Source: Eucommia ulmoides (taxonomy: Eukaryota; Streptophyta; Magnoliopsida; Garryales; Eucommiaceae). From it: a DNA stretch of 64,000 nt. The position numbers and the translations under genes are program-made. This document shows positions 1 through 64,000 of this stretch, in pieces. The notes under the pieces were generated by a model. The model was not told the DNA's origin, did no database searches, and saw nothing but the letters and a program-made list of their open reading frames with translations. The stretch lies in contig CM028328.1 of assembly GCA_016647705.1 (NCBI GenBank), positions 2,476,501 through 2,540,500 of the forward strand, given 5' to 3'. Numbering within the stretch: position 1 is the first letter of the stretch; every line of letters begins with the position of its first letter.

Positions 1-327
1 ATTATATTTTTATATTTTATTTAATTGGTCAATTTTATTTATTATTTTTTTTGTACTTTCAAATTTAATAAAACAAGGGTAATATGGGTAATTTGATTGC
101 ATATTCTAGATCATTGAAGGGTAATATAGTAAAATCACATAAAAATAGAAGGTACTAGGAAGAACTTTTTGACCAACTGAAAGCTATACCTCTCTCCACC
201 TTCTCCACAGTTTGGAAAATTTCAAACGAACCCTTGAATTTTTTCTTCATCATCCCCACGATCTCTGAGAAATTCAGCGTAATTCTTGAAGAAATCACGA
301 CAATTTGCAGGTATATTGTTCATCAAA
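1..327. other. AT-rich 5' flank of the FAX-like gene
   Basis: No gene is seen here. The stretch is AT-rich and becomes pyrimidine-rich from about 190 to 260, as plant 5' leaders often do, before the ATG at 328. I could not assign a TATA box with confidence. Confidence 0.4.
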
Positions 328-2174
328 ATGCATGATTTTTGCTTCACGATCCCGTACGGTTTAATCTTGGCCATTGGCGGAATCATTGGCTACGTGAAGA
401 GAGGAAGCACCGCGTCGCTTGCCGGAGGTCTCGGCGCCGGTTTCTTGCTCGTACTCGCCGGTTATCTCAGTCTCCAAGCTTTTAACAAGCGAAAGAACTC
501 GTACATCGCGTTGATTCTCGAGACAGGTATGATTTGTTCCATTTTTGCTGAATTAGAAATCGATTTGATGATTTATACGTGATTTTTGGTTTCGGAACCC
601 TGGATTTCGTAGCTGAATTACAGTATCTTAGTTCCTGATTACAGATCTCAGATTTGATTTTAGTCTTGATTTGGCTGCTTAGAACGTGTAGTTAATAATA
701 TAAATGGAAACTGCAATTTTGAACTCCTTAAACTTAATTTGAGCTCAATTAATGAACACAGCTGTGTTAGGTAGTGTTTGGTTGTATGGATTTAAGATCT
801 CGGAATTGGAATTACAGATGAACACATAAATTTCTAAATTTTTGCAGTGCATTGATTTCTAATTCCAATTCCGCACTTCCAAACACTGCTTTAGTCTCGA
901 ATGATAACCGATCAAGAACAAGAATCACTAGCATTAAGGGTGCTTTTGGATGAAGTATTAGAAGAAGGAATTTGAATCAGAAGATGGATTTTGTAAATAA
1001 TTCATCTTGTTCAAATTAATTTCGTTCGTCAACGGCCAAACAGTCTCTAATGATCCCAAACGGCTGAGATATTTGAAGAATGGGATTTAATTTCGAGAAA
1101 GGATTTGTAATTTTTTCTTAAGAAAATCATGCAAGAACAAGAATCACCAGCACTAAGAGTGCGTTTGGATGAGTATTAGAAGAAGGAATTTGAATCATAA
1201 CGAATCCATTTTCTTATATCAAGTTCATTCTTCAAATTCCTCAATCCTCACCCAAACGCCGTCTCCAAGTGTTTGTTGTATGGAATTTAGGCCTTGAAAT
1301 TTGAATTAGAAATGAATACATGTAAATTTTGCATGTGTTTGTTTCGAATGTTACCCGAGCATGAACAAGAATTACTCACATAAAGGGTTTGTTTGGATGA
1401 GGTATTAGAAGAAGGAATTTGAATAAGAAAAAATGGATTTGTAAAGAATCCATTTTTCTTCATCAAATTTGTTGTTCAAATATGTCACCTGAACAGACAA
1501 TAAGGTGGTGTTTGGATGCGTGAAATTGTTGACTCGGAATTGGAAATGAATGCATGTAAAAATCAATAAATTTACATTTGTCGTGTTCATTTTGAATTCC
1601 AATTCTAACGCTTCAATTCCATGCATCCAAACACTACCTAAGAGTATTTTCAGTTTTCGGGTTTCTTTCATTTCATATATTTATACGCGCGCGCACACAT
1701 ATATACATAAATATACCTCTAAAACAAGTAGATCGTTGCTTTCAAAACAGTTTGTGCAGCCGCTCTTACATGGGTGATGGGACAACGTTATACTCAAACC
1801 TCGAAAATAATGCCTGCTGGTATCGTTGCTGGGATCAGGTATATGGTTGTTTGGCCCTGTTTGGTTATTGTTTCTGTTCTCTCATTTCTGTTCCTACTCC
1901 CAAAATTTTGAGATTAATGTATAGAAACGCACAGAATTCTCATTCCATAACAATTTATTGGAAGCAGAAGCAGAAAAACAGAAACACTAACCAAACGTTT
2001 TGTTCCTAGATTTCTGTTTTCTGTTCTTACAAAAAAAAAACTGGGTAGCTTATCGTTACCTAGATTCTTAATCACATGCTATATGTAATCGTGTTTTGCA
2101 GCGCTATAATGACCGGGTTTTATCTCTACAAGATTGCAACCGGCGGAAACCACATTCCACCCAAAACCGAGTGA
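328..2174 (+). CDS. FATTY ACID EXPORT (FAX5/6-like), TMEM14 family membrane protein
   Basis: Three exons, 328-526, 1751-1838 and 2102-2174, join to 119 codons plus stop with GT-AG introns in phase 1 and phase 2. The start is the ATG at 328; an in-frame TTG upstream is not used. The protein is a small TMEM14-fold membrane protein with glycine-rich hydrophobic segments at about residues 7-22 (motif IPYGLILAIGG), 31-50, 59-76 and 85-108, ending in a polar KIATGGN tail. The length and the motifs MPAGIVAGIS and TGFYLYKIATGGN fit the FAX5/FAX6 branch, thought to move fatty acids or lipids across ER or other endomembranes; the FAX1-4 branch has plastid transit peptides, absent here. Both introns carry MITEs: intron 1 holds several tandem copies, and intron 2 (1839-2101) is largely one element. 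Family is clear; the exact FAX number is not. Confidence 0.9.
770..890. mobile_element. Tourist/Harbinger-like MITE in FAX intron 1
   Basis: The ends are inverted repeats (GGTAGTGTTTGG at the left; CCAAACACTGCT at the right) flanked by direct TTA at 767-769 and 891-893, the 3-bp target site typical of PIF/Harbinger MITEs. It has no coding capacity. Confidence 0.7.
918..1500. repeat. Three diverged copies of a MITE-derived unit in FAX intron 1
   Basis: The string TTAGAAGAAGGAATTTGAAT recurs near 957, 1178 and 1407, each time preceded by an 'acaagaat' motif and a GTTTGGATGA-type end, so a unit of about 220-230 bp has been repeated. The middle copy (about 1159-1262) still folds as an inverted repeat. 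These alternate with the 770-890 and 1504-1638 element type, which suggests duplication of MITE pairs. Confidence 0.6.
1504..1638. mobile_element. Tourist/Harbinger-like MITE in FAX intron 1
   Basis: Inverted ends GGTGGTGTTTGGATGCGTG and CATGCATCCAAACACTACC are flanked by direct TAA (1501-1503 and 1639-1641). 135 bp and non-coding. Same type as the 770-890 element. Confidence 0.8.
1854..2005. mobile_element. MITE filling most of FAX intron 2
   Basis: The left end (CCTGTTTGGTTATTGTTTC) and right end (AAACACTAACCAAACG) are imperfect inverted repeats. The interior (ACTCCCAAAATTTTGAGATTAATG) recurs at 11555-11975 and 20890-21240, so this is one dispersed family in this genome. Confidence 0.6.
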
Positions 2175-3913
2175 TCGAAAATCCATGATTTTTCTCTTCA
2201 AACTAACAACGAATTGTCTCTGTTATGATCATAAATTTGTATTTTTTTTTTGGTTGCTGAATTACGTATTGTCTGTTATATTTTGTTGCTATATCTGATT
2301 GTTTCCGAAGCTATATATACAAATATGGTGTCACAAGAAATTAAGAAAAAATGTTAATTCCTATTCACTCCCAAAAAACGATTTCCACTATCATTCTGCT
2401 GGCAACCATCAGCCAACCAATCACCATCACCTCGCCAGCTATTATATATTTAAAGGAAAAAAAAATGTTATATTCTCATAAATTAAAAGAAAGAAACAAT
2501 GGTCTTTACCAAATATTTTATTATTCTTAGACTATTACAGAACGAAAATAAAATTTTCATTGTAGAAACAAAAAAGCAAAACAATAAACGCTACCTTTAT
2601 ATATTTTATTTATTTTTTCAATCACATGTTTGGCGCGCAATTTTGGATGAAATATTTGAAAAAAATTAATTTTCAAATAGGAATTTGTACAATTTCAAAT
2701 AGAAATATTTCAAGATAATTTCACCAAATTTCTTTTCAAAATAAAATGTCTTATTCCACACTCAAAAACAAAATATATTTTAGGTTTTGAAATTGAGGTT
2801 TGGATTTTTCAAAATGGGTTGGCATATGAAATAATTTTTAGTTAAATTGAAATCTTTTTGCACTTTGTCCCCCTAAAGTTTCAGAAAAATACACATAGTA
2901 CCCGTTCTTCAATTTAAACACATTAAATTCTGAAGTACCCAAATCAGTTGTTCCGTCATTCCGTGTTTGATTGATTTTTGTTATAAAAAATAACGGATTA
3001 AACAAGGTAGACTAACTTGACACGATTTCTCTAAAGTGAGATTTCTCCAAAATTACAGGGGTGCAAAGTGCCTAAAACTCTAAAATTAAATTATAAAATG
3101 ATCATTGAGAGGGCATCAATAATTTTAAAAATAATACAATTTTGTCCTTTTTTGTCTTGGAATCAAAAATTTCAGCAAACCCAATATCCCTTTTAATAAA
3201 AAAAAATCCACCCAAAAACAAACCAACCCCAATTTTAATTTATATTTTATTCTCATCTAATTTGATCTTATTATATTTTGATTCCTCTATTTTAAAATTT
3301 ACACTTTACCCCCTTCTACTTATACTATTTTTTTATTTTTTACCGAATATGCCAAAAAATAAGTAAAATCCAATTCTCAAATCAATTTTTTTCCACGAAA
3401 TGTACAAATTTAATTTTTATTTTATTTTGTCTCTATTAAAAATAAATAAAAATAGAGAGAGAGAGAATTAAATAGGGGAAATATTAATTAATTTATTTTC
3501 TTTAACTTTAAATTGAATTAAAAAAATAAAGGGAAAGTATGTAGTTTTACTTTTCATTTTTTTAATTTAATGGAAATTTCTACATACAATTCAAAATTAT
3601 GGAGTCTTTTCATGTCAATTTTTGGATTGACAAGAAAATCGAAAACGTGACCTTTTCATTTTTGTGTCTGCCACGCTAATGACCCGAAACCTGTTAAGAC
3701 TAATCCATACACGATAATTTCATACAGATTTCCTGTCGTGTTTTCATGTGAATACCCATGTTGCCAGCTCTATCAAGAGCACTACAGAAGTATGAAGTGC
3801 AATTTGGTCAAACTACCGGGGGCAAAGTGTAACGAAGCCCTTTTTTAAATGACATCTTTGTATCTATTAAATCCATCCACTCTTTCATTCTCAACCTCCA
3901 CCAAAACCCAACC
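2175..3913. other. Intergenic, AT-rich, with MITE fragments
   Basis: No gene is seen. About 2300-2590 holds a decayed copy of the 1854-2005 MITE family ('cactcccaaaaaacgatttccac' region). About 2860-3080 is a separate TIR element listed on its own. The rest is A/T-rich with no readable coding sequence up to the P450 ATG. Confidence 0.5.
2862..3082. mobile_element. TIR element of the 'GCACTTTG..CCCCTAAAGTTT' MITE family
   Basis: The left end reads TTTGCACTTTGTCCCCCTAAA and the right end is its imperfect reverse complement (CAGGGGTGCAAAGTGCCTAAA). Related copies lie near 13030-13325 and 26988-27310 and share the interior 'ACACATTAAATTCTGAAGT' and 'TTGACACGATTT' motifs. Confidence 0.6.
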
Positions 3914-4479
3914 ATGAACACCCTCTTCTCCCTCTTCTTCCTATTCCCTCTCCTCCCAATCTTCTCTCTCCTCTTCATCCTCAAGAGAAGAGAGAGAAAC
4001 CGAAGAAACCTCCCACCGGGGTCTTTAGGGCTGCCTGTTTTAGGGCAAAGCCTGAGCCTCCTATGGGCAATGAGAGCCAACACGGCCGAAAAATGGCTCC
4101 AAAAAAGAGTACAAAAATACGGTCCGATTTCGAAACTAAGCCTGTTTGGTATCAAGTCTGTGTTTATCCATGGACAGGCTGCAAACAAGTTTGTATTCAC
4201 AGGGGATGGAAGTGTAATTACTAACCAGCAGACGATGTCTGTGAGGAGGATATTGGGTGACAGGTGCCTGTTGGAACTCAGCGGGGAAGATCACAGGCGG
4301 GTGAGGGGAGCGCTGGCGTCATTCTTGAGGCCGGAGTGTCTGAAGAAGTACGTCGGAAAAATGGCCGGAGAAATTAGGATTCACCTGGACAAATATTGGG
4401 AAGGCAAGCAACAGGTCACGGTATGTATTGTACTCCAATAGTTAGACCGTACTATATATTCCTATGTTATTTTCGTCAA

Positions 4480-5200
4480 CACGCATCCCCTTAGTTTAAG
4501 ACTTAAGTGCAACAATTATATTTTCCGTTAACTTTAACCGTCAACGGGTAAAAGTCAATGTTAAATAACATGCCCTTTGAAAATTTTAATAGAAATTTAT
4601 TTTGACACTAATTCAAAACTTAGGGGTCAATAGTGTATTTTCTTTTTTTTTCCCTTCCATCTCCATCCTCATCTTCATCTTCTTCTCCCCGAACCAACCA
4701 CGCCGCACCACCACATCGCCGAACCACAATCGAGCCAAACCATCTTTTTTTTTTTGTATATATATGTGTGGGTACACATGTGGTGATAGAGCGAGTAGAG
4801 AGTTGTTGTGGTACTCGCCAGATAGGAACCAAGAAGTGGGGGTGGGGGTCGTCGGAAATGAACAAAGAAGGGGTTGGGGTGGGGGTCATCGGAAATGAAT
4901 GTTGGGGGGGGGGGGGGGGGGGGGGGGTTACTACAGAGTGGAAGAGACAAAGAGGGAGGGGGGAATGAAAGGTCAAAAAAAAATTGACACTCGCAAACTT
5001 TGGATAATTTTTCAAATAAACCCCATTAAATTAATTGGAAGAAAACGAATTACAATCAATTTTTAAGTGAAATGACAAAAATACCCTCACTTCTGTTAAA
5101 TTTCTAACCATTGCACTTAAGTTTTAAGCACATGGGGGGTTAGAACTGACGAGAATAACACGTGCAAAATGCAACTCGATCTAACCACAAGGGTGCAAAG
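4480..5200. mobile_element. Probable TIR insertion in P450 intron 1
   Basis: The segment near 4490-4515 (CCCCTTAGTTTAAGACTTAAGTGCAA) is imperfectly repeated in reverse complement near 5108-5140 (TTGCACTTAAGTTTTAAGCAC). The interior contains GT-rich and G-rich low-complexity DNA. No transposase is seen and exact ends were not fixed. Confidence 0.4.
4904..4927 (+). repeat. Poly-G tract, 24 nt
   Basis: An uninterrupted run of 24 G in P450 intron 1, next to GGGGTGGGGG-type sequence. Such runs can form G-quadruplexes and are error-prone in sequencing. Confidence 0.9.
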
Positions 5201-5786
5201 TACCCCTCTTAATAAATTTTCTAGATCCTCATCTCGTATTTCTATTTTTGTTCTCATTTTTCCAGAAACAAACAAAAAATCTAAGAATATTACCACCAAA
5301 ATCAATTTTTTTATTTTTTTTGGGTTTGAAGGTGTTGCCTCTTATGAAGACACTCACATTCAACATAATCTGCTCTCTCATATTTGGGATCGAGAGAGGA
5401 GCCCGAAGAGACGAATTCGTGAAATTTTTTCAAGAAATCATAGAAGGAATATGGTCTGTTCCTATAAACGTACCTTTTACCCGGTACAATCGCAGCATCA
5501 AATCCAGTGAAAATGTCCGCAAAATGCTGAAAAAGCTTGTTCATGAGAAGAGGCAGAAGAAGGAGATGACGGCAATGGGTGCTGGTGAAGAAGAAGATCT
5601 TATCACCTGTTTAATCAGTATGTATGGGGATGATGAGAGAGAGATTGTAACAGAGAATGAGATTATAGATAATATAATGTTGATTATGGTGGCTGGTCAT
5701 GATACTTCTTCTGTGTTGATTACCTTTATGGTGCGGCTTTTGGCAAGTAATCCGACTGTTTATGCTGCTGTTCTTGAAGGCAAGAC

Positions 5787-5925
5787 ACCTCTCTCTCTAT
5801 ATATATATGTATATCACTCTCCTATATATATATATATCTCCTTTCTCTCTCTCTCTATATATATATATATCTCCCTCTCTCTCTTTCCCCCTCTCTTACA
5901 TCTCTCTCAGTATCTCTCGCCCTCC

Positions 5926-5957
<32 letters not shown>

Positions 5958-6061
5958 CCCCCTCTCCCTCTCCCTCTCCCTCGCTCTCTCTCTCTCTGTC
6001 TCTTTCTCTCTCCATCTTCCTCTTTGTCTCTCTCTCCCTTCCTCCCTCTCTCCCTCTCTCT
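5787..6061. repeat. Compound (CT)n/(TA)n microsatellite
   Basis: Alternating blocks of CT and TA repeats sit immediately after P450 exon 2, where the lost exon's intron would begin. The open frames here are repeat artefacts, not genes. Confidence 0.95.
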
Positions 6062-7349
6062 AAACATCAGAAAACAAAGTAATTACTTATTCAAAAGCAC
6101 TTTGAGAAGCAAATCAAAGCAGGCATTCCGTTTGAAGAATCTCGATTCTCTTAAATAAAATTTTCTCCCCCGTTTCTCTTCCTTTTTTCCCCTCCTTAAA
6201 TTTACCAAACAAGAGAAACGAGAAAAAAACAATATCCTCACATTTCTCTTATCCCCATTTCCAAACGAAGCCTTACTATTTTTTTAAATCCATCGGCTAA
6301 CATCAACTATGTTGAATTTATCCATGATGCTGAATTCGTATTTCTAGAGCTAAATATTTTTTTAGTCCTTATCGATATTTTTAGTTAAATTTAACCGTGA
6401 TATCATATATAAATTCGATTACTTCTTGATATTAACTGAAAGACTAAAAATTTATTTAAAAAACTAAAAAATAAAGACAAAAAAAACAGGGATACAAAAT
6501 CATGAGTAAGTTATTTTATGTTATCAATTACAAATTTAACATCTTGTTGATATCAACCAATTTAATTGAAATTAACCGAAAGGGCAAAAAAAATTATTTG
6601 AAACCCTAAAAAAATAAAGAGGAAAAAAATTATGAGCGAAATGAAAAAAAGGGCAATTTTGGCTATTCTATATATATAAACTTATGATGATATAAATATC
6701 ACAAATTTTTTAACATATTCCGTTAAATTAAACACAAAAAACGTTACAAAGTACATTTTTTTAATTTTTATTTTTTTCGAAGGGAAAAAAAGTCATTAAA
6801 TGATGCAACTTTATATCGATATCCAGATATTTTGGGCAACAAGTATGACTCACATGGATGGCAGCATATTCGAAGAACCTTTGAAATTCGACCCGACCCG
6901 ATTTGAAAATCAAGCATCGGTGCCTCCTTATTGCTTCATACCGTTCGGAGCCGGGCCTCGAATATGTCCAGGCTACGAATTTACAAGGATCGAGACATTA
7001 CTCACAATCCATTATCTCGTCACAAGCTTCGAATGGAAACTATGCTGCAAAACCGATTTCTTCAGTAGAGATCCAATGCCAGTACCTGTGCAAGGTCTCC
7101 CAATCCAAATTATACCAAAAAAACAAGTATAAATTATATATATATATATATTACCTTTTAGTGCTGCCCATAAATGTAATTCAAGGAAAAGAAAACAGTT
7201 GAATTTCATCTAATTTTCAGTTTTTCTTTTTACTCCATCATACATACACATATATGTACAATAGTCAACGTTCAAGTCAAGCTAGTGATTTTATAGAATA
7301 CATCATATGGAGGATCAGTTGCATGAACTAGAACTAAGTTCAACATCGC

Positions 7350-7350
<1 letters not shown>

Positions 7351-7394
<44 letters not shown>
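7351..7394 (+). repeat. Poly-A tract, 44 nt (poly-T on the minus strand)
   Basis: 44 consecutive A lie 22 bp downstream of the stop codon of the minus-strand 527-aa gene, so they read as poly-T within its 3' UTR. It is not a poly-A tail of that gene; it could be the tail of a plus-strand retroposed sequence or slippage. Confidence 0.95.
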
Positions 7395-7398
<4 letters not shown>

Positions 7399-7416
7399 CA
7401 ATAAACCTTATTTTCG

Positions 7417-10400
7417 TCAGCACGCCTCCGATCTAAAGTATTTTGGAGGCAGAGAAGGGCATTTTTCATTCATATGGGGGTAAGGATCAATGGTATTGTA
7501 ATCGGGTAATTCCATCCGATATTTCCCCTTAATCTGACAGAAAGGGAGTTTCACCGTGTCTGCGTCGTTGCACCACTTTGGTAGGCGGCTTGAATTGTTC
7601 TCAAAGAATTTGAGCGCATAGGCGTCTCTTATCTACATTTTACCAAAAAATAAAAAGATATAAATAAAAAATAAATGGAAAATTATTAGTTGTTTATAAT
7701 TCGGTTAATATCAACTAGATGTTGAATTTGTATTTGATATCATAGTTGAAGTTAACTAAAATATCAATAAGGACTGAAAATGAGTTGCTTTATAAATCAG
7801 ATTAAAAAAAAAAAAACATTGCAATTTCATTAAAGACTCACCGTAAACTCAGTGACTTGAATGGAGCTTGCGAGTTGACCGAACAATCCGGCTTCCTTAT
7901 ACATTTCGAGAACAAAAGCAACACACGATGTTGATTTCCCGTCACTGTATTCCCAATCGTCCTGTTCTGGAATGGTCAGCAATTGGTCGAAAGACGATCC
8001 ACGCTTTTCAACTTCAACAAGAATATCAGGAAGACTGAGATTCTGCAAAGTAGAAAAAAAAAAAAAAAGTTGAAAATAAAATTTGAGATTCTTGAATTTT
8101 AAACAAAAACGGGGAATCAAGAATGGGCTGTGTGTGTATATATATATATATATAAAGGGCACCTGGGTTCCAAGTCTCTTGTTCAAGGCTTCATTCCACA
8201 TGTTGGCTGCATATGCAGGCTGTATTTGGTTCCAAACAGTCATGACAGAAGCAACCTGTAGCATGAGCAAGCCAAGAATCATGATCACCGGGATGGGAAA
8301 ATCCATAAAGATTCGAAAATTATTTAAAATCAAAAGTTCAATCATTTGCGACAAAAGAAGGAATGTGAATACGAAATAGAAAAGACGGGTAAAATCATTA
8401 AGGCTTCAATTGGTTTCCAACTCGAAAAAAGTTCTAAAAAAAATTCTGAAAACAGTTTTTGGATGTTGAAAACCATTGTTTTGTTTGAAAAAAGTGACTA
8501 TATTGATTGAAAGTGTCTTACTGTCTTCGTATGCATATGAATGAGAGAGAGAGAGAGATGCGAGGAAATTTAAAAAAATTTGTAAAAATTACTTTATGAA
8601 AATTATTTTGTTATGAAATGAAAATGCGATTTTTTTTTTTTTTTGAAAAACAAAGAGTGTATATCGAAAAACCTAAACCATCTACCACTTTAGGTTCAAA
8701 TAATAAATGTAAGTCCCAAAAAAAATAAAATAATACCAGATGAGCGTCGAGGGGAGGTGGATAATTTGCGGTAAGTGTATCTATCCAGCTAAATATCAAG
8801 TTGTGATAACCGTATGGTTTGCCTATCATGCTCTTTGCATACTCCCATGCCGCTGTCTCATTAAACTTGGCCCTGAGGTCAGGATGCAAAGGAAGAAGTG
8901 CAATATGCGGATTTGAATCGTCTTTCGTGAGTTCAAAGTTCCACCATTCATCCCATGGTAGCATGACCACAATATCTTCTCCCTAAAATAGGACAACCAA
9001 CATGTCATATACAATTCTATGATATATATAGACACACACGTATATATAAAGAGTAGCTCAATGCACAAAAGTTCTTGCCATTGCAAGGTTTGGGAAGGGT
9101 CTGATATATACAGTCTTATCCCTGCATACAAAGAGGCTATTTTAAATATTTGAACCCGGGATCTACAGGTCACAATGGAGCAACCTTACCAGCAACCTTA
9201 CCATTGTACCCAAGACTCAACCTCAATTCTATGACACACTATCTATCCTTAATGGATGGAAATCGATTTTCTCTCCTTGTTTGGTACATGAGATGGAAAG
9301 TGGGAGTGACTTTTTTATTATTATTAATTAATAATTATGAATAAGACAAAATAATTTAATAATTCTTTTAGCTTGCATCCTTCCTCTGCCATTGGGAATG
9401 GAACATGTCTCAAAAATGAAGTGGTAGAAATCTTGGACTCTGTTGCAGGTTTTGCTTGAAACAATCATCCTCTCAGAAGCCCATGTATATTAGTCAAAGA
9501 TGTGACTTTCACAGATCCGATTGCTCTTTGCCATTTACTATTCTACCATTAAAAAGTGAAAATACAAAATATATCAATTCCACTTTATTTTCTTATTTTT
9601 CCAATCGTTTCTATTTTTCCTTCATACCAAACAAATGAAATCAGAATCAGACCTCCTAGTCTGAATCAGATTGTCCGGCAACTGTTTGAGGGTGTTTAAG
9701 GCTGAATACGTTTTGTTTCCCTAACATTCGGAGGATCAAAAGAATTTCTTAAGTCGTGTTTTTATAATTGATTTTTTTTTTTTTTTTGTATTTTCGTTAG
9801 TTTATTTTGCTGTTTCGATTCTTTTAAGAGGTCAGGTCTCGCCTCCGTCTGAATTTTGTATTATTTTCTTTTATCAATAAAGCTCTCCTCGCTCCGCTAA
9901 GGTTCCTCCAAAAAAAGAAAAAGAAGAAATCAATATCCTTTCTCATTTTCCTCCATCTCTCTTTCCCTTCCTCCCACTTTTCCATCCTACCAAAAATAAT
10001 ATACGTCCTGATAATGAAAATGTTTTGAGTTTTAAGATATACCTCATCGTTCTCATGTCCTGATTCCCCAACCCATAGCTTTCCTTCAGGATCCTTCAGG
10101 CAAATAGCAGAATGACCAGCGTAAGATCCAGTTACCCATTTCTCTAGGGTCTCAAAACCGCCCCACCGGCCACGAATTTTCGATATAGCAAGAAAATCTC
10201 CCGAGTGAATATCATCGGTAGTGATGTTCGTTACCCATGGCTGAGGCCGTTCTTCAAAAGAAGCACCCATGTGTTTTTCGAGAAAGGCAATATTAGAGTT
10301 CTCGCCCCAACCGGTATTAGTGAATAAGGGGAAGACATCCCAAAGGGCCTCAAGAGTTCCTACCATTCCAGCTTGCATGAGAAAGATTGATACCCCGTTG

Positions 10401-12605
10401 TGCTGCACCTATAGATATTAAAATCCAAAACAAGCTTAGTTTGGTAATGCATGTTTCGAAAACACATGCTTATGTTTGTTGAGAGGGAAAAAAATAAGGT
10501 TTCATATTATATAATCCTCTAACTTCGGTTTTTCATTTTATTTATCTTGTTTATACATCATTTAATGTTTTAGTTCCTACCAACTATATTTTAGTTGAAT
10601 TCAACTATTATATCAAATACAAATTTAATATCTGGTTGAACAATTAGGAGAATCATTTCAAGGACAATCTAATAATTTTCCCAAAAATATATTAGATGCA
10701 GCGGTTCTAAAGATGACATGGTGTCACCATCCAATCATATCCCCCGTTTATTCATGTGGGTCCTACCCAGCGCTAGTCAAAGCCCACTAAGTGAGATCGA
10801 TGTGATAAAAGGAGTAATTTCATTGGCTGGTTGTGTACTACGTGGCATGATGATATGGTACAACCGCTTGCACCCAATATTTTTTTCTTGGAGAGGTCTA
10901 ATTAAAAGAAATTGGCAACTCACGTATTCAAACTCGGCTTTTGATTCCCATTTCTTGAACTCGAGAGTATGCTCACGAGATAAAAAGTAGTAATCCCACG
11001 TCACACGATATGGAGTGGCAAAGACGTAAAGATCCATACATGTCCAACTATGAGCATTGCTAACCTGCAGCGGAAAAAAATCAAACAAGAATTTATATAT
11101 ATATTATAGGACATTTTTGGCCATTGCATAATAATTGGAGACACTTACAACCGTTGATATAGAATTTGTTGAGAAAATAGTAGCAAACTCTCAACAAATT
11201 TAAAGATTAATGTATTAAATTAAAATTAGTGCCAATACGCACGAGGTATATACCAGTGTATATATATATATAAGAATATATGTGTATATATATGAAGGGA
11301 ATGTTAATGTAAAAACTGAAAGAAAAAAACAGAAATCACGAACTAGAAATACTAAAGAAAGAACCGTATTTCTGTTTTTCCTCAGAATTTAAACATGGCA
11401 AGCCAATATTTTGAGTATCACAAATAACTATAAACCTTAGGTTTCAAAATTTCAACATCTTCAGAACTACTGCAATCCTAGTACAGTTTTTGTTAAGGAA
11501 AGGTATATAATCTTGAAATAAACAAAAAAAAAATCAAGTAACAGGAGTATCTTAGGCTCAGTTTGGTTACTGTTTCCGTTCCCACTCCCAAAATTTTGGA
11601 ATTAATGCACAGAAAAGCCTCTGGTAAACACGTTAATGTTCCCAAAATTTTGGGAATACTATTTCCTGAATTCCTTAAAAATCTAAGAAACAAAAAAAAA
11701 ATGTAGATTCTTATTCATTCCCACAAAACTATTTCCACCACCACCACCACGTTGGCTAAAAAATATGTGTATTTATTGTCATACATTTAAAGGAGGAAAA
11801 AACGAGAGAGAGAGAACAAATGTTGCAACCAAACGTGTTTCTTTGTTTCTGTTCTAGTAAATTAAAAGAAACAAACATGTTTCTATTCCCGGAATACTAC
11901 AGAACGGGAATAGAATTCTCATCCTAGTCTATTGAAGTAAAACCAAAAATGCAGAAACACTAACTTAACGCCACCTTACATGCTCAGTTCTTCAGAATTC
12001 GATAAAAATAAATCAACAAAACCAAACAATTAAGCAATATGCTTAAAAAATCCAAATCGAATATAATTCCATAAGAGTACCAAAAATGCCCTAAAAGTTC
12101 TTCTTCAAATACCTCACCCAAACATGCCCTAAAAGTTCAGGAAATCCACCTTAATGATAACCTAACAAATTCTCAGTTCAATTCAGTGATTACCAATACC
12201 CATATGCTTAATTCATCGCAAAAATTCACGAAAATCAAAACCCAAAACAAGAAAAATTAATAGTAATTGGTAAAGTGAAACGACCTTGATGTGAAGTGTT
12301 CCTCCGCCAAATTCACTGCCGCTGTTGTTGTGGAACTCCATCCAAGCGGTGTTGTTGTAGAAACACGCCCCTTTCCACTCCCTAATCGGGTTCGCCGGCG
12401 AGGCGGCGCCGACGAAAGTGGGCAGAAGATCGACGGCGCCGTTGAGTGCGTTGAGAATCGGCCACGAGACTTGCCGGGGCAAAAGCGGCAGTATGTCCCG
12501 TGGACGAAACGGTGCCTTCACGGCATGAGACGGCGATGAGTACACCAGACACCAAATTAAGAGGAGAATCGGGAGGCAACGGGTGCTCAAAGGAGAAGAA
12601 GCCAT
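7417..12605 (-). CDS. Uncharacterised conserved plant protein, secretory, possible permuted papain-like (YiiX/LRAT-type) fold
   Basis: Seven exons (12285-12605, 10924-11064, 10043-10408, 8737-8982, 8163-8255, 7842-8042, 7417-7632) join to 527 codons plus stop; every intron is GT-AG and phase 0. The start MASSPLSTRC is followed by a hydrophobic signal peptide (residues 10-27). Downstream are N-glycosylation sequons (NNTA, NNSG), then a conserved block GDFLAISKIRG (about 224-234), AGHSAICL with His253, VGESGHE with Glu269, PWDEWW, and DGKSTSCVAFVLEMYKEAG with Cys429. The His-before-Cys order, with GD at the start and a helix after the Cys, resembles circularly permuted NlpC/P60 (YiiX/LRAT) enzymes; this is my inference. 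I recall the Arabidopsis relatives At4g27020 and At5g54870, which carry an 'inositol trisphosphate 5-phosphatase' label the motifs do not support. It lies beside FAD4 and VPS22 as in Arabidopsis. Confidence 0.85.
11555..11975. mobile_element. MITE in intron 1 of the 527-aa gene
   Basis: Imperfect inverted ends (GGCTCAGTTTGGTTACTGTTTC and its counterpart ending AACTTAACGCCACC) are flanked by direct TTA at 11552-11554 and 11976-11978. 421 bp, non-coding, same family as 1854-2005. Confidence 0.7.
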
Positions 12606-13936
12606 GGCTGTTGAAGAAAGAACGTACAGAGAGAGAGAGAGGGGATTGCCCTTTTATGCAATCGAGCGGATTTTCCCCCCTTCTTGGATTGCGGGAAATT
12701 GGTTTAATTGCGATACCCAGATGCTATAAATTGTCTGCCATTGATCCGAATCGAGGTTTGAAATTTCTCTCCATATTTTAGACACAGAAAATCAAATTAA
12801 AAACGAAAAGGAGGAGATTTTTTAAGATGAACAGTACAAAAAATCGAAAGAAGAAAACAACGATTGATGAATCGATAGTTCTACAAACTCTCCAAAGTTG
12901 CGTGAACGGCAGTATAATACAAATTATTTATTTTTTGAATTTGACATAGTTTTATAAATATTGTTCTGATTTGATTTTTTTTATTTTGATTTTGAGGTAG
13001 TAGTAGTAAAACCAACTACCTAATCTTTTCTTTAGAGGTTTTTGCGCTTCCCACTCTTGAAATTTTAGAGAAATTTTACGTCAATCTCTATACTTTCGAT
13101 TTGAACATATTAAACTTTAAAATATTCAAATCATACCAAGTCAGTCATTTCGTTATTTTTTATGAGGAAAATCAGTCACATGTCAAATACGGAATCAACC
13201 ATGTAGATGAATTTCATCATAAAAATTGACGGAATGATTGATTTGAGGGTTTATTGTGTTCAAATTAAAAAGATAGAGACTAAAATAAAAAAAATTCTAA
13301 AATTTGGGAGGTAAAAAGAGCAAAAATTTCTATGTATATCATCCATTCATTTTGAAAAAATTTACCTATAGTATATAATTATCATTCGTTGTAACAATTA
13401 GTTATTTGGACTTTCATATTGATTTTGTTTGGAAATTATGTTTTATATCTTTTTTATAATTTTACGGACTTACATTACTAATAAGTAGTAATTAGAATGT
13501 AAAAAATAAATAATATATATACATATATACACACACATACACACGTCATGGGTCTACAATTTTGCGAACTTAGTTTTGGTTTTATACAACTTAAAAATCG
13601 GCGGTTGACATTTTGGTTTTGGTTTTAGTATTTTCCTAATTGTTTTCGTTTTGGTTTCTCCAAAAACTGATCCAAAAAATAACCCATTGTCATCCTTATT
13701 CATCTAACTTATCTGGTAGTGTAATTTTTTAAGAATTCTAATAATTATGTCAAAAATTTAAAATCATTGTACAACATAATTTATTTTTACATGGAAAAAT
13801 TATAATGACTTTCTTATAAATTATAATCGCTTTCGTATCTTCTCTTCTTAACCCGAAATGACTAGGGAGAGAAAACTGGAAAGATTCTTTTTTTTTTTAG
13901 AGTACTCCCGAAAATAAATCCAGTAGTGACGAGATT
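12606..13936. other. Intergenic between the 527-aa gene and the tRNA relic
   Basis: It includes the promoter and leader side of the minus-strand gene (a GA-rich leader at about 12610-12650). At about 13030-13325 lies a diverged copy of the 2862-3082 TIR family. The rest is AT-rich with a (TA/CA) microsatellite near 13515-13545. No gene is seen. Confidence 0.5.
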
Positions 13937-14012
13937 GGACTTGTATAGCTCAGAGGATTAGAGCATGCGGCTACGAACCATGGTGTTGGGGATTCGAATC
14001 CCTTCTTGCCCA
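13937..14012 (+). pseudogene. Plastid-derived trnR-ACG pseudogene (NUPT fragment)
   Basis: The segment keeps the body of chloroplast tRNA-Arg(ACG): TAGCTCAGAGGATTAGAGC (D arm), CTACGAACCA (anticodon loop with ACG) and GATTCGAATCCC (T arm), ending TTGCCCA. It has a 2-nt TA insertion before the D arm and several stem substitutions, so it cannot fold as a normal tRNA. The following CAACCG..CACAAAA resembles plastid sequence after trnR, so a short piece of plastid DNA moved to the nucleus and decayed. Confidence 0.8.
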
Positions 14013-14647
14013 CAACCGTCACAAAAAATTATAACGATTTTCTTCTAAATTATAAAAAGTCAAGGTTTATTCCGTAAATCTCCATTTATTATTCTAATCC
14101 TTGAAGATTTGATTGGCTAATATTGATTTAATTATTAAAAAGATATTATATTGTCCATAAAAAAATATTTATCCTTCTTTTTTTAATTTTTAATCTTTCG
14201 TCGGATTATTTTGCTCTGAACTCAATCAAAATCAATTTCAAATTTTTACGTGGCGTCTGATTAATGTTTCTACAATCTTACTTTACCAATAAAATAGAAT
14301 GAGAATTTTGTTTTTGTTCTAGAGTTTTTTTTTAGAACAGAATAGCGTTTGGTAAGAATTAAAGCAACTACATTTGAAAGACTTGTATGCACTACTAGGC
14401 ATACTAGTACCACATGTTCCATTTGCCTTGTTTTAGACGTCGGAGGGGTGGGGGGATGTCGTCTCTGCGACCTCCAAACTCCCACGCTACCCTTTGTGAC
14501 ACCACATTTCAAATCCTCCCTCAAAATCCTCACCACAAAAAAACACCCACTTCAACCACAGCCATTACTTCCATTTATTACATACAAATAGGTCCCCAAA
14601 CTCCTTTTCCGCCACTTTTCTCTTTTTCCTTTTCCTCCAACTTCGAA

Positions 14648-15523
14648 ATGTCCATCTTACCTCAACACAACCACCCGATTAGGCCCCTCCAAAATCCTCC
14701 CACCACTGCTCCTCCTCCCCTCCCTGCCCGCCTCCACCTCTCCACCACCACAACCGTCGCCGCCGCCGCCACCACTACAATTGAGCCCAAGCAACAATCC
14801 CACCACCATCCACCTCCACTGCTCGTTGATCCTAGTCTCCAATCGACATGGCCTCACCGGGCTTGGGTTGCTAGTGGTTGCACCGCCGTTCTTCTGTCTC
14901 TAGCCAAATCCATGGTCGGAGCGGCTCATTCCCACATTTGGGTTGAACCCATTTTAGCAGGATCAGTGGGCTACGTTTTGGCAGACCTTGGCTCGGGCAT
15001 CTACCACTGGGGCATCGACAACTATGGAGGGCCCGAAACTCCGATTGTTGGGCCTCAAATCGAGGCATTCCAGGGCCACCATAGGTGGCCATGGACCATC
15101 ACACGGCGGCAGTTCGCCAACAACCTCCACGCTCTGGCCCGTGTTGTGGCCTTCACGGTGGGGCCCATTGACCTCGTATGGAGCGACCCGGTTCTTCATG
15201 GGTTTGTCGGCATGTGCTCCGGCTGCATCATGTTTAGCCAGCAGTTCCATGCCTGGGCCCACGGTACCCGGAGCAAACTTCCAGCAGCTGTGGTGGCTCT
15301 TCAGGATTCCGGCGTGTTGGTATCTAGGCGGCAGCACGCCGCACACCACCGGCCACCATATAACAACAATTATTGCATCGTGAGCGGCATATGGAACCAG
15401 TTCTTAGACGAGCACAGGGTGTTTGAGGCCCTGGAGATGGTCCTTTTTTTCAAGTTCGGAGTGAGACCCCGATCTTGGAACGAGCCCAGTTCGGAATGGA
15501 CCGAAGAGCCCGAAACTCAGTGA
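14648..15523 (+). CDS. FAD4: FAD4-type plastid fatty acid desaturase (CarF/TMEM189 family)
   Basis: Intronless, 291 aa from the ATG at 14648. FAD4 makes the trans-3 double bond in palmitate on plastid phosphatidylglycerol. Residues 1 to about 60 are rich in Pro, Ser/Thr, Ala and His and lack acidic residues before Glu46, as expected of a chloroplast transit peptide. The core holds the family's histidine set: GIYHW (His120), QGHHRWPWTITRRQFANN (His144/145), QQFHAWAHGT (His201/205) and RRQHAAHHRPPYN (His230, 233, 234), with hydrophobic segments at about 75-92, 100-116 and 162-196. The C-terminus ALEMVLFFKFGVRPRSWNEP is the conserved end. An earlier in-frame start at 14414 would add a region overlapping a MITE-like sequence and is rejected. 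It converges tail-to-tail with VPS22, 307 bp apart. Confidence 0.93.
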   Translation: MSILPQHNHPIRPLQNPPTTAPPPLPARLHLSTTTTVAAAATTTIEPKQQSHHHPPPLLVDPSLQSTWPHRAWVASGCTAVLLSLAKSMVGAAHSHIWVEPILAGSVGYVLADLGSGIYHWGIDNYGGPETPIVGPQIEAFQGHHRWPWTITRRQFANNLHALARVVAFTVGPIDLVWSDPVLHGFVGMCSGCIMFSQQFHAWAHGTRSKLPAAVVALQDSGVLVSRRQHAAHHRPPYNNNYCIVSGIWNQFLDEHRVFEALEMVLFFKFGVRPRSWNEPSSEWTEEPETQ

Positions 15524-15553
15524 TATTCATTTTTTTAAAAACATTAATACTAA

Positions 15554-15637
15554 GGTAGCGTTTGGTTTCACAAATTATATGCATTCATTTTGATTTCCAA
15601 TTCCGAGGCTTGAATTTTGTGCTGCCAAACGCTATCC
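15554..15637. mobile_element. Small hairpin MITE in the FAD4 3' region
   Basis: GGTAGCGTTTGGTTTCACAAA at the left pairs imperfectly with TTTTGTGCTGCCAAACGCTATCC at the right; TAA precedes it at 15551-15553. 84 bp. Confidence 0.65.
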
Positions 15638-15743
15638 AAGAGAAGGTAAAATGTACTTATTCTTTTTTGAAATAAACGAAATATTCACACCAGAATCAAC
15701 CTTGGAAGCATGTTTCAATTCCATTTGGCAATACAAACCCTAA

Positions 15744-15813
15744 GGCGGCATTTGGTTTCACAGAAATTGTAATTCCAAATCATTGGTTCCAATTCTGTGA
15801 AACCAAACGCTAC
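15744..15813. mobile_element. Small hairpin MITE between FAD4 and VPS22 stops
   Basis: TTTGGTTTCACAGAA and TTCTGTGAAACCAAA form a near-perfect hairpin with outer arms GGCGGCA and CGCTACC; TAA precedes it (15741-15743). It lies 17 bp from the VPS22 stop, so transcripts from both convergent genes may run through it. Confidence 0.75.
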
Positions 15814-15830
15814 CAAACACACGATGAAAT

Positions 15831-18122
15831 TCAAAGGGTATCGGAACCTGAATACGATGAGATAGAAGATACACATGGAAACCAGTATCGCCGTCTTCCA
15901 TCTCTATGACCATCATCTATCATTGAAAGTCCTTCCTGCATTATTTCAGCCATATTCTTATTAATATTTTATTAAATGTGGATTTTTCAATAATTTTTTA
16001 GTCCTTCAATTAATATCAATTAGATGTTGAATTTGTAGTTAATATGATAGTTAGAGTTAACTAAAATGTCAGTTTGCTCTATAATAGGATAAAAATTTGG
16101 AAACAAAAAACAGGGTACATATAATATAATAAAATCCCTTTTCCCCCATTTTTTCTGATGAAAAATAAACCGGAAAATTAAAAAAAAAAATGAATTTGTA
16201 TTAAAAAACTCACATCTAATAGAGTTTCGAGGGCATCAATGGCACGACCAGAAGACCACGAGAGACGTTTTTCTACATCTTCAACCGTCACAAAGCCTTG
16301 AGCCTTTGAAGAATCACAAGACAGATTAATGAAAACCGAGTCTAAATCTATAAAGCCTTTCTCAACCTGATAAAGGCTTGCTTTTCTTATTTTTTTTTTT
16401 TATATTAATTTGGGGGAGAATAAAATTAATAAAAATGGTAAACCTGTGCCAGCTCTAGAATTTCATTGTGGTCTTTATTTAACTCTGTTGGAACAGATCG
16501 AACAAGCTTTTTCTTTCCAATAGAAATTACCTCAAAACCGCTGCCCAGTACCTGAAAAAAGTCGTGCCATAAATATAAGCATATCGCAAAAACAAAATCA
16601 GGAAGCATATCATCAGATCTATATAAGACCGCATTTGGGTGAGTTACTTTAAAAAGGAATTTGATTTATAAAAAAATTCTTTAAGAAAATCCTTCAGAGT
16701 GCATTTAGACTAGGTATTTGAGAAAAATTACTTACAGGTCTGTCCGGGTGAAGTATTTGAAGAAGATACTTGATTTTGAGAAGGGATTTGTAAATCTTTT
16801 AAGAACTTTTGTCAGAAAAACTTACAAATCCTTCTCGAAAGCATTAAGAAAAAATTACACATCCCTCTTCAAAATCAAATTCGTTCTAGCTAATATCTCA
16901 CACGAATGCACCCTAATACTTCTAATCTGCAAAAGAATCCAATTTAATCATCCAATCCATCCCCCATACAAGCCAATCAATGACTATGTTCCTTACTTAA
17001 CACTCTTAAAATGCGGAATTTTCAATTATTTCACCCTTTGTAAACACTAAACACCTTATCGTCTAAAACTAGTAACCAATTCAAACAGAAAAGCTCAACC
17101 GTGATACCTTCAGTTTGCTTATAGCACGTAGGCAGTCATCCTCAGAAACCGCTTCACGAGTGTGCTTTCTTCTTTGACGAAGCAGTTTACATAGTTCCTC
17201 TAAGCTGATCAAACCTCCGTTATGAACCCTAGTAGCTAAGCATATTTCAACGATTTGCACCCCTATAGAGTCATATAGTCTTTTCATTTCAAACTTTCAT
17301 GGCATAGACATGTATATTACAATATTACAAACTTACCAAGTTCGTAATAGAAATCACCAATCCCTAGCAGCTCTGCCCAGAAACCTTTGTTAGATGCAAG
17401 GGGATCTACTCCTACTTTAGCACACATCTCATGGAACTGTGATCTGAATGTAGGGTTCTTGCGGATGTCATTCTGCAGAACTCCATTAATGGAGCATCAA
17501 ATCAAGTACCGTATTATGCAAAGAGAGTACATTATAACCAAGAGAAAACTCTAGCCAAAAAAAATCAAGAGTATGAACACTGTTATCAAATTTCCATCCC
17601 TAAAACAGTTGAACATATCAACCATCATTTAGTTATGAATCTTTCGATTCATCCAGAGCTCCAAGTTTGTTGTCCACTTTATAAATCAAAAAAGTAGTAT
17701 CGCCACTTGTCTAACTCCTCCAGATTCATTTTTATCAGAATATATCAAAATTCATCCGGCTTAAACCAGGATACTTAGCTCAATATGTACGCGAATTTGA
17801 CAATTCAACAATCAGAAAGTGGAAAAACGAATAGAGAGAGAGAGAGAGAGACCTTATGCTTGCGAGCGAAATCTTCCAATTGAGAGCGAAAAGTAGCGAG
17901 CTGCTCTTTCATGAGATCGGTTCTCAACTTCGCCACATTTTCTCCAAGCAAACGATATTGATCCTGAGTTCATCCACACACAAAAATTGATCGAAGAAAC
18001 TAATTAATCAAACGAATCGTAAGTTGCGTGAGCAAATTAAACGAAACAAATGAAGAACAACAACAACAAACCCTAGCGGCAGCGGCGGTCTGGAGACCAC
18101 CAATTCCAGGTCTTCGCCTCAT
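15831..18122 (-). CDS. VPS22: ESCRT-II subunit VPS22 (SNF8/EAP30 family)
   Basis: Seven exons (18072-18122, 17853-17963, 17337-17472, 17108-17262, 16444-16551, 16214-16303, 15831-15935) join to 251 codons plus stop with GT-AG introns. ESCRT-II works on endosomes in sorting ubiquitinated membrane proteins into multivesicular bodies. The start [11 protein letters not shown] is the invariant N-terminus of this family. It is followed by a helical hairpin (residues 18-60), then two winged-helix domains: one around [19 protein letters not shown], and a second with [36 protein letters not shown] and RYWFPCVSS. The length matches the roughly 250 aa of the Arabidopsis protein and no key segment is missing, so it should be functional. 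The FAD4 gene ends 307 bp from its stop. Confidence 0.95.
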
Positions 18123-19081
18123 TCTTCGAAAATCAAATGTATATGTTCGTCTTCGAGATCACTTGGAAGACTCGATCGATCAATTCTACAATCAAATTCG
18201 TTTCATGAGATAGAAACACCGGTAGACAATCAGAGCTCAGAGGTGAAATCCAACAGATTCGTATATTTTTATAAGACTTGCTATATTGAGCCATTTTTAT
18301 TTTTATATTAAAATTAAAATTAATTCACTTCAATTCAAATAAAATTAATTCAATCCAATCCAAATAAAATAAAATTAACTAATTTCATCTAGAAAAAATT
18401 ATAAAGAACCCCACTTTTACTATTAAAATTAAAATGAGTCACCACTCGCAAGTCCATATTGAGAAAATACCACTTATATATTTATTATTTAAGATAAACC
18501 CAAATATATATATTCTCTCACTACATCAATTACAACATAATTAATGGAGGATGCAAATATTACTGTCCAAAAACAATATTAATAGCAACATAATGAATGG
18601 GGGGAATACAAATATTACTGTATAGCAACAATGTCAACAGTAATATAATGAATGTAGGAATGTAAATATTACTGTACAGCAAACAATTACTATATGTTAA
18701 TTGGATTTTTCTCTAAACTTAAATGACTATGTGGGTATAAGAATGAATTAGTAATGGGTCTAGGTCCCATAATAAAATACCTATTAATCTAACACAACTC
18801 AAATTAAATTCTACCAAACCTAATTAAACGCAAATAAACAAAGCCTATTAAATCAAATTAAATTTAATTAAATGAAAATTAATATATTCCTAACCAAATA
18901 AATTTTACTTAACCCTAATTAAACAAATCCAATAATAACCGAACAATATTTAAATCCGAATCAACTAATTAACCCATTATTCACCCATTAATATAATATT
19001 TGGCTTTTTTCTTACATGTGTCATATTTGACACATGTAGGGCATGTACGCCAAAATAACACACATAATGGTACATCCCTTA
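18123..19081. other. Intergenic, very AT-rich, upstream of VPS22
   Basis: No gene is seen. It holds A/T-rich strings with repeated 'aaattaattcaa' words and, near 18534-18690, about three copies of a 55-bp repeat built on 'ACATAATGAATG...AAATATTACTGTA'. The VPS22 promoter should lie in the first few hundred bases. Confidence 0.5.
18534..18690. repeat. Short tandem repeat, about 55 bp x 3
   Basis: The words TAATGAATG and CAAATATTACTGT recur at regular spacing near 18540, 18590 and 18645. The copies are diverged. Confidence 0.55.
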
Positions 19082-19477
19082 GGGTATATTTAGTTGGAAG
19101 GATGAAAAAGGAAAAGGAAAATGAAAAAAAAAATGTCATTTGTAGAGGGAAAATAATTTTCTTTAGTATGTTTGATTGGAGGGATATGGAAGGAGGAGAA
19201 ATAATATTTTATATGTATTAAAAAAAATAAAAAATAATATGTATTATCTTAATTTACTATTTTACTCTTATTACAAATAAAATGGGTATGTGTTATATAA
19301 AATAAAGGGGCAAAATAGTAATTTTGAAATATTTTTCCCTTCAACTTTTCATTTTCACCCCAAATTTGGGGGCGGAAAGGACGAGAACGAGAACGGATGA
19401 TTTCACCTCCAACCAAATATTACCATTTTATTATTCATCTCATTATCTATTTCTTTTCCACTCTACCAAACACACCC
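19082..19477. mobile_element. Tourist-like TIR element, 396 bp
   Basis: The left end GGGTATATTTAGTTGG and right end ACCAAACACACCC are inverted repeats with TTA/TAA at the outer edges. It abuts the next element with only TAA between them. Small open frames inside are not genes. Confidence 0.6.
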
Positions 19478-19480
19478 TAA

Positions 19481-20540
19481 CGGCATGTTTGGTTGGATGG
19501 AATCGAGGGCGGAATGGAATCGCATTCCGCCCTCGATTTCTATTTCGTTGTTTGGTTCTCCAATGGAATCACTTTTGTGATTCCATTGGAATGAAATTGG
19601 ATGGAATGTGATTCTATTTGAGATGGGGTGAAATGAGATTTCAACCCAATTGAATCAATATCTTAAATTACATGATAGTCCTTGTAATTAAGCTCTTGAA
19701 AATTGAGAACAAAAACAAAAATTAGAGAACATAAATTGAAATTAGAGAACAGAAAGTTAAGAATAGAAATAGAAAATTGAGAACAGAACTAGAAAATTGA
19801 TAATAGAAACAGAAAATTGAAAACATAAACTGAAAATTGAGAACAAAAATACAAAATTAGAGAACAAGAAATTGAGAACATAAACTAAAAATTGAGAACA
19901 AAAACATAAAATTAGAGAACAGAAAATTGAGAACAGAAACAGAAAATCGAGAACATAAACTGAAAATTAAGAACAAAAATATAAAATTAGAGAATGAAAA
20001 GTTGAGAACGAAAATTGAGAACAAAAACACAAAATTATATAATAGAAAATTGAGAACGGAAACCGAAAATTGAGAATAAAAATAGGAAATTGAAAACAAA
20101 AACAAAAAATTGAGAACATAAACTGAAAATTGAGAACAAAAAATAAAAAATTAGAGAACGGAAAATTAAAAAAGGAAACTAAAAATTGAGAACAAAAACA
20201 GAAATTAAAGAATAGAAATTGAAAATTGAGAACAAAAATAGAAATTAGAGAATAAAAACTTAAAATTGAGTTGAATAGTGAAATATAATAAAATGAGGAA
20301 AGGAATAGAATAGTGAAATATAATAAAATTTTATTATAACCAACTAAGAAGATAATGGAATAATAATTTTATAAGGGCAAAATGAAAATTTTACTATATT
20401 TTACTATTCCATTCTTTCTTTCATTCCATACCAACCAAATAAGATAATAGAATAGTGATTCCATTCTATTCATTCTTTCATTCCATTACTTCTTCCATTC
20501 CATTTCACCCTCATTCCATTTCGTCCAACCAAACATGCCG
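19481..20540. mobile_element. Non-autonomous PIF/Harbinger-like TIR element, 1060 bp
   Basis: Perfect terminal repeats CGGCATGTTTGGTTGGA are flanked by direct TAA at 19478-19480 and 20541-20543. Subterminal sequence (GGAATCGAGGGCGGAATGG and its imperfect counterpart) extends the inverted repeat. The centre (about 19690-20270) is an array of degenerate 'AAAATTGAGAACA(G/A)AAAC' units. No transposase is encoded. Confidence 0.85.
19690..20270 (+). repeat. Degenerate about 18-20-bp tandem array inside the TIR element
   Basis: Roughly 30 units of GAGAACA(A/G)AAACAGAAAATT with small changes run through the element. The minus-strand open frame it creates (repeated Phe/Leu/Ser) is a repeat artefact. 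Confidence 0.85.
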
Positions 20541-20543
20541 TAA

Positions 20544-21675
20544 GAGTTTAACTTCTGTCCTCTTTATACCACTCTATTATTATCATAATTTTTTTTTTTT
20601 TGATTTTTTTTTTTTTTTTTGTAATTCGTCAAATTTCAAAAATCCAAATTAATAAATTATTTAAAATTATTTAATATTTATATTTTTGGTTGGGTTGGAT
20701 AATATTGATTTGTCTTTTTTCTGCATCACCGGGTATAAGGATAAAAATGATATTTTGTAAAATTATATGAATTATACCGTTACACTTACGTCTCAACTGT
20801 GAGAAATAAGTCATAAAGAAAATATTACATAACTCAGTCAAGACCGGACTGACCACAAGGACCAAGGTTTAATTAATCCATAATTATAGTCACTTTTTTT
20901 TCGTTATCTAAGATTTGGAATTAATGTACAGAAACGAGTTTGATAAATATGTTTCTATTCCCAAATTTTTTAGAGTAATTTGAGAATAATTCTTGAATTC
21001 CTTAAAAATCTAAGAAATAAAAAAAATGTTGATTCTTATTCACTCCCACAAAACTATTTCCACTACTCTTATCGGCCACCATACATTAAAAAACAAAAAA
21101 AAAAACAAATATTACAACCAAACGTGTTTCTTGTTTCTCTTCTCATAAATTAAAAGAAACAATTTTAGGACAATCGTGATTACCAAACATATTTCTATTT
21201 CGGTAATACTTCAGAATGAAACAAAATTCTCATCTCAACACGTGACTTTCTAATGGGGATATTTTCATTATTTCATCGCTCCACTAAATCCAAAACGTTT
21301 TTCATCAGCTTTTTGTTATCAACGATTCATCCAAAGATTGAGAAAAAAAAAAAACTGAATTGACATTAAGATTAAGCATTTTAGGTTTAGTGAAGTGATA
21401 AAATAATAAAAATATCCTTATTGGAAAGTCACTGAGAATGTAAAATTTGAGGATTAAATGTACAATTTAATAAAATTTAGGGTTCGTATAGATATATACA
21501 CCATATTTTGAGGACCAAAATTGTAATTTTCCTGAAGAAAATCTTATTCGGTTGTTGTGAGACCCCCTATATATAAATAATATCCCTCTCTCTCTAGCCG
21601 AAGGTTTTCCGCTTCCCTTCGACTGTTCGACGCAAAGGCGCCGGCGAATTTTCTCCTCGGTTTTGCATTACGTAG
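20544..21675. other. Intergenic with a decayed MITE
   Basis: About 20890-21240 carries a diverged copy of the 1854-2005 MITE family (TTTGGAATTAATGTACAGAAAC, then a 'ccactactcttatcggccacc' interior). The rest is AT-rich; the last 130 bp form the CT-rich leader of the next gene. Confidence 0.45.
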
Positions 21676-22335
21676 ATGGCCAATCATTGTAGCCAACCGT
21701 TGCCGCCGCCGTGGCGTTCTGCAAATCCAAAACGTGAAGAATCTCACAGATTTCATCTTTTTCCTCATGAAATTTATGCTCCTCTGCGAGTTCATCGTTT
21801 TCCTCACGAATTTTTTCTTCCACAACATCAAGAATCATCACCTATTTTCCGGCCGTGCCTTCCTCCGCCGCCGCCACCGCCAAAACGGGAAGAATGGCCG
21901 ATTCCGATCCATCGTTTTCCTCATGAATTTTATGCTTCTCCAAACATGAAGGATCTGGTAATTTCTCCATCCCTTTGAATATATATATATATTTTGGTAT
22001 ATCATGAGTATCTCCTTACCACATAGGATAAAAGACTAACTCGTTCAGGATGTGTGGCTATCCCTCTGAATTTTCGTAGGCTCGAACTCTACACCTAAAC
22101 TAATTATTTTTATTTTAAAAAATATTATATTTTATTTTCTCAACAAATTTAGAACAAAAAAATAAATAAAAATTCAGAAAATAATTTTGTTGGCTTCTTC
22201 AATTATGTATATATTTTTCATATTTTTTTCTTGATTTATTTTTTATTTTTTCAGGAGGATTATATATCGGGTTTCTTGAAGATGATGAAGCTTGGATCAA
22301 GTGTTTTTTATGAAGAAGACTTGTTCCCTTTGTAA
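21676..22335 (+). CDS. Uncharacterised proline-rich protein, member 1 of a local family
   Basis: I do not recognise this family. Exon 1 (21676-21957) and a likely exon 2 (22255-22335) are joined by a phase-0 GT-AG intron, giving 120 aa. The protein has LPPPWRSANP, then three HEFY/HEIY-type motifs (FPHEIYAP, FPHEFFLP, FPHEFYAS) and a Pro-rich stretch. The gene at 24262 is its paralog: their 5' leaders, the starts MANH/MAIH and the SANP(H) segment match. In the paralog the C-terminus is KKTCPLCNALLA. Here the same DNA (KKTCSLCNAFF) is present but in another frame because of indels, so the predicted tail differs and the gene may be degraded. RNA evidence is needed to accept either gene as expressed. 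Confidence 0.45.
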
Positions 22336-23643
22336 TGCTTTTTTTTAAAAATAAAATCTGATTTATTGATTTTTTATTATTTTTAAATTTTAAACAACTT
22401 TTTTTTTAAAAAAAAAAAAAAAAAAAAGAAGAAATTTTTCCATATTTTTTTTAATTTTTGGGATTGTTTAATGAGAAATTTATTATATAGTCCTTAAGAT
22501 ATATATAAATCAGAAAATAAACTCTCAACTAACATAATAAATTTTTTAGTTCTCAACGATTTTGGAAAATAGTCCTCCGTTCTTCTATCATCTTTTTTAT
22601 TATTATTTAAAACGTGAATATTCATTTTTTTATTCTTCAATTTTTAAACATTTTAACTATAATTCTGTTGTTGTGAATGTTCATTGTTCTTTTCGCGAAC
22701 AAATTTATGTTTTTATTATGTCGATATGAAAATTCACTAAATAAAAAAAAAAACAGGAACAACAAATCAAAAAAATTGAAAATAAAACTTAAGATCAACA
22801 AAACACAATTCTAGTATGAACATTCACCGAAAACCAAATCAAATAATATTTTTTTAAAAAAAAGCTAAGATTAATAAAAAACAAATCGGTCTGAACATAT
22901 CATCAAACCACATGAACATTTACCCAAAACACTAAAAAACAACAAATCAAAACATTGAAAACCTCCTAAGATCAATAAAAATAAAATCGGTGTGAACATT
23001 CATTAACCACAAATGACATAATAAATAAAAATCACTGGTTAAATATATAAATGAAACTTAAAGTGTATAAAATGTAACTAAACTCAACCACTTTGTAAGT
23101 GAGGATGCTAATTTTTTATTTGATAATCTTTTTTCTTAAATATTTATCAACTTATCCCAAAAATTCATTCTCCTCAAATTAATCTAAAGTCGTTAAAGAC
23201 AATATATTTTTAAAAAACATGTTGATTAATTAAGAGATTTGTGTGAGATTTTTTAGGGTCAAAGGTAAAAAAAAATTGTGAGAGATTAGAGGAAGATTTG
23301 TTAGGGGAAAAAACTAGGTAAAAATATTATAAAATATTGTAAATTGATCTAGACCGATGGATCAAAAATTAATCCAAAGGTCCAAAATACCATACATCGA
23401 TATTTTATTGGTATAATATTATAAAAATTTAACATTGTGTTTGATATCAACAGATTCACTGAACTTGATAAAACGGCTTAAAATGTCGAAAGTGTAAAAT
23501 ATAATTTAAATTAGAGAATAGTTTCAACGTTACAATATGTAGATTTTTTTTTTTATCAGAGAATAACTGAATTTTTATTTTTCATCCAAAATATCTTTAA
23601 TTATACTGTATTAAAAACAAACGTAGAATTTCATATCAATATA
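22336..23643. other. AT-rich intergenic DNA with a short tandem repeat
   Basis: No gene is seen. Around 22760-23030 a roughly 85-110-bp unit recurs about three times, built on 'taagatcaa(c/t)aaaa..aa(a)tcggt(c/g)tgaacat' words. The remainder is low-complexity A/T sequence. Confidence 0.5.
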
Positions 23644-23900
23644 TCAAATCTCAAAATTTACATAAACACTCACCTTACACTTTAAGGACCAAAAGTGTAA
23701 TTTTTCCCAAAGTTTGGAAAAAATATATAGGTCGGTCTCCCGTTCCCTCACTTGCTCACTATTACATTCTCTCTCTCTCTCGAACTGTTTGACGCCAAGT
23801 CGGCGGAGAGTTTTAGCTTCACTTTTTGTATTATTTCCGATTGCCATTCATTTGCTGGATGGTCGACAGATTGTGAAACTAGTCGCAAACAACACTTAGT
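23644..23900 (+). pseudogene. Truncated 5' relic of the proline-rich gene family
   Basis: The sequence from about 23690 to 23850 matches the leaders of the genes at 21676 and 24262: a CT-rich run, then CGAACTGTTTGACGCC, GGCGGAGAGTTTTAGCTTC and a 'tttgtatt' segment. The coding part is missing after ATTGCCATTCATT. This makes a third local copy. Confidence 0.55.
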
Positions 23901-24261
23901 TGAGAGATCAAACGTGTTAACTAAAAAAAATTCGGGAACCACTTAAACACTCATCCCAAATTTAAAGGACTAAAAATACAATTTTTCCTAATTAAAAGAG
24001 AGTAATATGAAGATTTTATAGACTAAAAGAGTTACAAATAAAATAAGATTAAAGTATAGGGTAGTTAAGTGTAATTAACTCAAAGTTTGAATTGATCTTC
24101 CAAGTCCATAGGGAAGAGGAAATCTAGGAAATCGGTTCAGGTAAGTCGGTGGCTTCCCTATGAATATCTCCCCCTCTCGCCGTCTTTCTCCATTGAATTC
24201 ATTCTACGGCGAAGGGTTTCTGCATTCCGGGGATCATCTCCGTCAACTTTGCATTCCGACG

Positions 24262-25524
24262 ATGGCCATTCACCGTGTCGACACTAAATCGTCACCTCAC
24301 AAACCGCTGCCGCCGCCGTCGAGGCGTTCTGCAAATCATGAAATTTATCCACCATTGAAGAAATCTCCGATTCGGGGAGGTCCGCTTCTTCCTCATGAAA
24401 CTTGTTCACGACCGGAAGAATGTGTGATTCCGGAGGCGATTATTTTGCCTCATGAAATTTATGCTTCTCAAAGGCGCCGGCGCCGGCGCACAAAGGCTCC
24501 GCCGATGTCGCCGTGTTCTGTTTATCAAAGCGGCGATCCACAACCGGAAGAATCTCCGACTTTGGGAGGTCATATTTTTCCTCATGAAATTTATGCTTCT
24601 CAAAGGCGTCGGCGCCGTTGCACAACCCCCCCGCCGCCGATGCCGCGGCATTGTGTTTATCACAGCGGCGATCCACAACCGGCAGAATCTCAGCCTCTGG
24701 GAGATTATATTCTCCCTCATGCAATTTATGGTTCTCAAAGACTCCACCGCCGTCCAGATCATCCATGTCGTGCACAAGCAAACGGTACTGAACCATCGCC
24801 TAGTCGCAGGCCGTGGCTTCCTCCGCCGCCACTGCCGCCGCATTCGGCTTTTCGTGTCGATAATCCACAACCGGAAGAATCTCAGCCTCTGGGAGATCAT
24901 ATTCTCCCTCATGCGATTTATGCTTCTCAAAGACGCCGCCGCCGTCTCGATCATCCATGTCCTGCACAAACAAACGGTAAAGAACCATCGCCTAGTCGTA
25001 GGCCGTGGCTTCCTCCTCCGCCACTGCCGCCCCATTCGGCTTTTCGTGTTGACAATCTGCAACCGGAAGAGTCTCCGATTCTGGATGCTCCTATTTTTCC
25101 TCATGAAATTTATGCTTCTCAAAGCCATCGCCGCCGGCACACAAACCATCCGCCGCCGATGCCGCCGCATTCGGTTTTTCATGTCGACAACCCACAACCA
25201 GAAGAATCTCAGCCTCTGGGAGATTATATTCTCCCTCATGCAATTTATGCTTCTCAAAGACGCCGCCGCCGTCCAGATCATCCATCTCCGGTACAAACAA
25301 ACGGTACTGAACCATCACCTAATCGCCCGCCGCATTTGGCTTTTCGTGTCGACAATCCACAACCGGAAAAATCTCTGATTTTGGAACCTCTTCTCCCTCA
25401 TGAAATTTATGCTTCTCAAAGTATGAATGATTTGGAAGAATATATTGAATTTGATGCAGATTTCATTAAGACATGGTTTTCGGTGAAGAAGACATGCCCC
25501 CTTTGTAATGCTCTTTTGGCTTGA
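24262..25524 (+). CDS. Uncharacterised Pro/Arg-rich repeat protein, member 2 of the local family
   Basis: A single open frame of 420 aa from the ATG at 24262; an upstream ATG at 24160 would give 454 aa, but the paralog at 21676 and the leader alignment favour 24262. I do not recognise the family. The body is made of 7-8 repeats of 44 or 64 residues, each with an FPHEIYASQ or LPHAIYASQ motif followed by an Arg run (RRRRR), a Pro cluster, and PQPEES. The 64-residue units add a SPSRRPWLPPPPLPPHSAFRV linker segment. It ends MNDLEEYIEFDADFIKTW..KKTCPLCNALLA, where a CxxC pair could be half of a zinc site. Expression is unproven, but the frame is kept open through all repeats, which argues for recent coding selection. 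The antisense strand also has a long open frame; that is a by-product of the codon pattern. Confidence 0.5.
   Translation: MAIHRVDTKSSPHKPLPPPSRRSANHEIYPPLKKSPIRGGPLLPHETCSRPEECVIPEAIILPHEIYASQRRRRRRTKAPPMSPCSVYQSGDPQPEESPTLGGHIFPHEIYASQRRRRRCTTPPPPMPRHCVYHSGDPQPAESQPLGDYILPHAIYGSQRLHRRPDHPCRAQANGTEPSPSRRPWLPPPPLPPHSAFRVDNPQPEESQPLGDHILPHAIYASQRRRRRLDHPCPAQTNGKEPSPSRRPWLPPPPLPPHSAFRVDNLQPEESPILDAPIFPHEIYASQSHRRRHTNHPPPMPPHSVFHVDNPQPEESQPLGDYILPHAIYASQRRRRRPDHPSPVQTNGTEPSPNRPPHLAFRVDNPQPEKSLILEPLLPHEIYASQSMNDLEEYIEFDADFIKTWFSVKKTCPLCNALLA
24445..25410 (+). repeat. Coding tandem repeat, 132/192-bp units
   Basis: CTCATG(A/C)(A/G)ATTTATG-type starts recur near 24450, 24582, 24716, 24908, 25100, 25236 and 25400, so the spacing is about 132-136, 192 or 164 bp. 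All are multiples compatible with an open frame. Confidence 0.85.
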
Positions 25525-27316
25525 TTTTGATTTTTTTTTTTTTTTTTTTTTTATTATTATTTTTGAATTTTAAATTGATGAAATATTTATGTGACGCTTT
25601 GATTAGTGTTTTTACTTTTTTTTTTTAAGAATTTCGATGAGAATTCTATTTTCGTTTTGGAGTATTGTGATAATAGAAACATTTTTTATAACGACCATTA
25701 TTCTGAATTTTTTTTTTTTAATTCATGATAATAGAAGCAAGAAACACGTTTGATTGCAATATTTGTTCTTTTTTAGTTTTTCTTTTAAAATGTATGGTAG
25801 TCAACGGGTTGGTGGTGACATGCAGGTTGGTGGTGGCCAGAGGAATGGTGGATTGGTGGCCGACATGATGGTGGTGGAATTAGTGTCATAGAATCAACAA
25901 TTTTTTTTTTTGTTTTTTAGATTCTTAAGAAATTTGAGAATTACTCCAAAATTGCTCTCAAATTGCTCTCAATTTTTTTAAAACAAAAACGTGTTTACCA
26001 AACACGTCTCTTTACATTAATCTCAAAATTTTGAGAGTAGAAACAAAAATCAAGGAATTGAAACAATAACCAAATGGGTAGCAATATATCAAATTTTTCG
26101 CCTAAAAATTTGACACTCCCACTTTCAAAGAAAGATTTAGTTAAATTATATTGTGTTCTCTTTAAGTTTTGTATGTGTACTTTGAAAATCGATATAGTGT
26201 CTTAGACATGAAGAAGAGTCCTTAGTGATATATAATTTTTTTTAGCTGTTGCAGCACCTCCAACCCAAATAGGCATTTATAGTTAAAATATTATTTTGTC
26301 TCGTGAATAGTATTTTGACTAATAGATATTTAGAATTGTATTCTAACCATGTTAGCCAAATGAATTAACTATTGTTATTTCAATTTTAATTTTGGCTAAG
26401 CAATAGTTTACCTAGTGAATTAGAGTAGATAATATTGATATTGAATAGACAAATTAATAATTAAAAATTCCCACTAATTTTCAGCTAACTCCTGGCTCTT
26501 GGGATGACAATTAGGTAAAATAACTAAAGTGATGACTCTTGGGTTGGAGCTCAAATTTTGAAATTTGGTTAGACAAAATGGTAGTTACACCATTTGGCAT
26601 TTTTATTTTTTTTTCCAGTAAGGTGTGTCCGGATCAGTTTACGTACATTTCGACTAATGACATTTTTAGGTGATCTTAAGAACACATTATTTCATATCAG
26701 ACTGGTGTATTCAGAATTAAATTTAAAATTTAATTTCTTTAGTTACACCATTCAACCCATGAGATGACTAATGGTTTGAATTTTAACACCTAGGACAATT
26801 AGTATACCATGCACAATTTGAGTGTGGCTTATTGTATATGCTTCCTTCCACTTCCCATATAATAGTGGCTCTTCTGTGGTACTATTTTAGGGTTGTTTTT
26901 GAATACCATAAATTACACTTTAACCCCCCTCCTTTTTCCTTATTTAAAAAAGTAATTCTACAATTTTAGAAAGAAAAAAAAGAAATCGGAGCTTTTTGCA
27001 TTGTGCGCTCTTGAAGTTTTAGAGAAATGCCACTTTAATCTTTGTCCTTTCAATTTAGAGATATTAAATTCTGAAGTGTTTAAAATTCATACCGTGTCAA
27101 GTTAGTCATTCTGTCATTTTTTATGACGGAATTCACCCACTTAGGTGATTTCATACTTGACAAGTAGTAGATTTCTATTATAAAAAAAATGAAGAAGTTA
27201 CTGATTTGGACTGATTTGACACGATTTAGATACTTTAGAATTTAATGTGTTCAAATTGAAAGTATAGCAAAATTTCTCGAAAACTTCAAGGGTACAAAGT
27301 TTAAAAAACTCTTTTA
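25525..27316. other. Intergenic with two MITE-type elements
   Basis: About 25600-26080 is an inverted copy of the 1854-2005 MITE family (right end 'gaaacaataaccaaatgggta'). About 26988-27310 is a copy of the 2862-3082 TIR family, with ends TGCATTGTGCGCTCTTGAAG and CTTCAAGGGTACAAAG. No gene was seen between. Confidence 0.5.
26988..27310. mobile_element. TIR element of the 2862-3082 family
   Basis: The imperfect inverted ends (GCTCTTGAAGTTTTAGAGAAA and TTTCTCGAAAACTTCAAGGG) enclose a palindromic interior with TTAAATTCTGAAGTG at the left and ACTTTAGAATTTAATGTG at the right, so nearly the whole element can fold back. Confidence 0.65.
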
Positions 27317-29922
27317 GGTTGTGTTTGGGTAAGAGATTTCTAGGAGGGAGTTCATTTGGTTAGAGGATTTCAAAATTCTCTTTTGACAAATCCCTTATTT
27401 GGGTTTGTTTGGGTTTTAGGAGGGAGGGATTTGTGAAATCCTCTTTTTGTAAGACCCTGTTTAAAAATAAATAAAATAAAAATAAAAATGATGAAATGAG
27501 AAAAATGAGAAGTTTGGGGGAGGGGGGGGAGGGGAGGAAAGAGCATTTTGATTTAGATATTTTAAACATATATATATATATATATGTATGTGCATGTGTG
27601 TTTGTGCAGTGAACCACGCCGGAAGGGAATGGGAGAGAGAGGAGGAGGAGGGAAACGTGGCATGTGTTGGCTCCACTAATCTATATATATATATATATAT
27701 ATAAACGTGGTGAGAAATGGTTCCCATCATTCTGGCAGAGATAACCAAGAAAAAGAGAGAGAGAGAAGCGAAGAGGAAGAAGAAGCCATCGGAGAAGCTG
27801 CCGGAGATCACTGGTGCGGGTGCAGGGTGTTTTCCCAAGATTGAGAGTCGTTTGGGCTGTAGGAGTATACAAGTGTGACATGTTCTGGGGTCATATGGAA
27901 GCAGGTATGTGTGGGTGAAGGTCTGTGCCCTGTTTTTGCTGTTTAGAGTTACAATCGTTGGTTTGGGGTGTTATTTTAGTAAGTGTTTTAGTTGGAGTGA
28001 AGGGAATGAGGTTGGTTATATCAGTGTAAACTTGGGATGGTTGATCGTGGAGGAGGAGTGAAGAATTTAAGGGCCGGAGCTGGTGACAAGAAGGGGGTAA
28101 AAGACTGGTATGTTCCGTTCTGTTCTGTCAAGGACGAAGCTAGGATCGCTTAGGCGGTGGAATATTGCTTAGACGGTAAAACAACAGAGAGCCAAAAATT
28201 TCATGATCGCTTAAGCGGTGGAATATTGCTTAAGTGGTAAAACAACAGAGAGCCAGAAATTTCGTGATCGCTTAGGCGGTAAAACAACAGAGAGCCGAAA
28301 ATTTTGTGATTGCTTAGGCGGTGGTAGATCGCTTAGACGGTAAAACAACAGAGAGCCAGAATCGCATAATCGCTTAGGAGGTGGAAGATCGCTTAGGCGG
28401 TAAAACAACAGAGAGCAAGAAATCGCCTGTTCTCCTAGGCGGTGTATTCCCACTTAGGTGGTGGGGAGCAGAAGCATATTCTAGGGGGGGCTTGCAAGTA
28501 CAAATTTTGAGGTGAGTGTACTGTCTTCTTACAAAATTATTTTTCTATATGTCGATGTAAATGTTTATTAAACTGCATGATTTTATAAATATGGTGGATC
28601 GAGCAGGTTTTGTGTGAGTTGGTAAAAATGAATTTCCGTGGAATTGTTAGGGTTTTAAAAAGAAGGATATTATAAATAATTTTGTTGAAAATTGACGGTA
28701 ACTGAATTGATGATGGTATGGTTGCTTGATTTGTGTTATTGGTTAGACTATGCCATAGTTTATGTCATGTCCGGAGGGTGGTCCGGCAGGTGGTGATTCA
28801 TATTATGGTATGTCCGGAGGGTGGTCCGGCAGATGGATATTTGTTATGGTGATTGATATAATTGGTGACTTATATTATTGGCCTCCGGAGACATCCGGTA
28901 GGCGGTGATCTGGACAGTTAGGTCCGCTAGGAAGGCATATCCTACGGATGGCTACGGTACCGTTGTAACTCCCGATCGTGAGGTTAAAACGATCACTATG
29001 GTTTAGTCGGTGTGTATGTGGGTGATAGGTAAACTTGAAATGGGGTGTTTTTATTAAGATTGGTGATTTATTGCATATAATGATTGATATGATTTATACA
29101 CTAAATGGATTGGTGAGATATATAATTGTTTATTTATTTTCACTGCTTATTTTAAGAAGAGATGTTTGTATTATGGTATTCGTATAATTACGCTCGATCC
29201 CTTTTAAAAAAGTATTGAGAATATATTATTATTTTGAAAATATGTTTTAAAAATTACTAAGAAGGCAGTACATTCGCAGGTGTTGTAGAGAAACGTTTAT
29301 CCCCTACTGGCAGTAGGTCGATTTCTTGAAGGGCCGTAGCAGGGAGTATCTCGATAGTGATTTTTTTTGCTTCTGGTTGTATATGTTGGTTAGAAAAAAA
29401 ATAAAGAACTAATGTTGTTGTTGTAAGATCAAGAGAGTCCCAATGAAATGGGGTATATGTATTTTGTTGACTATAGTAAATAATATTCTCTTTTTGTGTA
29501 AGATATTTTAATTAGCGCAATCATTTGATTTTCGATCTTCTTCGTCGCGTCTTCTCGTTTGATTGATTTTTCGATCTTCTTAGTCGCAATCGTTCTTAGA
29601 GTTTATTTGACGGCGAACGACGAACGACGACGATCTCTCCCAAATGAATTGCGATAAATTTGTTCGCAATCGCAATCTCTCCCAAATCGAAGAACATCTT
29701 GTTTCAAATTTGTTCTTTGTTTTGATTTGTTGTTGGATGGGTATGATTTTTGTTTTCAATTTTGCTTTTGTTCTTGGATGGGTATGGTTTTTGTTATGAG
29801 TGTTGTGTAATTTACCCAAACACAGAGATTTGTAAATGACGGGATTTGAAAATTCAGAGGATTTGAAAATCCTAAATTTCCAAATCCCTTAAATTTATCA
29901 AATCCTTTACCCAAACACAACC
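27317..29922. mobile_element. 2.6 kb non-autonomous TIR element (TTA target site)
   Basis: The left end GGTTGTGTTTGGGTAA and the right end TTACCCAAACACAACC are perfect inverted repeats flanked by direct TTA (27314-27316 and 29923-29925). Subterminal AAATCCC/GGGATTTG words extend the symmetry. The interior holds TA microsatellites, a 61-bp tandem array, repeated TCCGGAGGGTGGTCCGGCAG words (near 28770 and 28812) and no transposase. The start TGTAAGACCCTG at 27448 resembles the start of many plant Gypsy LTRs, so an old solo LTR may lie inside; its right end was not found. Confidence 0.65.
28144..28445 (+). repeat. Tandem array, five units of about 61 bp (one of 42 bp)
   Basis: Each unit is built from two 'GATCGCTTAGGCGGT'-like words followed by AAAACAACAGAGAGCC. 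The third unit lacks one of the two words and is shorter, as expected from slippage. Confidence 0.9.
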
Positions 29923-29925
29923 TTA

Positions 29926-30696
29926 ATTTTCTAATCTCCCACACTCAAATAACTCTATTAAACTCTATTTTTCACTATTAACACCCCATGAAATGAAACA
30001 TAAGAATTATATTATATGATTAAAGTCCAAAGATAAGAGTTTTTGAGGGTAGCAATAGTAAATCCCTATACTTTATAAATTTACACATCACTCCCCTTCT
30101 ACTCTTTATTAAAAGTAGAAACTCACACTTTATAAAAAGAATATAAAATAAATTAATAATCTCTTATTTTAAATTTAATATTTTAAAATAATAAAATAGA
30201 AAAAATAATATTTTCTCTTTCTCTTTTTCTGTACTTTTATTTATATTTTTGAAAATTTTAATTCTGTCTATTTTTGAATTTTGAGTTAAATAAAAATAAA
30301 TTTTAATTTTTTTTTAATTTATTTTAAGCATAAGGAAATAAAATGTAGGATTTTAAAATAAAAAGTCCATAGAAAAATAAGATCAAAGTATAGGGGTTTA
30401 AAATGTAATTAATTTGTGCTCCCGAAAGTTTTCCGTTTTCGGTTTAGCTTTTTCAATTTTTGTCCACTGTACCGGTTCTGTTCTTGAGAGAGTGGAGATC
30501 ACACCATTTCCGGCAGGCGGCAGCGACACCACCATAATTTCTCTCTTTTCTCTCTCTCTCACACACTGATACACACGCAGGTTTAGCCATGGAAGCTTAG
30601 GGAGGAAGAAAGTGAAATAAAGCAAATACCCATTTGCTGTTTTGACTCCAAATCTCTCGGTTTCTCTCTGATTTCCTGAATCTTGAAGCTTCAACA
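29926..30696. other. 5' flank of PMD copy 1
   Basis: An AT-rich stretch (29930-30400) is followed by a more complex 5' leader with CT-rich sequence near 30536-30560 before the ATG at 30697. No other gene was seen. Confidence 0.45.
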
Positions 30697-33366
30697 ATGG
30701 AGGAGGAATCCAAAGACGCTATTTTAGAGGAGAGAGAGGAGCTCATGGTTTCGCCGGCCGGCGGGATTCCGATTCGCAGAACAGGGTATTTTCTCAGACC
30801 CACAGTGTCCACCATTGACGGGCCAACAATTAGGCTTCCATCCGTTCCTTCTTCCCCTGCACCGATTTGGCCATTGAAGGTGACCTTCAATGGGTGGAGA
30901 GACCCATTACGGCAGTGGAAAAACTGGGTCAACCGAATGAGTTCGAAGTACCGTGACGTCTGGATCGATGCCGGAATCGACCAGGCCGTGTTGTGTTCCG
31001 TCTACAAAATCCGGCGAAACGAGGATTTGATATTTGGAATTTCGGAGAGGTGGTGTCTGGAGACGGATACCTTCATGTTTCCATGGGGGGAATCGACCAT
31101 CACGCTTGAAGACATGATGGTTCTCGGTGGGTTCTCTGTTCTGGGTTCCCCTGTTTTTCTTCATCCCCAGACGGCGAAATCCATGGAAGTCGAAGAACAT
31201 TTAAGCAAAACCGTGGAAGAACTCAAGAAAAAATCGAGAGCTCACAGAGCTAATCACTGCGAATGGATTAAGCATTTCATGGAAAACGATACCGGATTCG
31301 AACACGAAGCCTTTCTCTCCCTCTGGCTATCCAGGTTCGTCTTTCCCACAAACACTAATGATCTCATAGATAAACGCCTTTTCCCCATCGCTACCCTCCT
31401 CGCGGCCGGCCGCCGTGTTGCTCTAGCACCGGCGGTTCTCGCCACCATTTACAGAGACCTTAGCCTCTTGAAAGAAGCCCTTTCTTGCGCCCATGAACTC
31501 GGAAAAGGCAGATTTCTGGCTATCGCCATTGCTGCACCCATGAGATTGGTCCAAGCTTGGGCTTGGGAGAGACTACTCCCTCTCAAGCCAAAACCCAAAT
31601 CCATAAACTCCGGTGAACCCAGATTCGCGAGGTGGAACATAATCACAACAACGAAAACAGAGAACATCAGAACAGTAATCGACAATTCCGGCGATTTTTT
31701 CGAATGGAGGCCTTATACAAGGGCGATTCCCAATTGGGTTTGGCCTAAATTCTACCCAGAGGAGGAGAAATCAATCAATTTCGATCATGGTTTAGATCAT
31801 GAATTTGAATCATTCACCCGTTGCTTGAGAAGTTCCGAGCTTGTCGGGCTTGATTGTGTTGAAATTTACCTCCCACATCGAGTTTCGATGCAATTCGGAT
31901 TGGATCAAGATCTTCCCAAATGGATTTTTAGATCAAATGAAACTCGAGAAATTGCCTGGATTAATTACATAAAACCAATTTTTGATGAAAAATTGTTTGT
32001 TCCGACGAGGTTGTCTGAATCTGATGTGACGGTGCGTTACTTGAATTGGTGGAAGCATTCGGTTTCTGCTCGGAAGGATGTGAATGAATGTGTTGTGAGG
32101 AGGAAGAGGAATCCAAGGAGATCGAAGAAGTTAGCGGATGTATGCAAGGGAAAGAAAATGGGGGTCGAAAGTGTCGATATTTCTCCCAGTTTTGAAAGGA
32201 GGGAAAGAACAATGGAAGGGAAAGGAAATGGAAATGGAGAGGGAAATGATGTTAGTTTTACTGATTTTCCGCTCGGTTTCGGAAGGAATGAAAATCCATT
32301 GGGAGAGAAATCATATGGAAAGGGGGCAAGTGATGGTGTTGATTTTCCTCCCGGTTTTGGAAGGAAGGAAAAGACAACGGAAGTGAAAGGAAATGGAAAT
32401 GGAGAGAAAAATTATGTTAATTTTATTGATTTTCCGCCCGGTTTTGAAAGGAATGAAAATCCATTGGGAGAGGAATCGGAGGGAAAGGGGGCGAGTGATA
32501 GTGTTGATTTTCCTCGCGGTTTTGGAAGGAGGGAAAGCACAATAGAAAGGAAAGGAAATGAAAATGGAGAGGAAAATGATGTTGATTTTGCCGGTTTTCC
32601 TTCCGGTTTGGAAAGGAATGAAAATTCATCGGAAGAGAAATCAAATGGAAAGGAGGTCAATAGCGTTAATTTTCCTCTTGGTTTTAAAAGGAATGAAAGC
32701 ACAATGGAAGGGGAAACAAGCGGAAAGGGGGTCAATAGTGTCAATTTTCCTCTCGATCTGGAAAGGAGTGGAAGCACCACGGAAGGGAAAGGAAATGGAA
32801 ATGGTGAGGAAAATGATGTAGTTTTTATTGATTCTCCTTCCGATTTGGAAAGGAATGAAAACACGTCGGAAGGGAAATCAAACGGAAAGGGGGTCAATAG
32901 TGTCAATTTTCCTCCCGGTTTTGAATCGAGGGAAAGCACAAGGGAAGGGAAAGGAAATGAAAATGAAAGGGAAAGTGATCTTGGGTTTGCTGATTTTCCT
33001 CCCGGTTTCGAAAGGAATGGAAAAACATCGAAAGGGAAATCAAATGAAAATGGAAAGAGAAAGGGAAATGATCTCGATTTTTTCAATTTTCCTCCCGGTT
33101 TTGAAAGAAAACGTAACAAATTGAAAGCGAAATCGAGTCGAAATGAAGAGGAAAATCAAAATAAAGGGTTGGTAAATGCGAATAACATCGACAGTAGAGG
33201 ATTTGGAACCATAAAAGAATTGGAAAAACCGGTGTCGGAAACAGAAAGAAGAACAATCGAGAAACCGTGGCTTGAGCTCGAAGAAAGGATTAACGAGGCC
33301 GAAAAAATGATGAATCAACTTGAATCAGCAAAATTTAGCAACAGGTTTTTTCCTAAACCTGCCTAA
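30697..33366 (+). CDS. Plant mobile domain (PMD) protein with FPPGF repeats, array copy 1
   Basis: An intronless frame of 889 aa. The N-terminus EEREELMVSPAGG is shared with the other three copies. The plant mobile domain (PF10536, 'aminotransferase-like') spans about residues 70-450: W-x-x-W in LRQWKNWVNRM, GIDQAVLCSVYKI, ERWCLETDTFMFPWGESTITLEDMMVLGG and YLPHRVSMQFGLDQD. PMD proteins such as MAIN/MAIL1 are nuclear and act in silencing and genome integrity; the domain also occurs in transposons. From about residue 489 to 800 there are 12 degenerate FPPGF-type motifs (DFPPGFGRKE, NFPLGFKRNE and so on) separated by charged GKGNGNGE/NEEN spacers, in an alternating two-unit pattern. The end PWLELEERINEAEKMMNQLESAKFSN is a helix shared with copies 2 and 3. 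No transposase is fused, so it is a gene-type PMD. Function unknown. Confidence 0.85.
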   Translation: MEEESKDAILEEREELMVSPAGGIPIRRTGYFLRPTVSTIDGPTIRLPSVPSSPAPIWPLKVTFNGWRDPLRQWKNWVNRMSSKYRDVWIDAGIDQAVLCSVYKIRRNEDLIFGISERWCLETDTFMFPWGESTITLEDMMVLGGFSVLGSPVFLHPQTAKSMEVEEHLSKTVEELKKKSRAHRANHCEWIKHFMENDTGFEHEAFLSLWLSRFVFPTNTNDLIDKRLFPIATLLAAGRRVALAPAVLATIYRDLSLLKEALSCAHELGKGRFLAIAIAAPMRLVQAWAWERLLPLKPKPKSINSGEPRFARWNIITTTKTENIRTVIDNSGDFFEWRPYTRAIPNWVWPKFYPEEEKSINFDHGLDHEFESFTRCLRSSELVGLDCVEIYLPHRVSMQFGLDQDLPKWIFRSNETREIAWINYIKPIFDEKLFVPTRLSESDVTVRYLNWWKHSVSARKDVNECVVRRKRNPRRSKKLADVCKGKKMGVESVDISPSFERRERTMEGKGNGNGEGNDVSFTDFPLGFGRNENPLGEKSYGKGASDGVDFPPGFGRKEKTTEVKGNGNGEKNYVNFIDFPPGFERNENPLGEESEGKGASDSVDFPRGFGRRESTIERKGNENGEENDVDFAGFPSGLERNENSSEEKSNGKEVNSVNFPLGFKRNESTMEGETSGKGVNSVNFPLDLERSGSTTEGKGNGNGEENDVVFIDSPSDLERNENTSEGKSNGKGVNSVNFPPGFESRESTREGKGNENERESDLGFADFPPGFERNGKTSKGKSNENGKRKGNDLDFFNFPPGFERKRNKLKAKSSRNEEENQNKGLVNANNIDSRGFGTIKELEKPVSETERRTIEKPWLELEERINEAEKMMNQLESAKFSNRFFPKPA
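32160..33110 (+). repeat. Coding FPPGF-motif tandem repeat of PMD copy 1
   Basis: Twelve degenerate units of roughly 66-93 bp alternate between a GGAAATGGAAATGGAGAGG-type spacer and an AAATCAAATGGAAAGG-type spacer, so the repeat grew as dimers. Copies 2 and 3 keep only the last three units. Confidence 0.85.
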
Positions 33367-34397
33367 ATAACAAATTTAGACTCCCCTAAGTGTAATTAAT
33401 TTAAGGGCTTAGCATGTTCATATTCCACCCCTTAAATTGTTACTATTTAGCATTGAACCCTTTTCTTTTTTTTTTTTTCTCTTTTTTAAGATTATTGAAG
33501 TTTATGAAAATTTCCCTTTTGAAGTTGTTATCTCCTAGGATTCTAACTATTTCTTATTTTTACCTTTCGAAAAATTATGTTTTGTTCTTAGAAATTAGAA
33601 CGATCGCACAATTAACACTGTAAGGTATTGATAGAGGGGGAATTTCCGTTCGTCAACCTTCTAGCTATAAGGAAATATGATCGTTGGATCCAATTGTGGG
33701 CCAAACCGCAAATGAGCAAAATGATCCGTCGGATCTTTGATTGGTCGGCCAAATATATTATATGAAGAATTACTCGGTCCAGAAGTGAAAATTCGATAGG
33801 AAAATAATTTGACCCATCTGGCACTTGGCTTGGCCCGAGAAACAGGACGTTCAACAGATGTTTTGGGTTCTACCCACGAAAGCCAGTATGAATCAATATT
33901 TCCTGAAAATCGAGGAACAAGAAAGTAATGTTCATGTAAAGGTATAAATACAAAAATAGGCTTGAGTAAGAGGATTATTTGAAATTTTAAAACATATTAA
34001 CTTATTCTCACGTTGTATAGTTTTTAGTCAATGTTATACTGGTGTCATTTTAAGTCTTTTTAGTTGTTGTTGGTGTTCATTTTTTTAATAGTCAAGTGTT
34101 TATTTACGTCAGGTATATCCTGTCTGAAAATATTATTGTAATAATATTATAAGAAACATTATAAAAGTAAATTAATGGAGCTTGTTAAAAAAAAAAAAAA
34201 AAAAAAAGATAAAAAATAATTTTTACATATTAAAATTTAAAATATCTAAATCATGTCAAATAGGTCTAAATCAATATCTCTGTTATTTTTTATACTAAAA
34301 ATCAAATACAGAATTAGCCAAAGTAAATTCTATTATAAAAATGATTAAAAATTGATTTCATACCATTTGATTATTATATGATCGGCTAAAAAGTGAG
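33367..34397 (+). other. 3' flank of PMD copy 1; empty site for the nested insertion
   Basis: From 33367 to about 34070 this DNA is homologous to the 3' flanks of copies 2 and 3. The match is continuous across 33871-33880 (TACCCACGAA), where copies 2 and 3 are interrupted by about 7.1 kb. It ends near 34070, where the other copies carry the gag-type retroelement. A 22-nt A run lies at 34188-34207. No gene was seen. Confidence 0.7.
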
Positions 34398-34423
34398 ATT
34401 TCACGTGGTGCAAATTGCAAAAA

Positions 34424-34436
34424 GCTGTATATAATA
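34424..34436 (+). promoter_or_regulatory. Putative TATA box of PMD copy 2 (shared promoter core)
   Basis: The block from about 34398 to the ATG is conserved with 48236-48392 and 61940-62085 and contains CTGTATATAATAT here and CTATATAATATG in the other two, about 115-125 bp before the ATG, followed by GTTAGCTTAGCAT and a CT-rich leader. Confidence 0.5.
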
Positions 34437-34561
34437 TAATACATGTTAGCTTAGCATTGAAGAATCATCATCCGAAAGTAGAAGTACCGTTTCGAATTCC
34501 CCTGTTTCCAAAGCTCTCTCTCTCTCCCTCTCTCTCTCTCTACTTTCATTTGATTTCAGAA

Positions 34562-36838
34562 ATGGCGGCCTCGTCGGAAGGCGATACAATCATCGTCGAA
34601 GAGAGGGAGGAGTTGATGGTGTCACCCACCGGCAGCGGTGACCCAATTCTCAGAATCGCCCATTTCTTAAAACCCTCCATTTCCGTACCACTCTCCGATC
34701 TTCCTTCGCCTCCCAGTCCCAACCCATCTCCGCCCACTATTTTTTCCGACCCCAAGAAACGGCCGTTTAAGGTGGAGTTCAGAGGCTGGAGATGCCCGCA
34801 AAACGACTGGAAATCATGGGTTCATCGGATGCATTCTCTGCACGAATCGACGTGGAGGAACTCCGGCATTCACGACGCCGTACTGAACTCGACTTACAAA
34901 ATCGAGCGAAATGACGCCATGGTTTTTGGGTTCGCCGGAAAATGGTGTTCCGACACCAATTCCTTTGTGTTTCCTTGGGGGGAAGCGACTGTTACTCTGG
35001 AAGACATGATGGTTTTGGGGGGTTACTCTGTTTCCGGCGACTCTGTTTCTATCCCTCTGAAAAACAGAGATTTCGAAGAAATCCATGAAAAATTGCTTCA
35101 AGCTAGACTTCAACTCGTGAGAACATCTTCTCATAAAGCCACTCATTATCAATGGAAGAATCATTTCATGAACAGCGGGAGCGAAATCGAGCACGAAGCC
35201 TTCATCGCATATTGGCTCTCCAGGTATGGCTTGCCGACATCTCCGCATGACACCATTACCAAAGAGTATTTCCCCATAGCCATTCATCTAGCTAGAGGCA
35301 CTAAAATCGCACTTGCGTCTGCCGTTCTAGCTAGCATTTACAGAGATTTAAGCTTGTTGAAACAATCAATTGTGGATTCAATTAGGATTAAGAACACTGA
35401 ATTTGAACAAAAATCAAGAGAAATTGTGATTTGGGCACCTCTTCAATTGGTTCAAATTTGGGTTTGGGAGAGATTTCCATCACTCAGACCGAAACCCAAT
35501 TCGCCAATTAATCAAATTGAGCCAAGAATGGCGAGATGGAATGGATTGAAGAACAGAAAAATCGAGAATTTGAATTCGATTCTCGACTCTGCTTCAGAGG
35601 AGTTTCAATGGCGTCCATATGCAATTTCCGTGAACAAACCTTTCAAATTTTACCAAGAACATGAACAACGGGTAACGGTTGATTCGGATTTGGATGAAGA
35701 AATCGAGTCGTTTTCTCGATTTTTGAGGGTATCCGAATTGGTTGGATTTGATTGTGTAGAGCAATATCTCCCACACCGAGTTGCATTGCAATTCGGGATC
35801 GATCAAGATATTCCTCATTGTGTAGAGAGAACGAATCAAAATTCGAAAACCGGTTGGAAAAATTATACAAGGCCAATTGGGGATTCAAAATTGTATGTTC
35901 CCCCAAGGCTTTTCGAGCCTAGTGTTACTCTTCGATATTTGGAGTGGTGGAAACGATCAAACTTCGATGATTCGAAAAACATGCGGTCAAAAAAGATAAT
36001 TTTGTTAATTTCAGATGAAGACGAAGGCAGTGAGGAGGATGAAGATCACCGTGATGACGATGATAGTGATGATGACCTAACGGTCGCCGAGGCATGTAGG
36101 AAGAGAAGAAGACAAAATTGTGAGAAGTCATCTTCTTCAATTGCTGATAATGAAGATGTTGAAAACATGAAGTCTACAAAAGAACCCGAAAGAGAAATTT
36201 TCGATGGGCAATCTTCAAGTAAAAGATTAGAGGAAAACGTCATGGCAGATGAAACTAATCTTCTCGATGAGGAAGATGTAACGGTTTTGATGCTTGAAAA
36301 TCGGATTAGGAAGCTTGAAAACACGTCGGGAGGGAAATCAAACAGAAAGGGGGTCAATAGTGTAAATTTTCCTCCCGGTTTTGAATGGAGGGAAAGCACG
36401 AGGGAAGGGAAAGGAAATGGAAATGAAGAGAGAAATGATATTGGCTTTGCTGATTTTCCTCCCGGTTTCGAAAGGAATGAAAATGCATCGGAAGAGAAAT
36501 CAAATGAAAAAGGAAATGGAAAGAGAAAGGGAAATGATCTCGAGATTTGCAATTTTCCTTCTGGTTTTGAAGGCAAACATAGCAAATTGAAAGCGAAATC
36601 GAGTCGAAATGAAGAGGGAAATCAAAATATAGGGGTGATAAATGCGAATGACATCGAAAATGGAGGATTTGGAACGATAAAAGGATTGGAAAAACCAGTA
36701 TCGGAAATAGAAGGAAGAACGATCGAGATACCATGGCTTGAGCTCGAAGAAAGGATTAGGGAGGCTGAAAAAATGATGAATCAACTTGAATCAGCAAAAT
36801 TTAGCAATAGTTTTTTTTTCCTAAACCTGCCTAAATAA
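34562..36838 (+). CDS. Plant mobile domain protein, array copy 2 (intact)
   Basis: Intronless, 758 aa from MAASSEGDTI; a longer reading would begin at a TTG inside the promoter and is rejected. The PMD domain spans about residues 75-460 (FRGWRCPQNDWKSWVHRM, GIHDAVLNSTYKIERN, KWCSDTNSFVFPWGEATVTLEDMMVLGG, EQYLPHRVALQFGIDQD). It is followed by an acidic run (SDEDEGSEEDEDHRDDDDSDDD), a basic RKRRRQ that could be a nuclear signal, a short coiled segment (VLMLENRIRKLENTS), then three FPPGF-type motifs and the same C-terminal helix as copy 1. The N-terminal half is clearly diverged from copy 1, but from KLENTS onwards, including the 3' flank, it is nearly the same, so the gene is a chimera. It is the only intact member of the 13.8-kb-spaced trio. 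Confidence 0.85.
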   Translation: MAASSEGDTIIVEEREELMVSPTGSGDPILRIAHFLKPSISVPLSDLPSPPSPNPSPPTIFSDPKKRPFKVEFRGWRCPQNDWKSWVHRMHSLHESTWRNSGIHDAVLNSTYKIERNDAMVFGFAGKWCSDTNSFVFPWGEATVTLEDMMVLGGYSVSGDSVSIPLKNRDFEEIHEKLLQARLQLVRTSSHKATHYQWKNHFMNSGSEIEHEAFIAYWLSRYGLPTSPHDTITKEYFPIAIHLARGTKIALASAVLASIYRDLSLLKQSIVDSIRIKNTEFEQKSREIVIWAPLQLVQIWVWERFPSLRPKPNSPINQIEPRMARWNGLKNRKIENLNSILDSASEEFQWRPYAISVNKPFKFYQEHEQRVTVDSDLDEEIESFSRFLRVSELVGFDCVEQYLPHRVALQFGIDQDIPHCVERTNQNSKTGWKNYTRPIGDSKLYVPPRLFEPSVTLRYLEWWKRSNFDDSKNMRSKKIILLISDEDEGSEEDEDHRDDDDSDDDLTVAEACRKRRRQNCEKSSSSIADNEDVENMKSTKEPEREIFDGQSSSKRLEENVMADETNLLDEEDVTVLMLENRIRKLENTSGGKSNRKGVNSVNFPPGFEWRESTREGKGNGNEERNDIGFADFPPGFERNENASEEKSNEKGNGKRKGNDLEICNFPSGFEGKHSKLKAKSSRNEEGNQNIGVINANDIENGGFGTIKGLEKPVSEIEGRTIEIPWLELEERIREAEKMMNQLESAKFSNSFFFLNLPK

Positions 36839-37362
36839 CAAATTTAGACTCCTCTAAGTGTAATTAATTTAAGGGCTTAGCGTGTTCATATTCCACCCCT
36901 TAAATTGTTCCTATTTAGCATTGAACCCTCTCTTCTTCATCTTCATCTTTCTTTTTCTTTTTCTTTTTTCAATAAGATTATTGAAGTTTATGAAAATTTC
37001 CCTATTGAATTTGTTATCTCCAAGGATTCTAACTATTTTTCATTTTTCCCTTTTGAAAAATTATGTTTTGTTCTTAGAAATAGAACTATTGCACAACTAA
37101 CATTGTAAGGTATTGATAAAGGTGGAATTTTCGTCCATCAACCTTCTGGCTATAAAGAAACATGATGGTTGGATCCAATTGCAGGCCAAACTGCAAATGA
37201 GCATAACGATCCGTTGGATCTTTGATTAGTCGGCCAAATAGATTATATGAAGAATTACTCGGTCCAGAAGTGGAAATTCGATAGGAAATTCATCTGACCC
37301 ATGTAGCACTTAGGTTCACCTGAGAAAGAGGAGGCTAAACAGATGTTTTGCGCTCTACCCAC
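36839..37362 (+). other. 3' flank of PMD copy 2, before the nested insertion
   Basis: Homologous to 33367-33876 and to 50646-51183. The homology breaks at CTACCCAC(C)|GATCGC and resumes at 44484. No gene was seen. Confidence 0.7.
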
Positions 37363-37655
37363 CGATCGCTAAAAAATAATACAATTTTAATGGTACCGCG
37401 ATATTGATGTAATATAGTGTTCAAGTAGGGTGTAAAATCACAAGGATCGGTCTTATAATTATCGATTTCTAATTATTCTTATTTTCGAAATGAAAACAAA
37501 TATTGATTTGAGTTTTGAGTTTTAGTATAAGAAAAATAAAATACTAATAAAAAACAAATGGAAATAGATAATCAGGTTAGGAATTGCGGATTTCGTATTT
37601 TGGACTCATGTGGGTTTTGTATTTTCTTTTTAATTCAAATTCGTGTAAACGGGAA

Positions 37656-40083
37656 TGTTGATTCTAAGATTTTGATGGATAATTAAGTGTTAATATTTTT
37701 TATGGAATTAATGAATTTGTTGAGTATTTCAATGTAAAAATTTCATTGATGATATTATCATGAAGAAATTGTTGAAGATGCTAAGAATGCTAAGAAACTT
37801 TAAAAGAGTTGGACATTAAGAGAGTGAAGATTTTGATGAATCTAGGTGAAAACAACTCGGGTTAATTTTTACTCTTAATATATTCTGACTAGGATCACAC
37901 ACGATATAAAAATAAATTTATATTTACATGTGTTTTTATTAGGGTCCTAATTAGTTAACATATTTACCCTAATGTGAAATTAAAAAAGAAATGTTGACCT
38001 AAGAAAAATTAGTTTTTAAAATTGATTAAAAATGTCAACTAACTTAACCGAGAAAAGAAATTGGTTAAAGGTTGAAAATGTCAAAAATTGGAGTTGAAAT
38101 AAAATAAGAAAAAATGGTTCTAGCATTGATCGGTCAACAGACCAGGTAGGATCGGTTAACTGATGGCCGTAGGTTGGAAAATGGTGTAGTCTTTGAATCG
38201 ATCGGTCAACCGACTGCGGGGAGATCGGTCGACCTATGGCCGATACCTGAATTCTCTGAATCGATCGGTCGACAGACTATCGATGATCGATTGACCGACC
38301 TGGACTGAAAAAATGGCCTGGAGAACATCCTGAATCGAAAGGTCAACCAACTCATGAAATATCGATCGACTGACTGACGAATAATTTTGGCTTGGGCTAC
38401 AACCTAAATCGATCGGTCAACTAATGGGTATTGGTCGGTCAACCGATGGTTTTGTTTTAGGATTTCATGGATTTGATCTATAAGTAGCCGTTACTAGCCA
38501 TTTTTTGGTTAATATGTTGGAGATATTCTGGGAATTTGAACATATTATATATATTTTATTCATACTTAATTATCTCTTTTGATATTGTACACTTATTTTA
38601 AGTATTTCTAAAATTGGTCTTTTTAATATTTCCTATCTTATCGATTTGAGTTTGAGAAATTTTTAAGGGACTAAATTGAATATTTTGAAAGTTATAATTA
38701 AGTGTTTTGAATTAGGATTGAGTCATATCAATATATGGGGTCTATATGAGCTATTAAATGTCATATCTTGTAAGAACTGACCACTAGATGACTTGTTTCA
38801 AATCTATTTAAATAGACCTGCGCTTTTCATTTGTGAGATATCTCAATCATTCTATCAAGAGTTATTCAGTTCCTGAGCTTTCTGAAAATCATTATTCTGA
38901 AAACATAATGAGAGTTTACTGTGAGATTATTCTTGAGAATTGTTCTTTTAGAAAATTACTGAAAGTTTTGTGATCACCGATCTAAAGTTTTATTGCGATT
39001 CAGTTTTCATTCATTTAGTGGTATCCTGGTAAGATCGTTCCAAGCTTTTGCTTTTAATTGCTATTTGATATTATTATTTATTGCTTGAAGTTTTGATCTT
39101 TGTGAAATCGTTTTCTGAACGTTAAATTGCTTGAAAATATTTTAAACGATTTTTGGTAAAAATCAGATTAAGTGCTAAACTGTGTGCTACTCACTTATTT
39201 TAGAATCAGATTTTGAAATTCTCACTTTATTTCTATCACTAGTACTTATAGAGATATTAATCGAATTTAAATTAACTTGAGGTAATAGAATTTCTGAGTG
39301 AGAAAAACTTATCAATTTATTGTAATTGGTGAGTTGTGTGCGGATTAGATATTATTGGGAATATCTAATCAGGGGTAGATGTGTTTCAATTTCTTCCGGT
39401 AAAGAGATTGAAGTTTAATATTTTTCTAAGGTATAAAAATATTAGGCTACTCTTTTCCCTTGAAAAGTGATTGGTATAATTTTCCTGATTATAATTGAAA
39501 TTGAGTGAATTTGTAACAGTTCCATCCTTACCGGTGAAAATAATACTTGGAGTGATTTTTTGTGAGATTTGATTCTTACCTTAAGTATAAAAGAATTAGG
39601 TTAATATTTAGTTTGTGAAAAAAAATAGAGGTTCTTCTTTTGCCTATGAAAAGGAAATTGTAAAGGTTGATTCTGAGCCTATAAAAAAAAATCATTTTGT
39701 AAGGGTTTGGTTCCTACATGATTAAAGGAATCATAGTAGTTTAGTGGGTGCGAATGTTTGTGGGACTCGGAGGACTGGATTAGCCAAGAGTAATTTAGTA
39801 AATTAGGATATATCGTGATGTACTGTATTGTTATCTTCTTGTTTGGGTGTGCACTTAGATTTGAATACTTATCCTCTGTATTATTAAAATAATAATCGGT
39901 TTAAGATAAATTGATTAATTGATTATATTAATTGTTTGAAAATTTAAGTGTTATAAAGATAATTAATTAATTTAGAGTTAATTTAATTATTTGATTATTT
40001 AAGTGTTAAAAATTTATAATTTGATTTAGTTTTTTATAACTACCCAATTCACCCTCCCTCTTGGGTAGATTACTGGGCATCCA
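37656..40083 (+). mobile_element. Solo LTR, Copia (SIRE-like), unit A
   Basis: It starts TGTTGATTC and ends GGGCATCCA (TG...CA). The uninterrupted sequence GTAAACGAGTGTTTCTAAC at 43421-43439 gives the pre-insertion site; right flank GAGTG and left flank GGGAA (GAGAG in unit B) fit a mutated 5-bp duplication. Near the 3' end is CCAATTCACCCTCCCTCTTGG, a motif I associate with Copia SIRE-type LTR ends. No internal coding region is present. About 2.4 kb. Confidence 0.65.
38128..38455 (+). repeat. Array of GATCGGTCAACCGA words in the solo LTR
   Basis: About ten diverged copies of (C/G)ATCGGTC(A/G)ACCGA lie in pairs in units of 60-90 bp (near 38129, 38150, 38198, 38222, 38262, 38287, 38339, 38362, 38407, 38435). 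It is partly palindromic (GGTCGACC), but spacing and sequence are too irregular for a CRISPR array, which plants lack. Confidence 0.8.
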
Positions 40084-40177
40084 GAGTGTTTCTAATTATA
40101 AGCCGGAACTACTCAGAAAAATTTGATTTATTATTCTTCGGCATGATTTATTTTTGGTATGTAATTCCTACGTTACT

Positions 40178-43100
40178 GATCGCTCAAATTTAATACCCAA
40201 TTTAAGAGCAAAATATATTGTAGTATAGCGACTTAGGTAAGGGTGTCGAACCACATGGATTAGATTGTAATTATTAATTCTTTCTTATTTTTCGGTTGAA
40301 TTCAATAAAAATTGGTTTTGAGATTTTATTAATAAAAATAGAAAAATAATTAAATTAAAATATAAAATGATAAACGACTGGATTGAGGGCATGCATTCGG
40401 CTTTCGATTGTCCTAATGTGTTCTAATTCTTTATATATTTTTATTCTATGTATAGTGAAGTAATTCAACTACAAGAAAAATTACAACGAAAGCTTAACTA
40501 TTTAATTGTCATAAATTATCTTCGGAATTCGGTTCCTAATCTACTGTGAACCAATCCCTAAGTATAATTAATCTTATCAAATACGTCGATTAATCGACCG
40601 TTTAATCGATATGGATTATCTTCGGGATTCGATTCCTAATCTACGATGAATCAATCCCTAAGTATAACTCATTATATTAAACCATATCGATTCCAATAAA
40701 ACTGATTGTATAACGGTTAGATCTAAATCACAGGTATTAGATCTAACCCAAAAGTACCAATAAATTATTTATAACAATCATAAAATGATAAAAATAATAA
40801 TTTATTTCATAAACAGTGTATGAATATTAAATCTTTGTCATACAATCTTATACACAGGTAAAATAGAACAAGAATATAAAACTACATAAAGAAAATCTAG
40901 AATGAATACAGCCTAACCCGGTATAAGTCCTTAGCCGATCATGGCTTTCTTCTTTACAAGATGTATTCAACACAATCCAATTGAAGAACTCCCTCGCACA
41001 GCTTCGGCCGAAAGAAAAATTAAAAAGAAGAAAAACTAAAAAAAACTTAAAAGAAAAATAAAGGCTACCCCTCAAGTCAATGATCAGTAGCCAAAAAAAT
41101 AAAATGAAAAGTCAATCCCCTCTCTCCTCCAAGCCACCGTCTTCTTATTGGCTAAAGAAAGTAATGAATATAAAAAAAAAAACCTCCAAACCTTTTGTTT
41201 TTTATTTTTCAATCAATTCCCATTAATGGTTATAATTGTTTTCCTTAAAAACCATTCCAGCCATCTTTTTCCTTTTGTGCTTTGGTTGTTTGGATTTTAA
41301 ATACAAAATCACCCATTTAATTTCTTCAATTCCCAAAATCAACCTCTTTCACATTTTTAGTCCTTTTCGACAATTTTCTCCATCTATTTTTTCGTGTTTC
41401 TTTGTTTTCGACTTTATTCCTACAAAAATAATAAATTGTCTTATTACTAATTAAAATTAATAAAAATAATATCAAAAGTGTAGATTAAGAGTGAAAATTT
41501 AGTATAAAATTGAGAACGATTAGTTACTCTAATCTAGGGTGAATTACAATCTAGGTATAAACCGTCCAAACCAATAATTAAATTTCAATAATACGATTGT
41601 ATGATTGTTAGATCTAAAAATTTGATCGCTCAAAAATAATTCTCTTTAAATGGTACTGCAATACTGATGTAGTATGGGTGGAAGTAGGGTGTCAAATCAC
41701 AGGGATCAGTATTGTAATTATCGATTTCTAATTATTCTTCTTTCCGAAATGAAAACAAATTTTGATTTGAGTTTTGGGTTTTAATATAAAAATAAAATAA
41801 AATACTAATTGATCGTTCTCAATTTTATACCAAATTTACACTCTTAATTTATAATTTTGTTAATTTTTTTATTAAATTTTAATTAATAATAATATAATTT
41901 ACTGTTTTTGCAGATATAAGTCCGGAAATATAGAAATACTGAAAAGAGAGAAGAAACTAGTTAAAAAGAACAAAAATTGAGAAAAACCCGTAAACCGACC
42001 CAAACCTGCGACCCGAGTCCAGCCCGGCCTGCGGATCTGGCATACATGAGCGTTACTAGGACATCAAACGCAGCTGGACAATTAGTGGGGAGAGAGCTAT
42101 TTATGACCATGTATATGGACATGTAATAGTCATTCAATGCAATGAAGAAAGAATTGAAGGGATTAAGTGAAATATTTGGCAGTTTTTTTAAGGGGTTGAT
42201 TTGTTATATCATAATTCAATTTTTGGGAAGTGAAGTAGAAGACATGTGAAGGCTTACCATATATGAAGGCTTTGATTGGCCATTATGGTAAATAAATGGA
42301 AAATTAAAGGACAAGGTTATTAAAGGCAAGAAGCAAAATCAGGGGAAGAAATTGTCTTCGGCGGTGGACTAGGGGCCTTGGTCCAAAAGAAAAATGGAGG
42401 ACTTTTTGGTTTGGTTCATTTTTTTAGTTTCAGTTTTTATTCTTTTCTTTTTTTTGGTTCGGCCGAAGCTGTGCGTGGGAGTTCTTCAATTGGATTTTGT
42501 TGAATACATCTTGTAAAGAAGAAAATCATGATCGGCTAAGGACTTATACTGGGTTAGGCTGTATTCGTTTTAAGATTTCCTATGTAGTTTTAATTTCTTA
42601 TTATATTTTATATGTGTATAAGATTGTATAACGAGAATTTATGTTCTTACATTGTTTATGAAATCAATTATTGTTTTTTTCTTTTTTTTTTTTTTTATCA
42701 TTTTATGAATATTAGAAATAATTTATTAGTACTTTTGGGTTAGATCTAATACCTGTGGTGGTTTAGATCTAACCGTTATACATTCAGTTTTATTAGAATC
42801 GATACGGTTTAATATGATGAGTTATACTTAAAGATTGATTCATCGTAGTTAGTAGGAATCGAATCCCGAAGATAGTCCATACCGATTAAGCGGTCGATTA
42901 ATCGATGTATTTGATAGGATTGATTATACTTAGGAATTGGTTCACAGTAGATTAGGAACCGAATCCCGAAGATAATTCATGCCGATTAAATAGTCAGGCT
43001 TTCATTGTAATTTTTCTTGTAATTGAATTACTTCACTATACACAGAATAAAAATAGATAAAGAATTAGAACACATTAGGATAATCGAAAGCCGAATGCAT

Positions 43101-43313
43101 ACCCTCAACCCGGTCGTTTATCATTTTATATTTTAATTTAATTATTTTTATGTTTTATTATTAAAAGATCCAAAAATAAATTTATTAAACCCAACCGAAA
43201 AATAATAAAATAATTAATAATTACAATCCAATCCCTGTAGTTCGACACCCTTACCTAAGTCGCTATACTACGATATATTTTGCGCTTAAATTGGGTATTA
43301 AATTTGAGCGATC
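40178..43313. mobile_element. 3.1 kb element with about 870-bp terminal inverted repeats, unit A
   Basis: The left end GATCGCTCAAATTTAATACC and the right end GGTATTAAATTTGAGCGATC are perfect inverted repeats flanked by direct ACT (40175-40177 and 43314-43316). The arms stay alignable for roughly 870-890 bp, including GTGTCGAACCACA/TG..TTCGACACC and the CAGCTTCGGCCGAA segment near 41000 and 42463. The centre (about 41050-42425) contains two more GATCG(C/T)TC-type ends (41512, 41625, 41815), so older copies are nested. No transposase was found; superfamily not assigned. Confidence 0.75.
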
Positions 43314-44484
43314 ACTAATCTATAACAAATGAAAATAGATAACCGGGTTAGGAATTGCGGGTTTCATATTTTGGACTCATGTGGGTTCCATATTTTCTTT
43401 TTAATTCAGATTTGGGTAAACGAGTGTTTCTAACTACAAGTTGGAACTACTGAGAAAAATTCGATTTATTATTTTTCAGTATGATTTATCTTCGGTACGT
43501 AATTTCTACATTACTCTAATCGAGGGTGAATTACAATCTAAGCATAAACCATCTAAACGAATAATTAAATCTCAATAATATGATTGTATGATCGTTAGAT
43601 CTAGACCAGAAATACTATATCTAACGTTCTAGAAATAATTGAATCTAAAATTCAAAATCTCTACAATAACACCTTAAAAATAAATTCAATCACAATAAAA
43701 CTATTTCTCATCACACAATTGTTCACACACTCTCTGACGTTAAATTTAAAATACAATATTACATGAAATCCAAAATACTTACCCGAATTCTAATTTGGTT
43801 GAAGGGAGATTAGCCATCCATGAAGTGGTGTTCTTTCTCAATAATATTCAACAAAAACTTTACGAAGAATTCCCTACCAAAATACAACCGCAAAAAGAAA
43901 AAAAAAAAAAAGAAAAAAACCAAAAACAAAAATGAATAGAGGCCAAAACCTTGTTGTCCTAGCCTCCAAATAAAAAAAAGTGAATTAAATCCTCCTCCAT
44001 CTTCAATTCGAAAGAAATAAAAAAAGAATATAAAAATATTGAATCTAATTATGTCCGTCTCAACACCACTGTCCGAAGCCAATGAATTAAAGACCATTGA
44101 CTTGTTTTGATACTTTTTTCCTATTTTTACGCCTTTGATCCCCAAAAATTGATGGGGCTTAATTGTCGCCCCCTAATCCTTTGGTCTGGTTGAATTCTCC
44201 ATTTAGTGGCCAACTAATGGTCATAGCCATTAACTGGCCGCAAAGAAGAGCTGTTACACTTGTTTTCATGGATTGGGTCGGGTTGGTGGGTGTGTCCCAA
44301 CAAGTGGGCAAGTCGGATATTGCTATGTTTTTACCTTTTTTCTTTTAAATTATAGTGTTTTTGTTCGAATTTTTCAAATCTTCAAAAGTATATAAAATAA
44401 ATCAATTATACTAATTTAATTAATTAAAAAGATTAACAAAACTTAGATTGACGGTATTAGATCGGGTAAATTGTGGCGCGATCA

Positions 44485-44670
44485 ATCACGAAAACCAGTA
44501 TGAATCGATATTACCTGAAAATTGACGGCATGTAAATGTATAAATACAAAAATAAGCTTGATTAAGAGGATTATTCATATTTTCAAAGCATATTAACTTA
44601 TTCTCACGCCGGATAGTTTTTAGTCGACATTACACTGGTGTCACTTTAAGTCTTTTTGGTTGTTGCTAGT
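44485..44670 (+). other. Resumed PMD 3' flank, unit A
   Basis: TCACGAAAACCAGTATGAATC and the following bases match copy 1's flank at 33875-34070, which proves the preceding 7.1 kb is an insertion. Confidence 0.75.
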
Positions 44671-47244
44671 TGTTGGTGCGTAAAATTGATACACACCTCG
44701 AATATGGTCTAGTCGGATGACGAGTGGGTCTTCCTGCTGAAGTGGAGTCATCGGTTGAAAATTCCTTGAGTAAGTTGTACTGGGTCCTAAGAGGACTAAC
44801 CTGCTTCATCCAGAGTTCTGCTCCTCAAGGAGTGTACCTTTAGAAGGCTCAGACCGGGATTCATTCCGGTGAAACTCTTTCGGCGCGATAATTAGTGCTC
44901 AGAGAGAAAAGGTACAGTAAAACAAGTAAACAAATGAACTCGTGCGTAATGTAAGCGTATTCAAACGTACCTCAGACTTGCATAGCCCCCGATATATATA
45001 GGAGTTAGAGACGATTAATCGGACCTAAACAAGGTCAATTAGTTGAAACCCTGTATTTAGCTGATAATCTGGAATGTTTAGGAGATAATCGCTGAGCTTA
45101 GGCTTTTAGGCCCATTAGGCAAATCTCGTGGGCCTTTATCAAACTGGAAGTTGTTCACAAAAGTGGATCATCCCTACAGAAATTGCACTTCAGCTAGTTA
45201 GTGTTCCGCAGGTGCCTAAGCGGCATATTCTCTTTTGTTTCAAGATTGTATGCGCCTAGACATGTGACCCTAGTGACTTTGTATGTCTCTAGAGTTAAAT
45301 CCACCGTGGATGTGGTTGATTTTATCATCCACACGCTAGTGATCCTCTCTGGCCTGAGCCCCTCCGGGGTGTTGGATAGTTGCGGTTTCCCCTTCTTCTT
45401 TAGGCCCAGGGCTCTCCCTGTGGTTCATCCCCGTCAGGCTACTCCTGATTTTCTCTCCAGACGTAGTTCCAGAGATAGCCTCTTCGGATAAGAGTTTCAA
45501 TTTCCTGCCGAAGCTGGAAACAGTTCTTTGTGGAGTAACCTTGATCTTGGTGGAACTTACAGTATTGGTTCATCGATCTCCCGACCGGACTTCCCCTCAG
45601 GGGTGAAGGAGGAGGGAAGAAGTCTTGCCCTGAATTTTCTGTAAAGACGGTGACCACTGAGACTGTGAGCGGAGTGAACTCTGGTTGGTGATGCCCTGGA
45701 AGAAAAAATGGCCTCTTGTCTCCGGACAGGGGTCTAAACCTCCCTTCAACTCGTAATCTTCTTGAGTCTTGGGCTTGATTTGAACCTCCATTTCCTGGTT
45801 CCCTCAACTTGTTTGCTCATTCCCGCCATCTCTTGGTTGCAGCACGGAGGTCAGCACCATAGAATCTAGTCCCACGGTCTAGAGCTTGATCGAGAGTTGG
45901 AGCAGGGTTGGAGTAGAGGTCGTAGGATAATCTTTGATGCCGGAGGCTATCAACAAAGTTATTTAGCGCAACAGTGTTAGGAAGGCTGTCTCACATATTT
46001 GCTTCTCAGTTGAAATACTCAACGTAATCACCCAAAGATTCAGTGGGCTCTTGTCGAAGAGTGAGGATATGAGCCACAGTCCTTGGTCTCCGCCGGGAGC
46101 GGATGAAACGAGCCAGGAACAACTGCTCGAGTTCCCTAAAGGTGGAGATGGACACGGTTCTCAAACTCGAAAACTACGTTCTTGCTGCACCTATAAGGGT
46201 GATAGGAAAGGCTCTGTATCCCAAAGTTACAGAGGCCACTTACATGTCCATATGAGACTTGAATATAGGCAGGTGGTCAACGGGATCTGAAGTCCCATCG
46301 CACGGACTCATCTAGGGTTGGGTGAAGTGCCTTGACGCTATTTCTTCCAAAACCGCATCCACAAAAGGAGAATTAACCTCTGGAATAACACCTGGTCATA
46401 CCCGTTCTCCTTGCACCTCCTGGAGACAGGCTTCCATGTTGGCCAGGCAGCGCACTACCGCCTCCCCTGCTTGGGGCTTTCCCTGGATCCGACTGCCCGC
46501 ACCTCGGGCCGCAGAGTAATGGGAGGAAGATAAGTAGGAGTCAATTTCATGCTCACGCCAACCTCTGTGATCGGACCTGGTAGGCCGATGAAGAGCTCGA
46601 TCATTAGGGGACACCGACGTATCCCTTGGCACAAACTCGAGTGGCAAAAAATGTAAAGATTTTGGCATTGTAGGGGGGCCCTCTCATGTCCTGCAAACTC
46701 AAGGTTGCGAGGTATAGGGCGGTCATCGGGCTCCCTGCCTATTTGGAGTGTCCATGAAAACATCATGATCTTGAGGTGGCTCCTCAGGCGTTGCGGGCTG
46801 GAAGACTGGTCCACTCTAAACAGATGGCGATGGCAAGTGCGCAAGGAGGAGTTGTACATTCGACTTGAACTCTTGCATTTAGTGTTCAAGGAAATCAACT
46901 CGAGATGTCTCCACAGCTCTAGAGGTATATCCCGCAACCCCAGGTGGCAGAGTGGATGGTCCTGCCTGACCATGGAGGGGGCAATTATCCACGTTGGTGG
47001 GAGTTGGAGGGTGTGCCCTTGGATCTTTTGACATGTCTTCTGATTCTTCTGTTTTGTGTCTATCTGACTAGACTTTGTGATAATTTAAACTCAGCTGAGC
47101 AGAGAGCAGTGATCAAAGCAAGGATTTTTGCACGGTTCCCATAAACGGTGCCAAATTGTTGATGCGTAAAACTGGTACACACCTCGACTATGGTCCAATT
47201 GGATGACAGGTGGGTCCTCTTATTGAAGTGGAGTCGTCGATTGA
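44671..47244 (-). mobile_element. Gag-only Gypsy-type LTR retrotransposon remnant, unit A
   Basis: On the minus strand the order is: truncated 5' LTR (47155-47244, only its last 90 bp), a primer-binding-site-like TTGGCACCGTTTATGG at about 47138-47153, a broken gag region, and a 3' LTR beginning somewhere near 45200 and ending ...CGCACCAACA at 44671. The 90-bp remnant matches 44671-44760. A zinc knuckle YCKFHQDQGYSTKNC lies within 45439-45807, followed by QLRQEIETLIRRGYL, typical of plant Gypsy gag. No protease, RT, RNase H or integrase was seen. A TATA-like CTATATATATCGGGGG lies at 44988-45003 on the minus strand within the LTR. Confidence 0.75.
45439..45807 (-). pseudogene. Retrotransposon gag C-terminal fragment with zinc knuckle, unit A
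   Basis: A 122-aa open stretch with a complete C-x2-H-x(4)-G-x(4)-C-like knuckle (CKFHQDQGYSTKNC) and the following RQEIETLIRRGYL helix. The upstream gag_N part is split by frameshifts and stops, so no full Gag can be made. Confidence 0.75.
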
Positions 47245-48235
47245 CGAGTGAGTCCAATCGTGTCAGGCAGAGAATTTGAGCTTCGATTTCTGGTCATTCT
47301 CACTCAAAAACCTCACTCGAAAATTTGTATTTGGGCTCACTCGTGAGCTAGGCGTGCCGCCGTCGAGCTGCGGCACCATAATCTATAACCGGGTGATTCC
47401 ATTTTGTCCCTAGTTACTCCGTAGTAATCTATAACCGACTAATTTTGTGCCGATTTTGTTGTCCGTAATCTACAACCGGTCGATTACTCTGCAGAAAATG
47501 TCCTGTCCGTCGGCGATTGAATCCAAAGAGCCGCCGGACCTTATTCCACCCCCTCTCTCTCTATCTCCAATAGTGGAAGCAGAATCGATCCTACACCCCA
47601 TTTGGATCTCATCAAGCATCGCCATCACCTGAACCATCGTCAGCCTTTTCCATGGTCGATCATCCAAAACAAGCACAATCTACCTTCAAATGTTGTAATA
47701 ACTCAATCTCTAAACTTGACGACCCAAATCCATCGCTAGTGGAAGAAAGAGAGAGAAAAAAGAGGTTGGGGTGTTCTCTAGCAATAAAGGAGAATGAGGA
47801 AGAGGAAAATGAAAGAGGTGGGTGCCTAAAATTTCCAACGAGGAAGCAGTGGGTGATTTTTGGGCTTGGAAATTCAAGGAGGCGCATGTGATTTAGGGCT
47901 GGACATTCAAGAATGACTAAAGGAGACCGCTGTAAAATTTTAAGATTGCCATGGTAGAGATGGGTTTTAGGGATATTGTAATAGGGGTGTTATTGTAAAT
48001 AATAAAAAGAAGAAAATATATTTAAAATAAATTTAAGGAATTATTTATGTATTTTTGTCTTTGATTATTTAATATTTTTAAATAACTAAAGGTAAAATTG
48101 TTATTATAATAAAAAATTCTTAATTTTTCGTTTATGGGGGACTAAGTGATCTTAGACCAAAATGATAAGAAATATGACTGGTATTTGTAAAATGACAGGA
48201 AAGATATTACATGTCGAAATTAAAAGAATAAGGGC
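47245..48235. other. Upstream block of PMD copy 3
   Basis: It carries 'TAATCTATAACCG' repeats near 47381, 47425 and 47467, the BRI1 fragment, a GA-rich segment (about 47740-47820) and AT-rich DNA. The whole block is repeated at 61011-61939. No intact gene was seen. Confidence 0.5.
47565..47735 (-). pseudogene. BRI1-like receptor kinase C-terminal fragment, unit A
   Basis: The minus strand reads SLEIELLQHLKVDCAC, then after a +1 shift LDDRPWKRLTMVQVMAMLDEIQ and RIDSASTI. This matches the end of the kinase domain and start of the tail of BRI1-type brassinosteroid receptors (family pattern ELLQHLKVA.ACLDDR.W.RPTMVQVMAMFKEIQ..SGIDSQSTI). One extra T in the TGTTTTGGATGA segment breaks the frame. 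Only about 57 codons are present, beside the retroelement. Confidence 0.75.
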
Positions 48236-48268
48236 TAAAGTGAAATTTCACTTAAATTGCAAAAGGCT

Positions 48269-48277
48269 CTATATAAT
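48269..48277 (+). promoter_or_regulatory. Putative TATA box of PMD copy 3
   Basis: CTATATAAT lies 116 bp before the ATG at 48393 in the promoter core shared with copies 2 and 4; it is followed by TTAGCTTAGCATGG and a CT-rich leader. Confidence 0.5.
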
Positions 48278-48339
48278 ATGTTTATGTTAGCTTAGCATGG
48301 AAGATTCATCCGGAATTACCGCTTCGAATTCCCCGTTTT

Positions 48340-48377
<38 letters not shown>

Positions 48378-48392
48378 CATTTGATTTCAGAA

Positions 48393-50645
48393 ATGGCGGC
48401 CTTGTCGGAAGACGATACAATCATCATCGAAGAGAGAGAGGAGTTGATGGTGTCACCCACCGGCAGCGGTGACCCAATTCTCAGAATCGCGCATTTTCTG
48501 AAACCCTCCACTTCCGTACCACTCTCCGATCATCATTTGCCTCCCAGTCCCAACCCATCTCCGCCCACCATTTTTTCCGACCCCAAGAAACGGCCGTTTA
48601 AGGCGGAGTTCAGAGGCTGGAGAAGCCCGCAAAACGACTGGAAATCATGGGTTCATCGGATGCATTCTCTGCACCAATCGACGTGGAGGAACTCCGGCAT
48701 TCACGACGCCGTACTGAACTCGACTTACAAAATCGAGCGAAACGACGCCATGGTTTTTGGGTTCGCCGGAAAATGGTGTTCCGACACCAATTCCTTTGTG
48801 TTTCCTTGGGGGGAAGCGACGGTTACTCTGGAAGACATGGTGGTTTTGGGGGGTTACTCTGTTTCCGGCGACTCTGTTTCTATCCCTCTGAAAACAGAGA
48901 TTTCGAAGAAATCCATGAAAAATTGCTTCAAGCTAGACTTCAACTCGTAAGAACATCTTCTCAATGGAAGAATCATTTCATGAACAGCGGGAGCGAAATC
49001 GAGCACGAAGCCTTCATCGCATATTGGCTCTCCAGGTATGGCTTGCCGTCATCTCCACATGACACCATTACCAAAGAGTATTTCCCCATAGCCATTCATC
49101 TAGCTAGAGGCACTAAAATCGCACTTGCGCCTGCCGTTAGCTAGCATTTACAGAGATTTAAGCTTGTTGAAACAATCAATTGTGGATTCAATTAGGATTA
49201 AGAACACTGAATTTGAACAAAAATCAAGAGAAATTGTGATTTGGGCACCTCTTCAATTGGTTCAAATTTGGGTTTGGGAGAGATTTCCATCACTCAGACC
49301 GAAACCCAATTCGCCAATTAATCAAATTGAGCCAAGAATGGCGAGATGGAATGGATTGAAGAACAGAAAAATCGAGAATTTGAATTCGATTCTCGACTCT
49401 GCTTCAGAGGAGTTTCAATGGCGTCCATATGCAATTTCCATGAACAACACCACTCCACCTTTCAAATTTTACCAAGAACATGAACAATGGGAAACCGTTG
49501 ATTCGGATTTGGACGAACAAATCGAGTCATTTTCTCGATTTTTGAGGGTATCCGAATTGGTTGGATTTGATTGTGTAGAGCAATATCTCCCACACCGAGT
49601 TGCATTGCAATTCGGGATCGATCAAGATATTCCTCATTGTGTAAAGAGAACGAATCGAAATTCGAAAACCGGTTGGAAAAATTATACAAGGCCAATTGGG
49701 GATTCAAAATTGTATGTTCCCCCAAGGCTTTTCGAGCCTAGTGTTACTCTTCGATATTTGGAGTGGTGGAAACGATCAAACTTCGATGATTTGAAAAATA
49801 TGCGGTCAAAAAAGATAATTTTGTTAATTTCAGATGAAGACGAAGGCAGTGAGGAGGATGAAGATCACCGTGATGACGATGATAGTGATGATGACCTAAC
49901 GGTCGCCGAGGCATGTAGGAAGAGAAGAAGACAAAATTGTGAGAAGTCATCTTCTTCAATTGCTGATAATGAAGATGTTGAAAACATGAAGTCTACAAAA
50001 GAACCCGAAAGAGAAATTTTCGATGGGCAATCTTCAAGTGAAAGATTAGAGGAAAACGTCATGGAAGATGAAACTAATCTTCTCGATGAGGAAGATGTAA
50101 CGGTTTCGAGGCTTGAAAATCGGATTAGGAAGCTTGAAAACACGTCGGAAGGGAAATCAAACAAAAAGGGGGTCAATAGTGTAAATTTTCCTCCCGGTTT
50201 TGAACGGAGGGAAAGCACGAGGGAAGGGAAAGGAAATGGAAACGAAGAGAGAAATGATATTGGCTTTGCTGATTTTCCTCTCGGTTTCGAAAGGAATGAA
50301 AATGCATCGGAAGAGAAATCAAATGAAAAAGGAAATGGAAAGAGAAAGGGAAATGATCTCGAGATTTTCAATTTTCCTCCCGGTTTTGAAAGCAAACATA
50401 GCAAATTGAAAGCGAAATCGAGTCGAAATGAAGAGGGAAATCAAAATATAGGGGTGATAAATGCGAATGACATCGAAAATAGAGGATTTGGAATGATAAA
50501 AGGATTGGAAAAACCAGTATCGGAAATAGAAGGAAGAACGATCGAGATACCGTGGCTTGAGCTCGAAGAAAGGATTAGGGAGACTGAAAAAATGATGAAT
50601 CAACTTGAATCAGCAAAATTTAGCAATAGTTTTTTTTTTTCCTAA
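48393..50645 (+). pseudogene. Plant mobile domain gene, array copy 3, frameshifted hybrid
   Basis: The gene aligns throughout with copy 2. Relative to copy 2 it has a 1-bp loss in an A run (A5 to A4, 48891-48894), an in-frame 18-bp loss near 48962, and a 2-bp loss near 49138. The first shift leads to a stop at 48948-48950, about 185 codons in; the second returns the original frame, so about 250 bp are out of frame and the rest (from about 49139) is open to 50645. A 9-bp in-frame insertion near 49447 is unique. The first half matches copy 4, the second half copy 2, including the three FPPGF-type motifs. It could still give a truncated N-terminal PMD protein. Confidence 0.85.
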
Positions 50646-51183
50646 ACCTGCCTAAATAACAAATTTGGACTCCTCTAAGTGTAATTAATTTAAGGGCATA
50701 GCGTGTTCATATTCCACCCCTTAAATTGTTCCTATTTAGCATTGAACCCTCTCTTCTTCATCTTCATCTTTCTTTTTCTTTTTCTTTTTTTAATAAGATT
50801 ATTGAAGTTTATGAAAATTTCCCTATTGAATTTGTTATCTCCAAGGATTCTAACTATTTTTCATTTTTCCCTTTTGAAAAATTATGTTTTGTTCTTAGAA
50901 ATAGAACTATCGCACAACTAACATTGTAAGGTATTGATATAGGTAGAATTTTCGTCCATCAACCTTCTGGCTATAAAGAAACATGATGGTTGGATCCAAT
51001 TGCGGGCCAAACTGCAAAAAGAGCATAATGATCCGTTGGATCTTTGATTAGTCGGCCAAATAGATTATATGAAGAATTACTCGGTCCAGAAGTGGAAATT
51101 CGATAGGAAATTCATCTGACCCATCTAGCACTTAGGTTCACCTGAGAAAGATGAGGCTAAACAGAAGTTTTGCGCTCTACCCA
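50646..51183 (+). other. 3' flank of PMD copy 3, before the nested insertion
   Basis: Near-identical to 36839-37362; homology with copy 1's flank again stops at CTACCCACC|GATCGC. No gene was seen. Confidence 0.7.
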
Positions 51184-51477
51184 CCGATCGCTAAAAAATA
51201 ATACCATTTTAATGGTACCGCGATATTGATGTAATATAGTGTTCAAGTAAGGTGTAAAATCACAAGAATCGGTTTTATAATTATCGATTTCTAATTATTC
51301 TTATTTTCGAAATGAAAACAGATATTGATTTGAGTTTTGAGTTTTAGTATAAGAAAAATAAAATACTAATAAAAAACAAATGGAGATAGATAATCAGGTT
51401 AGGAATTGCGGATTTTGTATTTTGGACTTATGTGGGTTTTGTGTTTTCTTTTTAATTCAAATTTGTGTAAACGAGAG

Positions 51478-53881
51478 TGTTGATTCTAAGATTTTGATGA
51501 ATAATTAAGTGTTGATATTTTTTTATGGAACTAATGAGTTTGTTAAGTATTTCAATGTAAAAATTTCATTGATGATATTATCATAAAGAAATTGTTGAAA
51601 ATGCTAAGGATGCTAAGAAACTTTAAAAGAGTTGGACATTAAGAGAGTGAAGATTTTGATGAATCTAGGTGAAAACAATTCAGGTTAATTTTTACTCTTA
51701 ATGTATCATGACTAGGATTACACACGACATAAAAATGAATTTATATTTACATGTGTTTTTATTAGGGTCCTAATTAGTTAACATATTTGCCTTAATGTGA
51801 AATTAAAAAAGAAATGTTGACCTAAGAAAAATTAGTGTTTAAAATTGATTAAAAATGTCAACTAAGTTAACCGAGAAAAGAAATTAGTTAAAGGTTGAAA
51901 ATGTCGAAAATCGGAGTTGAAATAAAATAAGAAAAAGTTGTTCCAGCATTGATCGGTCAACCGACCAGGTAGGATTGGTTAACCGATAGCCGTAGGTTGG
52001 AAAATGGTGTAGTCTTTGAATCGATCGGTCAACCGACCGAGGGAACCTATGGCCGATACCTTAATTCTCTAAATCGATCAGTCGACAAACTATCGATGAT
52101 CGGTTGACCGACCTGGGCTGAAAAAATGTCCTGGCAAACATCTTGAATCGAAAGGTCAACCAACTCATGGAATATCGGTCGACTGACTGACGAATAATTT
52201 TGGCTTGGGTTACAACCTAAATCGATCGGTCAACTGATGGGTATTGGTCGGTCAACCGATGGTTTTGTTTTAGGATTGGAGGATTTCGTGGATTTGATCT
52301 ATAAGTAGTCGTTACTAGCCATTTTTTAGTTGATATGTTGGAGATATTCTGTGAATTTGAACATATTATATATATTTCATTCATATTTAATTATCTCTAT
52401 TGATATGGTACACTTATTTTAAGTGTTTCTAAAATTGGCATTTTTAATATTTCCTATTTTATTGATTTGAGTTTGAGAAATTTTTAAGGAACTAAATTGA
52501 ATATTTTGAAAGCTATAATTAAGTGTTTTGAATCAGGATTGAGTCATATCAATATATGGAGTCTATATGAGCTATTAAATGTCATATCTTGTAGGAACTG
52601 ACCGCTAGAGGACTTGTTTCAAATCTATTTAAATACACCTGCGCTTTTCATTTGTGAGATATCCTAATTATTCTATCAAGAGTTATTCAGTTCCTGAACT
52701 TTCTGAGAATCATTATTCTGAAAACATAATGAGAGTTTACTGTGAGATTATTCTTAAGGAAAATTACTGAAAGTTTTGTGATCACCGATCTAAAATTTCA
52801 TTGCGATTCAGTTTTCATTCGTTTAGTGGTATCCTGGTAAAATCGTTCCAAGCTTTTGCTTTTAATTGCTATTTGATATTATTATTTATTGCTTGAAGTT
52901 TTGATCTTTGTAAAATCGATTTCTGAACGTTAAATTGCTTGAAAATATTTTAAACGATTTTTGGTAAAAATATGATTACGTGTTAAACTGTGTACTACCC
53001 ACTTATTTTATAATCAGATTTTGAAATTCTCACTTTATTTCTATCACTAGTACTTATCGAGACATTAATCGAGTTTAAATTAACCTGAGGTAATAGAAGT
53101 TTTGAGTGAGAAAAATTTATCAATTTATTGTAATTGGTGAGTTGTGTGCGGATTAGATGTTATTGGGAATATCTAATCAGGGGTAGATGTGTTTCAATCT
53201 CTTCCGGTAAAGAGATTGAGGTTTAATATTTTTCTAAGGTATAAAAATATTAGGCTACTCTTTTCCCTTGAAAAGCGATTGGTATAATTTTCCTGATTAT
53301 AATTGAAATTGAGTGAATTTGTAACAGTTCCATCCTTACCGGTGAAAATGATACTCGGAGTGATTTTTTGTAAGGTTTGATTTTTATCTTAAGTATAAAA
53401 GAATTAGGTTAATCTTTAGTTTGTAAAAAAGTTAGAGGTTCTTCCTTTGTCTATGAAAAGGAAATTGTAAAGGTTAATTCTGAGCCTGTAAAAAAAATCA
53501 TTTTGTAAGGGTTTGGTTCCTACATGATTAAAGGAATCATAGTAGTTTAGTGGGTGAGAATCTTCGTGGGACTCGGAGGACTGGATTAGCCAAGAGTAGT
53601 TTAATAAATCAGGATATATTGTGATATACTGTATTGTTATCTTCTTGTTTGGGTGTGCACTTAGATTTGAACACTTATCCGCTGCATTATTAAGATAATA
53701 ATCGATTTAGGATAAATTGATTAATTATTTAAATTAATTGTTTAAAAATTTAAGTGTTATAAAGATAAATAATTAATTTAGGGTTAATTTAATTATTTAA
53801 GTGTTAAAAATTTATAATTTGATTTAGTTTTTTATAACTACCCAATTCACCCTCCCTCTTGGGTAGATTACTGGGCATCCA
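51478..53881 (+). mobile_element. Solo LTR, Copia (SIRE-like), unit B
   Basis: TGTTGATTC...GGGCATCCA, flanked by GAGAG at the left and GAGTG at the right (5-bp target duplication with one change). It contains the GATCGGTCAACCGA word array at 51952-52262 and the CCAATTCACCCTCCCTCTTGG motif near the end. 2404 bp. Confidence 0.65.
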
Positions 53882-53975
53882 GAGTGTTTCTAACTACAAG
53901 TCGGAACTACTCAGAAATATTTGATTTATTATTCTTCGGCATGATTTATTTTTGGTATGTAATTCCTACGTTACT

Positions 53976-56900
53976 GATTGCTCAAATTTAATACCCAATT
54001 TAAGTGCAAAATATATCGTAGTATAGCGACTTAGGTAAGGGTGTCGAACCACAGGGATTGTATTGTAATTATTAATTCTTTCTTATTTTTCGGTTGAATT
54101 TAATAAAAATTGGTTTTGAGACTTTATTAATAAAAATAGAAAAATAATTAAATTAAAATATAAAATGATAAACGACCGGGTTGAGGGCATGCATTCGGCT
54201 TTTGATTGTCCTAATGTGTTCTAATTCTTTATATATTTTTATTCTGTGTATAGTGAAATAATTCAACTACAAGAAAAATTACAACGAAAGCTTAACTATT
54301 TAATCGGCATGAATTATCTTCGGGATTCAGTTCCTAATCTACTGTGAACCAATCTCTAAGTATAATTAATCTTATCAAATACGTCGATTAATCGACCGTT
54401 TAATCGGTATGGATTATCTTCGGGATTCGATTTCTAATATATGATGAATCAATCCTTAAGCATAACTCATCATATTAAACCGTATCGATTACAATAAAAC
54501 TGATTGTATAACAGTTAGATCTAAACCACAGGTATTAGATCTAACCCAAAAGTACCAATAAATTATTTATAACATTCATAAAATGATAAAAATAATAATT
54601 GATTTCATAAACTGTGTAAGAACATTAATCTTTGTCATACAATCTTATACACAGGTAAAATAGAACAAGAATATAAAACTACATAAAGAAAATCTAGAAT
54701 GAATACAGCCTAACCCAGTATAAGTCCTTAGCCGATCATGGTTTTCTTCTTTACAAGATGTATTCAACACAATCCAATTGAAGAATTTCCCCACACAGCT
54801 TCGGCCGAAAGAAAAATTAAAAAGAAGAAAAACTAAAAAAAACTTAAAAGAAAAACAAAATGAAAAGTCAATCCCCTCTCTCCTCCAAGCCACCGTCTTC
54901 TTATTGGCTAAAGAAAGCAATGAATATAAAAAAAACCCTCCAAACCTTTTGTTTTTGATTTTTCAATCAATTCCCATTAATGGTTATAATTGTTTTCCTT
55001 AAAAACCATTCCAGCCATCTTTTTCCTTTTGTACTTTGGTTGTTTGGATTTAAAATACAAAATCACCCCTTTTATTTCTTCAATTCCAAAAATCAACCTC
55101 TTCCACATTTTTAGTCCTTTTCGACTATTTTCTCCGTCTATTTTTTCGTGTTTCTTTATTTTCAACTTTATTCCTGCAAAAATAATAAATTATCTTATTA
55201 CTAATTAAAATTAATAAAAATAATATCAAAAGTGTAGATTAAGAGTGAAAATTTAGTATAAAATTGAGAACGATCAGTTACTCTAATCTAGGATGAATTA
55301 CAATCTAGGTATAAACCGTCCAAACCAATAATTAAATCTCAATAATATTATTGTATGATTGTTAGATCTAAAAATTTGATCGTTAAAAAATAATTCTCTT
55401 AAAATGGTACCGCAATACTAATGTAGTATGGGTGCAAGTAGGGTGCTAAATCACAGGGATCAGTATTGTAATTATCGATTTTTAATTATTCTTCTTTCCA
55501 AAATGAAAACAAATTTTGATTTGAGTTTTGGGTTTTAATATAAAAATAAAATAAAATACTAATTGATCGTTCTCAATTTTATACCAAATTTACGCTCTTA
55601 ATTTATAATTTTGTTAATTTTTTTATTAAATTTTAATTAATAATAATATAATTTACTGTTTTTGCAGATATAAGTCCGAAAATATAGAAATACTGAAAAA
55701 AAAAAAAAGAAAATAGTTAAAAAGAACAAAAATTGAGAAAAACCTGTAAACCGACCCAAACCTACGACCCGAGTCCAGCCCGGCCTGCGGATCTAGCATA
55801 CATTCGCGTCACTAGGACATCAAACGCACCTGGACAATTAGTGGAGAGAGAGCTATTTATGACCATGTATACGGACATGCAATAGTCATTCAATGCAATG
55901 AAGAAAGAATTGAGGGGATTAAATGAAAAATTCAACAGTTTCTTTAAGGGGTTGATTTGCTATATCATGATTCAATTTTTGGGAAGTGAAGTAGAAGACA
56001 TGTGAAGGCTTACCATATATGAAGGCTTTGATTGGCCATTATGATAAATAAATGGAAAATTAAAGGACAAGGTTATTAAAGGCAAAAAGCAAAATCAAGG
56101 GAATAAACTGTCTTTGGCGGTGGACTTATAGGGCGCTTGGTCCAAAAGAAAAAGGGAGGACTTTTTGGTTTGGTTCATTTTTTTAGTTTTAGTTTTTATT
56201 CTTTTCTTTTTTTTGGTTCGGTCGAAGCTGTGCATGGGAGTTCTTCAATTGGATTTTGTTGAATACATCTTGTGAAGAAGAAACCCATGATCGGCTAAGG
56301 ACTTATATTAGGTTAGGCTGTATTCGTTTTAAGATTTCCTATGTAGTTTTAATTTCTTATTATATTTTATCTGTGTATAAGATTGTATAACGAGGATTTA
56401 TGTTCTTACATTGTTTACGAAATCAATTATTTTTTTATTTTTTTATCATTTTATGAATATTAGAAATAATTTATTGGTATTTTTGGATTAGATCTAATAC
56501 CTGTGATTTAGATCTAACCGTTATACAATCAGTTTTATTGGAATCGATACGATTTAACATGATAAGTTATGCTAAGGGATTAATTCATCGTAGTTAGTAG
56601 GAATCGAATCCCAAGGATAGTCCATACCGATTAAACGTTCGATTAATCGATGTATTTGATAGAATTAATTATACTTAGGGATTGGTTCACAGTAGATTAG
56701 GAACCGAATCCCGAAGATAATTCATACCGATTAAATAGTTAAGCTTTCGTTATAATTTTTCTTATAGTTGAATTACTTCACCATACACAGAATAAAAATA
56801 GATAAAGAATTAGAGCACATTAGGATAATCGAAAGCCGAATGCATACCCTCAACCCGGTCGTTTATCATTTTATATTTTAATTTAATTATTTTTATGTTT

Positions 56901-57057
56901 TATTATTAAAGGATTCAAAAATAAATTTATTAAACCCAACTGAAAATAATAAAATAATTAATAATTACAATCTAATCCCTGTGGTTCGACACCCTTACCT
57001 AAGTCGCTATACTACGATATATTTTGCGCTTAAATTGGGTATTAAATTTGAGCGATC
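53976..57057. mobile_element. 3.1 kb element with long terminal inverted repeats, unit B
   Basis: The ends GATTGCTCAAATTT and AAATTTGAGCGATC are flanked by direct ACT (53973-53975 and 57058-57060). It is the duplicate of 40178-43313, 54 bp shorter. Confidence 0.75.
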
Positions 57058-58426
57058 ACTAATCTATAACAAATGAAAATAGATAACCGGGTTAGGAATT
57101 GCGGGTTTCATATTTTGGATTCATGTGGGTTCCGTATTTTCTTTTTAATTCAGATTTGGGTAAACAAATGTTTCTAACTACAAGCCGGAACTACTCAGAA
57201 AAATTCGATTTATTATTCTTCAGCATGATTTATCTTCGGTATGTAATTTCTACATTACTCTAATCTAGGGTGAATTACAATCTAAACATAAACCATCTAA
57301 ACGAATAATTAAATCTCAATAATATGATTGTATGATCGTTAGATCTAGACCAGAAATACTAGATCTAACGTTCTAAAAATAATTGAATCTAAAATTCAAA
57401 ATCTCTACAATAACACCCTAAAAATAAATTCAATCACAATAAAATTATTTTTCATCACACAATTGTTCACACACTCTCTGACATTAAATTAAAAATATAA
57501 TATTACATGAAATTCAAAATACTTACCCAAATTCTAATTTGGTTGAAGGGAGATTAGCCGTCCATGAAGTGGTGTTCTTCCTCAATAATATTCAACAAAA
57601 ACTTTACGAAGAATTCCCTACCAAAATACAACCGCGAAAAGAAAAAAAAAAAAAAACCAAAACAAAAATGAATAAAGGCCAAAACCTTGTTGTCCTAGCC
57701 TCCAAATAAAAAAAAAGTGAATTAAATCCTCCTCCATTTTCAATTCGAAAGAAATAAAAACGGAATATAAAAATATCGAATCTAATTATGTCCGTCTCAA
57801 CACCACTGTTCGAAGCCAATGAATTAAAGACCATTGAAAACCAAATGAATGACATCACTTGTTTTGATACTTTTTTCCTTTTTTACGCCTTTGATCCCCA
57901 AAAATTGATTGGGCTTAATTGTCGCCCCCTAATCCTTTGGTCTGATTGAATTCTCCATTTAGTGGCCAACTAATGGTCATAGCCATTAACTGGCCGCAAA
58001 GAAGAGATGTTACACTTGTTTTCGTGGATTGGGTCGGGTTGGTGGGTGCGACCCAACAGGTGGGCAAGTCGGATATTGCTATGTTTTTACCTTTTTTCTT
58101 TTAAAGTATAGTGTTTTTGTTCCAATTTTTCAAATCTACAAAAGTATATAAAATAAATCAATTATACTAATTTAATTAATTCAAAAGATTAACAAAACTT
58201 AGATTGACGGTATTAGATCGGGTAAATTGTGGCGCGATCAATCACGAAAGCCAGTATGAATCGATATTACCTGAAAATTGACGGCATGTAAATGTATAAA
58301 TACAAAAATAAGTTTGATTAGGAGGATTATTCATATTTTCAAAACATATTAACTTATTATCATGCAGGATAGTTTTTAGTCGACATTACACTGGTGTCAC
58401 TTTAAGTCTTTTTGGTTGTTGCTAGT

Positions 58427-61010
58427 TGTTGGTGCGTAAAACTGATATACACCTCGAATATAGTCCAGTCGGATGACAAGTGGGTCATCCTGCTGAAGTG
58501 GAGTTGTCGGTTAAAAATTCCTTGAGTGAGTTGTATTGGGTCCTAAGAGGACTAACCTGTTTTATCCAGAGTTTTGCTCCTTAAAGAGTTCTGCTCCTCA
58601 AGGAGTGTACCTGTAGAAGATTCAGACCGGGATTCATTCTGGTGAAACCTCTCCGGCACGATAATCAGTGCTCAAAGGAAAAAGGTATAGTAAAGCAAGT
58701 AAACAAATGAACTCGTACGTAATGTAAGCGTATTCAAACGTACCTCAGACTTGCATAGCCCCCGATATATATAGGAGTTAGAGATGATTAATCGGGCTTA
58801 AACAAGGTCAATTAGTTGAAATCTTGTATTTAGCCGATAATCTAGAGCGTTTAGGAGATAATCGCTGAGATTAGGCTTTTAGGCCCATTAGGCAAATCCC
58901 GCAGGCCTTTATCAAACTGGAAGTTGTTCACAAAAGTGGATCATCCCTACAGAAGTTGCACATAAGCTAGTTAGCGTTCCACAGGTGCCTAAGCGACATA
59001 TTCTCTTTTGTTTCAAGATTGTATGCGCCTAGACGTGTAACCCTAGTGACTCTGTATATCTCTAGAGTTGAATCAACCGTGGATGTGGTTGATTTCACTA
59101 TCCACACGCTAGTGATCCTCTCAGGCCTCAGCCCCCCCGGGGCGATGGATAGTTGTGGTTTCCCCTTCTTCTCTGGGCCCAGGGCTCTCCCTGTGGTTCA
59201 TCCCCGTCAGGTTGCTCCTGATTTTCTCTCCAGACGTAGTTCCGAATATAGCCTCTTCGGATAAGAGTTTCAATCTCCTGCCGAAGCTGGAAATAGTTCT
59301 TTGCGAAGTAACCTCGATCTTGGTGTAACTCACAGTATTGGGTCATCGATTTTCCGACCGGCCTCCCCCTCAGGGGTGAAGGAGGAGGAAAGAAGTCTTG
59401 TCCTGAGTTTTCTGTAAAGACAGTGGCCACTGAGACAGTGAGTGGACTGAACTTTGGTTGGTGACGCCCTGGAGGAAAAAATGGCCTCTTGTCTCCGGAT
59501 AAGGGTCTAAACCTCCCTTCAGCTCGTAATCTTCTTGAGTATTGGGCTTGATTTGAACGTCCATTCCTTAGTTCCCTCGACTTGTTTGCTCATTCCCGCC
59601 ATCTCTTAGTTGTAGCACGGAGGTCAGCACCATAGAATCTAGTCCCACGGTCTAGAGCTCGATCGAGAGTTGGAGCAAGGTTGGAGCAGAGGTCGTGGGA
59701 TAATTTTTGATACTGGAGGCTATCAACAAAGGCATTTAGCGCAACAGTGTTAGGAAGGTCGTCGCACATATTTGCTTCTCGGTTGAAATGCTCAACGTAA
59801 TCACCCAAAGATTCAGTGGGCTCTTGCCAAAGAGTGAGGATATGAGCCACAGTTCTCGGCCTCCGTTGGGAGCGGATGAAACGAGCCAGGAACAACTGCT
59901 CGAGCTCCCTAAAGGTAGAGATGGATGCTGTCCTCAAACTCTAGAACCACGTTCTTGCTGCACCTATGAGGGTGATAGGAAAGGCTCTGTATCGCAAAGC
60001 TAAAGAGGCCACTCGCATGTCCATATGAGACTAAACATAGGTAGGTGGTCAACGGGATCTGAAGTCCCATCGCACGGACTCATCTGGGTGAAGTGCCTTG
60101 ACGCTACTTCTTCCAAAACTGCATCCACAAAAGGAGAATTAACCTTCGGAATAACACCTGGTCATACCCGTTCTCCTTGCACCTCCTGGAGACAGGCTTC
60201 CATGTTGGCCAGGCAGCGTACTACCGCCTCCCCTGCTTGGGGCTTTCCCTGGATCCGACTGTCCGTACCTCGGGCCGCAGGGTAATGGGAGGAAGATAAG
60301 TAGGGGTCAACTTCACGCTCACGCCAACCTTTGTGATCGAACTTGGTAGGCCGATGAAGAGCTCGATCATTAGGGGACACCGACGTATCCCTTGGCACAA
60401 ACTCGAGTGGCAAAAAAGGTGAAGATCTTGGCATTGCAGGGGGGCCCTCTCCTGTCCTGCAAACTCAAGGTTGCGAGGTATAGGGCTGTCATTGGGCTCC
60501 CTGCCCGTTTGGAGTGTCCATGAAAACATCACGGTCTTGAGATGGCTCCTTAGGCGTTGCGGGCTAGAAGACTGGTTCACTCTAAACAGAGGGCGATGGC
60601 AAGCACGCAAGGAGGAGTTGTACATTCGACTTGAACTCTTGCATTTAGCGTTCAATGAAATCTACTCGAGATGCCTCCACAACTCCAGAGATCTATCCCA
60701 CAGCCCCAGGTGGCAGAGTAGATGGTCCTGCCTGACTATGGAGGGGGCAATTATCCTCATTGGTGGAAGTTGGAGGGTGTGCCCTTGGATCTTTTGACAT
60801 GTCTTCTGATTCTTTTGTTTTGTGTCTATCTGACTAGACTTTGTGATCACCTAAGCTCAGCTGAGCAGAGAGTAATGATCAGAGGAAGGATTTTTGCACA
60901 GTTCCCATAAATGGTGCCAAACTGTTGGTGCGTAAAGCTGGTACACACCTCGACTATGGTCCAATCGGATGACAGGTGAGTCCTCTTGCTGAAGTAGAGT
61001 CGTCGGTTGA
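58427..61010 (-). mobile_element. Gag-only Gypsy-type LTR retrotransposon remnant, unit B
   Basis: Duplicate of 44671-47244 with the same truncated 5' LTR (60923-61010) and the TTGGCACC primer-binding-like site next to it. The gag pieces are better preserved in the N-terminal part here and worse in the zinc knuckle. Confidence 0.75.
59590..59937 (-). pseudogene. Retrotransposon gag (Retrotrans_gag domain) fragment, unit B
   Basis: A 115-aa open stretch with the plant gag core FRELEQLFLARFIRSQRR, ILTLWQEPTESLGDYVEHFNRE and AFVDSLQYQKLSHDL, the pattern of PF03732. It is followed by a stop and, at 59128-59430 on the minus strand, by a knuckle in which the last Cys is Tyr (CELHQDRGYFAKNY). The gag is therefore inactive. 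Confidence 0.8.
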
Positions 61011-61508
61011 TGGGTGAGTCCAATCGTGTCAGGCAGAGAATTTGAGCTTCGATTTCTAGTCATTCTCACTCAAAAACCTCACTCAAAAATTTGTATTTGG
61101 GCTCACTCGTGAGCTAGGCGTGCCGCCGTCAAGCTACGGCACCGTAATCTATAACCGGGTGATTCCATTTTTTCCCTAGTTACTCCGTAGTAATCTATAA
61201 CCGACCAATTTTGTGTCGATTTTGTTGTCTGTAATCTACAACCAGTCGATTACTCCGCAGAAAACGTCCTATCCGCCGGCGATTGAATCCAAGGAGCCGC
61301 CAGACCTTATTCCACCCTCTCTCTCTCTCTATCTCCAATAGTGGAAGCAGAATCGATCCTACACCCCGTTTGGATCTCCTCAAGCATCGGCATCACCTGA
61401 ATCATCGTCAGCCTTTTCCATGGTCGATCGTCCAAAACAAGCATAATCTACCTTCAAATGTTGTAATAACTCAATCTCTAAACTCGACGGCCTAGATCCA
61501 TCGCTAGG

Positions 61509-61546
<38 letters not shown>

Positions 61547-61939
61547 TGGAGTGTTCTCTAGCAAGAAAGGACAAAGAAGAAGAGGAAAATGAAAGAGGTG
61601 GGTGCCTAAAATTTTCGACGAGGAAGCGGTGGGGTGATTTTAGGTCTTGGAAATTCAAGGAGGCGCTTGTGATTTAGGGCTGTGATGTTTTAGGGCTGGA
61701 CATTCAAGAATGACTAAAGGAGACCGCTGTGAAATTTTAAGGTTGTCATGTTAGAGATGGGTTTTAGGGATATTGTAATAGGAGTGTTATTGTAAATAAT
61801 AAAAAGAAGAATATATATATAAAATAAATTTAAGGGGTTATTTATGTATTTTAGTCTTTGATTATTTAAATTTTTTTAGTAACTAAGGATAAAATTGTCA
61901 TGGATGATATTACATGTTGAAATTAAAAGAATTAGGGCT
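61011..61939. other. Upstream block of PMD copy 4
   Basis: Duplicate of 47245-48235 with the same 'TAATCTATAACCG' words, BRI1 fragment and a longer GA microsatellite (about 61514-61543). A segment near 61895 is shorter than its counterpart at 48105-48210. No intact gene was seen. Confidence 0.5.
61331..61500 (-). pseudogene. BRI1-like receptor kinase C-terminal fragment, unit B
   Basis: The same fragment as at 47565-47735: SLEIELLQHLKVDYAC, a shared +1 shift, then LDDRPWKRLTMIQVMPMLEEIQTG and RIDSASTI. Sharing the frameshift with unit A shows it was broken before the block was duplicated. Confidence 0.75.
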
Positions 61940-62085
61940 AAAGTGAAATTTCACTTAAATTGCAATAGGCTCTATATAATATGTTTATGTTAGCTTAGCA
62001 TGGAAGATATCCGGAATTACCGCTTCGAATTCCCCGTTTTCAAATCTCTCTCTCTCTCTCTCTCTACTTTCATTTGATTTCAGAA

Positions 62086-63881
62086 ATGGCGGCCTCGTCG
62101 GAAGACGATACAATCAGCATCGAAGAGAGGGAGGAGTTGATGGTGTCACCCACCGGCAGCGGTGACCCAATTCTCAGAATCGCCCATTTTCTGAAACCCT
62201 CCACTTCCGTACCACTCTCCGATCATCCTTTGCCTCCCAGTCCCAACCCATCTCCGCCCACCATTTTTTCCGACCCCAAGAAACGGCCGTTTAAGGTGGA
62301 GTTCAGAGGCTGGAGATGCCCGCAAAACGACTGGGAATCATGGGTTCATCGGATGCATTCTCTGCACCAATTGACGTGGAGGAACTCCGGCATTCATGAC
62401 GCCGTACTGAACTCGACTTACAAAATCGAGCGAAACGACACCATGGTTTTTGGGTTCGCCGGAAAATGGTGTACCAACACCAATTCCTTTGTGTTTCCTT
62501 GGGGGGAAGCGACGGTTACTCTGGAAGACATGGTGGTTTTGGGGGGTTACTCTGTTTCCGGCGACTCTGTTTCTATCCCTCTGAAAACAGAGATTTCGAA
62601 GAAATCCATGAAAAATTGCTTCAAGCTAGACTTCAACTCGTAAGAACATCTTCTCAATGGAAGAATCATTTCATGAACAGCGGGAGCGAAATCGAGCACG
62701 AAGCCTTCATCGCATATTGGCTCTCCAGGTATGGCTTGCCGTCATCTCCACATGACACCATTACCAAAGAGTATTTCCCCATAGCCATTCATCTAGCTAG
62801 AGGCACTAAAATCGCACTTGCGCCTGCCGTTCTAGCTTGCATTTACAGAGATTTAAGCTTGTTGAAACAATCAATTGTAGATTCAATTAAGATTAAGAAC
62901 ACTGAATTTGAACAAAAATCAAGAGAAATTGTGATTTGGGCACCTCTTCAATTGGTTCAAATTTGGGTTTGGGAGAGATTTCCATCACTCAGACCGAAAC
63001 CCGATTTGCCAATTAATCAAAGTGAGCCAAGAATGGCGAGATGGAATGGATTGAAGAACAGAAAAATTGAGAATTTGAATTCGATTCTCGACTCTGCTTC
63101 GGAGGAGTTTCAATGGCGTCCATATGCAATTTCCGTGAACAAACCTTTCAAATTTTACCAAGAACATGAACAATGGGTAACGGTTGATTCGGATTTGGAC
63201 GAAGAAATCGAGTCGTTTTCTCGATTTTTGAGGGTATCCGAATTGGTTGGATTTGATTGCGTAGAGCAATATCTCCCACACCGAGTTGCAATGCAATTCG
63301 GGATCGATCAAGATATTCCTCATTGTGTAAAGAGAATGAATCGAAATTCGAAAATCGGTTGGAAAAATTATACAAGGCCAATCGGGGATTCAAAATTGTA
63401 TGTTCCCCCAAGGCTTTTCGAGCCTAGTGTTACTCTTCGATATTTGGAGTGGTGGAAACGATCAAACTTTGATGATTCGAAAAATATGGGGTCAAAAAAT
63501 ATAATTTTGCTAATTTCAGTTGAAGACGAAGATGGTGAGGAAGATGAAGATCATGGTGATGATGATGATAGTGATAGTGATGATGACCTAACGGTCGCCG
63601 AGGCATGTAGGAAGAGAAGAAGAGAAAATTGTAAGAAGTCGTTTTCAATTGCTGATAATGAAGATATCGAAAACATGAAGTCTACAATGGAACCCGATAA
63701 ACAAAATTTGGATGGGCAATCTTCGAGTGAAAGATTAGAGGAAAACGTCATAGAAGATGAAACTAATCTTCTCGATGAGGAAGATGTAACGGTTTTGAGG
63801 CTTGAAAATCGGATTACGAAGCTTGAAAACATGTTTAATGAGATAAAATCATCGAAAAATTTCCCTCGAGATTGGCTTTAG
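62086..63881 (+). pseudogene. Plant mobile domain gene, array copy 4, frameshifted, without FPPGF repeats
   Basis: It starts MAASSEDDTISIEEREELMVSP and carries the PMD domain. It shares with copy 3 the A5-to-A4 loss (62584-62587) and the 18-bp loss near 62655; the shift leads to a stop at 62641-62643. After that point the original frame is open to 63881 with no second compensating loss, so the first 166 codons and the remaining roughly 430 are in different frames. After the acidic DDDDSDSDDD run and LRLENRITKLEN it ends with MFNEIKSSKNFPRDWL, unlike copies 1-3. This may be the older C-terminus of the family, or a truncation. Confidence 0.85.
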
Positions 63882-64000
63882 GTTGTGATATTTTTTTGGA
63901 AGAAATATAATGGTTAGTTTGGAAGAAATTTTTTGAGCTAAAGGGGGGAATATATGCATGTGTGAATGGGGTTATTTTTGAAAATTTTAGGGACAGTCGC
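63882..64000 (+). other. 3' flank of PMD copy 4
   Basis: AT-rich sequence without homology to the 3' flanks of copies 1-3. It is cut by the window edge. Confidence 0.5.

Follow-up and report, generated by a model that had tools for sequence, protein, structure and literature searches.

How did a gene that resembles its downstream neighbour on the left and its upstream neighbour on the right come to lie between the two? The question is raised by the third of four plant mobile domain (PMD, PF10536) genes of Eucommia ulmoides that lie within the window, the stretch of 64,000 nucleotides analysed here, which covers positions 2476501-2540500 of a 57-Mb contig in a genome of 947 Mb. Copy 3 (plus strand, 48393-50645) has a mosaic structure of the 4/2 type and a broken reading frame. 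The initial annotation held that it was a hybrid of copies 2 and 4.

The other three genes are also on the plus strand. Copy 1 (30697-33366) is intact, encodes 889 amino acids and has a long repeat tail of the FPPGF type, related to those of copies 2 and 3. Copy 2 (34562-36838), intact in a single open frame of 758 amino acids, is of the type that donated the right half of copy 3. Copy 4 (62086-63881) is of the left-half donor type, is devoid of the FPPGF tail, and has a frame broken by the loss of one base from a run of five A (A5-to-A4), which it shares with copy 3. Spacing is ~13.8 kb between copies 2 and 3 and ~13.7 kb between copies 3 and 4, and a 13.8-kb unit is repeated with 93% identity. 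Spacer Y, between copies 1 and 2 (33367-34389), has parts that recur, split by a transposon, in the spacer between copies 2 and 3. The latter, X1 (36839-48236), consists of pieces of Y together with transposon pieces at 37363-44486 and 44666-47244, and its second copy, X2 (50659-61939), has a mixed history.

The array runs on downstream of the window, where positions beyond 64,000 are window coordinates continued downstream. Found there are two copy-1-like stretches (72594-75566 and 108222-111193), copy 5 (81328-83604), copy 6 (95500-97761; C4:2572000-2574261), which encodes 753 amino acids, and the 5'-truncated copy 7 (127451-128813). The frames of copies 1, 2, 5 and 6 are open and those of copies 3 and 4 are broken. 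A repeat-rich region of open reading frames (ORFs) lies upstream of copy 1 at 20910-27447, with similar regions at 68389-71354 and 99637-107054. Since all or part of this region is found again upstream of the other copy-1-like genes, the array also grew in larger blocks.

PF10536 scored above the Pfam curated cut-off in all six pieces tested from copies 1-4 and was the only Pfam match at E up to 0.001, with no phosphatase domain among the matches at that threshold. In this domain the array resembles the PMD genes MAIN and MAIL1 (PMC7156037), with E values of 4.1e-111 for copy 1 and 1.5e-112 for copy 2. It differs from that account, in the portion of the paper drawn on here, in the FPPGF repeat tail, of which that portion makes no mention, and in that no domain besides PF10536 was matched in the array copies at this threshold.

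When copies 2, 3 and 4 are aligned, a switch from copy-4 sites to copy-2 sites along copy 3 is visible. Over 48237-49130 copy 3 shares 32 substitutions with copy 4 and 8 with copy 2, with 6 private to itself; over 49131-50143 it shares 42 with copy 2 and 8 with copy 4, with 7 private. The best single break falls between 49130 and 49143, with a maximum chi-square of 36.9 that none of 20000 shuffles reached, and coding sites alone gave 21.8, again with 0/20000 shuffles as high. The copy-2 states that had been listed for the right part, at 49143, 49184, 49195, 49312 and 49327 and in the FPPGF tail, are all present, and a further one given as 49309 is at 49308. The posterior for the 49130-49143 interval, computed from substitutions of the three copies with gapped columns left out, is 0.28 when the 5' flank is included and 0.10 for coding sites alone.

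The initial annotation had placed the junction within about 12 bp. A comparison of three copies can misplace a junction, as two of the markers cited for it, at 48412 and 49130, are private to one copy. The C at 49130 is common to copies 3-7, the change being confined to copy 2; the D codon at 48412 is common to copies 3-6 (copy 7 does not reach it), leaving copy 2 again as the odd one. With copies 5, 6 and 7 added, 49057 is likewise private to copy 2. These two states thus drop out of the evidence for a copy-4 left half, and the A5-to-A4 loss (after 48890) and an 18-bp loss (after 48960) stand, both being found only in copies 3 and 4. Also exclusive to this pair are nine substitutions, the first at 48426 and the last at 49049, and a tenth at 48532, where copy 6 is gapped. 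Exclusive to copies 2 and 3 are 48679 and then 49143, 49184, 49195, 49327, 49784 and 49803. The last substitution exclusive to copies 3 and 4 is therefore 49049 and the next exclusive to copies 2 and 3 is 49143, and because 49057 and 49130 are copy-2-private rather than copy-4 states, the switch lies within 93 bp, at 49050-49142 on the plus strand. The 19 exclusively shared characters (12 joining copy 3 to copy 4, 7 joining it to copy 2) have one member out of order, 48679, an arrangement with an exact p of 0.0006. The data show a single left-to-right switch of ancestry, downstream type on the left and upstream type on the right, with exceptions at 48679 and at 49514 and 49657, where copy 3 has copy-4-like states inside its copy-2 part.

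Trees of copies 2-6 agree with these sites on both donors and polarity. For the copy-4-type part (48393-49049, plus strand), copies 3 and 4 group with a bootstrap of 100 and a grouping of copies 2 and 3 is rejected (AU p 0.001). The copy-2-type part, which includes the FPPGF tail, extends over 49143-50645 on the plus strand; for 49143-50143 copies 2 and 3 group with a bootstrap of 98 and a grouping of copies 3 and 4 is rejected (AU p 0.005). The two parts do not share one tree, and the claim of a hybrid is upheld by these conflicting trees and by the chi-square switch. On comparison of the paralogues, the left part of copy 3 is shown to be sister to copy 4, and the right part with the 3' flank sister to copy 2. 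Judged in this way, copy 3 is a true recombinant of two paralogues from one tandem PMD array. That no exchange took place, and that a single tree was distorted by uneven rates, with copy 2 fast on the left and copy 4 fast on the right, has scarcely any probability left. Three copies alone would leave room for it, and nothing specific speaks for it, but it is contradicted by the shared losses that join copies 3 and 4 on the left, by the six exclusive sites right of the junction that join copies 2 and 3 against copies 4-7, and by the AU rejection of the opposite grouping on each side.

Copy 3 also carries changes of its own. A cluster at 49440-49529 on the plus strand contains five copy-3-private substitutions and a 9-bp insertion (49448-49456) within 90 bp (p 0.015). 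A search for a donor with one exact 20-base sequence that spans the insertion gave a single occurrence genome-wide, in copy 3 itself; it looks as if the cluster had been imported from an unseen copy. A single assembly is the sole source of the sequence, and a false join of copies 2 and 4 during assembly could be imagined, but it is very improbable, as private changes of copy 3 lie in both halves, spacers X1 and X2 differ by 4.9-8.2% over ~10 kb, the contig is 57 Mb long, and a second hybrid with a different junction exists in copy 6.

The junction was further said to be marked by a missing CT dinucleotide. This loss, at 49137, is private to copy 3, has several possible placements in the local sequence and does lie within the junction interval. 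Its standing as a scar is not supported: counting the two copy-3-private indels of 48393-50143, of which the 9-bp insertion is the second, the chance that the deletion falls inside the interval is p ~0.10 for 93 bp (0.014 for 12 bp), and we do not regard it as a proven trace of the crossover. A two-T difference in the T run at 50635 is beyond the range compared (48393-50143). Together the CT deletion and the A5-to-A4 loss remove a net three bases, but the first frameshift already reaches a stop at 48948-48950. As assembled, copy 3 is a pseudogene, a hybrid without evident function because its frame is broken by a frameshift shared with copy 4. An A common to copies 3 and 4 (48947-48951; 62640-62644) forms the stop that follows the frameshift and also a GTAAG similar to a 5' splice site, a candidate at most.

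If one unequal crossover had doubled the spacer, X1 and X2 should be sisters throughout. Part of the array reads N, and the comparison covers the remainder. In the 3' flank and the start of the transposon, a split of X1 and X2 from two further spacers, X3 and X4, is found at 23 sites, and the other splits at 0 and 1. For 37363-39033, when seven further genomic copies of the element serve to root the tree, (X1,X2),X3 is obtained at 99/96 and the alternatives have AU p 0.019 and 0.021. X1 and X2 are thus sisters over 36838-39033. In 44666-47244, analysed with twelve other copies, they are not: the tree is (X1,X3),X2 at 98/94, with X1-X2 at AU p 0.021 and SH p 0.064 and X2-X3 at AU p 0.069. In 47245-48236 the departure is weak, (X2,X3) being best at 83/83 with X1-X2 at AU p 0.0365 and SH p 0.104 and X1-X3 at 0.219. 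The spacer AU rejections are moderate (p 0.02-0.04) and uncorrected, with KH and SH above 0.05 for 44666-47244 and 47245-48236. Since the trees differ along the spacer, at least one further exchange is likely.

The transposon pieces deserve description in their own right. The stretch 37363-44486 is a 7.1-kb insertion in the copied spacer; CAC borders it at either end and may be a 3-bp target duplication, and its 37363-39033 part belongs to a high-copy family with 13925 first-look candidates in the genome. The stretch 44666-47244 is a fragment of a high-copy element (4704 first-look candidates) whose reverse-strand ORFs resemble retrotransposon gag; one ORF, 46455-46973, had no Pfam match.

The initial annotation had unequal crossing-over explain the array "exactly", and one version of this is that copy 3 and the second spacer arose together in a single unequal crossover of copies 2 and 4, which left the CT loss as its scar. 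The donors, the order, the polarity and the spacer tree at the left end all fit, and the rejections in the other spacer segments are only moderate. A single crossover for the whole unit is nevertheless disfavoured, and we think it quite unlikely: the spacer trees conflict with X1-X2 sisterhood in 44666-47244 and 47245-48236, the CT loss has the p of ~0.10 given above, and both sides of the junction are free of substitutions while spacer copies overall differ by 2-8%.

This last contrast bears on the age of the parts. We compared unit 1 (right half of copy 2, X1, left half of copy 3) with unit 2 (right half of copy 3, X2, left half of copy 4). Within the gene they differ by 1.85% in the right part and by 1.6% over 48237-49130, and within the spacer by 2.3% in the 3' flank, 5.5% in 37363-39033, 7.0% in 43794-47244 and 7.5% in 47245-48236. 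The excess divergence of the transposon is mostly transitions, and as transposon DNA may mutate faster, the 3' flank is the only fair yardstick. Directly beside the junction there are 0 substitutions against copy 4 over 347 bp on the left and 0 against copy 2 over 309 bp on the right (joint p ~1e-6, on uniform placement and with clustering ignored), as opposed to 2.3% in the 3' flank and 5.5% in 37363-39033, in a stretch where the other copies are also poor in changes and beside a transposon that may mutate faster. Private changes in 48784-49439 stand at 0/12 in copy 3, 2/11 in copy 2, 2/34 in copy 4, 2/15 in copy 6 and 11/27 in copy 5. With only two private changes each in copies 2, 4 and 6, the paucity of substitutions may partly belong to the stretch itself, and for this reason and that of uniform placement later conversion is less well supported than p ~1e-6 would imply. 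The pattern is that expected of conversion, short near-identical tracts between paralogues in more diverged surroundings, again with the reserve that the other copies are change-poor there, and it suggests, but does not prove, a younger exchange around the junction.

Average conversion tracts of 200-500 bp are cited for yeast and rodent cells, and crossover and conversion can give the same outcome in simple assays (PMC3924818, in the part used here). Gene conversion alone is a serious rival. It would have copy 3 begin as a whole gene of one type, or as an older copy-6-like hybrid, and later take up patches of copies 4 and 2, the junction having formed without a crossover. The substitution-free 347 and 309 bp are close to the quoted tract lengths, and the copy-4-like states at 49514 and 49657 and the private cluster at 49440-49529 would be at home in a patchwork. 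Copies 2 and 4 differ at dS 0.057 and 0.060 in the gene core and at 0.15 at the right end, and they also differ at 15 sites in the 5' flank; the low divergence of the core beside that of the ends points to an earlier conversion of the core. We nonetheless hold conversion alone to be possible rather than likely, as the spacer itself is doubled and the copy-2 state runs through the tail, the 3' flank and ~1.7 kb of transposon, which is long for one tract. In all, the copy-2-type tract extends for at least 3.7 kb (35319-39033 versus 49131-52840: right half of the gene, 3' flank and transposon start). As this exceeds the average tracts quoted in that part of PMC3924818, a crossover is likelier for the right-half step.

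We find it moderately probable that the 4/2 order goes back to unequal crossing-over and that the core was later retouched by gene conversion. On this view a gene like copy 2 crossed over unequally with one like copy 4, which would have produced the order 2-(4/2)-4 together with a copy of the spacer. Subsequent conversion, with copies 3 and 4 as partners on the left and copies 2 and 3 on the right, would then have modified ~650 bp about the switch, and part of a spacer would have been replaced in one or more additional exchanges. Against this combination of crossover and conversion it must be said that the trees do not assign the later steps, and that the copy-4-like states at 49514 and 49657 lie within the copy-2 part.

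Copy 6 counts in favour of crossover followed by conversion, as a second hybrid of matching polarity. The 5' flank of copy 3 (48237-48392, plus strand) is of a type common to copies 4 and 6 and not to copies 2 and 5, and the 15 flank sites, at 48244-48358, are those with a state common to copies 2 and 5 alone. In copy-3 coordinates, copy 6 goes with copies 4 and 7 at 49308, 49312, 49574, 49605, 49651 and 49669, and at 25 sites in 49697-50143 with a state found in copies 4 and 7 alone it sides with copies 2, 3 and 5. By these sites copy 6 is a second, intact hybrid with the polarity of copy 3, and its switch lies between 49669 and 49697. Copies 3 and 6 may descend from one older hybrid, as the (X1,X3),X2 tree of 44666-47244 would have it, but against this the spacers pair block by block, X1 with X2 and X3 with X4, and copy 6 lacks lesions common to copies 3 and 4.

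Judged by its matches, copy 2 seems to be a fusion in its own right: its body is copy-4-like, and its tail corresponds to the final repeats of an FPPGF tail of the copy-1 kind. The stretch 32839-33370 of copy 1 matches 36301-36838 of copy 2 at 88.7%, and the sole match of at least 200 bp between copies 1 and 4, among the matches listed, is 222 bp at 68%; within copy 2, the matches to copy 1 and to copy 4 overlap only in 36301-36326. Further on, 33301-33877 matches 36767-37362 at 87.4% and 33875-34069 matches 44487-44665 at 79.5%, so that X1 contains pieces of spacer Y in their original order, interrupted by the transposon. Such pieces would be left if copy 1 had earlier crossed over unequally with a gene like copy 4, in which case copy 3 would have arisen in two rounds or more.

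The arrangement resembles the anti-Lepore arrangement of the globin genes, in which unequal crossing-over in a tandem pair gives a hybrid gene. As there, the order is upstream gene, hybrid, downstream gene, and the hybrid has the 5' part of the downstream gene and the 3' part of the upstream gene, with the intervening DNA doubled. Unlike there, the spacer copies appear to lack one shared history, the surroundings of the junction look younger than the spacers, and the hybrid is broken. The array is also like cases of interlocus gene conversion and concerted evolution as described in the part of PMC3924818 used here, in its short difference-free tracts, its mosaic copies and a core less diverged than the flanks; the copy-2-type stretch of at least 3.7 kb, above the average tracts quoted, sets it apart.

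A search of titles and the beginnings of abstracts in the open-licence literature gave, among the matches listed, no hybrid PMD genes in a tandem array. Copy 3 is an ordinary case, a further example of the known exchange of DNA between repeated genes, and a clear one of mosaicism between paralogues; no new function is implied for it. A broader reading, which we put forward tentatively and as unlikely on present evidence, is that fusions of one kind keep arising in the array, with a promoter and N-terminal PMD body of the copy-4 type and an end, FPPGF tail included, of the copy-2 type. Copies 3 and 6 would have been formed independently, in two sister blocks and at different points, and copy 2, fused earlier with copy 1, would have the same polarity; promoters and tails would be shuffled in this way, with intact products such as copy 6 kept and others lost. 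Where one array offers several fusions for direct comparison, crossover and conversion in the tandem genes of plants could become easier to separate.
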